NCBI GenBank assembly: GCA_021234155.1 | Contig: JAJEKV010000080.1 | Coordinates: 1,100,182 to 1,164,181 of the forward strand | From: Isoetes taiwanensis | Lineage: Eukaryota; Streptophyta; Lycopodiopsida; Isoetales; Isoetaceae | Direction: 5' to 3' | DNA length: 64,000 nt | Shown: positions 1-64,000 of the stretch, in pieces | Layout of the letters: each line of letters begins with the position of its first letter | How positions within the stretch are numbered: position 1 is the stretch's first letter | Notes under the pieces: model-generated | What the model was told of the DNA's origin: nothing | What the model saw: only the letters and a program-made list of their open reading frames with translations | Database searches by the model: none | Position numbers and translations under genes: made by a program

Positions 1-615
1 AAAGTAACAAAAAAAATCGTGAAAAAAAACAAAGTAGTTCCCCAAATGCCCAAACGAAATAGATACTACCAAATGCTCAGTTCTGCTCTTGATTCTTGAT
101 GCCTTTCTACACTTCTTACATTGTGTCGATTTTGTGTGTGTCGATTTTGAGAAACACAAGAGGGTGCAGAAAGGTATGAATCGAAGCCATGTCAAAAGCA
201 AAGCCTAGAAGGAAGAATGCTCACTGACATAGACGTTTTTCGTATCCCCGTGTCCAAATTTCAGGTCTTATTTAATTTTCATGACTGTAGATTCATAAAA
301 TTATAGATGTGGAAGAGACACGTGGATAGGCTAGAATTGCAAGGAAGACCGTAGGCCCAGGCCCGATAGGGATAGTGTGCTAATAAAAAAAAAGGAATGT
401 GGGATGAGGAGAAATAGCGTAGTCACGGGTAGAGGTGGTGATGAGCAATAGAAGGATTGCAATGTAGGATGATAATAGTGGGTTCAACCTTTACAGGTTT
501 TGAACCAAATAAATGTTCACGGCGGCCATGATAAATTTTTTGTATAACTATATGTGAAAATGAAATGACATATTCATGTGCTTAACCTCCACCACTATTT
601 CATTTTCCCTAAATA
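1..615. other. no gene recognised
   Basis: AT-rich sequence with no open frame or motif I can assign. It lies downstream of the lectin gene, which reads leftward, so it may include that gene's 3' flank. Confidence 0.4.
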
Positions 616-697
616 AAGTAGCCTATAGTCACTCCATTCCATTTGCGCAATAAGCAAAGTAGCCTATAGTCACTCCATTCCATTTGCGCAATAAGCA
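616..697. repeat. 41-bp direct tandem duplication
   Basis: Two near-perfect 41-bp copies, starting at 616 and 657, each carrying AGCCTATAGTCACTCC. They lie about 130 bp beyond the stop codon of the lectin gene. This looks like a local slippage duplication. Confidence 0.85.
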
Positions 698-824
698 AGC
701 TTAATAAAAAAAAGATAGCGATAAGGTTAAAGGTGTGGATATTGTTTTATTGACTTCAGCATTCAACTTATTGTTGCATTACACACATAAGGATTATGAT
801 AATATTATTAGCATATCCAACAGC

Positions 825-1592
825 TTAAGAGCTATAAGTAGAAATATCCCACGAATATACTCGATGCTCAGCCACAGCTGCACCCGTAGCTGCAGAGAAT
901 CCTACATACATCTTCTCATTCACAATTTTTGCCAAATCCAATGGTTGGCTAATGTCAGCTCGTGCAGGTTTATTTGCTTTTATACCATCAGCCAACCTCA
1001 CTTCCACCTTCTTACTGTTAGCATAATAATCAATCCAAGCTACAAACATAGAGTTTGTTGTGAAATCAACATTTGAATAGGTTGCCAAAGAAGTGACGCT
1101 GTTAACATCGATACCAATATGATGATCGGATGGATCCCAAGGATTCTGGTAGCTATCAAATTCTACAGCAAACAAATGGTTGCTAGAATTTCCATCTTTG
1201 TCTGGACTGATCAATCCAAAGTAACCTCCACCAGCATTGAAAGGCTTCGGGATATCAGCATGAGGGGAGAGGAAAAACGCCATGCCATCTCCTAAAGTCC
1301 TACCTTGTACTGTAACAAATTGAAAGACAAATTTGGTGGAGAAGGAAAGGGGTGTTTTGGACTGGATGAATCGGATTGGATGGGAGTAGATTGCTCGCCC
1401 CTTGGTAGTATCTACGGAATTATCCATTGTTAGTGCAATGTAGTTGCCATGGATGGTAGCGTTGCCTTTGAGATCAATTCCTTTGAAGGATGCTGGCATG
1501 GAGTATGAAAATTGGGTCATTCCATTTCTTGCAGAGATAGGATAAAGAGCAACACATACAAATAGAAAACTTACTATAAAAAACTTTCCCAT
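825..1592 (-). CDS. legume-type (L-type) lectin, secreted
   Basis: Predicted 255-aa, single-exon L-type lectin that should bind carbohydrate in the secretory pathway or apoplast. The start at 1592 was chosen because it opens a typical signal peptide (MGKFFIVSFLFVCVALYPIS). The open frame runs further upstream to 1718, but those residues do not look like part of the family. The beta-sandwich motifs are in order: FSTKFVFQF, GDGMAFFLSP with the sugar-contacting Asp, GGGYFGL, then the metal site AVEFDSYQNPWDPSDHHIGI, whose Glu, Asp, Asn, Asp and His match the Mn/Ca ligands. The frame ends soon after VGFSAATG..EHRVYSWD, so there is no transmembrane or kinase part. It is therefore a soluble lectin rather than a lectin receptor kinase. 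The frame is unbroken, unlike nearly all neighbours. The family is certain; the sugar specificity is unknown. Confidence 0.9.
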   Translation of the reverse strand: MGKFFIVSFLFVCVALYPISARNGMTQFSYSMPASFKGIDLKGNATIHGNYIALTMDNSVDTTKGRAIYSHPIRFIQSKTPLSFSTKFVFQFVTVQGRTLGDGMAFFLSPHADIPKPFNAGGGYFGLISPDKDGNSSNHLFAVEFDSYQNPWDPSDHHIGIDVNSVTSLATYSNVDFTTNSMFVAWIDYYANSKKVEVRLADGIKANKPARADISQPLDLAKIVNEKMYVGFSAATGAAVAEHRVYSWDISTYSS

Positions 1593-3267
1593 ATCACTAA
1601 TATTGAAGAGAGCTAATGCAGGCAAGCCTAGATATAGGTTCCAATTGACGGCAAACATGCTTGGCATTGGCGGCAAACATATTTGGACTTGGCATGAGTG
1701 GGAAACGTGTTTGACCAATATCCTTATGCTAATAAGGTCATGATGTAAACATTAAATATTGATATAAGTTCTACACCATTGTGGGGGGAGATTATTTAAT
1801 TTCATGACGAGCTGGCAAGTTTGTCTTTGAGTTTTTCGTCTTTTGAAATAAGAGACAATGGTTGTTTTTAAGTAGTTGGATTTGAGATGATACCTACAAA
1901 AAACTTATCGGGGCGGCCAAGGCCGCCGCAAACATTTTGTTTGTTCGGATCGACGCAAAATATACTGGGTGAAAAGGATACTCGGTGTGAAAGAAGAAAT
2001 AGTGTGAATGTAGCCACTGCAAAAGAAAATTCGTCCCAGTCTAGAACTCAGTTTGAGAAACCCAGTGTTCAACGTTATGATCACGTTCTCTTTGGTGCAT
2101 GATTATCTTGTGTCACATTCCATCTTAGGCTATAGCGTAATGTATAAGAATTTGAGAAAACTAACTATTTCTCTGTCAAAGAAACCTAACCGCATGCTCT
2201 TAATAATAAATTTTTAAGCAGAGCAATGCTCCTCGGATGCATAACAAGAGTATTTCCCTAGGAGTATTTTCCCTTTGCTTTTATGTGTTCCTTATTTTAT
2301 GCAAACTACAATAATTGTTATGTTCAAGCATTTCTTATTTTAATCCTTTTTATCGATGTATTTATCGATGTAGCCTCTCATGTGCTAAGAAATAGTGTTC
2401 TTTTGGGGCCTGCAGCTTATGCCTTATGCACTTTATGCTTTATGCCTGACAATTGAAGTAATAAAAAAAATTCACAACATAAAGAATGCTTCTTCTCCAA
2501 CACCCAATAGAATCTTACACATGCCAATCACTTATGCATTTTCCACAATCGGATTCTAGCCACCATATCTATGAACACTAAAATATAGATTGATAACCAT
2601 ATTGATAAAAGCTAAAGAATAAACCATCTATTAGGTAGTGGCCAGCAATTACACAGACATCAATTACACATGCAACATATGCACCATTTTTTTATATTGA
2701 AGAAGTCCCCTTCGACAGCTTTTATCTGGTATCTTTCGCGTGAGGGAACTTCAATGCACCAAAATGGGGTACATAGAAAGAACTAAACTTGGCACAATTT
2801 GTAAAATCCAGATGCCATTGTTTGGCAAATCAATCCAGACATAGGGTAGTATCAGGCTAGACTAAAGAGCCATCCATTCCAAAAAATAAAAATGAGCAAA
2901 AAACAAAATAATAGTAAATGAACAAAGGACCAAAGCATCAAGCGCAGTTTTAAGCTTCAACTACAATGTCAACTACAATGCCTGACCAAAACCTTGTAGC
3001 TTCATTGTTGGTTATCATTACCTTGCTGCTTCGTATATAGTTGCTTTTTTGCCATCTAGCATCTGCAAAATGCAAAAACAATACATTCAACAAAATGCAT
3101 TACCAAATCAATTTGCAAGCACCATAGATGCTTTGACAGACTTTATTTTCAACCACTTTTTAGGAAGCTTCGAAGAACACAAAGATCTGTTGCGATTATT
3201 CCTGCATTTGCAAATGAAGAAGAAAATGGTGCTATTCAAATGTCTCAGACTTGATGTTTAGCATAAT
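1593..3267. other. intergenic, no gene recognised
   Basis: This contains the lectin promoter side (about 1593-1800) and then low-complexity AT-rich DNA. Short open frames at 1887-2102 and 3049-3261 show no family resemblance and are probably chance. The part next to 3268 may be the decayed 3' portion of the PPR pseudogene. Confidence 0.4.
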
Positions 3268-3775
3268 TTAAATTTTTGCCTTTTTAACTTCGTGGCTAAC
3301 TTGCCGCCTGCCCATTTCCAGCTTGGGAATTTCCCCCCTTTGGTGATTCTGTAGCATATACATGTGACTTAAATGTGCAAGACTGTCAATTACACAGGCA
3401 AAATGATCTATGGTTGATGTAATGACATAGCCTTCTCTCATCATTTTGAAATTTGCTTGGTTAGATATAACAACATCAGGTTTTATGCCCCTTCTTTGCA
3501 TATCCCCAAAACATTGCATAGCCTTGTCACCCTCATGATTTACCCCATATCCTCTTATCATGGCATTCTAGGATATGACATCTCAAACTGACAATCTGTC
3601 AAAGACTATTCGTGCTTTTCTAGCTGAACTACATTTCTCATACATGTCAACCAAGCTATTTCCAAGATTAAGAATATTATCAAACCCATTATGTACAACC
3701 TGGGAACGTAATTCTCGGCCCTTGCCTATGATTCAAATGAACCCACATGCTTTTAAATAATTTATCAATCGGCCC
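3268..3775 (-). pseudogene. PPR-protein pseudogene fragment
   Basis: On the minus strand, about 165 residues of a plant pentatricopeptide-repeat protein (organelle RNA-binding helical repeats) can be followed. They run from GKGRELRSQVVHNGFDN through NSLVDMYEKCSSARKARIVF, DVIS*NAMIRGYG, AMQCFGDMQRRGIKPDVV and MMREGYVITSTIDHFACVID. Stops replace Trp and other residues in the upstream half, and a stretch after PDVV is missing, so it is not functional. No complete gene lies around it. It is a different PPR fragment from the one at 45.3-46.1 kb. The family call is firm; the exact subfamily is not. Confidence 0.8.
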
Positions 3776-3823
3776 TTGCCTATGATTCAAATGAACCCAC
3801 ATGCTTTTAAATAATTTATCAAA
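3716..3823. repeat. 54-bp direct tandem duplication
   Basis: Two copies starting CGGCCCTTGCCTATG at 3716 and 3770. The duplication lies at the 5' side of the PPR pseudogene and repeats part of its coding sequence. Confidence 0.9.
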
Positions 3824-4035
3824 TCTTCATAAAGCTATTCCAGAATGATACGTGAGGCATAACAGGAGTTACAAATATGGGGCTTGGTCTGGTAATGGCT
3901 TGAGCAGAAATATAAGGCTCCAAGCGAGATGTATCCTCATCTGTTTAACTTGCATCATCTATTCAAGAAATTTCAGAGCCATCAAAGCCACAGATATTTA
4001 GAATGAATACACCAATATCTAGACTGGTTCGTCAT

Positions 4036-4470
4036 CATAACATGTGCGGCTTATGCTGAATCAACACCATATCGTATTCCGCTTGAAATCTTATAGTATT
4101 TTGCGAATCTTGTTATACAGTATAGCAAATTTTGTACTTGCATACCCCACAAACGAGGAACATTACGTACGGTGTAGATTAAGGAATAAGGGGTGAATAT
4201 GCCTATCCAACAGCTCTCGTTGCCCGGAGTCACCCCCCGTGTGAATATGCACCCAAACCAAAGGGGGTTTAAGGGGAATTTTAATTTAAATGTGTTGGAC
4301 CCAATGGTTGTGTTAATTAATGTCAATGGTAGTTATATGTTGGTTGTTAATGTCAATGGTTGTTATGTGTTGGTTGTTATGTGTTGGAGGATTTAATTTT
4401 TATATGTTGGATGTTAATGGTTTGTGTTGCAAAAAAAAAAAAAATTGGCCCCTTTGGGGCCTTAGGGACG
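4036..4470. mobile_element. foldback/TIR element, copy 1
   Basis: One of three related non-coding elements (others at 17605-18130 and 26782-27213). The interior (TATACAGTATAGCAAATTTT, then CATACCCCACAAACGAGG) is shared with the third copy. The right arm (CCCCCCGTGTGAATATGCAC, then AAACCAAAGGGGGTTT) runs through TG-rich repeats and an A-tract to a terminal GC hairpin (GGCCCCTTTGGGGCC near 4443-4458). The left arm is missing or diverged. No coding capacity is seen, so it would need proteins in trans. Confidence 0.65.
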
Positions 4471-5095
4471 CCACACCCCTTGTGACAAAAATTTTAGAAT
4501 TCAAACCAGAAAAAAACTAGAATTCATTTGAGGCTTTCATCACCTGTAGCTTTTGAATTTGATCACAATAAAACAAATAGAACATAAGTAAAAGTTACCA
4601 TAAAGAGAGAGCAAATTGATCCCATTATTCTGAAAGTCATAAAGTTTGCAACACCCATACACAAACATTTTTCAACTGGAATTTAACAGCAGCCTTTAGC
4701 CTCCATGGATTCTTGTGGTGAGAAACCAAAGTGGGAAACTTTTCTGCTTGTTAGCACAAGGATCTAGAAGCCTTGGAATTTGCTTAATAACTGCCTCAAA
4801 ATCTAAAAATGCATGGTAACTTTTTGCAAGCTTCATTCGGAATGAGCCATAAAACAATATCCAATAGCGCAATCCTGTATTAATCAGCTGGTAGGATGTG
4901 AAAGCCTACCAAACCCGGTCGAAAAATTGCTGTTTTAGCATAGATAACTTAACCAAACATATCATAAACTATCAAAAAGATCTCGGAGAGAGCTTTCCAA
5001 CGCAATAAAAATCATCTCAAACAGAGCTCTGGATCAAAAGTTATGATAAGAAATGTGTTGCCGGCGGGGAAACTGCACTACATGCACCCTTCAAG
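4471..5095. other. no gene recognised
   Basis: AT-rich sequence between repeat units. No open frame or motif I can support. Confidence 0.35.
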
Positions 5096-5292
5096 CCCTT
5101 CATGTGCCCATTATGCACCACACACACAAAAAGAGGGCTTTTGTTGTGAGTCATTGGTTGTTGACCATTGAAAAAAAAAGCTAAAATCAATGGCCCTTCA
5201 TGTGCCCATTATGCACCACACGCACAAAAAAAGGGCTTTTGTTGTGAGCCATTGGTTGTTGACCATTGAAAAAAAAAGGCTAAAATCAATGG
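5096..5292. repeat. 98-bp direct tandem duplication
   Basis: Two copies of about 98 bp starting at 5096 and 5194. Each contains CATGTGCCCATTATGCACCA, GGGCTTTTGTTGTGAG and an A-tract. The second copy runs directly into the dispersed 120-bp repeat at 5296. Confidence 0.85.
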
Positions 5293-5295
5293 CTC

Positions 5296-5415
5296 AGAAC
5301 TGGTGCACTCTAGATATACACATTAGTACATCCATTTGAATACATCACGAAATCATAGGAAAACCTTAGTGAAAAGCGTACAAAAACACAAAGAAAACCC
5401 CCTGTTATTATGCTA
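5296..5415 (+). repeat. dispersed ~120-bp repeat, copy 1
   Basis: Starts near GGTGCACTCTAGA and ends GAAAACCCCCTGTTAT. Related copies lie at 20386-20515 (same orientation) and 24857-24990 (inverted). Two of the three copies touch LINE fragments, so this is probably one end of a mobile element. Confidence 0.65.
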
Positions 5416-5755
5416 CATATTTGAGATCTGAAATATGTGTACAGCCACGACCATATGCCTTCATCAGTTATTTTTAGAAAAATGGAGGAAAAGGAAGAAG
5501 CCCAAACGACCCATCTTCATCTGAACTCCGACCTAAGTCCAACGAGACCAACTTTTCCATTTGCAATGGCTGGTAGGTTTCTATTGTTTTTTCCTTTTAT
5601 TTTTGCAAGCATGTCAGAAATAAAATATGCAGAAATAAAACATCGTGACTTTTGCTATTTGTGACTTATAGCCATTGACAGCTAAATCCCAGCTGTCTTA
5701 TGTTGTCGGACAACCCTGTGTGCAATGCATCTAGTCTATACTTATCCAAAGACGG

Positions 5756-5962
5756 TTTTTTTTTGGGTTGCCCCTAGGGGGGCAAACCCTCGTTTATGTG
5801 GGTATGTGGGCATATCCAAGTATATGCTGGCATATGCCTAGCATATGCTGGTGACTGCTAAAAACTGGTTGTGCCCTCGTTTATGTGGGTATGTGGGCAT
5901 ATCCAACATATGCCTAGCATATGCTGGTGACTGCTAAAAACTGGCTGCTGCCTGTAAATGCT
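5756..5962 (+). repeat. leader-like repeat upstream of the P450 pseudogene
   Basis: Begins TTTTTGGGTTGCCCCTA with a GC hairpin (TTGCCCCTAGGGGGGCAA). It then has AGTATATGCTGG, TGACTGCTAAAAAC and CTGTAAATGC. An internal unit of about 87 bp is duplicated (near 5788 and 5875). A homologous sequence of about 104 bp in inverted orientation lies at 48421-48524, again directly upstream of gene fragments. Confidence 0.65.
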
Positions 5963-6073
5963 AGGTCATCCAGCCCCATTCCTTCGCAGGCCTGGCTATG
6001 GCGCAGCTCGACCCTTCTTCTTCTTCCAAGCATTTTCCAAAGTTCTGCTGTTTTGTGAGCAGATCATTTTTAT

Positions 6074-6917
6074 ATGGATTGGAAACTTCTGTATTCTGTT
6101 CTACTAGGCGCTCTCTCAATCCTTGTTTTATTTCTGTCCAAAACATGGTGGCGAATGCATTCAATGACCAAAGCAATGGCAAAGCAGGGCATTCCATGCC
6201 CCCCTTATACTTTCATGGACGGACATTTTACAGAGCAGAATATAGCAAAAGAGGCTATCTCCAAAGATATCAGCACTATCTCGCACGATTTTTCCTCCAG
6301 GCTATTCCCTTTTCTTTGCATGTACTCTAAAATTTATGGTAACATTTTACCTTGCTTCTTTACCTAGGGCTCTAGATTAGGTTTAGGTATAAATTGCATG
6401 GATTCCGACTACTTCTGTATGTTCAGGAGGGCCATTTCTAACCTGGTGGAAGACAGTTCCTATACTTGACGTGACAGAGCAAGCTTGGTAGTGGAAGTGC
6501 TATCATCTAAATTTGGCTTTTATCAGAAGTCTCCACACATGGAGTTTTTGTTTGGAAAAGGATTGCTCATGGCTTCTGGCGAGAACTGGGTGAGGAAGGT
6601 AATTTGCACCCATTTCATCTCTATTTTTACTATGAAAAATGTCCATACAGTTGGTCAATTTCTAGTGCAATGGAATATGCTGAAAAATAAAATTTGTCTC
6701 TGTTTGGGTCTAGTCTAATCTTTTGCTTTAAGAGTGCAGAATAAATTTTTTATGAATGGAGGTTAACCTTCTCTGAAATTAATTTTCTGACTTATTGGCC
6801 ATTCCCCATCGTTTAATGTCAAACAGTCTATATATTGAAATTGCTTGAAAAACTTGTCCTTTTTTCTTGTTAATACGTAGGTTCGTTTTGAGTCTTGTTT
6901 AAGCTGGAGCTTGAAAG

Positions 6918-6948
<31 letters not shown>

Positions 6949-8943
6949 GTTGAAGGACGTCAGACTTTATTCAATCAAAGAGTCAAATACAAGTATAAAT
7001 GCAGAGACAGGAATAAAATCTCAGCGGATAAGCGGAGACCCACCGAGTGAAGCAACCTGCCTAAGCATAAGAGTGCACATCCAACAACTCCTCAAAAATC
7101 AATCGCCTCTTGCGAGGGGCAAGTGAAGAACAATGATACGACTTTACAATGTAACCTTGAGCTTCTTGGAGAACACGATTATCCGCCACATCCGCACCTT
7201 TGAAGATTACCGTCTTCGTCTTTTCCAGATAGTCCAAAGCAACCATCCCGGCTGCTAGATGAAAAGCCCGGCCTTGTAACTCGGGTCCGTGTACTTGGGT
7301 AAATTGCCAAAAGCGGTTGTTGACTTGTTAGTGAAACCTGAAAAGGGAAAACAACCAGTCCCATACCTGCCTAAGGTGTTCACACATGAAAAAGCAATGC
7401 TCAATGGTCTCGATCCACGCTTGCATACGTGATACACGATTTGATATTCTAGGGTTAAACTTATGGACAAGCACATTAACCCGCAGACATCTATGAAGAA
7501 TCTGCCACCAAAGAACTGCCACTTTAGGATGAAGTAGCTTGTCCCATGCCCAAGACCACACCTTCTGCCATTGAAGAGGAGGAAGTTGAAGAGACCACTT
7601 ATTAGACGGAGGAAGAACATCAGTATCAAGCAACAACTGATACATAGAGTTCACAAGTTTGCACTCCTTAATTTCTTCATGACAAACCCATGCCAAAATA
7701 TCTTCTTGAAAGTCTTGCTGGTACATCATACACCTCTCTGCTTTCTGAGTACAGGGCCTGCTTGAAATATGGCATCCTGCACTGATAATCTGATACAGAG
7801 CTGGGAGGGGCGGATCAGACAAAAATCCTCTGCGGAGATTGAAGTGCATGAAGACTTTATAAAGACAAGTGACGATGTGATATTTAGATGTTTGTTTGGC
7901 TCCCAGTCTGAGAATGGGAAACAATATTTTCAGCTGGCAAGAAAACTGTTGAGTGCTTATCCAAGGTAAACAGTTCTCAAGTAAGTTAAAAGCAAAGCAG
8001 AAAAAAAAATTGTTGAAAACATTTTGATGATTGTGGCTGAGAGTATTTATCTTGTAGTTTTGTGTCTACAAAAGTGAGCCAGATTTCAAGAAAAATAGAC
8101 AGCTGCATCTTGGAAATAGTAGACAAATGCAAGGAAAACATAGCAAAGGGATGCCATGGGAATGAAATTTTGGCATCCATTTTGAAGGTTGGGGGAGAGG
8201 AGTTTGGCACCAAGGAAGCAGTTGAAGAATGCAAGACATTACTCATTGCGGGCCACGCGACAATCGTAGCTCAACACCTAACATGGACTATCATGTTGCT
8301 TGGATTGCACCAAGATTGGCAAGAGAAGGCTTACCAAGAAGTCAAAAGTGTATTCCAAGGAAGTGATGCCTCCAATCAAGAAATGCTTCATAAAATTGTA
8401 AGTGAAAAGTTGTTGGAGTCTGTCGAACAGTTTGGACTTTAGCTAACGAGACATTTTGTATGTTAACATATTTGTTTGTTCATTTTGTCTTTAGATCACC
8501 ATGATCATCTATGAATCATTGCGCCTTTATCCTCCTGGTACTTATACCACAAGGCACGCCGTGAAGGACATGCAGTTGGGTGATGAGACACCCATTTTTA
8601 TACCCAAGGGGTTGTCTATAGGAATTAATGTTCTAAAAATTCATCACGACCCAAGCAACTGGGGCCCTAATGTCAATGTGTTCGACCCGGAGAGATTCTC
8701 ACAAGAGTTTTTAAGGCATGTAAGAACTCATTTGGAGGTTATCTTCCCTTTCTCATGGGTTCTCGAGTTTGTGTTGGACAATCCTTGGCTTTCCATGAGG
8801 CCAAGATCGTCCTCTCATCATTGTTGCTTAGGTTCCAGTGGCACCTCTCCCCCAACTATAAACATGCCCCTCAACTTGGCCTTACACTTCAACCCCGACA
8901 TGGCATCCCTATTATTATAACACGAAGAACTCCCTTACAATGA
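6074..8943 (+). pseudogene. cytochrome P450 (CYP72-clan-like) pseudogene, five exons
   Basis: P450 monooxygenase relic, originally ER-anchored. Exons are near 6074-6338 (hydrophobic N-terminal anchor then GIPCPPYTFMDGHFTE), 6427-6598 (ending GKGLLMASGENWVRK), 7755-7965, 8058-8397 (I-helix AGHATIVAQHLTWT where AGxET is expected) and 8495-8943 (ESLRLYPP of the K-helix ExxR, then heme loop FLMGSRVCVGQ). Introns have GT..AG ends. Breaks are a frameshift near 6480-6490, a short deletion at the start of exon 3, loss of the I-helix Glu/Thr pair, and a frameshift near 8720-8750 just before the heme Cys. A LINE sits in intron 2 (6922-7703). The exon layout and PPG-type motif after ESLR suit the CYP72 clan; the exact family is uncertain. 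It is not functional as read. Confidence 0.85.
6922..7703 (-). mobile_element. 5'-truncated LINE (L1-like) insertion with TSD
   Basis: A poly-T run at 6922-6948 marks the poly-A tail of a minus-strand LINE. It is flanked by the 12-bp duplication CTTGAAAGTCTT at 6910-6921 and 7704-7715. The minus strand encodes the C-terminal RT-associated zinc domain (zf-RVT): WSWAWDKLLHPKVAVLWWQ, then IETIEHCFFMCEH. The rest of ORF2 is missing, as is usual after incomplete target-primed reverse transcription. Removing the insert restores a continuous P450 intron ending GAGTACAG. Confidence 0.92.
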
Positions 8944-10140
8944 TCCATTGATTATGCGTTTTCCCTTCTCTCATTTCATGTTTGTCTTAGTCTTGAATGC
9001 ACTCCAAGCATTTACTTGCATGATTAAAATGATTAAGGCCTAATATTTATGAGGAATTTAATGTGGTGGTGATTTGCCAAAGAGGAGTTTGTGCCTATTC
9101 AGAATGGTGTGAAATTCGCTTTTAATCTAATTAATCAGAGATTAAGGGAAATTGAGTCCTTGTATCTTGGCCACCAAACTCAAGGAATGGAAATTTTAGT
9201 AGAGGAAGATAGAAAACACTGGGGTTTTTAGCTTCAAATTTTCATTTAGGGCTTTCGTTTCTTTGGCTCTTCTTTTTGCTTTTTTTTTCCCTTTCCTTTT
9301 TACACTGCTATGAGAGGCGATGAAATGTACAAATTTGATCGTCGCACATTTGATGATTATTATCCCAACATGAGTAGTGGCATTACAGGATGAATTTGTG
9401 CTAAGGTGTTATGCTTGAATGACGATTTTTCCATCTCTTATCTGTTATCCAAGCACGAGAGTTTTTAGAAGTAACTAGCCTTGCATTACAGCTTATAGTT
9501 TCTCCTTATGTTTTGTCAAAGTGCGTTATATTTGTATTCCCAGAATATGTATATAGTTTCTTCTTATGTTTTGCAAAATCTGAACGAAATGCAAGTTTAC
9601 GTTTTGCAGGTCTAGACATCTTAGATATTGTAAGACATCTTCTGTTAAATTGAGGTCACGTTATAATTAACATGTGATGTTGGTTCTGGTTTTGAAATCA
9701 TGCTCAACCCAATTATGAAATATTATAGTGTTGTTTTAGATGTACATGTATGTTGGCAAAGATTTGATACTGCCATATACTCTATTTTAACATGAAACTC
9801 TAAACTAGACTGAAAATTAGATGAAGGAATTACATGTCTAAACCAGGAACCTCAAACCTAAGCATCAAACGTCCAAATTAAAAGCAAACCCCTGAAGGTG
9901 TAACACACAAAAAGAATGCATCAAGCTAGAGCAAAGTATAGCAACCAAGTTCCACAAAAACGATATGCTAGCATAAGTTATTCTTTGATTGCATTTTTAC
10001 TGCATTTGCATACTCCTACAACAATCGAATGGGCTGTAAGGAAAAATATAATAAGAGAAATACATACAATAGAAAAAAGGAATCACATTAGCTCATTGTT
10101 TATTAATTAAAGCAATGTTATTAGAACATTGAATCATTTA
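8944..10140. other. no gene recognised
   Basis: 3' flank of the P450 pseudogene followed by AT-rich sequence. There is no open frame of interest. Confidence 0.4.
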
Positions 10141-10260
10141 CTAGAGGTTCGAGTCCTCGTATTTTATATTATAAAACCTTAGATATTTTGGTGGAGGTCC
10201 AAGTCCTTGTATTTCATATTATAAAGCCTTAGGCGTACTTGTATTTCTGAGACAGACCTA
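10141..10260. repeat. imperfect ~51-bp tandem pair with B-box-like motif
   Basis: Two diverged copies, one with AGGTTCGAGTCCTCGTATTT and one with AGGTCCAAGTCCTTGTATTT, each followed by ATATTATAAA.CCTTAG. GGTTCGAGTCC matches the pol III B-box consensus, so a decayed SINE is possible. No A-box is evident. Confidence 0.4.
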
Positions 10261-10561
10261 GCCCCTCCACCTAGACTATCACACCAACCGTCTACAACTA
10301 ATTTTTGTGCAAGTTATCTCAAACTTAAGCTATAGGAATTCAACAACACATCTGGACAATAAGTTATGGCTCAAGCACTCTTACATCATATTGATACCAT
10401 TCTTACACCATATCAATGAAATTCTAGATTAGCACTCTTGGTCTTGGCCATCCACCGGTCCAAACTTAAATCATAGAAACTGCATCGTACCCCCTGCATC
10501 AATGCTCATATATGGCTATGATTCCTATAGGTGCCATATCTAGGTCTTGGAATTGTTGTTG

Positions 10562-10652
10562 ATGCTTTACAAGATAAAAACAACAAAATGAAGACCAAGC
10601 AAACACACCCTCAGGCCACCGGAGGGCAACCCTCCGTGCGCAGCACCTTGTT
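10562..10652 (+). repeat. dispersed hairpin repeat, copy 1
   Basis: Sequence AAGCAAACACACCCTCAGGC followed by a hairpin around GGAGGGCAACCCTCC, then GTGCGCAGCACCTTG. An inverted copy is at 23545-23625. It is probably the end of a non-coding transposon. The rest of 10261-10931 has nothing I can identify. Confidence 0.55.
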
Positions 10653-10931
10653 TTTTTTGGGAGCTTTTGTAAGCTGCGAATGGGAAGATAAAGCTATTCA
10701 AATCAAAAGTTTTTTCTAAGATACTATTGTCTGATTTTGCGACCTTATTAGAGCAAGCTTAGACAAAGATTGAAATCTACAGTCTATGATGAGCTACTTA
10801 TTTGCAATAGATGAACTGTAAATTAACTAATAAAAAATGAACATTTTAATAAGAGAGATTACTTGAATACGACAGTGAGAGATGAATGGGTTCCAAGTAT
10901 ATATAAGCGCCCGAGACCGCATCATATAGGA

Positions 10932-11363
10932 TCACATTTCATTAGGACTCAGACCTCTGACTTTAAGCTTTATCACAGAACTAACCTTGCAGCATATTAT
11001 AGCTTGAGCTTCTTTGATCTTCAGCTTTTCATCACCTGAAGGACTTGTTGCACTTGCTGCATCTTCTTTCCCTTTGCTTGTTTCACCATCTCCACCAACT
11101 GTGGATCCTTCCCTGCTTGAGCTGGAACTAGCTCCTGACCCTGCATTTGCTGACCCTGCACTTATATTGGCAGTAGCACGTCTAACAGACTGAGGGTCAA
11201 CCAAATACCATAGGTTCTCAAACTCTAGAACCTCCTGAATGCTTTGTTTCCAAATTTGAAATCCACTTTCTCCTTTGAAAACCTCTATAGCATTAAGCAA
11301 ATTTGCTCCAAACCTGCTCGACATAGTTATTTACCTTCAATTGGATCTACAGCTCTGATACCA
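10932..11363 (-). mobile_element. Copia LTR-retrotransposon fragment: primer site and gag N-terminus
   Basis: The minus-strand frame of 130 aa opens MSSRFGANLLNAIEVFKGES and contains GFQIWKQSIQEVLEFENLW, the N-terminal gag domain of plant Copia elements (DUF4219/UBN2 type). A Ser/Gly-rich linker and KIKEAQAIICCKVSSVIKLK follow. Just upstream on the minus strand, at 11352-11363, is TGGTATCAGAGC, the classic primer-binding site for initiator-Met tRNA. This fixes the orientation and puts the 5' LTR to the right. Gag breaks off after LSPNEM and no pol was seen downstream, so the element is truncated. It is a close relative of the gag at 51069. Confidence 0.85.
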
Positions 11364-11976
11364 ATAAAGAAAATAAGCAATGAACTTCAATGTAATATTT
11401 CCTATTCAAACAATCTAAAGAATAGATCTAGCAATGAAAAGTAGCAACCAAATGCTTGCCTTTAGACAATTTCTTTACCACAAACTTATTAGCCAATAAT
11501 TCCTTAAACCATTGAAAAAGTGCTACAATAAAACAACTGTAGCTTTGGTATTGACTAAAAATATAATATCATTGACTCGATCTCCGACAGCCCAAGCCCG
11601 GCATAAAAATGTCTTCCGGCTTCTGCAACACAGAGTTAATCCAGCATAAACCTTATTACAATCCTTCTTCAGTTTTATTGGCTTCGATCCGGCCGCTATG
11701 GCGGACTGATCGAGCAACATTCGTCAAGCTTTCCTATTGCAGACTTTGAATCAAATTTTCCCCCTTTAAAACATGCTAGGTGTCATCGAAAAAATTCACC
11801 TACTAAGAATAAGAGTAATCAATGGTTCGTAACCATGGCATAATAATACCATAGCCCCTCACTAATACCATAGGTATAACCTAACTCTGCTTAGCCCATG
11901 CCTTAGATTAAATTCTCTGCTTAGCCTCTGACCTTAGCTTAACTTCCCAATTCCATGAAGACCTTCTTTGATATGT
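11364..11976 (-). repeat. probable 5' LTR remnant of the Copia fragment
   Basis: It lies immediately upstream (in element sense) of the TGGTATCAGAGC primer site, so it should be LTR. A TGTTATAA-like start occurs near 11985 in minus sense. No second LTR was found for comparison, so the extent is a guess. Confidence 0.35.
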
Positions 11977-12663
11977 TTAATTATAACATGACAATCTTCT
12001 ACAAAAAGGAATAGGACCGTTAGCATCAAATAAATCCGAAATTGTAATCAAACCTTTGTCTTGCCACAGTTTCGCTTGATCTGGGAAATTTCTGATAAGA
12101 CAGTGGGTGCTGTTTTCTCCACGGAGGTAAGGATTCCAAAATATGTTTTGAGAAAGAGAAATACCTTTCTTCCATGAATACATTCCTTTTACCTGCTGCC
12201 AAGCCATAATCCATTTCCTTATCAAAGGAGGACAGTTGGTAGGGATCTTGAATTCGAAAAAGGCTGCATCCGGAAGCAACATTTTGATGTTCCAGCTATA
12301 TGGTTTGCATTTGAGGATGTAGTGCTTAATGAGGACTGTAACCGGATGCTGAATGTTGTCAGTAATGGCCCTGAAGAAATACTTTGCTGCCAGGGCTGTG
12401 GCATGCTTCTCAATATTGATGATGCCTAACCCTCCCATGGACCTGGGTTTGCAGCATTCATCCATAGAGACTGGAGTCCAGCACTTTCTATTGCTGCCAC
12501 AAGAGATAAATCTCCCAAGAATTCCTTGTAGCTTTCTGTAGACATACTTAGGAGCGAGAATGAAGGAGGATTGATAGACATGGGTTGAGGCAAGTGATCC
12601 GTTAGAGTTACCTATGCGGAACAGAATGTAGGAGTAGTTGCTTTGTTTATTAAAAGGAAACAC
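11977..12663 (-). mobile_element. LINE ORF2 fragment (post-RT region)
   Basis: An uninterrupted minus-strand frame of 228 aa matches the region after the polymerase in plant L1-like LINEs. It includes LAPKYVYRKLQGILGRFI, then CCKPRSMGGLGIINIEKH, ALAAKYFFRAI, LIRKWIMAWQQV and NIFWNPYL. The catalytic RT is absent and no poly-A tail is adjacent, so it is an internal fragment. It resembles the pieces at 20507-20945 and 17430-17604. Confidence 0.8.
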
Positions 12664-14197
12664 GAAAGAAAGTTTGAATTAGCATTTTTTAACAAACAGA
12701 AACAGTTATCTAGTATGTTGCCGCTATTACATATGCAAGGCTCCAACTGTCAATTCAACTGTTACCCTTCAGTTTCATGTCAAGGCTCCAACTATACAAT
12801 GAACATCATATATCATGGATATGGTTTTTTATATATCTATAAGTGGTATTTCTTAGTGAAGTCTGAACCATCTAGCAATATAATTGAAAATCTCATGATT
12901 ATTAGAAGCAGCAGAGGTGAAAGCAGTGGCTCTCTCTAAAAATAACCATTGGGACTTTCACAAAGAATGTGAGAGGCATGTAGTTTAGAAAATTGAAGAA
13001 GCTCCCACTCCACAACCAGCAAAAACATACGAAATAATAAGAAAAAAGAAAGAGACCCATCATATCTCTATGGTCTAGATGCTCAGTCCTTGAGCTTATA
13101 CTTCAAAAAGTGTTGCAGCTTTAGGAAGTAGAGCGGCGATTCATAACTCTCCACATTCCTTATTAGAAAAGCTATGGCACACGTTTTCAACAGTTTCTTT
13201 AATCTGATTCATTTGCAATTTTTATCAACATTAGAAGAGTCAGATTCACTTGTCTGAAGATGCGCTGTCAAGAGAAGCCCTATAGTTGCCAAAGTAGGAT
13301 AAAGGGACTCTGCCACCAGATTTGTTATAGCTCCCATTGATGGAGCTTGCAAGGACCACCAAATAATAAGACAAAGGAAAGATATCAATCAGATTTCCCT
13401 GGTCTGATCGTGCTACTAAATAAATGATCGTGCTACCAAATAAAGTCTTATTATTGTAATCTCTACACAACCGAGCTCCTGGATTTAAATCTGCACCTTT
13501 TTGCTAGGCTATAGGGAGGGTTAAACCATTCCCATAAAAAACCCACTTTGATCCTACCTGAAAAGTCATCTTCAAAATCTAGTAGAGCTGCATGCAACAA
13601 TTTTAGAAATACAGAGCAATCAAGATACTAACCTTTTCCTATTTTTTCATGCATAACCGGATCATCTTGGCAAGCAATGGAAATTTGATCAGGAATTTGG
13701 GTCTCTGCATCCATATAAAAAGGGGGTTTATTCAGTTTATCCACTATCTTTAGCTTATCTCGTCTGCCATGCTGTCTTCTAACATCCCCACTCTTCTATA
13801 TACAGGGCCCTTATTTTGCAGCTGAAGCATTTGTTAGCTGTAAGTTGTGTTGAAGAGAACCCATACGATTTTCGCAATAAATAGGCTTGCATGTATCATT
13901 TTCTAGCTAATTAAATAAAGATCAAATGCGTTGCCAATGTGAAACTCATTAATGAAGCTCCAGACAAAGAAAACATACCTTATTAGTAGCAGATGCAGAA
14001 GAGATGGCCGTGCAAAGCAATAGCCTGTCGGTCGCTGGTGCTATATGAGATATAATAGAGATGCAAGAGAGATGGTCGTGCAAGGTATGAGGAAACCTGA
14101 GAAGCAGCCGAAAAGAACTGTGATAATGCAATGACGAATCTGCCGCCATGGTGGCATCTACCGGGACTCATCAACAGAAGGATTATCTGTTCTCTGC
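12664..14197. other. no gene firmly recognised
   Basis: Mostly AT-rich with scattered short frames. On the minus strand near 13980-14150 a short frame starts MAADSSLHYHSSFRLL and ends before GTATGTTT, a plausible donor. It could be an exon linked to the gene-like segment at 14198-14502, but no family is recognised. Confidence 0.3.
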
Positions 14198-14502
14198 TCA
14201 GCTCTTGTGATCTTCACCTCTGAGAACTTCAAGCATAAATTTACTGACAATCTTAGCGTACCTTTTAACAGCAGAAGCCCCAGTCGAATCCTCGTCCCCT
14301 TGATCTTCCTCACCTAAACCAATCAGGGTATAATATTCTGAAAGAGATGACAGATTGGAAGTAAGGTGCTCTACGACGTGCACGGGGTCCCGCTACTGGG
14401 CGGCCATAGCTTGAAAAGGGGAGGCTCGGAAGCAGGAACAGAAGACGAAGGACTTGCAGTCGCAAGTGGCGCCATAGCTGAGAACCTTGCCGGAGCAACC
14501 AT
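14198..14502 (-). pseudogene. unrecognised gene-like fragment
   Basis: GC-richer than its surroundings. A start at 14502 gives MVAPARFSAMAPLATAS followed by a Ser/Pro-rich stretch that resembles an organelle transit peptide. A frame change near 14380 then leads to VEHLTSNLSSLSEYYTLIGL and AVKRYAKIVSKFMLEVLRGE. The pattern suggests a former nuclear gene for an organelle protein, now frameshifted. I do not recognise the family, and chance open frames remain possible. Confidence 0.3.
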
Positions 14503-14976
14503 TTCGAGCAAGGTGTATTAGACAAACGAAATACCCTAACCCCTAAACGCCGAGCTTTGCCGCTATGGCTGTTGCAGACCTTGCCCTGATCCACCATAGC
14601 CGAGGAAGTCCTAAGCTAGAGCGAGAAGACGAAAAAAAAATCAAAGGCATCTCGACCGTTAATATTTTAACTCAAAACCTGGGCCGTCCGATCTAGAGCG
14701 GATCCAAACAATACACTAAAACATTATAATATAGGATGTCTGGTGTAATGGGCATGCTTACAACTTGAATGGGCTTGAAATGGGTTCAATGTCTCATTGC
14801 AAAAGTGGTCATGATCATTGTATAAAGTTAGTGGGGGAAGGACCCACTTCAGCCATGTATAGTATTGGGGGCAGGTCCCATCTGGGTGTGTATCCCATAA
14901 GTGTCATCTTCTCGTGGACATTAAAAATTTTATACATCTATGCAAAGTGTGATTGTACCCATCCATGTTATAAACA

Positions 14977-16465
14977 TTTCTTTTCTTTTCTTTTTTTTTG
15001 AGAGAAAGAAGCTTTTTAGTCATTAATTATAGAAAACAATTACATATTGTCATAGGCATATCCAAAATGATAAGCCAAAATATTCAAGCTAATAATAATA
15101 AAAAAGTTTTAAGTAGCTTGAAAAAGCAGGAACTTGAAAATTCTGGAATTTAGCAGTGAAGATATGTATAGATCCAATGAAGTCAGTCTAGAAGTGAATC
15201 CAGAACTCCTTAGCAGCTGATCCTCTGTATGAAGATAGAATATGTGATGTATTGAACCTGGCAAAAGAAAAAAAGTCAGAAGTTATAGGAAGTCAAGAAG
15301 TGAAAGTGGTCTCGAATGAAAGGTTGGTAAATGGGGATTTGATTGTTCCCCCAGTCAACCAGCTCAATGAGTCTAACAGAGTTGCAGGTGGCCATAAGAT
15401 GGATCAGGGGTCCCAAAGCAATCATCGTCCCCTATGATAATAATAGCTCTCTGTAGAGTTCAAACTGGCTTCGGTCATTTCTCTCGCCATATCTATAAAT
15501 GAACCACCATATTGTTTGTCATTAGGTGAGTGCCTTTACGAGGAATTCTGCCCAAAGAACTTCCCTTTGTGGAACCTCGCTTAATTTATCCATTAGCTGC
15601 CCTTTGGTCCCAAATCCGTAAAACCGCCATCATGATTGAATTGAAATGTATCATTCCTGTTTCTTTCTAGTCTTGCCATTATGTTCTCTTCAGCACTGTC
15701 ATATTGGAGATCAAGCTTGAACTTGCAATTCCAAAGGTAATCTAGCAACAACAGCATTTGAATTAGTAACATGATCATGACAATGAAGTTTAAAGCTATT
15801 AAAGGCACCAGCAAAGTTTCCCAACAGATTCCATTTGTTGTCATATTTTTCAAAGATATTTATTTTTGTGAGCAAAGGGCCATCATTTCAATGTAAAAAA
15901 TGATTTGAAGTTTTATCCAAACAATAGAAATTCGATGACCACCATGAAGACACCTATTTCTGTGTTTCCAGATATTCCAAAGAATGATGTAACAGATTGA
16001 ATTCTTAAGCAAATCATTATTAGAGAGAAATTCAATAATATTTCTAGGCCTAGGAATATCAAAGATATTAAAAATCCAAACCCATAAGGTGTCTAAATTT
16101 TGACATGTAAAAATATGCTGAGCATTTTCAATTGAATTACAGCCAATGGGACATAGCTGAGAAATAACATGATCTGGTCTCGAATAAATTCTGTGAATAA
16201 GCTCCAAACAAGGAATACTTTTGTTAGCTAACAACCAAGCAAAATAGGTAATCTTAGGCTGGCAATAATTTCTCCAAATACTCTTGAAGAGCACAGATTC
16301 AAATTCAGGATTTATATTCCAGTACTTGGCAGCTTTAGACTTAGGAGAATCTTGAGTTAAGTAGGCATAAATGCTGGAGACTTTGTAGATCTTCTTTCCT
16401 CCACAAGACCAATGAATATTGCACTCAGAATTGGGATCAATTTTAATATTTCTCAAAGATCTCAT
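14977..16465 (-). mobile_element. 5'-truncated LINE with zf-RVT domain
   Basis: A T-rich tract at about 14977-14999 gives the minus-strand 3' tail, followed by about 590 bp of 3' UTR-like sequence. The minus-strand frame at 15860-16465 (201 aa) is an RT-associated zinc-binding domain: FKSIWRNYCQPKITYFAWLL, LELIHRIYSRPDHV, CPIGCNSIENAQHIFTC, then IILWNIWKHRNRCLHGG. A second short frame at 15593-15853 continues the tail after a stop. The RT and endonuclease are absent. No clear target-site duplication was found. Confidence 0.8.
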
Positions 16466-16689
16466 AATATGATCATAGATAAAGATAAAGATAAATATTT
16501 TAACGTCATGCCACTAGGCAGCGTCCTAAGACATGTGACGGCAGAACAGGTGACCGAAGTCCAAAATAGAGCAAAAAAAAGGGGGGGTTGGCCCCAACAC
16601 AGAACAAAAGAGGACAAAATCCATCACTACACAATATACATACTATGGGCAAACGCCCAAAGCAAATCACGGCCGTTCACGCTGAGAAA

Positions 16690-17604
16690 CTAAGAATATC
16701 CCAACCAAGGATTTGCAGGCCACTGGTCAAGAACAATTGCCAAGCCTCCCCGATAGACCGCCCATTTCTTCTGGAGCCTGGCCTCGCGAACTTTGCAAAG
16801 CTCGTCTCGTCGCCGAGTTAACTGGACTGGAGATAGATCCTCTTGAACCGAAAAATGTGTTCCCTTGAGGTGACTGCCATGCTGCAAAACGTAATACCTA
16901 TCTTGTGGTGTCGAGAAACGGACCAATAGATGGCGAGGTCGATCTGGCCGATGGGCACCCACTCTCTGCGCTGTGAAGGCACCTGGACGTATAATGTGCA
17001 TGGTGTCAGTAAAGAAGTGAGCCGCTACATCCATATCCGACCCCGAAGACGTTTCCGGAACTCCCACGAGGCGTAGGTTCAGCTGACGATCCTGCTCAGG
17101 CTGAAGTTCAGGCTGATGTGCGTTAGCTGTGTCACCTGATGCAGGCCCTTGCATATGGTCCTGAGCTACCTTAGGTAGGGGGGCATCCCTATCCACACCT
17201 GAATGCTGCTCCACTACTGCCTCAGTCTGGACCATCTCATCTGCGCACAATATGTGTGGAGTGTTCGCCGGTACTGGAATATCAGATAGGATTAATTGCC
17301 TGAACAAGATTTTGAACATTCGCAACACCTGAATCCAACTGTCCAAAGGCAGTACCACGGATGTATCTGTTACTGTGAGGTGGGAGGTGATATCCTCAAG
17401 TTGGGTTGTTAGAATTCTGTCAGAGGAAGTACCACCAATTATAACTTTAAATCTGGCCTGCCAAATATTCCCCAAGCAAGAAATACCTTTGCTCAACCAT
17501 TTTCTGTAAATTCTAGGATGCTTCAAAGCTAAAAGTCTATGATCTCGAGTAGCCAAGTTTGGATTCCAGAAAATGCTAGAGTTGTGGCAGGACTCAATAA
17601 TTGG
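16690..17604 (-). mobile_element. LINE remnant: ORF1 RNA-binding protein joined to ORF2 tail
   Basis: A minus-strand frame open for 335 aa is a patchwork. Its start lies in the arm of the neighbouring foldback element. Residues of about 17430-17600 (SIFWNPNLATRDHRLLALKH) match the tail of LINE ORF2. The rest resembles LINE ORF1: DSWIQVLRMFKILF, LNLRLVGVPETSSGSDMDV, VGAHRPDRPRHLLVRFSTPQ, SVQEDLSPVQLTRRRDEL and KKWAVYRGGLAIV, an L1 ORF1-type RNA-binding fold. A homologous but frameshifted ORF1 lies at 21625-22386. The open frame is probably a chance fusion rather than a gene. Confidence 0.65.
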
Positions 17605-18130
17605 ATCATGTTGATAACAACTACACACACAACAACTATAAACAATCAACACACAACTACTATAAACATTATTAACACAAACCATTGCATTTAACACATT
17701 TTAATTAAAACCCCCCTTAAACCCCCTTTGGTTTGGGTGCATATTCACACGGGGGGTTACTCCGGGCATCGAGAGCTGTCGGATGGGCATATTTGGCCTT
17801 TGTTCCTTGATCTGGACCGTACATAGCGATCCTCGTTTGTGGGGTATGCATGTACAAGTTTTTATATACTGTATATTGAGATTTGTAAAATACTATAAGG
17901 TTTGAGAGTTTATACTTAATGGTGTTAATTTTATACATATATTGTAAATATATTTTTGGGGCTCTCGCTGCCCTACGTAACCCCCCGTGTGAATATGCAC
18001 CCAAACCAAAGGGGGTTTAAGGGGGGTTTTAATTAAAATGTGTTAAATGCAATGGTTTGTGTTAATAATGTTTATAGTAGTTGTGTGTTGATTGTTATAT
18101 TAAAAAAAATTTTGGGCCCTTCGGGCCCTA
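17605..18130. mobile_element. foldback/TIR element, copy 2 (both arms present)
   Basis: Arms at 17605-17775 and 17961-18130 are inverted copies carrying ACCCCCCGTGTGAATATGCA and ATGTGTTAAATGCAATGG. They flank about 185 bp of AT-rich interior that is the reverse of the interior of copies 1 and 3. The right arm ends with an A-tract and the hairpin GGGCCCTTCGGGCCC at about 18115-18129; the left arm lacks this end. A single strand could fold into a long hairpin. It is non-coding. Confidence 0.75.
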
Positions 18131-18350
18131 ACTAACGCAACAGTACCACTAGTTCAAGAAAATCAACTATCAAAATAAATACCCCCTTCTATTGTAAACT
18201 GCACATTGTCATGCATATGCATATGCTAGTGCATATGGTAACATGTGCTGTATCCACAAATAAGAATATTCATAGGATCAAAAACAAGATATGATTTATA
18301 ATCATCCCCGAGCTGCCAAGATTGCGAATTCTTCTCTAGAAAAACCACAA

Positions 18351-18595
18351 TTATGGCAATGTCACAGTAGTTTTATAACAAAGTTGGGCAATCCCTAATG
18401 GTTGTTTCCAGAAGCACATAATCTGTAACATCTGGTGCAAGATCTCCAATAAATATGGAATGATGTGGATCAGAATCACCACGCCTGTCCCTATGCCAAA
18501 AGATGCCCAGTTTAACCGAAGAAGTTGTTGACAATTTGGCATTGGCATTCCATTATAAGTTTGAAGCACTTTCTCTGCTCGAATGGGTTAAAATT
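18351..18595 (-). pseudogene. RBP45/47-like RNA-binding protein fragment
   Basis: The minus strand reads RAEKVLQTYNGMPMPNCQQL and LLRLNWASFGIG, then, after a one-base frame change, DSDPHHSIFIGDLAPDVTDY and VLLETTIRDCP. This is the end of RRM1, the linker and the RNP2 strand (IFIGDL) of RRM2 of plant oligouridylate/poly(A)-binding RBP45/47 proteins. Only about 80 residues remain, with a frameshift in the linker, so it is a captured or duplicated fragment rather than a gene. No other exons were recognised nearby. Confidence 0.8.
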
Positions 18596-20385
18596 CAACC
18601 ACTTTTCCATTTTTATATATTACGACTATTCCATCTCTACGTTGAAAGGAAGTATATACATCTGCGATATATACAATGTTGGACCAAAAACTTCCTTCAA
18701 ATTTTCATCCGCAAGAACTGCGGAGAGATTCTCCAAAATACCCATACATCGGTATCGACACATATTCTTCGGTGAATGACTCACTCCAAATTTTACATCT
18801 AACAAACAAAGATTCCAACCTGCATTACACCAAAGGCATGGGGTTATTGCAATTTCTATAGTTTTTACAATATTACATGCATTTGAACCAACATTCCAAT
18901 TGCATGATGATGTACGGGTTAAGTGAGCCAATGCCATCGCATCATGCCCGCTCCACTTGTCAATAGCGGTATATGAAGAACTTCCTCTAGTAAGGAATGT
19001 CCTTCAACATTGGCCACCACCAAGTCCTTGAGAGTAGACCCGAACAAATGGTGTTCGGATGGCGAACTAGTTCACGAATCGCATTTTGTGGCTTTTGCCT
19101 CGTGCTATAACACGAGAACAAACTTCAATACAAATCAACCCCAAAATACTGGCCGGATGTTGAAACACAAAGACGCACCATTTTCTTAGCAATGACAGAA
19201 AGCTTATACGCCTACGTGGTTTCACTTAAAGAAGCTCTAATTTTGTTGGATCGCTCAATAAGATCATTATGTTTTGATCTAACATCTAATGTAAACATAA
19301 CTTTTGCATAAAAGTTGGTAGCAACCGGCCGGTGAGGTTACTCTCAAAGAACTACAATGCATCCCAACTTACGGTACCTACAAGATAATAACCAGGCCGG
19401 GCATGAATGTAAGCCCACAAGACACACAAGGTCGGTTGAACTTGTACAAATGCGTTCAACAAAGAAGAACAACTTGGGCGGTGAAATCCGGTCTGTTTAC
19501 TCAGATATTATTTTCCGAGAATTTTGTTGGAACACCTAGCATTGGAACACCCAAAGAGCTCCAACATCATCTTGGGGCCATAAACATACATAGCGATCTC
19601 TCGAGAAAAAGCAACGCTTGATCTAACGGCTAGTCCACGAGGGACCACAAGAGAAATATGGTCACAATCCACATGGACAGCGAAGAACGGTGGATTAACT
19701 TCGCCATGCAACCTTGAGTTCAAACGAATCGAGCTCCCCACGAGAGGCGGCACAAAAAGGAACCCTTGATCTCCGATTCATGAGATCCGGATCCATGTAA
19801 TTGCGAGAAACAAAGCCAGCTCTCCTTTCACCTTTCCCCAAGACCTTTCACCCAAAGGTAGCTTCGGCACATAAAGCTTCCACCTTATAAGGCTGTTCTA
19901 CCCTTCTATGCCCTTATGGGCTAAGTCTCGGAAGGCCTCACAAAGCACCAAACCATGGTGCCATCAAATCCATGATCTCCGACTGTCTACACCGACCGCA
20001 CCAACCGGGTCCTGAAAAGACAAGAAAGTAACAGTCCGGGCCGGAGGCCGAGGCGGGTATGGAAGCATTACCCATAGAATCCAAAGATTGACCTACATCT
20101 ACTAGAGGCTTTTCCGCCATCGAAGATCGTAGATCATCTTCTTGTCATATCTATGCCATCATCTCTTTACATCATCTTGGGGCCATAAACATACATAGCC
20201 ACGGAGAAGTTTACGGCATCAACACAGGCCTCAAAGGTCCCATCCCTGCGGCATTCAACTAAGATCTCAATTATCGCCCTAATCCACACAACCCTAAAAA
20301 CAACCCTAAAAATAATGGGAGGATATTCACACCCACCACAGAAGTCTCCACCACAGGATTTGCCCCCTTTTCTAAAATCAACGGC
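18596..20385. other. no gene recognised
   Basis: Sequence of mixed composition without a recognisable family. A direct repeat of about 30 bp (CATCATCTTGGGGCCATAAA.. near 19563 and again near 20170) is the only structure seen. Minus-strand frames at 18626-18937 and 19508-19753 show no known motif. Confidence 0.35.
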
Positions 20386-20515
20386 TAAGAAAAAAGTGCA
20401 CTCTAGAAATACTATTTAGTACACCTGGATGAATACGGCCACCAAATCATATGAAAACCTTAGAGAAAACAGTACAAAAACAGAAAAAAAACCCCCTGTT
20501 ATAATGCTAGATATT
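20386..20515 (+). repeat. dispersed ~120-bp repeat, copy 2
   Basis: Contains AAGTGCACTCTAGAAATAC at one side and AAAAAACCCCCTGTTATAAT at the other, as at 5296-5415. It abuts the LINE fragment beginning at 20507, which suggests that it marks an insertion edge. Confidence 0.7.
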
Positions 20516-20945
20516 GGAGACCTTATTCCATGAGATGATTAAATTCCTCATAAGAGGGGAAGTGTTTGAGCCTGGCCTGATCTCAGAGAAAGCAGAATGA
20601 GGAAGATGATGATTGACAGAGGGGTGCCCTTCCAAAATACTATTTTGAAGCCAATATTTGATGAACAGAGTTGCAGGATTACCCTGACTAAAAAGAGACT
20701 TCCAGACATATTTTCCTGCCAAAGCATAGCCTTGAAGTAGCAGGTTTTTGCATCCAAGACCACCCTTGCTTTTATTCTGAGTAACATAATTCCAATTTAC
20801 CATGTGATTTTTTCCCCAAATGTAGTTCCTAACTATCTTCTCAATCTGCTGATAAATAGATTTAGGAGCTAGAAGAGCAGAAGGGAAGAAAATATGAGAA
20901 CTAGAGAGAACAGAGTTTGCAATGATAGTTCTGCCAGCTAAAGAG
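20507..20945 (-). mobile_element. LINE ORF2 fragment (post-RT region)
   Basis: The minus strand reads LAGRTIIANSVLSSSHIFFP, then LLAPKSIYQQIEKIVRNYIW, GKNHMVNWNYVTQNKSKGGL, YALAGKYVWKSLF and LMRNLIISWNKVSNI. This is the conserved stretch following the polymerase of plant L1-like LINEs. Both ends are cut, on the left by the dispersed 120-bp repeat. Confidence 0.8.
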
Positions 20946-20998
20946 AGGCAGCTACCATAGTTGTTGAGTTATAAACATTTCCATTCGCCGTGCCCATC

Positions 20999-21100
20999 CA
21001 TGGAATAGAATAGAATAGATTTTTTAATATCCACAGAGACCAATAGGCCATGGGACCATACAGTGCGCTAGAACAACCCAAAACATGACCAAACATAATA
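20999..21100 (-). mobile_element. LINE 3'-end remnant with TTCTA-type tail
   Basis: On the minus strand, CCTATTGGTCTCTGTGGATA is followed by AAAAAATCTATTCTATTC. The same ending occurs in plus sense at about 27500-27566, directly after LINE coding sequence, so this is a LINE 3' UTR and tail. Confidence 0.6.
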
Positions 21101-21624
21101 GAAACATTACAAAACTTGGGCAAAATGCAGATGAAACTATGACATGGCACTTAGGCTAGACAATCAAATCAAGCTTTACATACCATCACAAAACACAAGA
21201 ACAAATAGAAATAACAATATAAAGAAGAACAATGGCTCCCGGAGGATTCACCTTTGATCAGTGTATAACCCATGAGAGTTCAACGGAGGGGTGTTTTTTG
21301 GACCATTTGTGTACGTATACTTAGGGATTAGGGGTGTTTTTAGGCACTGATCTAGAGCAATATCTATACACAAAGGGGTCAATTGCCTTTTAAAAATGTG
21401 TATACAATGGGGGGTTTTTTGCTACCCTCCGAACGCAGATGCCATATCCCTTTTATGTAAAAGTGCATCCCCCAGGCAATGGCTATATAAAAACTATCCA
21501 TGGATCAAATGGCTACTGATCCCTAATGATAGCCTGACCTCCTCTTTATACTGCCCACTTCCGTTGCAGGCGAGCTTCTCGTACCTAACCTAATTCCTAT
21601 TTCGTTTGCGGAGCTATGCTGGAG

Positions 21625-22386
21625 TTAGACCCTCTTGGACAAAAAGGTGGTCCCTTTTAGATTATTGCGCACCTCAACATATACAGCCTGGAAATCGCAT
21701 CTCTGAAATGGACTAAGAGGTGACGAGGACTGTCGGGTCGTGCTGCTCCTACCCAATGTGCAGAGATGATGCCATCTGCCTGTATATGCATCACCTGGGT
21801 AAAAAAAATGCTCCACCTCATCTGTAGCAAGACAACCACTCGTCTCCTTAATACTGACAATACGCAGGTTCAGGACTGGAGTGTGCTGATCATCCTCTAG
21901 TCGCCAACCTGTCTTAGAAGTGGGAATATTTGCCTGTCTAGTGTACAACAATTCCTCAGTAGAAGTCCGTGTGGACATGTCTACTCTGTCCACATGCGCA
22001 GGCACTGTGACAGACACTGGTGGTGACATAGTAATGTTACTTGCTGACTCAAGCACTAGCTTCAAGAGCTGTATCCAGCTTTCCAAAGACAAATGAACAA
22101 ATGTCCCTGTGATGGTGGTGTTGGATCAGATCGTTTGAATCCTGGCAAGGACTGCTGGTGGCAGGCATTCAATCTGAGCGTCTAGCTTAACCAAAGACAT
22201 ATCTAGAATTGTATCTGTCAATGCATCTATTTGCACCAAAATAGACCGTTGGGATTCAAAAAAGGGAGTAGCGAGGAGATTTAATGGTAGAATCATGATG
22301 TCCTTGTCATGTTCTTGGCTTTGCAGGTTATGTTTGTGAGTCATGGTAAGTATAGGGAGTGACCAAGAAATGTATTTTTTGTGCAA
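21625..22386 (-). mobile_element. LINE ORF1 remnant, frameshifted
   Basis: Minus-strand frames at 22126-22386 and 21625-22092, with an alternate frame at 21657-21860, together resemble the ORF1 at 16690-17604. Matching pieces are LSLESWIQLLKLVLE, PVLNLRIVSIKETSG, WVGAARPDSPRHLLVHF and a truncated C-terminus. At least two frame breaks make it inactive. Nothing was identified in the flanks at 21101-21624. Confidence 0.65.
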
Positions 22387-24559
22387 CTTCGGACTTCAAT
22401 ATCCTAAGGGGATTTGACTCAAAAAATATTGTCACTAGGAGTAACTACCACAAAGATTGCATGGAAGACGGCCTTTAAGAATTTTGGGAATCCTTTTGAC
22501 TTCATACAGATATTGCATTATCAGACATTGGATGTCAATAGTAGGCCCCACCCCACAAGCTTGGAACCAAAGAAATGTCTTGGCCGATAAATGTTATGTA
22601 GTTATAATATATATGAGTTTCTTCTATCATTGATCTCTGAATGTGGGAGGAAGCGTCCTTCGTGTAGAATGCTAACTTGGTATTATAGTATATTGTATCA
22701 TTATAATGGTTCTTTTGACATCGTTTTCACGTGCTTTAGACCATAAATTAAGCAACTATTGAAAGGTTTGATATATTAGTGCACAATATTTTTTAATGAC
22801 CTTGATTTACCTACCGACTTTCATATTCATGTAATTTCTACGAACTGCAAGGTAAAGAGCATGTTGTTCAGACGCCAAAAGTGGCGGTCATTATGCTAAT
22901 GCAAATATAAATGCAACGTCTAACCACTTGATATTATCAAAGGGTCATTTGCTCAACTCTGATTGAGGTTACACGTAACAAAGTTTTCAAGGATAATGGT
23001 TAACATAATTTCAAATATCTTGAAAGCATTGAAGCACATTAAAGTTTGGCACGAAGAAAGGGATGTGTTGGATCCAGCAAATGACGGATCTGTTCGATTT
23101 TTAGTTGGAAGCTTTGTGTCGATTATAGGAGCTTGTTATCTTGGATTTCACATGGTTATTAGAATTTAGCATTCCCATTAATCCTCATATAATTTTGCTA
23201 AATTGTTCAAATAGATTACTTTTCTATAATCTAAAGCAATGGTTTCCCTACATGGATTGCAAATAGTATATTGTTTTGCAACACATTGTACTTGAGGGTG
23301 GGTCACAATGAGCAAGATCCATATGTTCTTCGACATATAGACATTAGTTGTTTTGTAATGGATGTTAAACATGCTCTTCTTTCTAAAGTGACAAGAGAAA
23401 TGAGCATAGCTCTTCTTTTTAAAGTAAAGAGGATACTAAACAAGAGAAATAAGTATCGCTAAAGGCAAGCATTGGTCTAGGAAAATAATTGGCCTTTAAG
23501 TGTAGAACTCAATATGTGGGCATGAACACAATAAGGAACAAGGTGCTGCGCACGGAGGGTTGCCCTCTGATGGCCTGAAGGTGTGTTTGCTTGTTTTTTT
23601 TTTATTTTGTTGTTTTTATCTTCTAACATATTATACAATCTACTTTATACTCGAACATTTGGTATAGTGGATGGAAAAGAATGCATGCTCTTTTAGCAGT
23701 CGCGTTCCAATAACACTTGAAAGAAGCAAAATATGCTAAGATTTAGAGAAAAAAACTAATGTACTGCATGCTTTGCCATAAATAGAAGAAAGATCTAACA
23801 CCCACCAAAGCAGAAAGTTCAAAAAGGGGACCTTACCTTATAAAACCTTAAGGATATGTGCATTCACAAAACTTCCATGAAAAGCTCCAAAGATCAACTT
23901 TAGAGTGATAAAATGGAACCTGCCTGTAGAAATTAAAGGTTTTTTCAATTAAATTGGCAAGCAAGTTCGAGAGAGCGCATCTAAAATACTCTGAAGAAAC
24001 CTATGCTAGACTGAAGAACCAAAAGAGCAACTCGCCTACTGATGCATAAATAGTCAACTGCTCATAATTGTTTAAAATGTTCATAAGCCCGTGTTAAAGA
24101 GTCGGATATCACAAATACAAATAGATGCAGAGGAGATGTAGGTTGAGAAGGAGAAAACGCTGACCGACTTGCTAAAACCATTTTTTATCTTCTCAACTCT
24201 AAATTCTGACCTGAATGCATGCTATAATCTTTTGAATTGATGTTATATTCTTCTTAAATCCTGAGCTAGTGTTAATCTCCTTAAATTCGGCCAGAAGCAA
24301 GTCAATGTTCTGTAAGCATGGGTTGGATATATAGTGGCCTTGGTGGTGCTGCACCTCTTTCTTATATGCTTTGCAACCATCAACTGCAGGCTAGCTACGG
24401 ACTAACATTACATCGCGCATAGTGGTTTCCCCGTCTGAACCTCAAAATGGTACATAATATCTTCAGGCAACCCAAAAAGAATTGACTCATATAATAAAAT
24501 TGGTCAAAAAAAAGTTTACCATCTACTTTTTCCTTACACTACATGGGAAGAGCATTGCA
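22387..24559. other. no gene recognised
   Basis: AT-rich sequence. Short plus-strand frames at 22963-23169 and 23271-23462 match nothing I know. It contains the inverted dispersed hairpin repeat at 23545-23625. Confidence 0.35.
23545..23625 (-). repeat. dispersed hairpin repeat, copy 2
   Basis: Inverted relative to 10562-10652: CAAGGTGCTGCGCAC, GGAGGGTTGCCCTC, then GGCCTGAAGGTGTGTTTGCT and a T-tract. Confidence 0.6.
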
Positions 24560-24861
24560 CTACATGGTTTGCCCGTTGGGCTGTGCAACCAGAGCACTGC
24601 CTGATGCTTGCCAGTTCTGATCCCGAGCTTTTGCAACAATATCTCAATGGTCGTTTTTCTCAAAAGATATGGGACGCAATTACCTTGGCCCAAGTGAAAA
24701 CTGGTCATTATCATGCACACATAAATCCCACCTTGGCACCAGGGCCCCAAGCTTATTTGCTTGCTTCATTGTCCAGGAACAAGCTTGTAGCTATTGCATC
24801 GATTCGCACAGGGTCCCACAGGCTACGGATTGAGACAGGTAGATGGGAATATGTAGCATAA
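24560..24861 (+). mobile_element. LINE ORF2 C-terminal fragment
   Basis: The plus strand reads LASLSRNKLVAIASIRTGSH followed by RLRIETGRWEYVA. This matches the segment of plant LINE ORF2 proteins that precedes a terminal zinc knuckle. It stops at the edge of the dispersed repeat at 24857. The expected continuation (acidic EDE..HxLLxCP) appears 2.35 kb downstream at 27214 on the same strand. Confidence 0.65.
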
Positions 24862-24990
24862 TAACAGGGGGTTTTTTTTGTATTTTTGTACAGTTTTTGC
24901 TATGGTTTTCATATGATTTGATGGGCGTATTGCGCGAGGTGTACTAATCAGTATATCTAGAGTGTTCCTAGTATTTTTTGATTAAAAATC
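24857..24990 (-). repeat. dispersed ~120-bp repeat, copy 3 (inverted)
   Basis: Starts AATAACAGGGGGTTTTTTTT and ends near CTAGAGTGTTCCTAG, the reverse of the copies at 5296 and 20386. It forms the left edge of the sequence separating two LINE pieces. Confidence 0.65.
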
Positions 24991-26781
24991 CATTTCTCCA
25001 TGGTTTACCCCTAACTTTCCTTTGTGAAAAGTCGAGCGCATGCAAAACTCGATTCTTCTATTCTATTCATTCCTTTTTTCCGTCCCGGATTCATTTGCTC
25101 CAAGCTATGCTTTGAAATGCCTACGGCGGTCACCTTCTTCTGAATCGTGTACTGGCACCTATGACGGTCATGGAAATACAGAAGATCTTCTTCCGAATCG
25201 TGTACTGGCACATAATCGTGTATTGTTGAAGGCATGGGCATTTCGTACCGTTTACTTCAGTGATTAGGTTTGAGCTTCTTTTCTCCTCTAAGTGCGCATG
25301 GCATTTTCCAGGTAAATTTAATTCATGCAGATGATTCTGAAATGCCGAAATGTTCCTCAGATGCACCACCAGGAAAAGCCGTGGTTTCAAGGAAAGTAGG
25401 TGAAGAAAGAGCAATGTCTTAGAAGCCATCTGTGATAAAGCAAGAAAGAGTTTTCTCTATTGAAACAAGGCCAATTCACTATATTCCAAATCCCGCAACA
25501 AGTGTCTGGAGCTAAAACATCATTGGCGAAGTGTTCACCATTCCTGGAATTGACTCAAGTTTCCATCCTCCAGCAACAAAACTAGTAGAAATTGAACCGT
25601 GGCATCTGATCTTGTGCTGATAATTCCAAGCTCCCAGTTAATTTCCTTCCTTTGATGTTTTGGTCAATCAAAACTTGGAGTTCAGGACTTGGGTTTTCTG
25701 TGTAGTTGGAACTGGATACCGTATGTGCTTCTTGTTTGCCTTTATCATTTTCCACAGGGCCTATTAGCAATAAGCTGAAATTCCTCATATTTTCACAAGG
25801 CCCATTAGCAATAAGCTAAAATTCCTCTAATCTGTGAATGCGAAGGCAGTTGGGCAATGGTGAGAATGATAAGGAATTTTATGACAGGGAACTTTATGTA
25901 GAGTAGTTGGCAGTGGTTAAGAATGATAGAGAATATAAAGAAAGGGCAGCTGAGCCCTGAGTCATGAAGAATTGTTGCAGTCCCTTTGAAAACATTATGC
26001 TGGCATCTGCAGTCGTGGCTTCCAATAAAACTGATATGCAGCTCACGGATTACCTTTACCTTACCTTTACCTTGAAGCCTACAGACTTGGCTGTCTTCTT
26101 CTTCACTCAATCGGGAAAACTAGCAGTGATCAATAAGGGATATGAAATATTGTTCCGACAAAAACATGTTCTATATTGAACTAGTAAAAACAAGGGCAAT
26201 CAGAGATATTCTAATGCAGAGTTCAAGTTATTTAGAAGTGAGACCATTATTGCCATAGAGTTCAAGTTATTTAGAAGTGAGACCATTATTGCCATCTTCA
26301 TTTTTGGGCTTAGGAGATAATGAAGAAGAAATGAGAATATCAGACAAAAGGTACCTAGAGTGGTTAGTTAAATAAAAAACAATGTCAGTATTACATGTTT
26401 CATTTGGATCATGAGGCTATTGCGGGATTTTTAAGCCATTGTGGTTGGAATCCGACGTTCGATTCCCCAGGGGGATTTTACCGCTTGTATATTTTTTGCG
26501 AATGTGTGTAAGAGATGCTTTTACAATATTGTAAATGTGTTAAGATGTCCTACCATAAAAACCATGTTGTGTTCGGGCCCAAAAATACACATTACCTCAT
26601 TTAACTCATTTAATACAGTCTCTCTCATTGTTTCTAACATTTAGTATAGTTTATAGTTCCTAAATTTCTTTTATAATATCATTATAATTTAAACGACCTG
26701 TTTATATGCAATACCTTTTCTAAGGCGCTGAATGTGCATTGCTCTTTGGATTTGCCCAAGCTTGATTTCTGGGGAGTTTGC
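24991..26781. other. no gene firmly recognised
   Basis: The minus-strand frame at 25130-25429 begins MASKTLLFLHLLSLKPRLFL, which looks like a signal peptide, but the rest matches no family. The frame at 25582-25788 is likewise unassigned. A small internal duplication (ATCGTGTACTGGCAC) is at 25145-25210. Confidence 0.3.
26218..26295. repeat. 39-bp direct tandem duplication
   Basis: Two identical or near-identical units starting AGAGTTCAAGTTATTTAGAA at 26218 and 26257. Confidence 0.9.
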
Positions 26782-27213
26782 TTTGTGAGGGCCCGAAGGG
26801 CCCAAAAAAAATTTTCATATAACAAACAACACATATCTACCGTTAATATTAATTAATACAAACCATTGCATTTAACACATTCAAATTAAAATCCCCCTGA
26901 AACCCCCTTTGGTTTGGGTGCTTATTCACACGGGGGGTGACATAGGGCAGCGAGAGCCCCTAAAATGATGTTTCGCATGTACGAAATCAACACCATGTAG
27001 TATATTACCTCAAATCTTATAGTACTTTGTAAATCTTGTTATACAGTATAGCAAATTTTGTACATGGATACCCCACAAACGAGGAATTTTATGTACGGTG
27101 TAGATTAAGGAATAAAGGGTGAATATGCCTATCCAACAGCTCTCGATGCCCGGAGTCACCCCCCGTGTGAATATGCACCCAAACCAAAGGGGGTTTCAGG
27201 GGGATTTTAATTT
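26782..27213. mobile_element. foldback/TIR element, copy 3
   Basis: The left arm starts with the hairpin GGGCCCGAAGGGCCC (about 26788-26802) and an A-tract, then CATTTAACACATTC and CCTTTGGTTTGGGTGC. The interior shares TTGTTATACAGTATAGCAAA with copy 1. The right arm (CCCCCCGTGTGAATATGCAC) stops at 27213, where LINE coding sequence begins, so the right terminal hairpin is missing. Confidence 0.75.
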
Positions 27214-27570
27214 GAAGATGAAAGCCATACTCTTCTGAGTTGCCCTACTTTTGAGATAGTCCGGAATCATTTTTTGACCTTAGCATTCCATTCCACGCTT
27301 CCACAACTTCTCAGAGCACCATTTGTGCATGACTTGGTATTATACATACTTGAGGTTCTAGACGAACGTCTTCAATTACTGAGCCCTCAGTAGTCATTAT
27401 CTCCGATTGTCTAGTATCATCATTACTGCAAAGGTTTTTCCCTTAAAAATCTTTCGAGGCAGGGTTTTTTAATCCTAGTAGTAATGATTGTACTAGCCCA
27501 TTGTATGGGTCCCATGACCTATTGGTCTCCGTGGACGTTAAAAAATCTATTCTATTCTATTTTTTTTCCC
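27214..27570 (+). mobile_element. LINE ORF2 terminus and 3' end
   Basis: The plus strand reads FEDESHTLLSCPTFEIVRNH and continues to LDERLQLLSPQ and a stop, the terminal zinc-knuckle region of LINE ORF2. The 3' UTR follows (AAAGGTTTTTCCCTTAAAAA, then CCTATTGGTCTCCGTGGACG) with a TCTATTCTATT tail. The UTR is also found inverted at 48815-48965, and the tail at 20999-21100. It stops a few bases before the LTR-element target site at 27578. Confidence 0.7.
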
Positions 27571-27582
27571 CCTTCTGGGAAA

Positions 27583-29124
27583 TGTGACGCTCCCTGTATA
27601 TATACGACACCCAGCCGTATACATACAGGGACTTTCCCCTCCCATGGCAACCAACTTGCCATGAGCAGGGCCCTCCGTCTATTTCGGGCCATCTATGAAA
27701 TGATGCCCGAAAGAAGGACACGAAGGGGTCATTCGGCCCACGCCTTCAATGGGACTCCTACGTCACGGAAGCATGAATACAAGGGTTAGCACACAGCATA
27801 AATTATATATAAATAACCACCACGAAGGGTGGTGCATCCATCCAAATACCAACGGCATAGAATATGCATCTAACCTAAGAAAACACCCAAACCCCAGGTT
27901 CTACCCCGGCTCAGACTCCAGTGAGGATCGAATGACTACTGGGCCTCAAGAGATCAATGACCGAGTCTTGGCATGGCGTTAGGCGCATAGAACATCGGCT
28001 AGGGTTGTCCGCTCCATCCGCCCCTCCCAGCACACTTTGCGGATGGGTCAATTCATGCTATGGCTTTGCTATAGCCTTCCCGAAGACGCAGGTTCTAGGG
28101 ATCACCCTTTGAGCCTACTCCGTGTTCATGGCCTTTGGTCCGATGAGGCAGGTGGAAGCGTCCCCTTCCGTAATCACAAAGTGGTTCCATGGGTGAGCTA
28201 GAGAATACGTGCCGCATCAGGTGACCCCGCATCCGTGCAGACTTACTCACCCTAAATCTACTCAAAGTGCAAGGTGCTCCATACGGATCACACCTCTACA
28301 CCCGTGGGGAGTGTCGGACCCATACCCGCCCCTCGTGGCCCGGCTATCGAGGCCCTAGCCCATCAGAGGAGTCTCGTGGGCCTTGTATGCTCATGCAAGA
28401 CCCCACCCCTCATGTCACCACTTTGTGTTCCTTGTCCGGTGCTAAGCCGCACCATAGCATCTAGGACCCTGGGTTCTTGTGCACAGTGCCGCAACTAATG
28501 GGAATAATACAAGGGCTCTATCCAGAGCATACTACAATACATGGGCTCGTGAGGTCTCTACCCCCGTAATCCCCATCTCCTGTGCTAACTAAGCAAAGAA
28601 CTACTAAACCATCAACCAAAGCACGTACAGAGACTAGAGATAAAGAATACTCACCATATCAATCAAGGGTTAGCCTAACAAGTAAACCACAAAGAAAACA
28701 GAGAGAGAACACACCACAGAGAGGCGCTATGCTATAAATCGACATAGTAACCCATCTTGACTAACCGTCAAATCGGTCTTGGGCTGCTCCATCTCGACTA
28801 ACCGAAGGGCGCTCGACTCGCTCCTCCTCCTCCATCCCCAATTGCTCCCAATTCGAATTGGGGCACAAAAGCCCTAATTTGGGTGTCCAAAATGGAAACC
28901 ATGCCTTGCCCAATCGATTTGGGCCAAGTGGCATCCCCTTGTTGGTGCTAATTAACTAATTTAGCTTAATTAGGGTAATTAGGCTATATACTTTATAATT
29001 ATCCACAATGGATTTATTAACATAGCTAAATAAAACCATTGTGGTCGGCCCACTTAGCCAATTACCCCTTATGTCCTAGTGACGTGTCCCGCATACGATA
29101 CCGTATGAATGCCCGAACGCCACA
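27583..29124 (-). repeat. 3' LTR (in element sense) of the 15-kb retrotransposon
   Basis: 1542 bp, with TGTGACG at one edge and CGCCACA at the other. It matches 40985-42547 along its whole length with scattered substitutions and small indels. No coding sequence is recognised. Confidence 0.88.
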
Positions 29125-29140
29125 TTCTCCCCACCTTAAA
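29125..29140 (-). other. polypurine tract of the 15-kb element
   Basis: The minus strand reads TTAAGGTGGGGAGAA directly before the LTR start TGTGGCG. This purine run next to the LTR is the expected second-strand primer and gives the element's orientation. Confidence 0.75.
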
Positions 29141-32100
29141 AATGATGCTCGTCCTCCGAAGATCGGGACTCTGTTGTTGCGGGGCAAAGACATCATGATC
29201 ATCGCTTAGGAGTGTTAAAAGTGAACAGTGAAAGTTTGTGGAAGTGTCACTGTTTCATCCGTGGTGACGAGCTCACACTCTATCTATGTTAGAAAGCATT
29301 CTTTCTATAGATACAGGTAACTGATTATATATTAAAGACAGGTATAGATATAAAGAACTTCCATTTGTTGTTATATTATAATACAGAGTTGTTAACCTCG
29401 CACTGATTAATAGAAAGTCATTCTAATCATATTAACTTTTGTGTGTATATGTATTATATTCTCCCTTCACTTTACAATTTCGTTTTCCTATTTTGGTACA
29501 ATTTTAACAACTCATATATTGCTACTGTGAGTGTTTAGATGCCTCTGACATTTATAGTTACCCTTTAATAGAATTATATATTGTACCGTATATTCCATTT
29601 TGACCTATATACGTTAACGTTATCTAAGTCTCGTTATTCCCTTAGGAGTTTGTGTAAGACATACATAGTATACTTATCCCCTTCTATTTTATTTGATTAT
29701 GTGTTTAATAACTTGCTGATTATCTTTAATGTTTCTACAATCACACTTTCTATCTTTAGGATAGATTACAGTCACATGAGGACACATATTAATTCATTGG
29801 TTATGTTTGTACATTTACCAGACGTCCCGATATTCTTATATTTGAATTACTTATTTATTTTATTGTTATTTTCATAAATTTATCACACATACAGGTACAG
29901 GTACAGCTGACGTATACATTCAACGTAATTGGTACCGCCCCGATCGCTATCCGGCAGTGCTATGGCTATGCAATCGTCCTGTATCACAGAAGGCCAGTTG
30001 GGAGACTATGGTGTTCATGGCGGAAGCATCGAAACCATGCGTGGTCTGCCCTGAGCCTTTTAGATGATGATAACTGAGGAGGTCCTGGGCTCCTACTTGA
30101 AGTAGAAGTGCTGAATGTTGGGAATAAGGAGTGTTAAGATACCCCTAATTTGGATGGATACTGAGAAAAACCGGTATGACGATGTTTGGTATCTAAGTGA
30201 AATCTTTGGACCTAAAAATTACAAGGATTGATGTATGATGCGGCATCTAGGTTGCTATTCAATGTAGAAGGAGACTGATATAGCACGATATATATCCGGT
30301 GGAGAAGTGGTTTATGATTATCTACTATAGACCATGTTAAGGAGGTACTATGCCAAGGTGGAAACCGGATTATAAGTACCCAGCCTCGAGAGGGGAAAAC
30401 ACTTTAAAAGTGTAGGTTTGATTCGTGGAACGGTAGAGAATAATGTGTATGAGGATGTTGATCCATAAATTATGGATTATAAAATTACACATATATTGTG
30501 TTTGGTAAAGAGATTGATGTTCCTGAGGTGTGAAACAAAGACGCAAGATTATAGACGACTAAGAAGACCACGTAGGCACGTGAATACACTTAATAACGTT
30601 GGTCAAATGCATGATCCTTATGCGAGGTGAAAATTAAAGAAATGGCCAGATCCTATGTCCCGGACGGGGTATGTAGACACCGGATAAGAGATCGACAATA
30701 GTGTGGGACGTAGTTTTCCCACAAGGTGAAGAGAGCTGAGGTCGAACCCGACGAAAGGCGAGAATAAGCATTCTCAGAAGACTGGCTGGAATGGAAGACG
30801 AGAATTGCTAGCAAAGGGTGCAACCGTCTGAAAGCTACAAAGTATGTTGGAGCTCTGGCGAAGCTTATTCTATGAAGGAAAGTTGACGTTGAACTAATGA
30901 TACATTAGGAAGGCAAGTAATGTACCCACACGACAAGTGGGAGACAAGAGGTGCTTGAAAGTTGTTGTAAACAACGTTTCAAATATAGAAAGTTTGGAGG
31001 GACACTTTGAAGAGACCAAAGCCTGGAATATGAAGAAGGGAGGCATCCAATGAACATCTGGCCAAGGAGGATGTACTCTGGACTTGGTATCGTGTGCATC
31101 CCGAGGAGTAGTTCCGCGTTGGTAGATGTGTATTAGGACCATTTACTAGGAACATAACTAGAAAAAGATAGGGTATATACTAGAACTTTTAGTTCACATA
31201 TATGAATACGGAGGTAATGAAGATAAGAATTCCTATAGTAGACATCAAGTATGGCCACTAGGAACTTAGGGTGGCATGTGCCCCTATGGAATTTATGACT
31301 AGAGCGTGAGGACCAAGGCAACCTAAGGATAGAGAGTCTAGAAGGTGTGGTGTGAAATCCACAGCATATATAGGAGAAGCATCTAGGGCTACGTCAACGA
31401 ATCATATATGAGTCAAGAGTTAGGGTTGGTGCACACATGTTACTATATCTCATAATAACAACGTAGTGGCTCTGGCTGTAGGAAGGATTTAGTAGTATTA
31501 CATACTACACTAGCGAGGATATCAAGGATGTCGATTGTGACATCCGATGTATGTCATATTAAAAGATAATAGAATATTCGCATTACAAAGGCGAGGGAAA
31601 TATTACTTGACAAGGTTTACGGCATAGCATAATGATATGCTTATATACGAGATATTGGGTTAGGTATGCTTTACCGGAGATACGCATTCAAGTTATCCTA
31701 ATGGTTAGAGTTGATTATCTTAGATACTGCATACTAAGGAAGACGAGAAAAGTTTAAATGAGTGAGAATAGCTAGAGTAAGTCTAGCATATACGGTGATG
31801 TTATTCGTTCAAAAACATCCCGAGGATGGTTGGAACGTATTGGAATAACCGATAATGAGAGCTTAACTACTCAAAGGTTCTAGATACCAATGTATTAGTT
31901 CAACGTTATAAGCTAAGAGCATTTATTTGGTTTTGGGAATGAAAAGATATATAAGAATATCGCTATCCCTCGATGGAAGATAAGAAGGAGTACGATGACT
32001 TTGGCGATTATACCTTTAGGGGTAACCAAGAAGAGGGCAAGACATAGGAATTCCAAGTCCCGATAAAAAATCAAGACGAGGTGTATTGATCGAATCTGGT

Positions 32101-32340
32101 TAAGGTTATATAGACCAGTAGTCCATGTAATCGAAGAGTTACCCTACACGCGGTGAACAATTCTAGGTACAGAAGTAGAAGCTGGAGGATCCGTTTCCTT
32201 GCGGCATAGACCCGTTAGAGATTATGACTTCGAAACTCTTAAGAGGGTAAGGAATTGGATAATCATATGGCGGTTACTAATGAAGATTGAAACATTGGAT
32301 TTTCCTATTAGAAGACCAGGGGGTTTTAGTGCCTCCGCTT
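29141..32340 (-). other. degenerate interior of the LTR element, no gene recognised
   Basis: About 3.2 kb with no open frame longer than about 100 codons and no clear gag, protease, RT or integrase motif on either strand. By position it should be the 3' part of the retrotransposon body. Confidence 0.4.
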
Positions 32341-32342
32341 CA

Positions 32343-35300
32343 TTATTATTATTATTATTATTGTCACGCCTTCAGACCCTCAGGTCTATCAGCAAAAAAG
32401 TACAGCAATATTCAGTCAACAAGGGCTCACCGTTAGGTGAGCAAATTTTCAGCCATTTTATATAATGCTAATAGCTCATCTCTCGATTTCAAGTATTCAT
32501 ATAGGTAAGCTCCAAGTTCGAATGGGGGTAAATCTAACAGATTTGAAAAAGAGCCACATGTAATATTGTGACTTTCTCGAATATGATCGAAAGCCGAACA
32601 TCTAATCAATGCATGTTCTTCATCCTCCACTTGTGTTTCAAAACAACATTGACAAAAGCGCAACTCTCTTGGAATCTTTTGCTCTCGCCCTTTTTCAATC
32701 TGTAAAGAGTGAGAACTGAGCCTAAGTTTAGCAATTACCTGACGCTTTTTCCGGCTAAGCTCCGCCTTTAAGTAGCCTTGCTCCTCGTATATTACCATCG
32801 CATTAACTTCTTGCCTATAGAAATTTCTTTTAACCCCAAGATCACCACGTGGCCACATCTTCTGTAATGCTCGCTCAATCACAAATGCACGTAACCCCAC
32901 ATCTGTGTCTGGGAGATCATTGAGATCTATACCCCAAAATGTCACCCAATCCACAAGATGACTATACCACCCTGCATGACGCTGTAACTGGGATTCTAGC
33001 AGTGCCTGTCTGGGTATCCTAATGTCATCCATACTCTGTATCCTCTGGTAATAGGTTAGGGTTTGAAACAATGCTTCTACCTCCAAAGGATATAATCCTG
33101 CCTCTGCTAGTAGCATCTCATAGGGAGTTTGCACTTTTACCCCCAGCTCCTCCACCAGAAATCTCTTCTGCACCTGTTCAATCTCTAGCCACTTTGCCCT
33201 GGCCAAACCTGGCCCCCAAGCTGGACAACCATAAAGTACAACTGTTTGCACCATCACTTTGAACATAAGCCTCCTAAGAGACCAACTCCAAATGTTTCTC
33301 TGGCGCCATAAACTGAGGGAGTAATACAAAGCACCTGAGACCTCCGGACACTCGTTTCCCCGCTCCCATTGACCACTTGTAATCATTAGTAAACTTCGAT
33401 CCCTAAATATTTATACTTTGTTTTACTTGTTCCAAAATTTCCCCATCCAGATACATCACCACTGAATCTCGAGAGCCAACCACCATAACTTTGGTTTTAT
33501 TTTTATTCACTTTCATACCTGTTTTTTCGCAGAACTGCTCAAGCACATACAACAAACGTTGCAAACCCATTTCTGTCTTAGATACCAGTACCACATCATC
33601 GGGCGTAAGCGAAGCTTCTTGAAGATAATCCCCAACCTCCACTCCTACATCCCTCTCATCCATGCCTCAAGCTCATCGATAAAAGGCCAAAAAGTGTAGG
33701 TGATAAAGGACACCCTCTTCACCCCTATATTGCTCTCCACCTTCTCTAATCCATCTAATGGGAATGTGAGTTCCACCAATACTTTTTTCATACAGCCGAA
33801 GCAATCGCCTTTTGAGTGAGAGTGGCACTCCCAATTTCTCCAGTCGTGCCCCCAATTGTGTAATGAGGCACTCTATCAAATGCTTTCGTAAAATCAACAA
33901 AGCAAAGAATATAATGCATTACCGCACCCTTAGCTCCCTCGCCATGATGCGCCAAAGTCACTAAGTGGTCCACGATTAGGAGTGATCTCTGCGAAAAAAC
34001 CTGCTGGCATAAGGCTCGCCCCCGCATATCTGCCCAAAGATGAAATTTTTTTCTCAAGTACAAAATTCAAAGGCTTAGCCATCCCACTACTAATCATAAT
34101 AGTGCGATAATTCGAACACAAAGTCGGATCTCCGGCTTTTCGGGATAGTTACAATCCGCTCAAGCACCATTGGTTGGGAAAACCCGTTAAAAGCCAAGTT
34201 AAACACCTCGGCCACTTTAGCATGAAGAATTTCTCCTCCCCATTTAAGCATCTCAACGGCAAAACCTTCGGGATCATGAGCTTTTCCATTCGCCATCTTT
34301 TGCAAAGATAGCTTAACATCCTCGGCATCAAATATATCCGCACGCCTCCGTGCTCTAAATCCATAGGAGCCGCCCACATCTTGTATAAAGTTCACGGGCA
34401 TAATCTAGTAACTCATGTCTCACGAAATCTCCCCTCGCATTAGATGCAAAGGTTTCGATTTAGCCCAAAAATCTCTAGGAAAATGCTGGAGTTCTTGTGC
34501 AAGCTTCTCTTGCCATTCCTTTTCCCATATCCTTTTTTTCCTTTTTGTGATCTTCTTAAATTTCTTTCTAGCATCCAGTTTTGCATATGACTGATAGAAG
34601 GCACGCCTGGCTTCTACACATTCTTCATCCCACCACGGTTGGCATTTTCTTAGGTGCACACCACCTTTAGTCTTTCCAAAAACACTAGAGGCCACTGCAT
34701 ACATTGTATTCATAAGCAATGTATTTTTTTCTACCAAATCTCCTGACCAGTCAATATCTTGAAGAGCTTTCTCTAATTCTATTGCATAATCTGCTGCCTT
34801 TTTCCATCTGCACTTTACCTTACCCTGTGGGGCGCTTTTAATACTTGCTTTGCTCAGCTTTAAAGACAGATTGAATTTTAATGCAGCATGATCTGATTCA
34901 GGTTCTGCCTCCACTCTAAAATCATCTACGAGCCTCAGCCAAGCAGGTTCTCCCACTAGATAATCCACCACACTAGCCCCTTGTGGTCGAACACAAGTCA
35001 TGCTGCAAGAGGAGGGAAATTTAGGTATACCATTCAGAATTACCATTTCAGAAGCCTCGCAAAGCTGAAGCACAAGATTACCCATATCATTTTCCACCGT
35101 ATCGTCAGATAATCTTTGCCAACCTGCTAATTTCATCTCATAAGCGGATAATTCCTGCAACCATAAATCTCTTATCCCTTCCAATTTGATACCTGCTTGG
35201 TGCTGAGCAATCCGACCATTAAAATCCCCAGCCAAAAACACTGGTCCTTTCAATTTAAATTCAGCAATGTCACGTGCAAGATGTATAAATGGATCTTCGG

Positions 35301-36450
35301 CAGTAATACCTGATTGGTTGTATACAGAACTATCTGGAGGAGCAAAATATACCACTGCAACATAAACCACAGTTTGCCCTCTAATTTCTAGCCACATGTA
35401 TTGTTTAAATTCACATGTTTTGACTACTTTTATCATTTGGGCATACTGCTGGCGCGCATAACAGGCAATGCCACCAAAGCCTCTGCCTCTTCCCGTGCCT
35501 TTTATATTCCATACTGATTCTATCAGTGCAAAACCTGGTAGATTTCCCAATCTACTAGTCTCATGTTCCCATGTTTCTACAATGACAAACAAGTCCACTG
35601 TTTCTAAAATTGATGCAATCGTAACTTGTTTCTGTCGCTCAAACCATTAATATTCCATATCATGCACCGAGGGTCCCGAGTTCCTATTCATCACTCTTAG
35701 CCTGTCCTCCGTTTTCTTTTATCCACAACCTTGCCTCCTTGAATGTATGCATGCTTTCCTTTCTTTATACGCCGCATCTTTTGCAATTTACCCTTAAATT
35801 CCTCTTCTTTCTTCTGAAAGTTAAATCATCGTTTAACCAAAGATTACGTCCTTTCAAAGACACTCTTGTTAAACATGACTCGTTCGAACTTGCAAGTTTT
35901 GAAACTTAATTATGATTGGCCTCGGTTTACCCATTTGTTTTTTTTCCCACACGGAAACAATCCGACAAAACCGAGGATCATGTAGGTGCATTGTATTCTC
36001 AAAAAGTCATTCCGGCTTTTTGTCACATCTACTTCTTCTTCGAAGGCGGCGACTTAATATTCATTAAACATTAGCGGGCTTGCTCTTCTCTCATGACATT
36101 GCTAACACAAGATTCTACATGCTCAGCGATTTTTTCTACTTTGTCATTGCCTTCTACTTCTCTCTTCTCCTGATCAATTTTAATCTCTTCTACATAATTC
36201 CCCACTGATCCCAACTTTTCCTTTACTGATTTTAATTCAGTATTTGCAGCTATCAGCTCTTGCTTCACAGATTTTAAATCAGTGTTTGCAGACACGAGTT
36301 CCTGTTTCATAATGCCAATTTCATGTTTCAAACTGCCAATTTCACTTTGCAATTGACTAACCTTTTCATGCAGTTGGAGTTTTTCCATGTCCTGAGCTGC
36401 TAACCGAGCATCCTCTGCCTCCCATCTTGACTGCAACATTCAAAGGGATC
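32343..36450 (-). mobile_element. near full-length LINE with ORF1, endonuclease and RT (decayed)
   Basis: Minus strand. ORF1 at 36071-36439 is a 122-aa coiled coil (repeated LKSVKQEL-type heptads). ORF2 starts near 35598 with an AP-like endonuclease: VETWEHE, FLAGDFNGRI and ESDHAALKF carry the catalytic residues, and it ends RKCQPWWDEECVEARRAFY. RT follows in broken frames: GFAVEMLKWGGEIL, NYRTIMISSGMAKP, CFVDFTKAFDRVPH (motif A) and LTPDDVVLVSKTEMGL, where the YADD box has become TPDD. The C-terminal part, 32433-33386, is open (VVLYGCPAWGPGLARAKWLE, then RFCQCC..EDEEHALIRC). A (AAT)n tail at 32343-32362 marks the 3' end. This type resembles Jockey/CR1-like LINEs rather than plant L1. Confidence 0.85.
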
Positions 36451-36493
36451 AAAAGTTGAGGTTGACATGCTAACTTAAGATAACTAGGTTAGG

Positions 36494-37531
36494 TGTGACA
36501 AAACATGGCGAAACGCAAATTAACTGAAGGAACCTTTAGAAAAGGCCTTGGACTGTGGTAGAAACCTTTGGAACTATGGCATAATCCCATGGGAAAATTA
36601 TAGTTTATGTACGGGGTTAAAGTACCATAAGTTTAAATTCATCCCTTTTAGGTCATGTAAGTTATTAGAGCTTATTTATTGCACTATCCTTATTGTTTTT
36701 TTTGGATCATTGGATCCAAGCACAGTTCCATGAATATGCCAAATGAAGGGCTGTGGAATTTCCACATCAGACCTACGTATTAGTTTGCGCACCCCATACG
36801 GCCATTATACATACATACATACATAGTATACTTCAATCTATACACATAAAAAATGCACGAACACCATTGCATTCATAAAACAGAGAGAAGACCACTGCAA
36901 CAAAGAGCACTGCAACAAAGAGCACAAAGAGCACTGCAATAGCCGAAAACCCTGAAAACAGTCTCTGGTGTTGCATGATGAGCAAGCAGCCGAAAACCCT
37001 GAAAACCATGAAAGCAGTCTCTGGTGTTGCATGATGAGCAAGCAGCCGAATCTCTGCTGCTGTCGAATCTGAAGAAAGATGACGCATTGAAGCCGAATCT
37101 GCTGATGATGAAGAAAGACGAACAGCCGAATCTTCGCCTAATCTCTGCCTTCTGTCTACGCCCTAATCCCTGCCTTCTGTGAATGAGCCGAAATCGAAAC
37201 AGAACTAAATCGAAACAAAACTAGAACAGAGCCCTGCACCTCCATCGCACTGTCTCTGTCTCCGTCCAAAAATGCACTGCGAAGCCGCAGATCAAATATA
37301 GAAAAACATATGCATGTAAGAAATGTCTAATTTGAGACCATGGACACAATCCACAAAAGAAACAGAAACCCCCCCTTTCTCGCGAAACCATTGCCAAAAT
37401 CTTACTCTCAGATAATTTGGCAACCTTATAGGTCAACCCCTTAGGTTAAGATACTCCATGGTGGCGTACCTTTATTGGGTGACGTGTCAGCTTATTTATA
37501 CATATACCATATAAATACATGGAACGTCACA
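36494..37531 (-). repeat. LTR of a second, nested retrotransposon
   Basis: It begins TGTGACA (plus reading) at 36494 and ends CGTCACA at 37531. On the minus strand, TCTAAGAGGGGGTGAA precedes TGTGACG, so it is a 3' LTR whose body lies to the right. It contains internal duplications (GTCTCTGGTGTTGCATGATG twice near 36960-37045) and a CATA microsatellite at 36805-36822. No matching 5' LTR was found. Confidence 0.7.
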
Positions 37532-40059
37532 TTCACCCCCTCTTAGAAAATAATGTTGTCCTCAGCATTGGGGTTAGTTAAACAAATGACGGTTAATCGA
37601 AAACTGCAATAGAAGGAAGTATCCTTAAACCTTCTTATGATAAGTATGTTAAATGCACCTTGGTGCTTAAACTCTTCTATGCAGATCCATACATGGGCAA
37701 GTCACGTACTGCTTACTGGCCTGCACATGTGAATACATCAGCATGTACAAGTCCAACATAGAGTTGGCCCCTGCCCATTTGGGAAGTAGGTGGTACAGCC
37801 ACATCATAAGAACTACAAAGGTTACATTTCAGCTAAGTTAGAGCAGAGCTCTAGCATTGTGGGATGAGGATATATGTTTGTTATGCACATAACATGTACA
37901 CATACGATAAACATGCTGGAGAGGTAATCTAGGTGGTGACACTAGGAGAGAAAGACGAGCGTATCCTAAAGTTACTGATGAAGGATCTGGAGATACGTTT
38001 GAAATGTGCAAAGGACCTTAATCCGTTGCATGCTAGGGTATGCGGTGGTAGTTGGCACTTGAAGTAAATGTCAACGGCCAATAGAATAAAGCTTAAGGTA
38101 GTGGGGTTGAGTAGTACAATAGTACAATTCCAGGATAAGTAGCGAATAGCAGTTGCCTGCTAAATGTCCGAACGTGTCTTGCATAGACACCTAAGATGAG
38201 CTTTCCCATATGATCCATACCTGGATCAGGCAGAGGTGACGCCATGGGTTACATGGAGGTATAAGTTAGGATATATATATATAGGACTCGAACATGGATA
38301 CAAGTCCGTGTTGTCTCAACATAGATAATTGTAGAAAGGCTCACAAAGTACAAGGCAAGCACCTTGATGACTCTAGGTAATTCACGATTTATCTGAAAGG
38401 CTCACCCGCTCTTAGGCCATGACTATGGCTTAAATCACGGATGTCAAGTCATTTGGAATACCGAGCGATGAGTATGACATCATGACGAGAGAAATGTAAT
38501 GAGTAACATTTCGGGATGTAGGATAATGTTGGATTATAACCTCCAATGATAGGTAGGTTTACAACATAAGGATAGATAGATAGATAGTATAATAGCGGCT
38601 TAGAAGCCACAAGGCGGTTAAATAAATGTAAAAGGAGTAATTGGATTGGTGACTCTACTAAATATTGATCACAACTAAAGGATGATTTGTATACGATGTG
38701 GCAGACGTAAGGGCCAGAATACTGAAAATCGGCCATAGTCGTAGAAAACATGTTGACGAAATAAAGGACCCTGATGCATGATATTTAGCAATCTGGATAG
38801 AAAGGTTATTACCTAACATGAAGGGTGGTCATTGCTAATATACAAAGGTAGACTTGCGGCTTGAAAGGCAGCAAGAGCTGAAAAAACTCCTTAAAGATTT
38901 GATGCATGGCTTAGGGAAGAAGACTTCCATGTCCTAAGACAACATGGTGAATTGAATTGACCAAGGATATTTTTAATAAATAGATAGATAGGTAGATAGC
39001 ATTTATATGTCATGCCACATTGGCAGCGTCCATGAGGACATATGACGGACCCCCAGAGACTTGAACACAAGATCTCGGAATAGAGGAGGCCTATCTTGAG
39101 GGGTCTTTGGGTGGTACTGTCCTTTGGGATATTCACATAACCTGTTGGAATATGTAAGTTCATTTGTGGAACTTAACGCCATTTGGGCACTAAAGGAATG
39201 GTTGGAAATACTTTGCCCCAACCATATCTAGATACCCTAGAAGGAGGTGAGTAATCAACAATGGTTGGGTGGCATTGGATTGTACGGGAGAACAGCTCTA
39301 AAAGAGGGTAGACTGCTGTCACTTTGACAGGCGTGTGGTACAGATAATTAATGACATCCATATAGATGGTGAAGTTTGGCACAAAGTGTTGACAATATTG
39401 TGGGGGTTCTAACAATCACTCACTACGTATTACAGAGTTTGTACCGTGGTCTGGGAAAATGGTCCATAAAAAGAACACGACCATTGGGAAGAAGTAGTGA
39501 GGAGTGGTAGGATGAAAGCTACCCATGGTCTAGAGGGGTGCTGCATGGCAGTCCCTAGTTGGTTGGGCGAAAAGAAATCCTTTCTCTAGGAAATGAGACG
39601 AGTCAAGGTTTAGACACTAGAGAGAGATAACGTTAATTATAAATATGTCTATAAAACATTACTTATATAACGTCGAATAAGGTCTAATATAAAGCATATG
39701 AATGTAGTATGGATTGAATCATGGCAAGGGCCGAAGAAACTGTGTTATCAAGGCATCTACCAAAGGACAATAATAATTAAAGTTATGGATCGAGGAACGC
39801 CGATAACTGGACATTATTATCGTCGCCTAAAGAATATCCAAGGATATAACACATGCTGCTATTCTAGAGAGTTGCCCTGTCGTTAATTAAATTCCGGAAT
39901 TAGTCCCACCAAGTGAGTTGATGTTATCATAACAAGTTGGCCGGACTTGCTAGATTACGTCGTGTCATTTGGTCGGTTTATTCCTAGGGGATACTAGCTT
40001 TATATATGGTTAACAGTTATCCGGTTGACTATGGCAGAGAAAGGTCAACTCCCGTGGCC
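37532..40059 (-). mobile_element. decayed Ty3/Gypsy body
   Basis: The minus-strand frame at 39173-39415 reads YCQHFVPNFTIYMDVINYLY, TPVKVTAVYPLLELF and SRTIQCHP. This resembles the connection between reverse transcriptase and RNase H in Gypsy pol (F-x-x-x-Y-Y-R-x-F-I/V-P-N-F). The rest has lost its frame. It probably belongs to the nested element ending in the LTR at 36494-37531, although it could be part of the outer element. Confidence 0.5.
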
Positions 40060-40194
40060 ATGGCAAGAGTGCTTACTCCGGCGGCTATGGCGAGAGAGCT
40101 TGCTCCGGCGGCTATGGCGAGAGAGCTTGCTCCGGCGGCTATGGCGAGAGAGCTTGCTCCGGCGGCTATGGAGAGAGAGCTTGCCCTGGCGGAG
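40060..40194 (+). repeat. 27-bp minisatellite, five units
   Basis: Units start ATGGCGAGAGAGCTTGC at 40060, 40087, 40114, 40141 and 40168; the central three are nearly identical. The 27-bp length keeps frame on both strands (plus-strand MARELAPAA repeated). The repeat is GC-rich within AT-rich DNA, in the retrotransposon body. Confidence 0.9.
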
Positions 40195-40279
40195 TTGCTG
40201 CCTCCACTTCGTGGGTTTACCAAAGGCACGGCTCTAATTTTAAGATATAGATGCATTATAAATATTGGAAAAAGGGTTA

Positions 40280-40550
40280 TATCCCTTCAAGAAAGAAGTT
40301 GGCTTATTGGTGAAGGTGTTGGTTTGGGTGCAGAAGGTCAGGGGTTCAAGACCCCATAGTGCCTTTTTATATAAAAGTTGCTATGCAGAGAAATAGAGTA
40401 CTATATGTGTATAAGAAATGTGTGAAACACCTATGTTGCCTTCAAGAGAGAGTTTGGTGTGGTGGTAGGCACCTAGGCTTGGAGTTGGGAGGTCATGGGT
40501 TCAAATCTGGATTGCGGCGCCAAAATAATATGTACATAAAAAAAAATACG
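40280..40550 (+). repeat. two tRNA-like (SINE-like) segments
   Basis: Both have a similar layout: TTCAAGAAAGAAGTTGG.. then GGTCAGGGGTTCAAGACCCC, and TTCAAGAGAGAGTTTGGTG.. then GGTCATGGGTTCAAATCTGG. The GGGTTCAA(G/A) segments resemble a pol III B-box. GTGTGGTGGTAGGCACC could be an A-box. An A-run follows the second. They look like tRNA-derived SINE heads, probably tandem. No complete tRNA cloverleaf is present. Confidence 0.5.
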
Positions 40551-40972
40551 AAAATTTTTATACGGCAAAAATACGTTTTATACGGTCGGGCAAGGCCGAC
40601 AAAGATTATAATGTTTCTCTCACCGTCGTGAGTCGATCAAAAGCAAGCGGCGCCTCCCGAGTTGACTTCGGGCCCCTCCTTGACCATTTTTCGCCAAATA
40701 ACTAACGATCGTTCTAGGGTATTTGGGGTACGCCCGATCCAATGGAGCCATTTTTGCCTTCATCCCAGCTACCTACAAAAACTTATAGCCCCTCCAAACT
40801 TGGGTCCTCCAGTCGCCCTAACTTCTTTAAACCTACAATTTCTTACTTTAACCTAACACAAAGCCAAACATCAAAGAACTAACAATCACACTAACTTAGC
40901 CTCCTACCTAGCCGAATTAACTACGAAGTTAGAGTTCCGTTGCGGCTATGATTCCTGGTCAACCGTAATCAT

Positions 40973-40984
40973 GGCTCGATACCA
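40973..40984 (-). other. primer-binding site of the 15-kb element
   Basis: The minus strand reads TGGTATCGAGCC directly after the 5' LTR, one base short of the initiator-Met tRNA complement TGGTATCAGAGCC. Confidence 0.7.
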
Positions 40985-42547
40985 TCAGGACGCTCCTCAT
41001 ATATATATCGACACCCACCCGTATACATACGGGGACTTTCCTCCCATGGCAACCAACTTGCCATGAGCGGGGCTCCTCCGCTATTTCGGGCCATCTATGA
41101 AATGATGCCCGAAAGAAGGACACGAAAAGGGTCATTCGCCCACGCCTTCAATGGGACTCCTACGTCCGCGGAAGCATGAATACAAGGGTTAGCACACGGC
41201 ATAAATTATATATAAATAACCACCACGAAGGGTGGCGATCCATCCAAATACCAACGGCATAGAATATGCATCTAACCTAAGAAAACACCCAAACCCCAGG
41301 TTCTACCCCGGCTCAGACTCCAGTGAGGATCGACTGACGGCTGGGCCTCAAGAGATCAGCAGACCGAGTCTTGGCATGGCGCTAGGCGGCATAGAACATC
41401 GGCTAGGGTTGTCCACTCCATCCGCCCCTCACATTGCACACTTTGCAGATGGGTCAATTCATGCTATGGCTTTGCTATAGCCTTCCTGAGACGCAGGTTC
41501 TAGGGATCACCCTTTTGAGCCTACTCTGTGTTCATGGCGCCTTGGTCCGATGAGGCGGCAGGTCGGGAAGCGTCCCCTTCCGTAATCATCTGGGTTCCAT
41601 GGGTGAGCTAGAGAATAACGTGCCGCATCGGCGACCCCCCCATCCGTGCAGGCTTACTCACCCTAAATCTACTCAAAGTGCAAGGTGCTCCATACGGATC
41701 ACACCTCTACACCCGTGGAGTGTCGGACCCATACCCGCCCTCGTGGACCGGCTATCGCCCTAGCCCAATTGTAGGAGTCTCGGGGAGCCTTGTATGCTCA
41801 TGCAAGACCCCACCCCTCATGTCACCACTTGTGTTCCTTGTGCGGTGCTAAGCCGACCATAGCATCTAGGACCCCGGGTTCTTGTGCACTGAGCCGCAAC
41901 AACTAATGGGAATAATCTGGGGCTCTATCCGGGATACATACTACAATACATGGGCTCGAGAGGTCTCTACCCCCGTAATCCCCATCTCCTGTGAGTGCTA
42001 ACTAAGCAAAGAACTACTAAACCATCAACCAAAGCACGTACAGAGACTAGAGATAAAGAATACTCACCATATCAATCAAGGGTTAGCCTAACAAGTAAAC
42101 CACAAAGAAAACAGAGAGAGAACACACCACAGAGAGGCGCTATGCTATAAATCGACATAGTAACCTACTGACTAACCGTCAAATCGGTCTTGGGCTGCTC
42201 CATCTCGACTAACTGAAGGGCGCCTGACTGCTGCTCCTCCTCCTCCATCCCCAATTGCTCCCAATTCGAATTGGGGCACAAAAGCCCTAATTTGGGTGTC
42301 CAAAATGGAAACCATGCCTTGCCCAATCGATTTGGGCCAAGTGGCATCCCCTTGTTGGTGCTAATTAACTAATTTAGCTTAATTAGGGTAATTAGGCTAT
42401 ATACTTTATAATTATCCACAATGGATTTATTAACATAGCTAAATAAAACCATTGTGGTCGACGCCCACTTAGCCAATTACCCCCTTATGTCCTAGTGACG
42501 TGTCCCGGCGTGCATACGTATACCGTATGAATGCCTGGAACGTCACA
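40985..42547 (-). repeat. 5' LTR (in element sense) of the 15-kb retrotransposon
   Basis: Direct copy of 27583-29124, ending CGTCACA at 42547, followed by the GGAAA target duplication. Its inner edge next to the primer site is mutated (GTCCTGA for GTCACA). Confidence 0.85.
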
Positions 42548-42552
42548 GGAAA

Positions 42553-43127
42553 GGATAAAAATTTTCTCCTATAAGTAAAGAATATATTGGGGGTTATATT
42601 AACTTCCAAAAATCAACCCCATCTGACCCTCTGCCTCAAGCCTACCCTACTGCTAGTTTTGTTTTTTTTCAGTGTTTTTGGCCATCCGTCGTTAGGGATA
42701 ATGTGCCGCAAGAGGCACGTTTGCCTACAGTAAGAGCTTGACAAACTCATGGAGCAAGCGTGTCCAATCCAGATGAAATTGCTTTTTTCGGCACATTTTC
42801 CAATCTAAAGTTAAGGGAAGACAAAATTCATGTCACTTAGCATTAACCACAAATTCAAGAAAATATTGCCCGTCTGTTTAACACCACAAAGAAGACAAGA
42901 ATATTACATGTTTTAATCTGGGCATGTAAACAAAGGAAATGGAAATTTCCTCCCCCATAATGTTACAAATGCGCATGTCATACATCCTATATAGATGCAT
43001 CCTGTGAGACATTAAAAGAAGTTGATTCTGGTAGTAATAAAATTGCTTGAAGAAAGTTTACCATCTGCTTATTCTTACAATTTCTGCCCTTTTTTTTCTT
43101 AAGGATAAAGAATTTTCATTTATAAGT
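42553..43127. other. no gene recognised
   Basis: AT-rich flank between the retrotransposon target site and the TIR element; nothing identifiable. Confidence 0.4.
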
Positions 43128-43447
43128 GGGTGAAAGCATGCTACGGTGTACCACTTTTGGAACCCTCAAAAGTACCTACACTGGGTACTTTTAAATTTGG
43201 TACTTTCATAGTTTTCTTTCCACTAAAATCAATAAAAATAATTTGAATAAGGTCAATAACATGTCAATCTATAGTATCAATGGATAACCATACCATTAGA
43301 AACTAAAACGAATCAATCAACTCTCAAACTTATTGTTTATTGAGACATTTGTGCAAGTTTCTAGTACCCAGTACTGGGTACTTTTCTGGGTAGTTTTGCA
43401 CTCCCTAAAAAGTAATTTATATGGTACACCCTAGCATGCTTTCACCC
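43128..43447. mobile_element. 320-bp MITE with 26-bp terminal inverted repeats
   Basis: The left end GGGTGAAAGCATGCTACGG is the inverse of the right end TAGCATGCTTTCACCC, continuing to GGTGTACCA / TGGTACACC. The flanking AAGT at 43124-43127 and 43448-43451 may be a 4-bp target duplication. GGTACTTT/AGTACC subterminal motifs recur inside. There is no coding capacity. The duplication is short enough that chance cannot be excluded, and the superfamily is not assigned. Confidence 0.75.
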
Positions 43448-43451
43448 AAGT

Positions 43452-44620
43452 AGACTTTTACAAAGCCCTATAGCACACAACACCCTCGTGAACAAGTTTA
43501 AAAAAGAGGGGTAGCTACGAAGCCCTTTTTCCTTACAATGAGAATAAATTCAAGGAAGAAGTTATTGAACAATGAAATAATAATGATATAGGACAACAAT
43601 CTTGGACTAGTGCATCCTTATGATCTTAAGGCACTATGAGAGGTGACAGCTCCATGAACCATATATACCTAGGACCATATGTTTCGACGTCCCAACATCC
43701 TTTTTAAGGCGAAGGGCTTAAGATGGGCATTTTGCCAGATACAGGGCTTCTCGTTTCATATGAGACTTCATAATCATATCCAACTTGCGAGCCTCACAAA
43801 GGGAACAACTGCAACACGCCATTGAAGTAATCTGTTATAGACATTATAAAGACCCGTTGTTCATTCAAGGACACTTGGGAACAGAAGAATGCCCTGTAAT
43901 GCCTTCTAGTTGCATTATCTAGACTAACTGCAACCTAATTAGATACTATCATTATCAGTTGCGTGAATGAAACAAGGACACATAGAGATATGACGTAGGT
44001 CAGAGACCTTTCTCAAAAGATCACCATACCAGTGAAAACCTTCTAGGGCTCTTTGCTATTGCAGTTTAAACTCATGGTTCATTATAGTATGGGCCACAAG
44101 AAGTGGCTTTGAAAGACAAGACTTGGTTAGATCTGGGCTTGTTATTAATTTGATCCAATTGTGGTCAGAATTTTGATGCAAGATATTGCCTCGTAGATGA
44201 TGCCTGGACTTGATAAGAGCAAATTCTTTTAAATGCTTGGTCCTTGTCTGAAAGTCTTTCAAGTATTCATCTCCTTTCCTCGCTCTGCATCTCAAGTACA
44301 GAGGAGAAATGATAGCCTTTGTACGGATCACCTAAATGAAATTGAGCAAGGCCAACTGAATGAAACTTAGTCTCATGTTCTATAAAAAAATGTGCATGAT
44401 GGAAAAGATGAAATTACACCTATAGAAATTACACACTATAGAAATGAGTCGGGACACTAGCATCTGTAAGAAAGAACGAAAAGACCTCTAACGACTTGCT
44501 ACTGCTTTAAACAACACTACCAATGCAATGCTTGGTTGATCTATCAAAGAGAATATACAAAAAATAGATACGAGTTTGCATATTACTTTGACTGGTGGTC
44601 CATATAGCTAGCCAAAAAAT
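43452..44620. other. no gene recognised
   Basis: The minus-strand frame at 44056-44331 has no known motif. The rest is AT-rich. It may be the decayed 3' flank of the PPR fragment. Confidence 0.35.
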
Positions 44621-45300
44621 ATGCAACTGTATGGCATGATAGATCTATGACCTCTTAGCAGTACTTCTAACAATACCTTGCTCTAAATTGTCATCTTCTG
44701 CAAAAAAATTAGAAGGATACATGACCCATATAGTGTGTGCTATCAACAGGCTAATTGATTGGCTATGTTTCTGCAGAAAGGAACAAGTGAAGGGGAAAAT
44801 GCATCGTCTTCTTATCTCGTTAAACTTAGCATTCTTTAAGATACAAATTAGAAGGCTTGGGATATTGCACAAAAGGATACTGTACAGAGCAGTTACCTTT
44901 AAGAATAGCTACAAGAAACAAACCAATTAACATGCTCAATTTCTGAATGGATACAAAAGAATATGCAACTGTATGGCGTGAGAGATTTACGACCTCTTAG
45001 CAGTACTTCTGACATTCCTTGCTCTAAGTTGTCATCTTCTGCAAAAAATCAAAAGGATACATGACTCATATAGTGTGTGCTATCAACAGGCTAATTGATT
45101 GTCTATGTTTCTGCAGACAGGAATAAGCAAAGGGAAAAATGCATCGTCTTCTTGTCTTGTTAAACTTGGCATTCTTCAAGATACAAACTAGAAGCCTCGG
45201 GATATTGCACAAAAGGATACTGTACAAAGTAGTTACCTTTAAGAATAGCTGCAAGAAACAAACCAATTAACATGCTCGATTTCTTAATGGATATCACATC
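44621..45300. repeat. ~342-bp direct tandem duplication
   Basis: Two copies starting ATGCAACTGTATGGC at 44621 and 44963, alike over their whole length with scattered substitutions and small indels. It lies just downstream (minus sense) of the PPR pseudogene. Confidence 0.88.
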
Positions 45301-46115
45301 GTCTGGAAATAAATGGAAATGAAGAAAGCTCACCTTAAGTTCAAACTATTCGTGCATATCATCTTCATATCCTTCACTGCACTAACTGTATACATGGAGC
45401 AGCATTCTCTGGATCTAGCTCTATACTTGTTTTGTAACACGCTTGGCTCTGTCAATATCATGATGAATTTAACAAGCAGCCCACATCACAGCATTAGGAG
45501 GGAATGCATATCACATACCCACCCCTCTGCATCATTTAGATACCCTGTTCTTGCAAGTAGGTTAATCATGCAACTACAATGCTCCAAAACTGGTCTAATT
45601 CCGTGGTCATTTCTCATAACCTGGAAATAATAATGACCATCATCAACCAACGCTGCATGGCTGCAAGCTGACAAAATATTGTGAGCATAAGCTGCAATCA
45701 TGGCATTCCTTGTGACGAGATTTCATTTGGGCATCTCATCAAACTTCTTATGTGCTTTGTTCAGATGACCACAATTGCCATACATGTTCATAACGGTTGT
45801 GTCCACAACCATCAAAATCAGATCTATTCAGAGTGAAATAGACACTGATGATGATGCCCTCTGTTAGGGCAGCAAGATTCGCACAGGCATCCAAGGCGTT
45901 AACACAATTAGTAACCTTGTCTGGAAGCATAACTTTCTGTTACATTTGTTGAAAGAGCTCAACAACTTCTATGGCTTTGTGATGCTGAATATACTACAAT
46001 CATTGAGGTCCACAATACTACATGTTGAAATGGATTATATCAAAGACCTGTGCCTCTAATAGACTGCCACTCTTACTGTCCATACTGACTATAGAGAAAT
46101 TACCACAGCAACATC
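45300..46115 (-). pseudogene. PPR-protein pseudogene with E-domain
   Basis: Minus-strand pieces in order: IVSMDSKSGSLLEAQVFDII, HKAIEVVELFQQM, MLPDKVTNCVNALDACANLA, MIAAYAHNILSACSHAALVD, GIRPVLEHCSCMINLLARTG, YLNDAEGWVCDM, then a shifted AVMWAAC..IHHDIDRAKRV. This is a PLS-class PPR (organelle RNA editing or processing type) running into its E motif. Stops, frameshifts and missing segments occur throughout. It follows directly after the FLA fragment on the same strand, with no room for a promoter of its own, so it is part of a composite of gene pieces. Confidence 0.8.
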
Positions 46116-46119
46116 ATAT

Positions 46120-46660
46120 TCATTTTCGTTACCTATAAAATTCGCAATAATAATGAACCTTGCCAAACTTTCTTACAGTATTGTAGAGACTTTCTTCAGT
46201 TTGGTACTCAAAAATGGCATAATACATGAGCAAAGCTTCACTACCACCAGGGGCATGGAGTTGCTTAGTATTTAAGAGGTCTATGGCCTGATCATTTGGA
46301 GCTAGGAGAGTGAGCTTACACCCTACATTTACAAGCCTTGCTAAATTCCAAGCAAAAGATGTAGATTCACTACAAGCTCAGCCATGCTGGTGCCAGACCT
46401 GGAGCCCCCGCAAAGTAAGATGTTGCAAGGTTTGATTAAAAATGGTCTATTGAGGTCCAAATCAATCTGATCTGCTGAAACCATAGGATCAAACTCTGAA
46501 GCTCCTTCAGGAAAACATTGACTTAACAATGCCACCATTCTTAGATACTGCACAAGATGCTTGCACAGACCTGGGAATAAGTAGAACGTTGATTCCATGA
46601 ACTATACCAAGGGCATCGACATCAATAGTTCTCACAAAAAATCAGCTGTCCTATACTGGA
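46120..46660 (-). pseudogene. fasciclin-like arabinogalactan protein (FLA15-18-like) fragment
   Basis: The minus strand reads FVRTIDVDALGIVHGINVLL, IPRSVQASCAVSKNGG, then in a shifted frame ADQIDLDLNRPF, and further KLTLLAPNDQAIDLLNTKQL and IFEYQTEESLYNTVRKFGKV. The order (end of the first FAS1 domain, linker, second FAS1 domain with LAPND and YQTEES) is that of the two-FAS1 FLA15-18 clade of cell-surface proteins. A stop after KSMFS and frame changes make it a pseudogene. The first half of the protein is absent. Confidence 0.75.
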
Positions 46661-46879
46661 CTCACGCTAGTCTTTAGTGACAATAAGTCAGAAAATATCA
46701 TAATTTCTAACTAAGATAAACTGGTAAAATAGAAAATGCGAATCAAGCAACCATATTCTCTGAGCAGTTTAAACAGTGTTCCAAAGACTCCAACCGACAT
46801 GGTTCTCATTCAATGCAAACTACGACTAATGAAGAAACCAAATGAAATAAACCAAAAAATATCTACAAGCTCTAGTACC

Positions 46880-47880
46880 TCGAGGAGATGATAGCATATA
46901 GTACATAGAACCAGTCAAAGCAGCTGGCAAAATAGCTGCAAATGTCTGAGCAAAAGGATAGAAATAAAGGCAGCATTGAAGTCTGCATCATACAGGCAAG
47001 ATTATAGCCGTTTGGATAAATCTCTATCTGCAGACGAAACTTACTTACTAATGAAGAGAGACCTTGTTTTGTCTCTTCCAGTCCAGTAGCACTCATTTGT
47101 ATATCATGAGCTAGTCCATCCTAAATGAGCAAATTACATGAATTAACAATTTATATACATAGACTTAGTACGCTATTGTTGCATATAATTTATTTGCATT
47201 TCAAACCTGGATTGCAACTCTGAAAAACAACTCTTCAGCCAAAGTCCTTGCTATGACTACAAGGAAAAACTGCCAAGAAAACAGATGATGTTCATGCTTT
47301 GTTTTGTATTGAAACAATTTTAAGTTACTTAAATACCTGCCATGGTCCCATGCCATAAAAAAACTCCATGAGCCTCTCATCTTTGACATCTCTCAAGGCC
47401 CTTGCAGGTGGCCAATTCTTCACAACCTCATCCTGATCAAATTCAGATGTTTCTCTTAAAAATTATACAAGGTACCTCATGGCCCAGGAAACTCATTCTG
47501 CCCATATTTACTCACATGAAGAATGAAGAGCAGTAGCATGATTGGGGGGGACAGCATATCCCAACCCAATCATTACAGCATCAGTGCATAACTGGAATCC
47601 GCCCCAGCAATCCACGCCTGTAAAGGTGCACATGGCACTGCCTGCAACCACTAGTTCTCCATATAAACCTGACCATCAACCACATATTAGTCTTCAAGCT
47701 GATTTTGTATTATTTAAATTAAAGCCAGATACCAAATAAACAGATCCATTTCTATTCAAATTCAAGATCTATACCAAGGCCATAAAGAACTCTGAAAGGA
47801 TCAGAAAGGTAATCAGATTCTGAAGGGGAATTGTTGATAAAGTGCTCCCTCCATTTTGTACCCTGAAGCCATGAATATCA
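46880..47880 (-). pseudogene. CPBP/CAAX-type intramembrane protease gene fragment (chloroplast type)
   Basis: Minus-strand exon-like blocks separated by intron-like gaps: TKWREHFINNSPSESDYLSD (about 47780-47870), GLYGELVVAGSAMCTFTGVD and CWGGFQLCTDAVMIGLGYAV (47545-47670), DEVVKNWPPARALRDVKDER and LMEFFYGMGPWQ (47341-47450), ARTLAEELFFRVAIQ (47205-47260), then MSATGLEETKQGLSSL and PFAQTFAAILPAALTGSMYY (46870-47096). EELFFR is the metal-binding ExxxR motif of CPBP proteases. A frameshift splits the last block, and introns are kept, so it was copied from genomic DNA rather than mRNA. The N-terminus is unclear. Confidence 0.78.
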
Positions 47881-48420
47881 ACTCCGAGGACAAGCAAGGA
47901 TCATGTGTGGGGGGAAGAGACCTCAAGGGCGTACATGTCTCCGGTATCTATGGTGGTGCGTTTCCCTTCCGCATAATCAGTCTGACATGATGAAGAGAAT
48001 CCAAGACTTGCAAATCCAGTTGATGCTTCTTGGGGGTCGCTATAGCCCGATGCTCTATCTGAACCTTCAAAGCAAATTCTTCCCCAGTATCCTTTTTCTT
48101 TACTTGAAGAACCTTCGAATGCAGGAAATAGTTACAAGAATCTAGGGGACCAACATGAGCTAAACTACAGATAATTTGAATTAAACGAAAAAACGATAAT
48201 CACATTTGAAGTATGGCACGCCAAGTAATCTTATGCGGATAAAATGGTTGAGTGTGTATGGCAGAGACGGCGCCCGCTAAGCAGACATTGAGGTTGAGGC
48301 TTGCACTCTCACGACGATCACCATGCAGTGCAAGACTAGTGGCCCAGCATCGGATTGCAGCTTCGATCTGCTGCCAGTTACCCGGTCCAGAACATCCTTG
48401 ATCCACAACGCAACTGACCG
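47881..48420 (-). pseudogene. possible upstream exons of the protease fragment
   Basis: Two minus-strand open stretches lie between the leader-like repeat at 48421 and the protease exons. One (about 48200-48406) reads SASLNLNVCLAGAVSA and could be a transit-peptide exon. The other (about 47950-48145) is open in two frames, one Ser-rich (FASLGFSSSCQTDYAEGKR). I cannot assign either to a family with confidence. Confidence 0.35.
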
Positions 48421-48524
48421 TGCATTTACAGGTTTTTAGCAGTCATCAACATATACTGAGTATATTCCAGCATATACTCAGTATATCCCACAAACTCACA
48501 TATTAGGGGCAACCCAAAAATTAC
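48421..48524 (-). repeat. leader-like repeat, second copy
   Basis: The minus strand reads TTTTTGGGTTGCCCCTA, AGTATATGCTGG, TGACTGCTAAAAACC and TGTAAATGCA, homologous in the same order to 5756-5962. Gene-fragment exons begin immediately downstream, as at the P450 pseudogene. Confidence 0.65.
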
Positions 48525-49774
48525 CAAAATGTCCCTACTTTTACTAAAATGATTAATATGGCTCCAACAAAAGGCATGTTGATATGTTGATATCATCTTC
48601 TGGTCTTAAACCTGAAATCTACCTTCAGGGCATTCTATACTAGAATAAGATATTTCTAGTTAATTCAAAGTTGATATGCTCTCTTTTGAATTGCTCGACG
48701 TTCCTTGGATTTAAAACATATAATTTAAAAGACTCAAACGATGTTTGAAATGACGTTTGAGATTAGATTTTTAATGTGTATGAAGATCAAGAGGTCATGA
48801 GTCTTTTACAATGGGTAATACAACCATTACTACTAGGATTGAAACCCCATGCCTCGAAAGTTTTTCAAGGGAAAAACCTTTGTAGGTAATGATGATACCA
48901 GATAATCAGAAAAAAATAAGTAGACCACGATGACTACTCAGGGCTCAATTGCTCATCTAGAATCAACTAAGTTAAATCTCCAACACATGTTGGCGGTGTT
49001 TCCAGGCAATTTGCACTGCCAACACCTGTAGCAAATGCAATCTACTCCCCATCAACACTGTGTGTTAGACCTCCAACATGTTGGAGATTTGTCTAAGCCA
49101 TCTGCACTGGCAACGCCAGTGGAAGTTTGCATTGGACAACGTTTTCTCGTTGAGAGTAAAGATGCAATGCCCTATCCAATGTCTGATTTTTATAAATATC
49201 TTTATTGAGATGTCGAGTGACCTCACCTTTGTATTTGTTATCTTTGTTCGTGGATCTTAGAGACTTGAAGGGGTAACGATCAGACTTTGGCTCGTTTGAT
49301 TGAGGTGTAGCAAAGGGGTTAACATGCACCACATAAGGTCCCCCTTGCTGATGCAAGAGAATAGAAGGAGCTATCGCCTCCAGAAGGCTGAAATAGCAGA
49401 TATACAGTAGCAATCAGCCACCAATCCTCCCTTCCCCCTTCCCCCCACCCCAGCCCTTGCCCCCAATATGTACATTTTGGAAAGATCACAAAGTAAGCTT
49501 TCCAACGCACCAAAGAATACTCTGATTCGAGTTTAGATGCGCCAGATATAAGCAGAAAGGTACTACCATCGCAAGATTCTTGAGAGGACCAAATTAATCA
49601 TATCCAAAATGGTGATCATCTGCCAAAGAACCCCTGCAATTTATGCACCGTTGGAAGGATCACGAAGTAAGCTTCTTATCATCTCAAAGTATATTCTATT
49701 GTGAAATTTAATGGTTGATTATATTCATAAAGTTTGAAGGATACATTTTAATGCTAGTGAGATATGAAACTCAT
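48525..49774. other. no gene; contains a LINE 3' UTR relic
   Basis: About 48815-48965 is the inverse of the LINE 3' UTR at 27355-27500 (AAAGTTTTTCAAGGGAAAAA and GACTACTCAGGGCTCAATTG). A palindrome CTCCAACATGTTGGAG is at about 49071-49086. The region nearest 49774 may be part of the Copia LTR interrupted by the LINE. Confidence 0.5.
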
Positions 49775-50896
49775 GTGTATATGGCTTCGTTCATGTTTGC
49801 TCCATAGTCAAAAGTACAACTTATCGTCAGGGTTGTCAGGAACTTCATTTGGGGGGAAACAGAAGAGGGTTCTGCAGTCAAAGTCAGTTGGAAAAAATGC
49901 ATGTTGCCAAAGCATTTTGGCAGCCTTGGGATGTTCAATTTTCTTTTGTAGAGCAAGGTGATGATTTCTAAGTTTATTTGGATAATTTTGAATAAGGTGG
50001 ATCATGAGTCCCTGGATTCCCTTCTTGTTTATCAGTCTTTGCAAATGTGCATTTCTTTTGGGTCTCCATATGTTAGACCAATTTTCCCTTGGGCTCTGTT
50101 TTATCCACTGACTGCATACCATAATGCGTCTCCATTTCTTAGAGGATTATTAGTCGCATGGGAGATTGTACATTCTCTGTTTCATTTTCACCATCTTGTG
50201 CACTACTCTTGTGCAAGTTGTTGGTGGATCCCATTGGATGGTGGTCCTCTGGTATCTTCAGCCCACCCATTGACGCAGCGTCGATGGAAATCAGCAGGTG
50301 TGTATATGATATCTGATTGATATACTAATCAAAGGCAGTTGCTGACATGGGAAGAGTCCAGAGGTATCTGCACTTTGTCCTTATGTGCACAGAGGGACGA
50401 GACAATTTAGCATTGCTTCTTCCTGTGTAGACATGTCAGACATGCTTGGTTGTGGCGTCAATGCCTCTTTTATTGCAATTTGAATAGCCAGCCGGTGTTA
50501 TTAGCAGTCTATCCAAGTGGCTGAAAAAATTTGGCAAAGAAGGCGTTTCATTTGGCTTCTGCATGGATCATCTGGTCCATTTGGAAAAGAAGGAATCTTT
50601 TCATATTCAAGGGTCTTGCTTGTTCAGACGCACAGGTCCTTCTTGATGCCCAACAACAAATTGTCAGAGCATTCAGGTGCTCATCAATTGATAATGAGGT
50701 GAAGAGCCGTATTTGGGAGCGCTATCTTCAGATTCACATTTACTCATGAGATTTTGCTTGCTCCACATATTGTTTAGATGTTGTATTTGAGTGGGGTGGC
50801 ATTGCTCTGGTGGACATTCTCTCCACTGAGTTTTTAGTCCCCATTGTACTTTGTAACTTTCTCTGGATAATAAAGGCTCAAGTCCTTAAAAAAAAA
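49775..50896 (+). mobile_element. 5'-truncated LINE with 15-bp TSD
   Basis: Flanked by the duplication AGATATGAAACTCAT at 49760-49774 and 50897-50911, with a poly-A run just before the right copy. The plus strand encodes a broken ORF2 tail: VRNFIWGGN, SFGSPYVRPIFPWALFYPLT, RDETI*HCFFLCRHVRHAW, KKAFHLASAWIIWSIWKRRN, then a stop and about 150 bp of UTR. Several frame changes show that it is old or was defective on arrival. The target appears to be sequence just upstream of a Copia primer site. Confidence 0.92.
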
Positions 50897-51041
50897 AGAT
50901 ATGAAACTCATTGGTGAACTAATATTTGAAGTTGTTGATATATAAGCTAGTATTTATTGAATATAATGTATTAAGAGAGTTGATGACACGAATCATCTTT
51001 TGAGATAAATTAATTTGGTTTTAACACATCAATTTCTTACA

Positions 51042-51600
51042 TTGGTATCAGAGCAAGGTTGAGATAAAATGGCAAGCAGGTTTGGTGCAGGACTGCTAAA
51101 TGCAGTTGATGTTTTTAAGGGAGACTCTGGGTTTCAAGTCTGGAAGGAGAAGATGAAGCATGTGCTACAAGTAGAGGACTTGTGGGACTTGATAGAATTA
51201 CATGAAGCAAATGGAAATATGAGGAATACTGCAAGCGGAACTATACCTGTTGCAGAAGAAGAAAGTGGATCTTCAAATGAAGAAACTGTAGGAATGCAAC
51301 CACAAAAGATGAGCATGACTTCAAGGAGAATGGTGTATACAGATAGTGCAAAGGTGAGAGAAGCACGAAGAATCATTATGAGTAAGGTGAGCTCCAGTAT
51401 AGTCCTAAAGCTAAGAGATATGAATCCTAGTCAAATGTGGAATTATATGCTTCTCACTTGAAAACTTCATCACAATTAGACGTGCTGGAAAGTGAATTAA
51501 GGAGACTAAAATTTCATGATAAAGATAATGTCAATGAGTTTTTCCCAACCTTTGACAACATTATTGCTGACTAAAGGGTTCAGGAGTTCTTTATACACAA
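51042..51600 (+). mobile_element. Copia primer site and gag fragment
   Basis: TTGGTATCAGAGC at 51042-51054 is the initiator-Met primer site. The preceding bases (..TTCTTACA) would be the end of a 5' LTR. Gag starts at 51069 with MASRFGAGLLNAVDVFKGDS, then FQVWKEKMKHVLQVEDLWDL, and continues to VSSSIVLKLRDMNPSQMW. A frame change near 51455 is followed by SQLDVLESELRRLKFHDKDN and VNEFFPTFDNIIAD, the UBN2 part of gag. No protease or RT follows directly. It is close kin to the gag at 10932. Confidence 0.85.
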
Positions 51601-52489
51601 CAACCGCAGGTTTTAGAAATTTCAAGAGCAATAGCCTGTCTTGGAAGTGTAGGGGTGTAAATTTTTGGAAGGTTTATTTCCTTAGGGTTTATGGTCTTTT
51701 TTTCCTTTTTTTTGCAAATTCAAGTTAACCAGCAATTTACCCGCATCATCGTAGCCCCCACAACATTCTGATAACGAGAAAGGTTTAACTAACTTCCACT
51801 TCTTGATATCATCCTCAAACATGGTGATATTTAACTTGATATTAACATCGATATCAAACCTTTCGATTATTAACAATACGATGTCGATGGTACAAGGTAA
51901 ATTGTACACGATAGAAGGAAAAAAAACTAATGCTACAAGATAAATTGTACACCATGTGATCTACATATTAACTAGGAAATCAAGAGAACAAAAAAATATA
52001 ACAAAAAATAAGTGCATGGCTAGATATGAGGATAAAAATATCGCGAATAAGGGGCAATGTAGCCATGCATTTATATGATCTGGATGCAACATTTTCTCTT
52101 CTGCAATTCCTCAATCATGCGAACGCAACATTGATGCCTATATTTATGCTTACATTGATGCCAACAACCAACATTGATGCAAAGAATGTTACCATCGAGA
52201 TTAAGCTTCGAACATTTGCCTATTGTAAATTTTTTTACTGTAACATAAACCCTGAACTCACCCTAAACCCGGTACTGGTAGTTCCGGCCTGGACCTGCGA
52301 TCCAGCAAGGCGATCCTTGCTTCCAATTTTGTGCAGGTGTGGGAGTTCAAATCACTATCTCTATTTCTGCAGATTCGTAGGGTCGACCACTATCACTATC
52401 TCTGGTTTTGATTTCCGTTTGCGAATCCCTGTTTGCAGTGTTGTAAATCACTGTTTTTAAGATTGGTTCAGAATTGGACTTGAGGAAGT
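51601..52489. other. no gene recognised
   Basis: AT-rich sequence with a plus-strand open frame at 52026-52460 that resembles no family. It may include the edge of the transposon or of the VID27 fragment. Confidence 0.35.
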
Positions 52490-53060
52490 TGGAAAGACTG
52501 TGTCAGAATGGAAATTTGAGAAGGAATGGAAATTTGAGAAAAACCTTGCAGAGCCTGTTTTACGATCTGAGGTTGGAGCATTTATTGTCAATGGCTGCGA
52601 TTATAGAAGAGGCCACGGTGAAGTAGTATTTATGCCATTGATCCTGTTGAACCTGGATTGTTTGCTTGCTAAACTATATGAAGGAATCAGCAAGACAGCA
52701 GATTGATGAATGGTTGGTTTATAATAGAGCTTCATGCTTTCGCTCATATTTACTGCAGAGAGTGGTTTGAATAGCGCATGACTATTAGTGACCATGTTAT
52801 GCATCTGCCTCAACGATAGCAAGACTGCATTTCCTGGACTTGGATCAGCCATCACAGCTATTGATACTACGTTTGATGGGAAGTGGGTTCTTGCTATTAC
52901 AGATAATTATTTAATTCTTATTAATACCACTTTCAAGGACAAGGATGGAGAGCTTAAAACAGGGTTTACGGGTCGCATGGGAAACAAGATTTCTGCTCCT
53001 AGGCTGCTGAAGCTTACGCCTATTGATGCATATCTTGCCGGAGAGAATCAGAACCTAGCC
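52490..53060 (+). pseudogene. VID27/CYPRO4-like WD40 protein fragment
   Basis: Plus strand: VSEWKFEKEWKFEKN near 52500, then, after a disrupted gap, [60 protein letters not shown] and [11 protein letters not shown]. This is the C-terminal beta-propeller part of plant VID27-like (CYPRO4) proteins. The segment between the first two blocks is degraded, and the end diverges after GENQN. It is a fragment lying next to the 3' end of the transposase gene. Confidence 0.8.
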
Positions 53061-53561
53061 CCTAATCTTGCCGGAGTGACACAGTCTTTCCATTCTGACA
53101 CAGTCTTTCCAACCCTTGTCAAAGACATATCATCATTACATCGTTTTGTATTTAACTTCATAATCCAGAGACATTTTAACATTACAGGTCAAAGGACATC
53201 TTGAATCAGTCAATGTGGATCAGAATTATTGTCACTGCTAGTTGAATATCACGAAGTACGACCACAGAAGATTATATTCTTCAAGGTAGGTTCACACGCC
53301 TATATCTTGTATAACTTGTTGTTTGGTCTCAATTTTTAATGTTGTGATAAACCTGAAAATGGAAGCTTTGAAGCTAGATAGCTTGTCCTTTTATGAATGT
53401 GAGCTGAACTTTGTGCTTTACTATAAATGACATATATTGCTGAAAAAACATTGCTTCATAGAGAAAAAATCAAAATAGAAAGCTTCATAGAGCAGAAATC
53501 AAAATAGATAGCCCTAAACCATACTATTATGTACTGAAAAGTTCATATCTAATATGCATCC

Positions 53562-56500
53562 TTAAACACGGGTCTTCATAGGAGCAAACCTTCCTAACAG
53601 CATATTCAAATACTCTTTTGAAAGTACTAGTTGGGTGGGGGAAATGTCATTTCTGGGATCAACTCCTAGGACGTGACAGATGACGTAGGGGAGGTGCTTG
53701 CATGGCACGTACTTCTTTTTTTTCTCATGTCCCATATAATCAGCACATGTGCAAGGAGGCATGCGATTGATAGAAACTCTATAAGTTGCAGTAGGTCTTT
53801 TAAGATGGAAATCCACATGTTGTGAAGGTATGACCACCTCAATCATCTCCACATCAACTTCCATATGCATGGCATCATCTAATCTGGCCATGACATCATG
53901 TGCTAGTTGCTTTCGCTTGTACATCCTTTTTCCAAATCTAAGCATGACACTGCTAGCAGTTTCTTGTGTTGCCTGAGTTGATGGCATGTCTATGTTAGGC
54001 ATGCCATTCATATTAACACCACGAATGGTGTATCCTCCTTTTTCCAACCTTCTTAATTCCCCTTTCAACACTGGCCAATCCCTTGGTCGTTCAGGTATGT
54101 CTAAAAGACACTTTTTGGGATTCCAAGTATGCTCCATGTGATCTGGACAAAACCATATCCATTGCCTACTTTGTCCTTTTGGATGTACAATAGTACCATA
54201 GTAACTTGGAGCAGCTGTGGCATGAGGGCCAGAATTTATAAAGGCATTGCATTTTTTATTGCGTGGCTCTTTTAGGCCCTGGCAACGAGCTTTACTTGTA
54301 GCATATGTGTGTCTAATTGCCCAAGAGTTATCTTCTACCTGTATTTCACAGACATTGAACATAATTCCAAAGTTTAGTGTCTTTCTTGTATCATCATCCA
54401 CTACAAATCTTGGACGATTATAAGCAAACTTGTCTGGTCGGTGAGAACCAGAATTACTATTGTTATATTCAACTGAAGATCTACATCTCTTCAAAACTGT
54501 TTTATCATTTCCACCAGATGTTGGTGGTCGAGTTGGAAGACCACATCTGATAGTTTCAGCATGAACAGCCTCGACGCATTTTCTAGGGGTAATACCGCTA
54601 TTGATGGTCGAACTTAATCGTGCCATCATGTCTGTCACACCTGGCCCAACACCGACATAATGTTTGTCACTGTATGCCTTGGCTTTGGAGCATTGTAGCA
54701 CAGCCTCAGTAAGGTCAAACAGGCATGCATCATAAAGATTCAAGGTACGCTTGTACCCGGTCGCTATCAACCAACTTCCATGTCTTGATTCAGAAAGATT
54801 AGTACTAGGTACGTGAATTGCTGCACTGATGTCCTTCTCTGATATCATATAATTACCCCATCTGGAAACTCTCTGATGCCACCAAGATAACCAATTAGCT
54901 AGACAAGGTAAATTACTTTCAGAAACTTTACCTGGCCACCAGTCAATGATTTCATTATAAACTGACTCTGCTTCCTTTGCTGTCACACATCTTTGCCATT
55001 TCGTACACAAGGATAAATGGGCTGATCTAAACTCTTCAAAGACGTATTTGTTTGTATGTCTTTGTAGGCATTGATGGAAATGGAAGACACAATATCTCTC
55101 CCGACCAGTCAGCTCTTGACCATTGTTATATATTTCTTGAATTGCATTCCAATTCGCTTGTGCCTTGTCTGCCATAAATCCATAAAATTGAGGAGGTTGA
55201 AAACCCTTTGAAAGCATGATCTTATTTATTTTTTTCCAAAACTTCTGCTGGGCCAGACAATCCTCTGTCTTCATCTCACATGTGGCTATGGTTAGAAGAG
55301 ACCGCATCCTACATATGTTGACATTGCATTAGTAGTTAGTATACATGAAATCAACAATTGGAGTGACAGATACAATGAACTTACCCTGGATCATAAACAT
55401 GGCAAGCCAAAGTAGTCCACCCACTTATTCGCTTCACATGGTCAAAGTGCACCCATGATTTGCCAAGATCTCCACCAGGCCTCATCCTATTCACCAGGTC
55501 CACACCAGAACCTGGTCCTGTAGAAGACATCTTAAATATGTAGCAATTTTCCATCTCATTTATGTGAAGTTGATGTGAGAACTTAGATCCCCAAAAATAC
55601 TGAAACTTGCAATGTTGCTTGAGATAGATAATTTTATTATAATCATCTGATCCAATCTTGCAATTGTCCCGACACTTATCTATCCATCTCCTTAGCCTGT
55701 TAAACTATCAAAAAAGTTAGGTTTGGACATGACATAGAAATTATTACATATGGTGAAATATTTTACACTCAATACCTGGATTGATTGCACAGTGGTTCCA
55801 GCTTTTCTAGAAACTCCTCGACCTGCTTTTTATCCCATGTCTGGCTCTTCTCAATGTCAGCTTCAGATATCAAATTCTTACTTACTATTTCAAATGCTAT
55901 CTCATGTTGTGTTTGTCTTGGCCCAACTCGATGGCCGCCTTTGGCATGTGTCTCAACCAAGGCACGAACGCTTGCAAGTTCTTCTCTACTGGCCGCGACC
56001 TTAGTCGGATGCAGGTGTTCCCCAATGTGAAAAGCAAGTCTTGTATGTGTATCATTCTTTGTGAGGCAGTAGTGCATAGTGACAGGACATTGTGATATGC
56101 ATACTGGTACTTCCTTGCAATATGCACAACAAAGGGATCCATAGAACTCAGGAATTTCTCCAACATGCGGCCTGGTCTTGAGGCTGCCCTTCCAATGAAC
56201 TTCATTTTCTTCCACATGTGAGAGATAGAAATCACATGATGGATTTAGACATTTTAGATGACCACAACAGTATGAAAGTCTTACAACCCCAGGGAATATA
56301 GGAATGGTAGTATGCGACGGGTCAGTCCATATATGGGGATCCATATTTTGTTGCATACCAGCCATTGTAGACCATGCATCTGAACGGGGTGGTAGTTCGA
56401 AGACTACATTGCCATTACAATGGGGTGGCAATGTTTTTACAGATAGAGGCTTCTTTACTAAATGAAAGAAATTTTTTAATTTGCTTCCCCCAATACTATT

Positions 56501-56743
56501 CAAAATTAGTTGGAAACTGGAGACAATATTATCACCCTTGCTACCTTGATTAGATGACGGTGAAAGAACTGGTATTGGGGTGTCAACTGTATTCACAAGA
56601 ACTGGTGCTCCAAACACTGTAATGTTGGTTCCAAAACTTTCGTGAAATTCAAAAATCAATTCACAGTTATCATTCTTTTTTTCTTTCACAACAGTTGTCA
56701 ATTCATCTGCACTCTCAGATGATTTAGATTGCACTACACACAA
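53562..56743 (-). CDS. MULE/KDZ-like transposase with N-terminal Cys/His domain and SWIM finger
   Basis: Three exons: 56743-55776, 55696-55385 and 55308-53562, with GT..AG introns that rejoin in frame (NQS-R-LRRW and YDP-G-MRSL). No stop or frameshift is seen. The N-terminal part has a Cys/His cluster (CCGHLKCLNPSCDFYLSH, CCAYCKEVPVCISQC, then FHIGEHLHP), like the HxH-ending zinc fingers of MULE/KDZ transposases. The core has SWVHFDHVKR, HVYDPG, GFMADKAQANWNAI (candidate catalytic Asp at about 55168), YCVFHFHQC (C..H) and STNLSESRHGSW (candidate Glu). The C-terminus has a SWIM finger, CTCADYMG..YVPCKH. The frame stays open upstream of 56743 to about 56929 without an ATG (first in-frame ATG at 56365), so an extra 5' exon is likely. 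Confidence 0.82.
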
Positions 56744-57463
56744 TGACCCTTGTTTGAATCCGAAAGACTGGCAAATAAGACTTGCACTAACCTCGCATAC
56801 ACCTTTAGAAAAAGGAACTTGAAGACTATGGCGCTTACCAAGAGATGTGATAGAGATAGATGATCCATAGTAGCTAGCTTTGGTAATGCGACAAAGTATG
56901 AATGAATCTGTTTCCTTTTATTAACTGTACCACTACGAAATATGGTAATTACAATACGAATTTTGTTATGATATTATTTTTAATTGGTGGCACATTGCAT
57001 TTTCGTATTGCTTAAAGATATCACAGATAAAATTAATTATTGGGGTTATACGAAATATGTTTGAGAAATGTTACAAAATTCACTATTTTAATATTTATAT
57101 AATATTGTTTTTATTTTTTGGTATAGTATTTAAAGTTCGAGACTACTGAAGGCTTGTTGTGGTATCACAGTATGCTAAAGGCGCTTCACTATCCCTCAAG
57201 GTAAACGGAATCATCTTCGTTATGCTTGTCCAGTAACTCAAGTAGGTGAATTTGTCCACTAACTCAAGTAGCTGTAGATTAGTTTGGTAGATCAATATAG
57301 ATTGTTGATCATTTGTAATCCCTCAATTAATGAATTATTATAATTCTTTTGTAAATGTTCTTTCAATTTTTTTTCCTAGTGTTTCCAGTTTTTCTTTCAA
57401 TAGTTCTTTCAAACGTTTCAAAGTTTGAATTTATAATACGATTTTTTTTAATGATGTATTTTT

Positions 57464-58162
57464 GGGGCTGCGGCGCCATAGCCCCTAATTATGCTTAAAA
57501 ACTTTGTAGACTTGAAATTATAAAAGTAAAATTTAAAAATTATCAATTTAATATTTGAATATTAAATTTTTAATATAATTTTTCTTAATGATCTATTTTT
57601 GGGGCTGCGGCGCCATAGCCCCTAAATATACTTAAAAAATACGAATTTTAAAATAAAAAAACAAAGTAATTATTAATTAAATTTATAAACTTATAAATTT
57701 TTAAGTTTTTAGTTTTAATGGCGAAACTGGGGGCTGCGGCGCCATAGCCCCTAATTATGCTTAAAAAATACGAATTTTAAAATAAAAAAACAAAGTAATT
57801 ATTAATTAAATTTATAAATTTATAAACTTATAAATGTTTAAGTTTTTAGTTTTAATGGCGAAACTGGGGGCTGCGGCGTCATAGCCCCTAATTATGCTTA
57901 AAAAATAAGAATTTTAAAATAAAAAAATAAAGTTATTATTAATTAAATTTATAAATTTATAAACTTATAAATTTTTAAGTTTTTTGTTTTAATGGCGAAA
58001 CTAGGGGCTACGGCGCCATAGCCCCTAATTATGCTTAAAAAATAAGAATTTTAAAACAAAAAAACAAAGTAATTATTAATTAAATTTATAAATTTATAAA
58101 CTTATAAATGTTTAAGTTTTTAGTTCTAATGGCGAAACTAGGGGCTGCGGCGCCATAGCCCC
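57464..58162. repeat. six-copy ~137-bp array with GC-rich palindromes
   Basis: A 22-bp near-palindrome (GGGGCT, then CGGCGCC, then AGCCCC) occurs at 57464, 57601, 57730, 57867, 58004 and 58141, spaced 137, 129, 137, 137 and 137 bp. Each copy is set in very AT-rich DNA (TTATGCTTAAAAAATA, TAATTATTAATTAAATTTAT). Copy 4 has GGCGTC for GGCGCC and copy 5 has CTACGG. The array ends about 180 bp before the methyltransferase start and lies about 0.5-1.1 kb from the transposase 5' side. It is a candidate binding or regulatory array. Confidence 0.92.
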
Positions 58163-58340
58163 TAAATATGCTTAAAAATAGGATTAGAAAGAAAGATTAT
58201 AAAACGATTTGATATTAAAATAAGAAAGATTATGGATATACTTGTTATTTTTCAATTTTGTGCTTATTTAACTGATATTGTTTTCTCTTCTCAACAGTCA
58301 CTGCAGATGCTGCTATATTTGTGGATGTCAACATCTTGGT

Positions 58341-61300
58341 ATGGTGTCAACCCGTACTGATCCAAATTATAAGCAAGCAGTTTGGACACCACCAAAAAGA
58401 AGAAAGAGATTAAAAAAATTACCTTGTGAGTTGTCAGAAAAGATGTCTGAGATGGAAGTCAGTATCGAGAGAAATGTAGAAGAGACACAAGAGACAAGCA
58501 TGACTGACAAATCTGATGTTGATCCTAGCGCATTAGAGGCGTCTGCGGAAACACAGACTCCTTTACCAATTTCACAGATTTCTAAAAAAAACAAGGACAA
58601 GAAAAAACAAGTAGATGCACTTGATGATCAGACCCTAGATGTAGTTGATGCTGCATTTACTGCTGAAATTGTGTCTGATTTATTGCAACAGGTAAGAATT
58701 AGCAGGGCTACTCCACCACCTCTTATACCTTTGTGTAGGATATTGAAGCATGAGGCAGTTAGAACTGTTGCATCAAATACGTCCAACATGAAAGAAACTT
58801 TTAGAAAGGATGGATACATTATGGAAAAAGGGTCTTTCATTCTATCAATACTAACTCCACGTCAGGAAAGCATACCAGTGGATGATGGGATTCTAGCAAG
58901 TTGGTTGGAGACAAGTAAATGATGCCTTTGAGGAAAGCATTTTACAGTCTGAAGATTGGAAAGATCTATCAGGTAAAATGTTTCTGTGTTGGGATGGCAA
59001 TCATAGAGCAGCTGCTTGGATGCAAGAGATTAAGTGTCACTATCAGTGGAACGCAGACAAGCATGTTTCTGTTCATGCAACTTTCATTGACATAGATCAC
59101 TCTCAAGAAACACCTCTTCTAGCTGCCTTGAATCGAATAAATGAGTAAGTTTTTCGTTTAATATACTTTTGCTAATTCGTGTAGTGTTTTTTTCCATACT
59201 AATTTTGTAGTTCTATAGGTTGAATGAAGTGGGTGTAGTTCGTACTACGCTGAAAGACACATTGTTCAGCGTGCATCGAGTTGCAAATTCAAATCCAGAG
59301 AAGTATGCTGAACGCCTACGTGCTGAATTTTTAAAGTCCTTGAGGTCCAAGGAGAGTATTTCTACCTCAAGTGGCAGTGCAACTGAAGCATGGTATCCAT
59401 TGACGCGACTTGCATATGCCAAGATATTATACCAGGTATTTCCTTTCTTTGTAGTCTTTCAAGTTTTTAATTTACCACACACTTGGATTCCTACTGACTA
59501 TGAATAATTCATATAGCAAAACATAAACAGAGATATTGAATTGGAAGTTAAGAGTTATCCATCAATCAAGGAAAGCCCTGAAGAGATTGAAAACATTTGT
59601 AAAAGGAAAGTGTATGAAAGATGGCAACAGAAATTAGGAAAGTATTTGGCTATTCTAAATCCAGCCTTGGGGTTAAGTTGGTTAACTGCTGTGACAACTA
59701 TGGAAACACAATCCAGACACATGAAAATAACAGTTGAAAAACTGTTAGAAATGGTGAAGGCCAAAGTCCCAAACAATGTTAGAGACAGATGGATGCATTG
59801 GCTGACATCAGGAGCTGCCTTGACAAGTACATACATGATTCCTGATAATGATAAGCAGTTCAGGGAATGGGTGAAAAAGGAAACTTGGCTTGAGCATGTG
59901 CTAAAGAGGAGCTTGGGCTTTTATGAGAGCACAAAAATAGACTTCGACTTGACCTTGGATGTGCCAAGAGGGGAAGACATAGAAGGTTGGTTCCGGAATT
60001 TCAAGCTAGATTATCGAAAGGAAATGTTTAGTACTATTGAGAAGCATATGAGTTCAACCTTGCCCTTCACCGAGGCCTATGACTTGGACAAATGTGCTAT
60101 GCGAGTTTGTTTCAGGTACTGATATTCAATATTTTTACATGCTTTTTTGTCTAGAATTTATAACTTTGATTTTTAATTCAGATATTACAAGCACATTGTC
60201 AGCAAAGGCTACGCAGTTTCTCTACCAAGGGAGATGACTTCTTGGAATAAAAAAGAAGCCCCAAAAATGTTTTCTAAGTACAATCTAGATAGAAAAGGAG
60301 GTTTATCTAGCTATGAATATGCTAACTGCCCTTGGTGGATTGATTTCCCAGATGGAAAATATCCTAAAGAAGAGGAGGAAGAATGGAGAAATCAACAGGT
60401 TGGTAACAAGTCTGGAAGGGAAAGCTTGAATGCCAACCATGAATCTTTCGGAGAACAGTCACCAGTATCGAAGTCCAATACCAATGCCAATATAAAAAAT
60501 GTAAGAGCTGCAAAAAGGAAACGAAAATTGGTATTGCAGGATGAACATGAGGACATTCTTACAAGTGCACAATCAGAAGGTGAGCATTCATACAAGCATT
60601 CTACTTTTGTGTGTAATGTTGATTTGGAAATGGAAGTAGGAGATGTGGTTGAGATGTGCTCTTTACTTAAATCAAGAAAGGAAAGATTATTCAGTAACAT
60701 GAGAGAGTTTGCAAAGAACCATTGCAGGTTGTTCAATAAAATAAAATTGCAGAGAAATGGTAAGTCCAGGGATTGGGGTTTAGATTTGGTTGTAATTGAT
60801 TTACCAACCAATGACATGCCCTTGCCAGGAATGAGTGTGCCGGAATGGAACTCCTGTAATGAAGATTTGGTTGATGCATGTCTGACTATTGGGAACTTGT
60901 GCCTCAATGACTCAAGCTGGTTGGTTATTATATGTGCGGATGATGAGTCTATGATGGTGAGGTCTTTTGCTATTAAAAATAATCTTGTCATCTCTCGCAA
61001 ATACACTTTGATCTATGATAAGCCCTTTGGTTATAAAGAAGATAAATTGGGGGTTTTTGAGGCAAATAACCTGGATATTTATATCATCGCACGAGATGGT
61101 AAGTCCCCTACTTTTCATTGCACAAAAGGGTTTATTGTGGGTAAGATGGAGCATAACAGGACCGTATTGAAGCAAAAGATCTGTGATTGCACAAGCCGCG
61201 GATTGCTGACAGGTGATATTGTGAACACTCTGTCATAACATTTGAATTTTTATTGGATATGTTGTGTCCAAAGGAAGGCATTGTGGTTGACCTTCTTGCA

Positions 61301-61718
61301 GGGACAGGATCATTAACAGAGGCATGTGCTAAATTTGGTTCTCACTATTTTGGTATTGAGAAGGAGGACACTTGTTGATTTTGTTAAGAACAAAAGACTA
61401 TCTAGAATTTTCGTGCAGAATGAAAATATAGAAGTACATGCGGAACCGATTAAAAATTCTAGTGGACTCATCTCTACCTTGGGAGCTGAATTGGAAGAAC
61501 CCGAATAGTAAGGTTGATAGTGTCTATCTAACTTTTATTATATTAGTTATTTGCCTCCATTGCCATCACTGACATAATTTTGTTTTCCTTGTAGTTCATT
61601 GCCTATCTATGCGGAGAGAGTGGCTATAGCAATGGCCTTAGAATCTTCCCCAGAAATGAAGGAATGTGGCAAGAGGAAGACTTCTATTTATGTGGATGAT
61701 GAGTGTGTTGAAGAGTAA
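58341..61718 (+). pseudogene. ParB-like domain plus beta-class DNA amino-methyltransferase
   Basis: Five exons: about 58341-59144, 59219-59435, 59517-60115, 60182-61502 and 61595-61718, with GT..AG introns. The start MVSTRTDPNYKQAV at 58341 is the first Met after a basic, non-family leader. Domains: a Lys/Arg-rich N-terminus; a ParB/sulfiredoxin-like fold with WDGNHRAAAW (58990-59019); a helical middle region of unknown type; then a permuted methyltransferase, with DLVVIDLPTND (60798-60812) in the place of DPPY motif IV, SSWLVIICADDES, LDIYIIARDGK, and motif I VDLLAGTGSLTEA (61286-61324) followed by FGSHYFGIEKED. This IV-then-I order is that of N6-adenine/N4-cytosine enzymes. Frameshifts near 58910, 61200-61235 and 61365 break this copy. 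Confidence 0.78.
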
Positions 61719-62179
61719 ACAATACACAACTTACTTTTCTTTATTAGCAATACATTGAAGATAAACTATGCATCCTTCTATTACATATCCACTTCCTAAC
61801 TTCTTATTAGTAATTTTGAATACTATTTCATTACATCTTCGTTAAAGTTGTTCTTCATGAATTCCTCTTTTTTTTTTTCGAAAGTGTTATTCCTTTTGCA
61901 AATGTCATCGTTATTTAAATTTACTTTGTTAACAATTGTATTCTGCTAAATTACATCTGTACATTAAAGTAAGTGGCTTCATTCTTTAAAGTAAGTGGCT
62001 TAATTTTTTAAATTTACTTTGATAACTATTATAACGTAATACAAGAACTATGAGTATTACACAGTACCTAATTCGAGTGCACCATGCTATCAATGTTAAG
62101 TAACTTATTTTTTAACAAAAAACCTAAAAAACCATGAAAAAAAAAACCTGGCTTTGAAAATCCCCGAAGTGTAGCCATA
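61719..62179. other. no gene recognised
   Basis: AT-rich flank of the methyltransferase gene, with a short duplication TTTAAAGTAAGTGGCTT near 61965-62005. I looked for an inverted match to the left flank of the transposase and found none. Confidence 0.4.
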
Positions 62180-62780
62180 TTCATAAGAACCATAGCCAAA
62201 ACAAGGATGGATGCTGAAAGAATATTGAAAACAAAAATAGACCAGAGTAAGGTTATGGAAGATAAGGAAGCTTCCCAAATTCTGTTTGCAAAAGGTAAAG
62301 GCAACGACGAAAATAGGAAAAGAGGTAAGCTTGGTAACTGCAATCAGTATGGGCGCTTGAAAATTGACTGTCCTTCAATGACCAAAGAGATTAATTGCTA
62401 TAATTGTGGGGGGATCAAATTGTTCATCTCCTAAAATTGCATCAAGAGGGAGAGAAAAAGGAGGAAGGGCAAATTTAGCAGCTAGGGGAGAGGAAGGGGA
62501 AGATTCAGAAACACAAGCTCAGAAGCAAATATAGCAGAGGAAGTGCGACTTGAAGAAGACAGTACAGGAGAGGAGGATGAGGATGAGGATGAGGTAAGAA
62601 AGCACATAGTTTTTTTTGCTAGTCATGACAAATTTGATGACAATGATTTTCTAATTTTAGATAGTGGAGCAGAAAAGTCCATTGCATGCAACTCAAAAAT
62701 CCTGAAAGAGAAGAAGGGAAGCCAAGGTGGATATATTCAAGTGGGCAATGGTGACTGTTGAGGGTAATCCTGGCAAAACC
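62180..62780 (+). mobile_element. Copia gag-protease fragment
   Basis: Plus strand: MDAERILKTKIDQSKVMEDK, then a decayed CCHC zinc knuckle (GNCNQYGRLKIDC..CYNCGG), a frame change, and an acidic linker. It ends with HIVFFASHDKFDDNDFLILD and LDSGAEKSIACNSKILKE, which is the start of the retroviral-type aspartic protease (D-S-G). It stops just after VGNGDC, so integrase and RT are missing. No LTRs were seen. Confidence 0.75.
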
Positions 62781-64000
62781 CTCAACTAGAATGGTTTAGG
62801 ACCTCCAGGTTGCTTCAGGCAACCACTCTAAACCTAAATCTTGCAAAAACTTCTCACCACAAGCCTGTTAGTACAACTTTCCCATTTCAAGAAAAAACCC
62901 TGTTTCCTCTTTTCAATACCAAGCACAAATAACTGGAGAATTTTACTTGGAAAAGTATGAGTGTGATCCCAACACTTGATATTAAAAGAGTGCAAAATCC
63001 TTTTTGAAGTCAGACAGTTCTAGATACTTGAAAAATCTATGCCTGACCTAGTCAAAAATTGGTCAATACTCTCGGCAGAGAGCAGAAATTCTCAAATGTT
63101 TTGTGAGATATTATTTTTGATCTGGGACAACTGGGACTGATCTAATTGCTCTTGTAGGTAAAGTGCAACACCTTTTTTGGGGTTTACTTTGAATGCTGAA
63201 TGAACAGAGAGTAATTTACCACTGACAGACTGTGTTTTTGATGACAGAAATATTTATTTATATGTTTTTTGTTTTTCCTGAGACAGAATAGAAGAGAATT
63301 ACTGAGGTTTTGATAATAACATATGGACTGAACCTTTGCTAGAGAGTTTTGTAGCGAAAAGATAGGTTCTTTCTTGACTCTTATCAGATAGCTAGGACTT
63401 AGCTTTGACAAATATTTATATGTTTTATGTTTTCTTTGAATGCAAGATGACTATTCTTATGAAGCCTAAGTAGGATCTTTCTAATATGCAGTAGAAAAAA
63501 AAACTAGAACAATATGTAGCAGATATGCATAACTTTCTTGAAAAGGAAGTTGAGAAAAGGAAATTTTACCAAAGTCGGATTTTCATTCACTTAACAAATC
63601 ATACAGGCGTTCCACATAACTTCAAATAACTCACAATTCAGGAGTCAATAATACTTCCGGGATCGGACAGAATAATTGGTCAGCTTTACTGCTCAATCAA
63701 GTAAATTGATGCAGCAAGGAAGGTCGAATTCACAAGCAGAAGATCGTATTGACATGTATTTCGCATCCACAATCTCCCAAATGCGCAAAAGCCCTTGAAA
63801 TTTCCCGGTCGATTTGCCCCCTTTTGAAAATGCTTGGTTCTGCTCCAATTCTTGCAAGATCCAAAGATTATCCGTCATTTAGCACGTGTTTTGGAGTTCT
63901 TGGGATCACTCAAGTTAAATCGGGAGGGTACAGTCATGATTAGGTAGTTCCCACTACTAAAAAATCCGTTTCTTGGCCTGCAAATCTTAGGGTTCTTGTT
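62781..64000. other. no gene recognised
   Basis: AT-rich sequence running to the window edge. Short frames at 63184-63411 and 63693-63943 resemble nothing known. It may be the decayed remainder of the Copia element. Confidence 0.4.

Follow-up and report, generated by a model that had tools for sequence, protein, structure and literature searches.

Accessory genes of the ParB-methyltransferase kind are already known from algal transposons. As described in PMC12477816, Sola1-1_Ec32 of the brown alga Ectocarpus encodes an accessory protein of 1104 aa, ParB plus N4/N6-methyltransferase, on the strand opposite its transposase; for such genes in transposons of green and red algae the same source refers to Iyer et al. 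2011 and Petroll et al. 2025. The element described here, from the lycophyte Isoetes taiwanensis, is a further variant of these systems as that source presents them; a literature search found no land-plant report of ParB-methyltransferase transposon accessory genes. Transposons of vascular plants are silenced by cytosine methylation. VANC, the second-gene product of the VANDAL elements and not known to be a methyltransferase-fold protein, targets tandem-repeated motifs in non-coding regions, which evolve with the protein and differ between subfamilies. Fungal DNA transposons that encode TET/JBP enzymes carry a gene for a DNA-modifying enzyme, thought, in the account of PMC12730594, to counter silencing.

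In the window, by which we mean the whole 64,000-nucleotide stretch of Isoetes taiwanensis contig analysed, one copy of a two-gene transposon occupies 51653-62165 (10,513 bp), with both genes inside imperfect terminal inverted repeats (TIRs). An earlier note on this DNA had placed the gene pair at 53562..61718; both genes are there as described, but the element is larger. Its limits are defined by a shared alignment boundary on the right, by likeness to the ends of other copies on the left and by identical 9-bp flanks, the target-site duplication (TSD) being GAAGTGTAG at 51644..51652 and GAAGTGTAG again at 62166..62174 (both plus strand). The left end (51653) resembles the transposase-side end of L020, L021, L022, L024 and C231 (L042), and the right end (62165) is an alignment boundary common to the window copy, L010 and L018; the alignment of L012 to the window copy ends earlier, in an A-run. 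The TIRs lie at 51653..51702 on the transposase side (plus strand) and 62116..62165 on the methyltransferase side (minus strand), with approximate inner limits; when 2000 random window pairs were scored, 7 reached the value of the TIR pair, taken as 60-mers. Inverted repeats first seen inside the narrower coordinates were discarded as TIRs, the real ends lying outside them. The same 64-kb window also holds legume-lectin and RT zinc-finger frames.

A perfect 9-bp TSD was found for the window copy and for 5 of 20 scanned loci; 10 of the 20 gave no match, and the remainder gave one-mismatch matches, among which L021 alone sits at TIR-like ends. L019 was left out as a test of the TSD, its stretch ending before the left end is reached. 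In L024, L026, L029, L036 and L037 the TSD and TIRs enclose both genes or their remnants. The alignment of several copies proposed in the earlier note has located the ends and a perfect 9-bp duplication, and the membership of both genes in one element, which that note had drawn from their proximity and shared spacer, is upheld by a TSD and TIRs that enclose them; in the loci examined no TIR or TSD falls between the two, the arrangement that the note had set against its own reading.

The SWIM transposase, which the note had read as spliced, is encoded on the minus strand in three exons joined by GT-AG introns, giving 1066 aa without a stop, and its CxC...CxH is conserved across copies. The first exon (56917-55776) has the limit of the open frame as its 5' limit, and the start codon may sit in a further upstream exon; the second (55696-55385) carries D466, and the third (55308-53562) carries D532, C558-x2-H561, E658 and, C-terminally, the SWIM CxC...CxH, for which a relative has a profile match. 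With residues 170-760 as query, 37 database relatives were found (E 2.8e-129 to 2.2e-60). The putative DDE residues are kept in 18/18 (D466), 17/19 (D532) and 18/19 (E658) covered loci, and C558 and H561 in 18/19, the catalytic role being assigned by motif only. The SWIM residues are present in 17-19 of the 18-19 loci covered; the SWIM profile PF04434 scored above cut-off in one of the 37 relatives (P0001, E 6.8e-5), most of which come without the C-terminal part, and in three further copies it was below cut-off in two and absent from one. A profile search of the PDB with the transposase relatives gave no match. MULEs are marked by a C(2)H that lies between the second D and the E of their DDE residues. 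According to PMC6446971, MULEs have a TSD of 8-11 bp, and the SWIM zinc finger is common in plant groups. By TSD size, DDE-C(2)H and SWIM the present transposase would belong with them, but we call it MULE-like only, because no MULE or KDZ Pfam profile matched the window transposase, the 37 relatives or the three further copies.

The second gene was present, every time head-to-head, at 16 of the 20 fetched transposase loci (window included). Conversely, three second-gene loci fetched for having no listed transposase nearby all had one head-to-head (28 other such listed loci are outside this count). The expected head-to-head co-occurrence was thus seen at these loci, without the independent occurrence that would speak against it. 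At the other four transposase loci no second gene was found within 10 kb. In L022 and L032 the similarity to their relatives breaks off inside the transposase exons, L027 keeps the spacer and has three matches of ~25 aa to the second-gene frame of L035 (E ~1e-5 to 1e-4) that are perhaps repeats, and L033 has no second-gene match. Chance adjacency of two independent genes was rejected on this recurrence together and on the TSD and TIRs around both; a bacterial contaminant was rejected on the spliced genes, the legume-lectin and RT zinc-finger frames in the window and the many copies on large contigs.

The transposase and second-protein trees have their main groups in common; the branching of the L025/L030/L035 group differs between them, and the distance correlation is modest (rho 0.32, as high in 35 of 5000 permutations). 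Second-gene pieces fall to ~30% identity between groups with the head-to-head placement still retained. For the deeper pairs L030/L031 and L025/L034, dN/dS was 0.18 and 0.31 in the second gene and 0.21 and 0.23 in the transposase. Values within the window's own subfamily were 0.48-0.80, where mapping is noisy, and the close pair L021/L024 gave 1.17.

The second gene lies on the plus strand from an ATG at 58341 to ~61718 and encodes CWDGNHR, a long insert, then VIDLPTN and VVDLLAGTGS. Exon 1 (58341..59144) holds the N-terminal region with CWDGNHR, a ParB/Srx-like motif; it is followed by exon 2 (59219..59435, splice points read from the letters), exon 3 (59517..60115), exon 4 (60182..61500, 3' limit approximate) with IDLPTN, resembling motif IV, and VVDLLAGTGS, motif I, and a probable last exon (61597..61718) placed by sequence only. 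The window copy is frameshifted near 58915 (one base, in exon 1), 61236 and 61370, and the L026 copy has long open frames. No homologue of the second protein was found in viral contigs or, among 5.8 billion proteins, in the 8000 candidates sharing most words or in 6988 candidates, negatives that carry little weight because spliced plant genes are poorly represented in those collections.

A methyltransferase fold is supported by profile evidence. When the window protein was aligned with four relatives, N6_N4_Mtase was found in 5/5 members at E <= 1 (best 3.2e-9, first member 0.011), and over motifs X-I a profile-profile comparison matched four phage methylases (97.2%, E 3.1e-11); the last piece, of 44 aa, matched the Pfam N6_N4_Mtase profile at E 2e-5 and 25 bits, just below the curated cut-off of 26.7. 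Motif I stands at the C-terminal end, after the motif IV-like site, which is the N6_N4_Mtase beta order. The earlier note's reading of a DNA-methyltransferase-like gene facing away from the transposase is supported. Its motif IV, located by position since the profile alignment stops short of it, is a non-canonical D[LF]PTN: position two is L or F in 16/16 covered loci and position four T in 15/16, with D kept in 14/16 and P and N in 16/16 (some places counted twice). The usual form in amino-DNA methyltransferases is [DSN]PP[YFW], and the second Pro and aromatic residue usual for the N6_N4 family are missing here. The motif I glycines are kept in 11/11 and 10/11 covered loci. Because the motif I and IV residues are retained and dN/dS is low in the deeper pairs, the site appears to be under selection. 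ParB/Srx-like domains are marked by DG.HR within a conserved N-terminal part, and the D, H and R of this motif are each kept in 18/20 of the loci covered, some places being counted twice. No ParB match came from searching Pfam, PHROGs, NCBIfam or PDB with the second protein. Of the ParB-methyltransferase fusion first proposed, the methyltransferase part stands on profiles, whereas the ParB label is taken from the DGNHR motif only.

The spacer between the divergent genes (56918..58340) may include a 5' exon of either. At 57464..58178 (plus strand) it holds a tandem array with a unit of ~137 bp and six copies of a 22-bp near-palindrome, GGGGCTGCGGCGCCATAGCCCC; GGCGCC cores lie at 57472, 57609, 57738, 58012 and 58149, and one copy has GGCGTC. 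Tandem arrays of GGCGCC-centred palindromes, with flanks that vary with subfamily, occur in 9 of 15 spacers and in all three further spacers examined later; GGCGCC is absent from five of the 15 and occurs just once in another. Base composition predicts 1.09 GGCGCC for the 15 spacers (23.3 kb), which hold 46; the remaining 126.7 kb of those loci hold 5. The accessory protein may recognise these palindromes. The parallel with VANC, suggested before the spacers were compared, thus gains tandem short palindromes that differ by subfamily as VANC targets do, with function assigned by analogy. As candidate target sites, such arrays make the specificity of the accessory protein directly testable.

On balance we lean, a little beyond even confidence, towards a two-gene lycophyte transposon family whose accessory protein binds the GGCGCC palindromes of its own family to escape silencing or control promoters. 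One gene encodes a putative DDE-type transposase, which has C(2)H and a SWIM zinc finger and makes 9-bp target duplications; the other encodes an accessory protein whose N-terminal motif is ParB-like, whose middle is specific to the family and whose predicted amino-DNA-methyltransferase fold has the beta order. This protein would bind the palindromes between the divergent genes and mark or occupy them, and the element would thereby escape silencing or gain control over both of its promoters, in the way that VANC serves VANDAL elements. The protein is perhaps best read as a self-targeting DNA-binding or DNA-marking factor, comparable to VANC. With a motif IV of D[LF]PTN, not DPPYN, it may still methylate DNA, as N4-methylcytosine or N6-methyladenine, or it may act through binding alone. 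In a bolder form, which we consider unlikely, the ParB-methyltransferase would read, with sequence specificity, the palindromes of its own divergent promoter region in a eukaryotic parallel to ParB-parS, write a bacterial-type mark there and so block host CG methylation, protein and palindrome having co-diversified from subfamily to subfamily; the product at the core would be N4-methylcytosine, since the core is without adenine. If the protein does write N4-methylcytosine or N6-methyladenine, this would bear on whether an enzyme-made bacterial-type DNA mark exists in vascular plants, and such a mark would have a selfish origin.

A catalytically dead methyltransferase, acting purely as a DNA-binding regulator or transposase partner (e.g. 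one that links the spacer array to the ends), is a possibility that we hold tentatively, well short of even confidence. The consistent L/F and T of motif IV, set against a DPPY invariant in the phage methylases LBR48, RcPutin, Kimchi1738 and Fontainebleau, argue for it, but the conserved motif I glycines and motif IV D, P and N, with low dN/dS, suggest a selected site. Rather improbable, in our view, is that the palindromes are transposase binding sites or promoter elements for host factors, with the methyltransferase-like protein acting elsewhere. Transposase-bound repeats are known in plant DNA transposons, and because the divergence of the transposase parallels that of the accessory gene, site change tracks either protein equally; yet the sites are concentrated in the spacer and rare elsewhere in the 15 loci, and sites for a transposase ought to lie close to the ends. 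That the second gene is a passenger, bacterial or phage-like in origin, which the element captured at some time and has carried with no gain to itself, is highly improbable: gene capture by DNA transposons is frequent, the window copy is frameshifted and the close pair L021/L024 has a dN/dS of 1.17, but head-to-head placement at ~30% identity, congruent main groups and the deeper-pair dN/dS of 0.18-0.31 speak against it.

The self-targeting accessory protein that we favour has counterparts of several kinds. It shares with the phage N6_N4 methylases the order motif IV ... motif X-I and the profile match over X-I, but they have the canonical DPPY and, in the four tested, no Pfam ParB domain. The fungal TET/JBP transposons, as PMC12730594 describes them, are also DNA transposons with a DNA-modifying-type enzyme gene, there a dioxygenase rather than a methyltransferase, in fungi and in other transposase superfamilies. 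The VANDAL/VANC system of Arabidopsis MULEs is similar in its 9-bp TSD and SWIM (both from the account in PMC6446971), its second gene and its short motifs, subfamily-specific and repeated in tandem, outside coding DNA; in the present family, known from sequence alone, such motifs take the form of palindromes and lie in the intergenic spacer. Similar too, compared by description, is Ectocarpus Sola1-1_Ec32, with an accessory gene on the opposite strand, of similar length, with a bacterial-type amino-methyltransferase domain and a ParB-like N-terminal part. Transposon-encoded accessory proteins of the predicted methyltransferase fold, so far reported from algae, would now extend to a vascular plant. 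The algal systems, as far as described in the source cited, belong to Sola-1 or EnSpm, whereas here the host is a lycophyte, the transposase carries SWIM, the TSD is 9 bp, motif IV reads D[LF]PTN and the spacer bears palindrome arrays.

The divergent gene pair of the earlier note, a transposase (minus strand, 53562-56917) and a methyltransferase-like second gene (plus strand, 58341 to about 61718), recurs in the Isoetes taiwanensis genome. The transposase search gave at least 79 matches in 72 clusters (75 of 1297 candidates scored), and among the best 20 of the 72, fetched at 10 kb each, the second gene was present at 16 loci, head-to-head in 16 of 16; it was not found in the 10 kb at L022, L027, L032 and L033 (the L numbers denote copies fetched from this genome). 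The second-gene search gave at least 120 matches (49 of 1124 candidates scored), 57 of which were taken into 43 clusters, further pieces of the same places being left out. Counted from coordinates, a lower bound resting on the matches listed, at least 11 of the 43 lie head-to-head with a transposase (nine within 6 kb, two at 22-26 kb), one has a transposase 23 kb away in tandem orientation, and 31 have none among the matches listed. Three of these 31, hand-chosen rather than random (L045, L046, L047), were fetched with 4 kb upstream, and a transposase lay head-to-head at all three: almost whole over the fetched stretch in L047, with an internal deletion in L045, and in L046 as residues 20-122 only, where the stretch ends.

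That both genes belong to one element, previously argued from proximity and the shared spacer, is borne out in the window by an exact 9-bp target-site duplication and imperfect terminal inverted repeats (TIRs) enclosing the pair (51653-62165). The second-gene-side end was set by copy comparison: similarity to L010 and L018 ceases at the exact end base, and that to L012 before it, within an A-run. The 9 bases past this end, GAAGTGTAG, have an exact copy at 51644, immediately ahead of sequence that resembles the transposase-side ends of L020, L021, L022 and L024. The TIRs are T-rich; of 2000 pairs drawn at random from the window, 7 scored at least as high as the TIR pair. The comparison of copies suggested in the earlier note found, by script, perfect 9-bp duplications at TIR-like ends in five of the 20 loci (L024, L026, L029, L036, L037) and an 8/9 match at such ends in L021. 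One-mismatch duplications lacking TIR-like ends (L030, L032, L034, L035) are as expected by chance, and the scan found none in 10 of the 20. By eye, L020 has both ends and no duplication, and the further copy C231 (L042) has an 8/9 duplication, none being found there under the script's exact test.

In the element's left arm, a perfect 27-bp inverted repeat (52488-52514 and 53087-53113) encloses 572 bp, possibly a nested insertion or inversion; C231 also has both arms of the repeat. Frames with a likeness to the zinc knuckle of retrotransposon gag (CYNCGG) were seen by eye at and to the right of the element end (62138-62760), with no Pfam match for 62138-62434. Elsewhere, the window holds a legume-type lectin domain frame (825-1748, minus strand; Pfam E 2e-59), a 1.5-kb direct repeat (27586-29124 and 40989-42547, 93% identical, about 12 kb apart), and minus-strand zf-RVT frames (7331-8065, 15863-16513) and an endonuclease/exonuclease/phosphatase frame (34423-35646, minus strand), these last three resembling LINE-type retrotransposon remnants.

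The window transposase frame, from three joined exons, encodes 1066 aa with no stop, and its residues 170-760 found 37 relatives (P0001-P0037; E 2.8e-129 to 2.2e-60) in a search of 5.8 billion proteins. An alignment including 18 of the 37 has invariant blocks, and D466, D532, C-x2-H and E658 are conserved in nearly all covered copies in this genome. P0005-P0037 form a second large group of related transposases, with up to 83 member sequences; many end near one common point, as if intron-cut. Among the profiles that the earlier note had named, SWIM was above the Pfam cut-off in one of the 37, P0001; the C-terminal part is missing from most of these relatives. Pfam MULE and KDZ profiles matched neither the window protein nor the relatives and further copies searched, and we therefore call the transposase, from its sequence, MULE-like rather than a proven MULE.

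The predicted ParB/methyltransferase fusion stood in its methyltransferase half, N6_N4_Mtase being matched by the C-terminal part of the second-gene protein. A PDB profile search gave DpnA as the top, weak match (E 0.0028), and profile-profile comparison aligned motifs X and I with four phage methylases (97.2%, E 3.1e-11), falling short of motif IV, which is D[LF]PTN as assigned by position. The N-terminal region carries CWDGNHR, whose D, H and R are each conserved in 18 of 20 covered loci (C231 and a further copy, C1100, each entered as two overlapping loci); no profile library matched ParB there. The window copy has three frameshifts, and L026 has long open frames. The protein may be an active methyltransferase whose motif IV is altered, or one that has turned into a binder.

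Trees of the two genes at the 16 paired loci have four groups in common: L019 with L020, L021, L023 and L024; L026, L028 and L029; L038 with L036 and L037; and L025, L034, L030, L031 and L035, the internal branching of this last differing between trees. Distances for the two genes correlate at 0.32, a value as high in 35 of 5000 permutations. Among pairs with dS of 0.02-1, second-gene dN/dS was 0.18 (L030/L031), 0.31 (L025/L034), 0.08 (L036/L037, 173 codons), mostly 0.3-0.8 in other close pairs, 0.48-0.80 within the window's subfamily and 1.17 in one pair (L021/L024); transposase values ranged from 0.21 to 0.94. L010 and L013, overlapping pieces of one place, nevertheless gave dN 0.043 and dS 0.054, so mapping across frameshifts brings in noise on that scale, which the deeper pairs far exceed.

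In the spacer between the genes (56918-58340), a tandem array with a unit of about 137 bp carries six 22-bp near-palindromes, GGGGCTGCGGCGCCATAGCCCC, of which one reads GGCGTC at its core. Other subfamilies have the GGCGCC core in common, with differing flanks: GAGGCACTATGGCGCCATAGCCTC in L020-L024, GGCGGCGCCGCC in L025, AGGCGGCGCCGTCC in L034, CCAGTCGGCGCCGACC in L037 and AACGGCGCCGTT in L038. In 15 spacers (the 16 paired loci minus L029, whose spacer is lost) GGCGCC occurs 46 times, where base composition predicts 1.09, and none of the other six-base palindromes (64 in all) is as enriched, although the motif was chosen after its sighting in the window and tandem duplication swells the counts. 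Nine of the 15 spacers have at least two sites, L028 has a single one, and L026, L030, L031, L035 and L036 have none. Outside the spacers there are five sites in the same 15 loci and 19 in all 20, 14 of them in L022 (10) and L033 (4), both loci without the second gene. Of eight flanking positions, a mean of 3.9 are complementary in spacers and 1.8 outside, with 2 expected. A fairer test came from the later-fetched spacers of L045, L046 and L047, whose first kilobase holds 3, 6 and 3 sites, among them a perfect 18-bp palindrome, GGGGGCGGCGCCGCCCCC; two further sites lie deeper in L045 and one in L046. In the L030 spacer, GTGCGCCGCCGCAC takes the place of GGCGCC within a 131-bp tandem unit and may be that subfamily's own, different target palindrome.

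We propose that the transposase would move the element while the divergently encoded accessory protein would most probably recognise the intergenic palindromes and, by occupying or marking them, keep the element promoters open; binding, marking and anti-silencing are what we infer for this protein. A similar gene arrangement is described in PMC12477816: the Ectocarpus algal DNA transposon Sola1-1_Ec32 encodes, opposite its transposase, a protein of 1104 aa that combines ParB-like and N4/N6-methyltransferase domains, and similar proteins in green and red algal transposons are cited there. The literature searched, which included few subscription papers, showed no pairing of a transposase with a ParB-methyltransferase in land plants. 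Accessory genes of this kind are thus already known from algal transposons, and the spacer arrays are the new, testable part. The action proposed on these palindromes may be compared with that of VANC proteins, encoded by the second gene of Arabidopsis VANDAL elements, which, according to PMC5735166 and PMC10398659, act on tandem-repeated motifs that diverge along with the protein.
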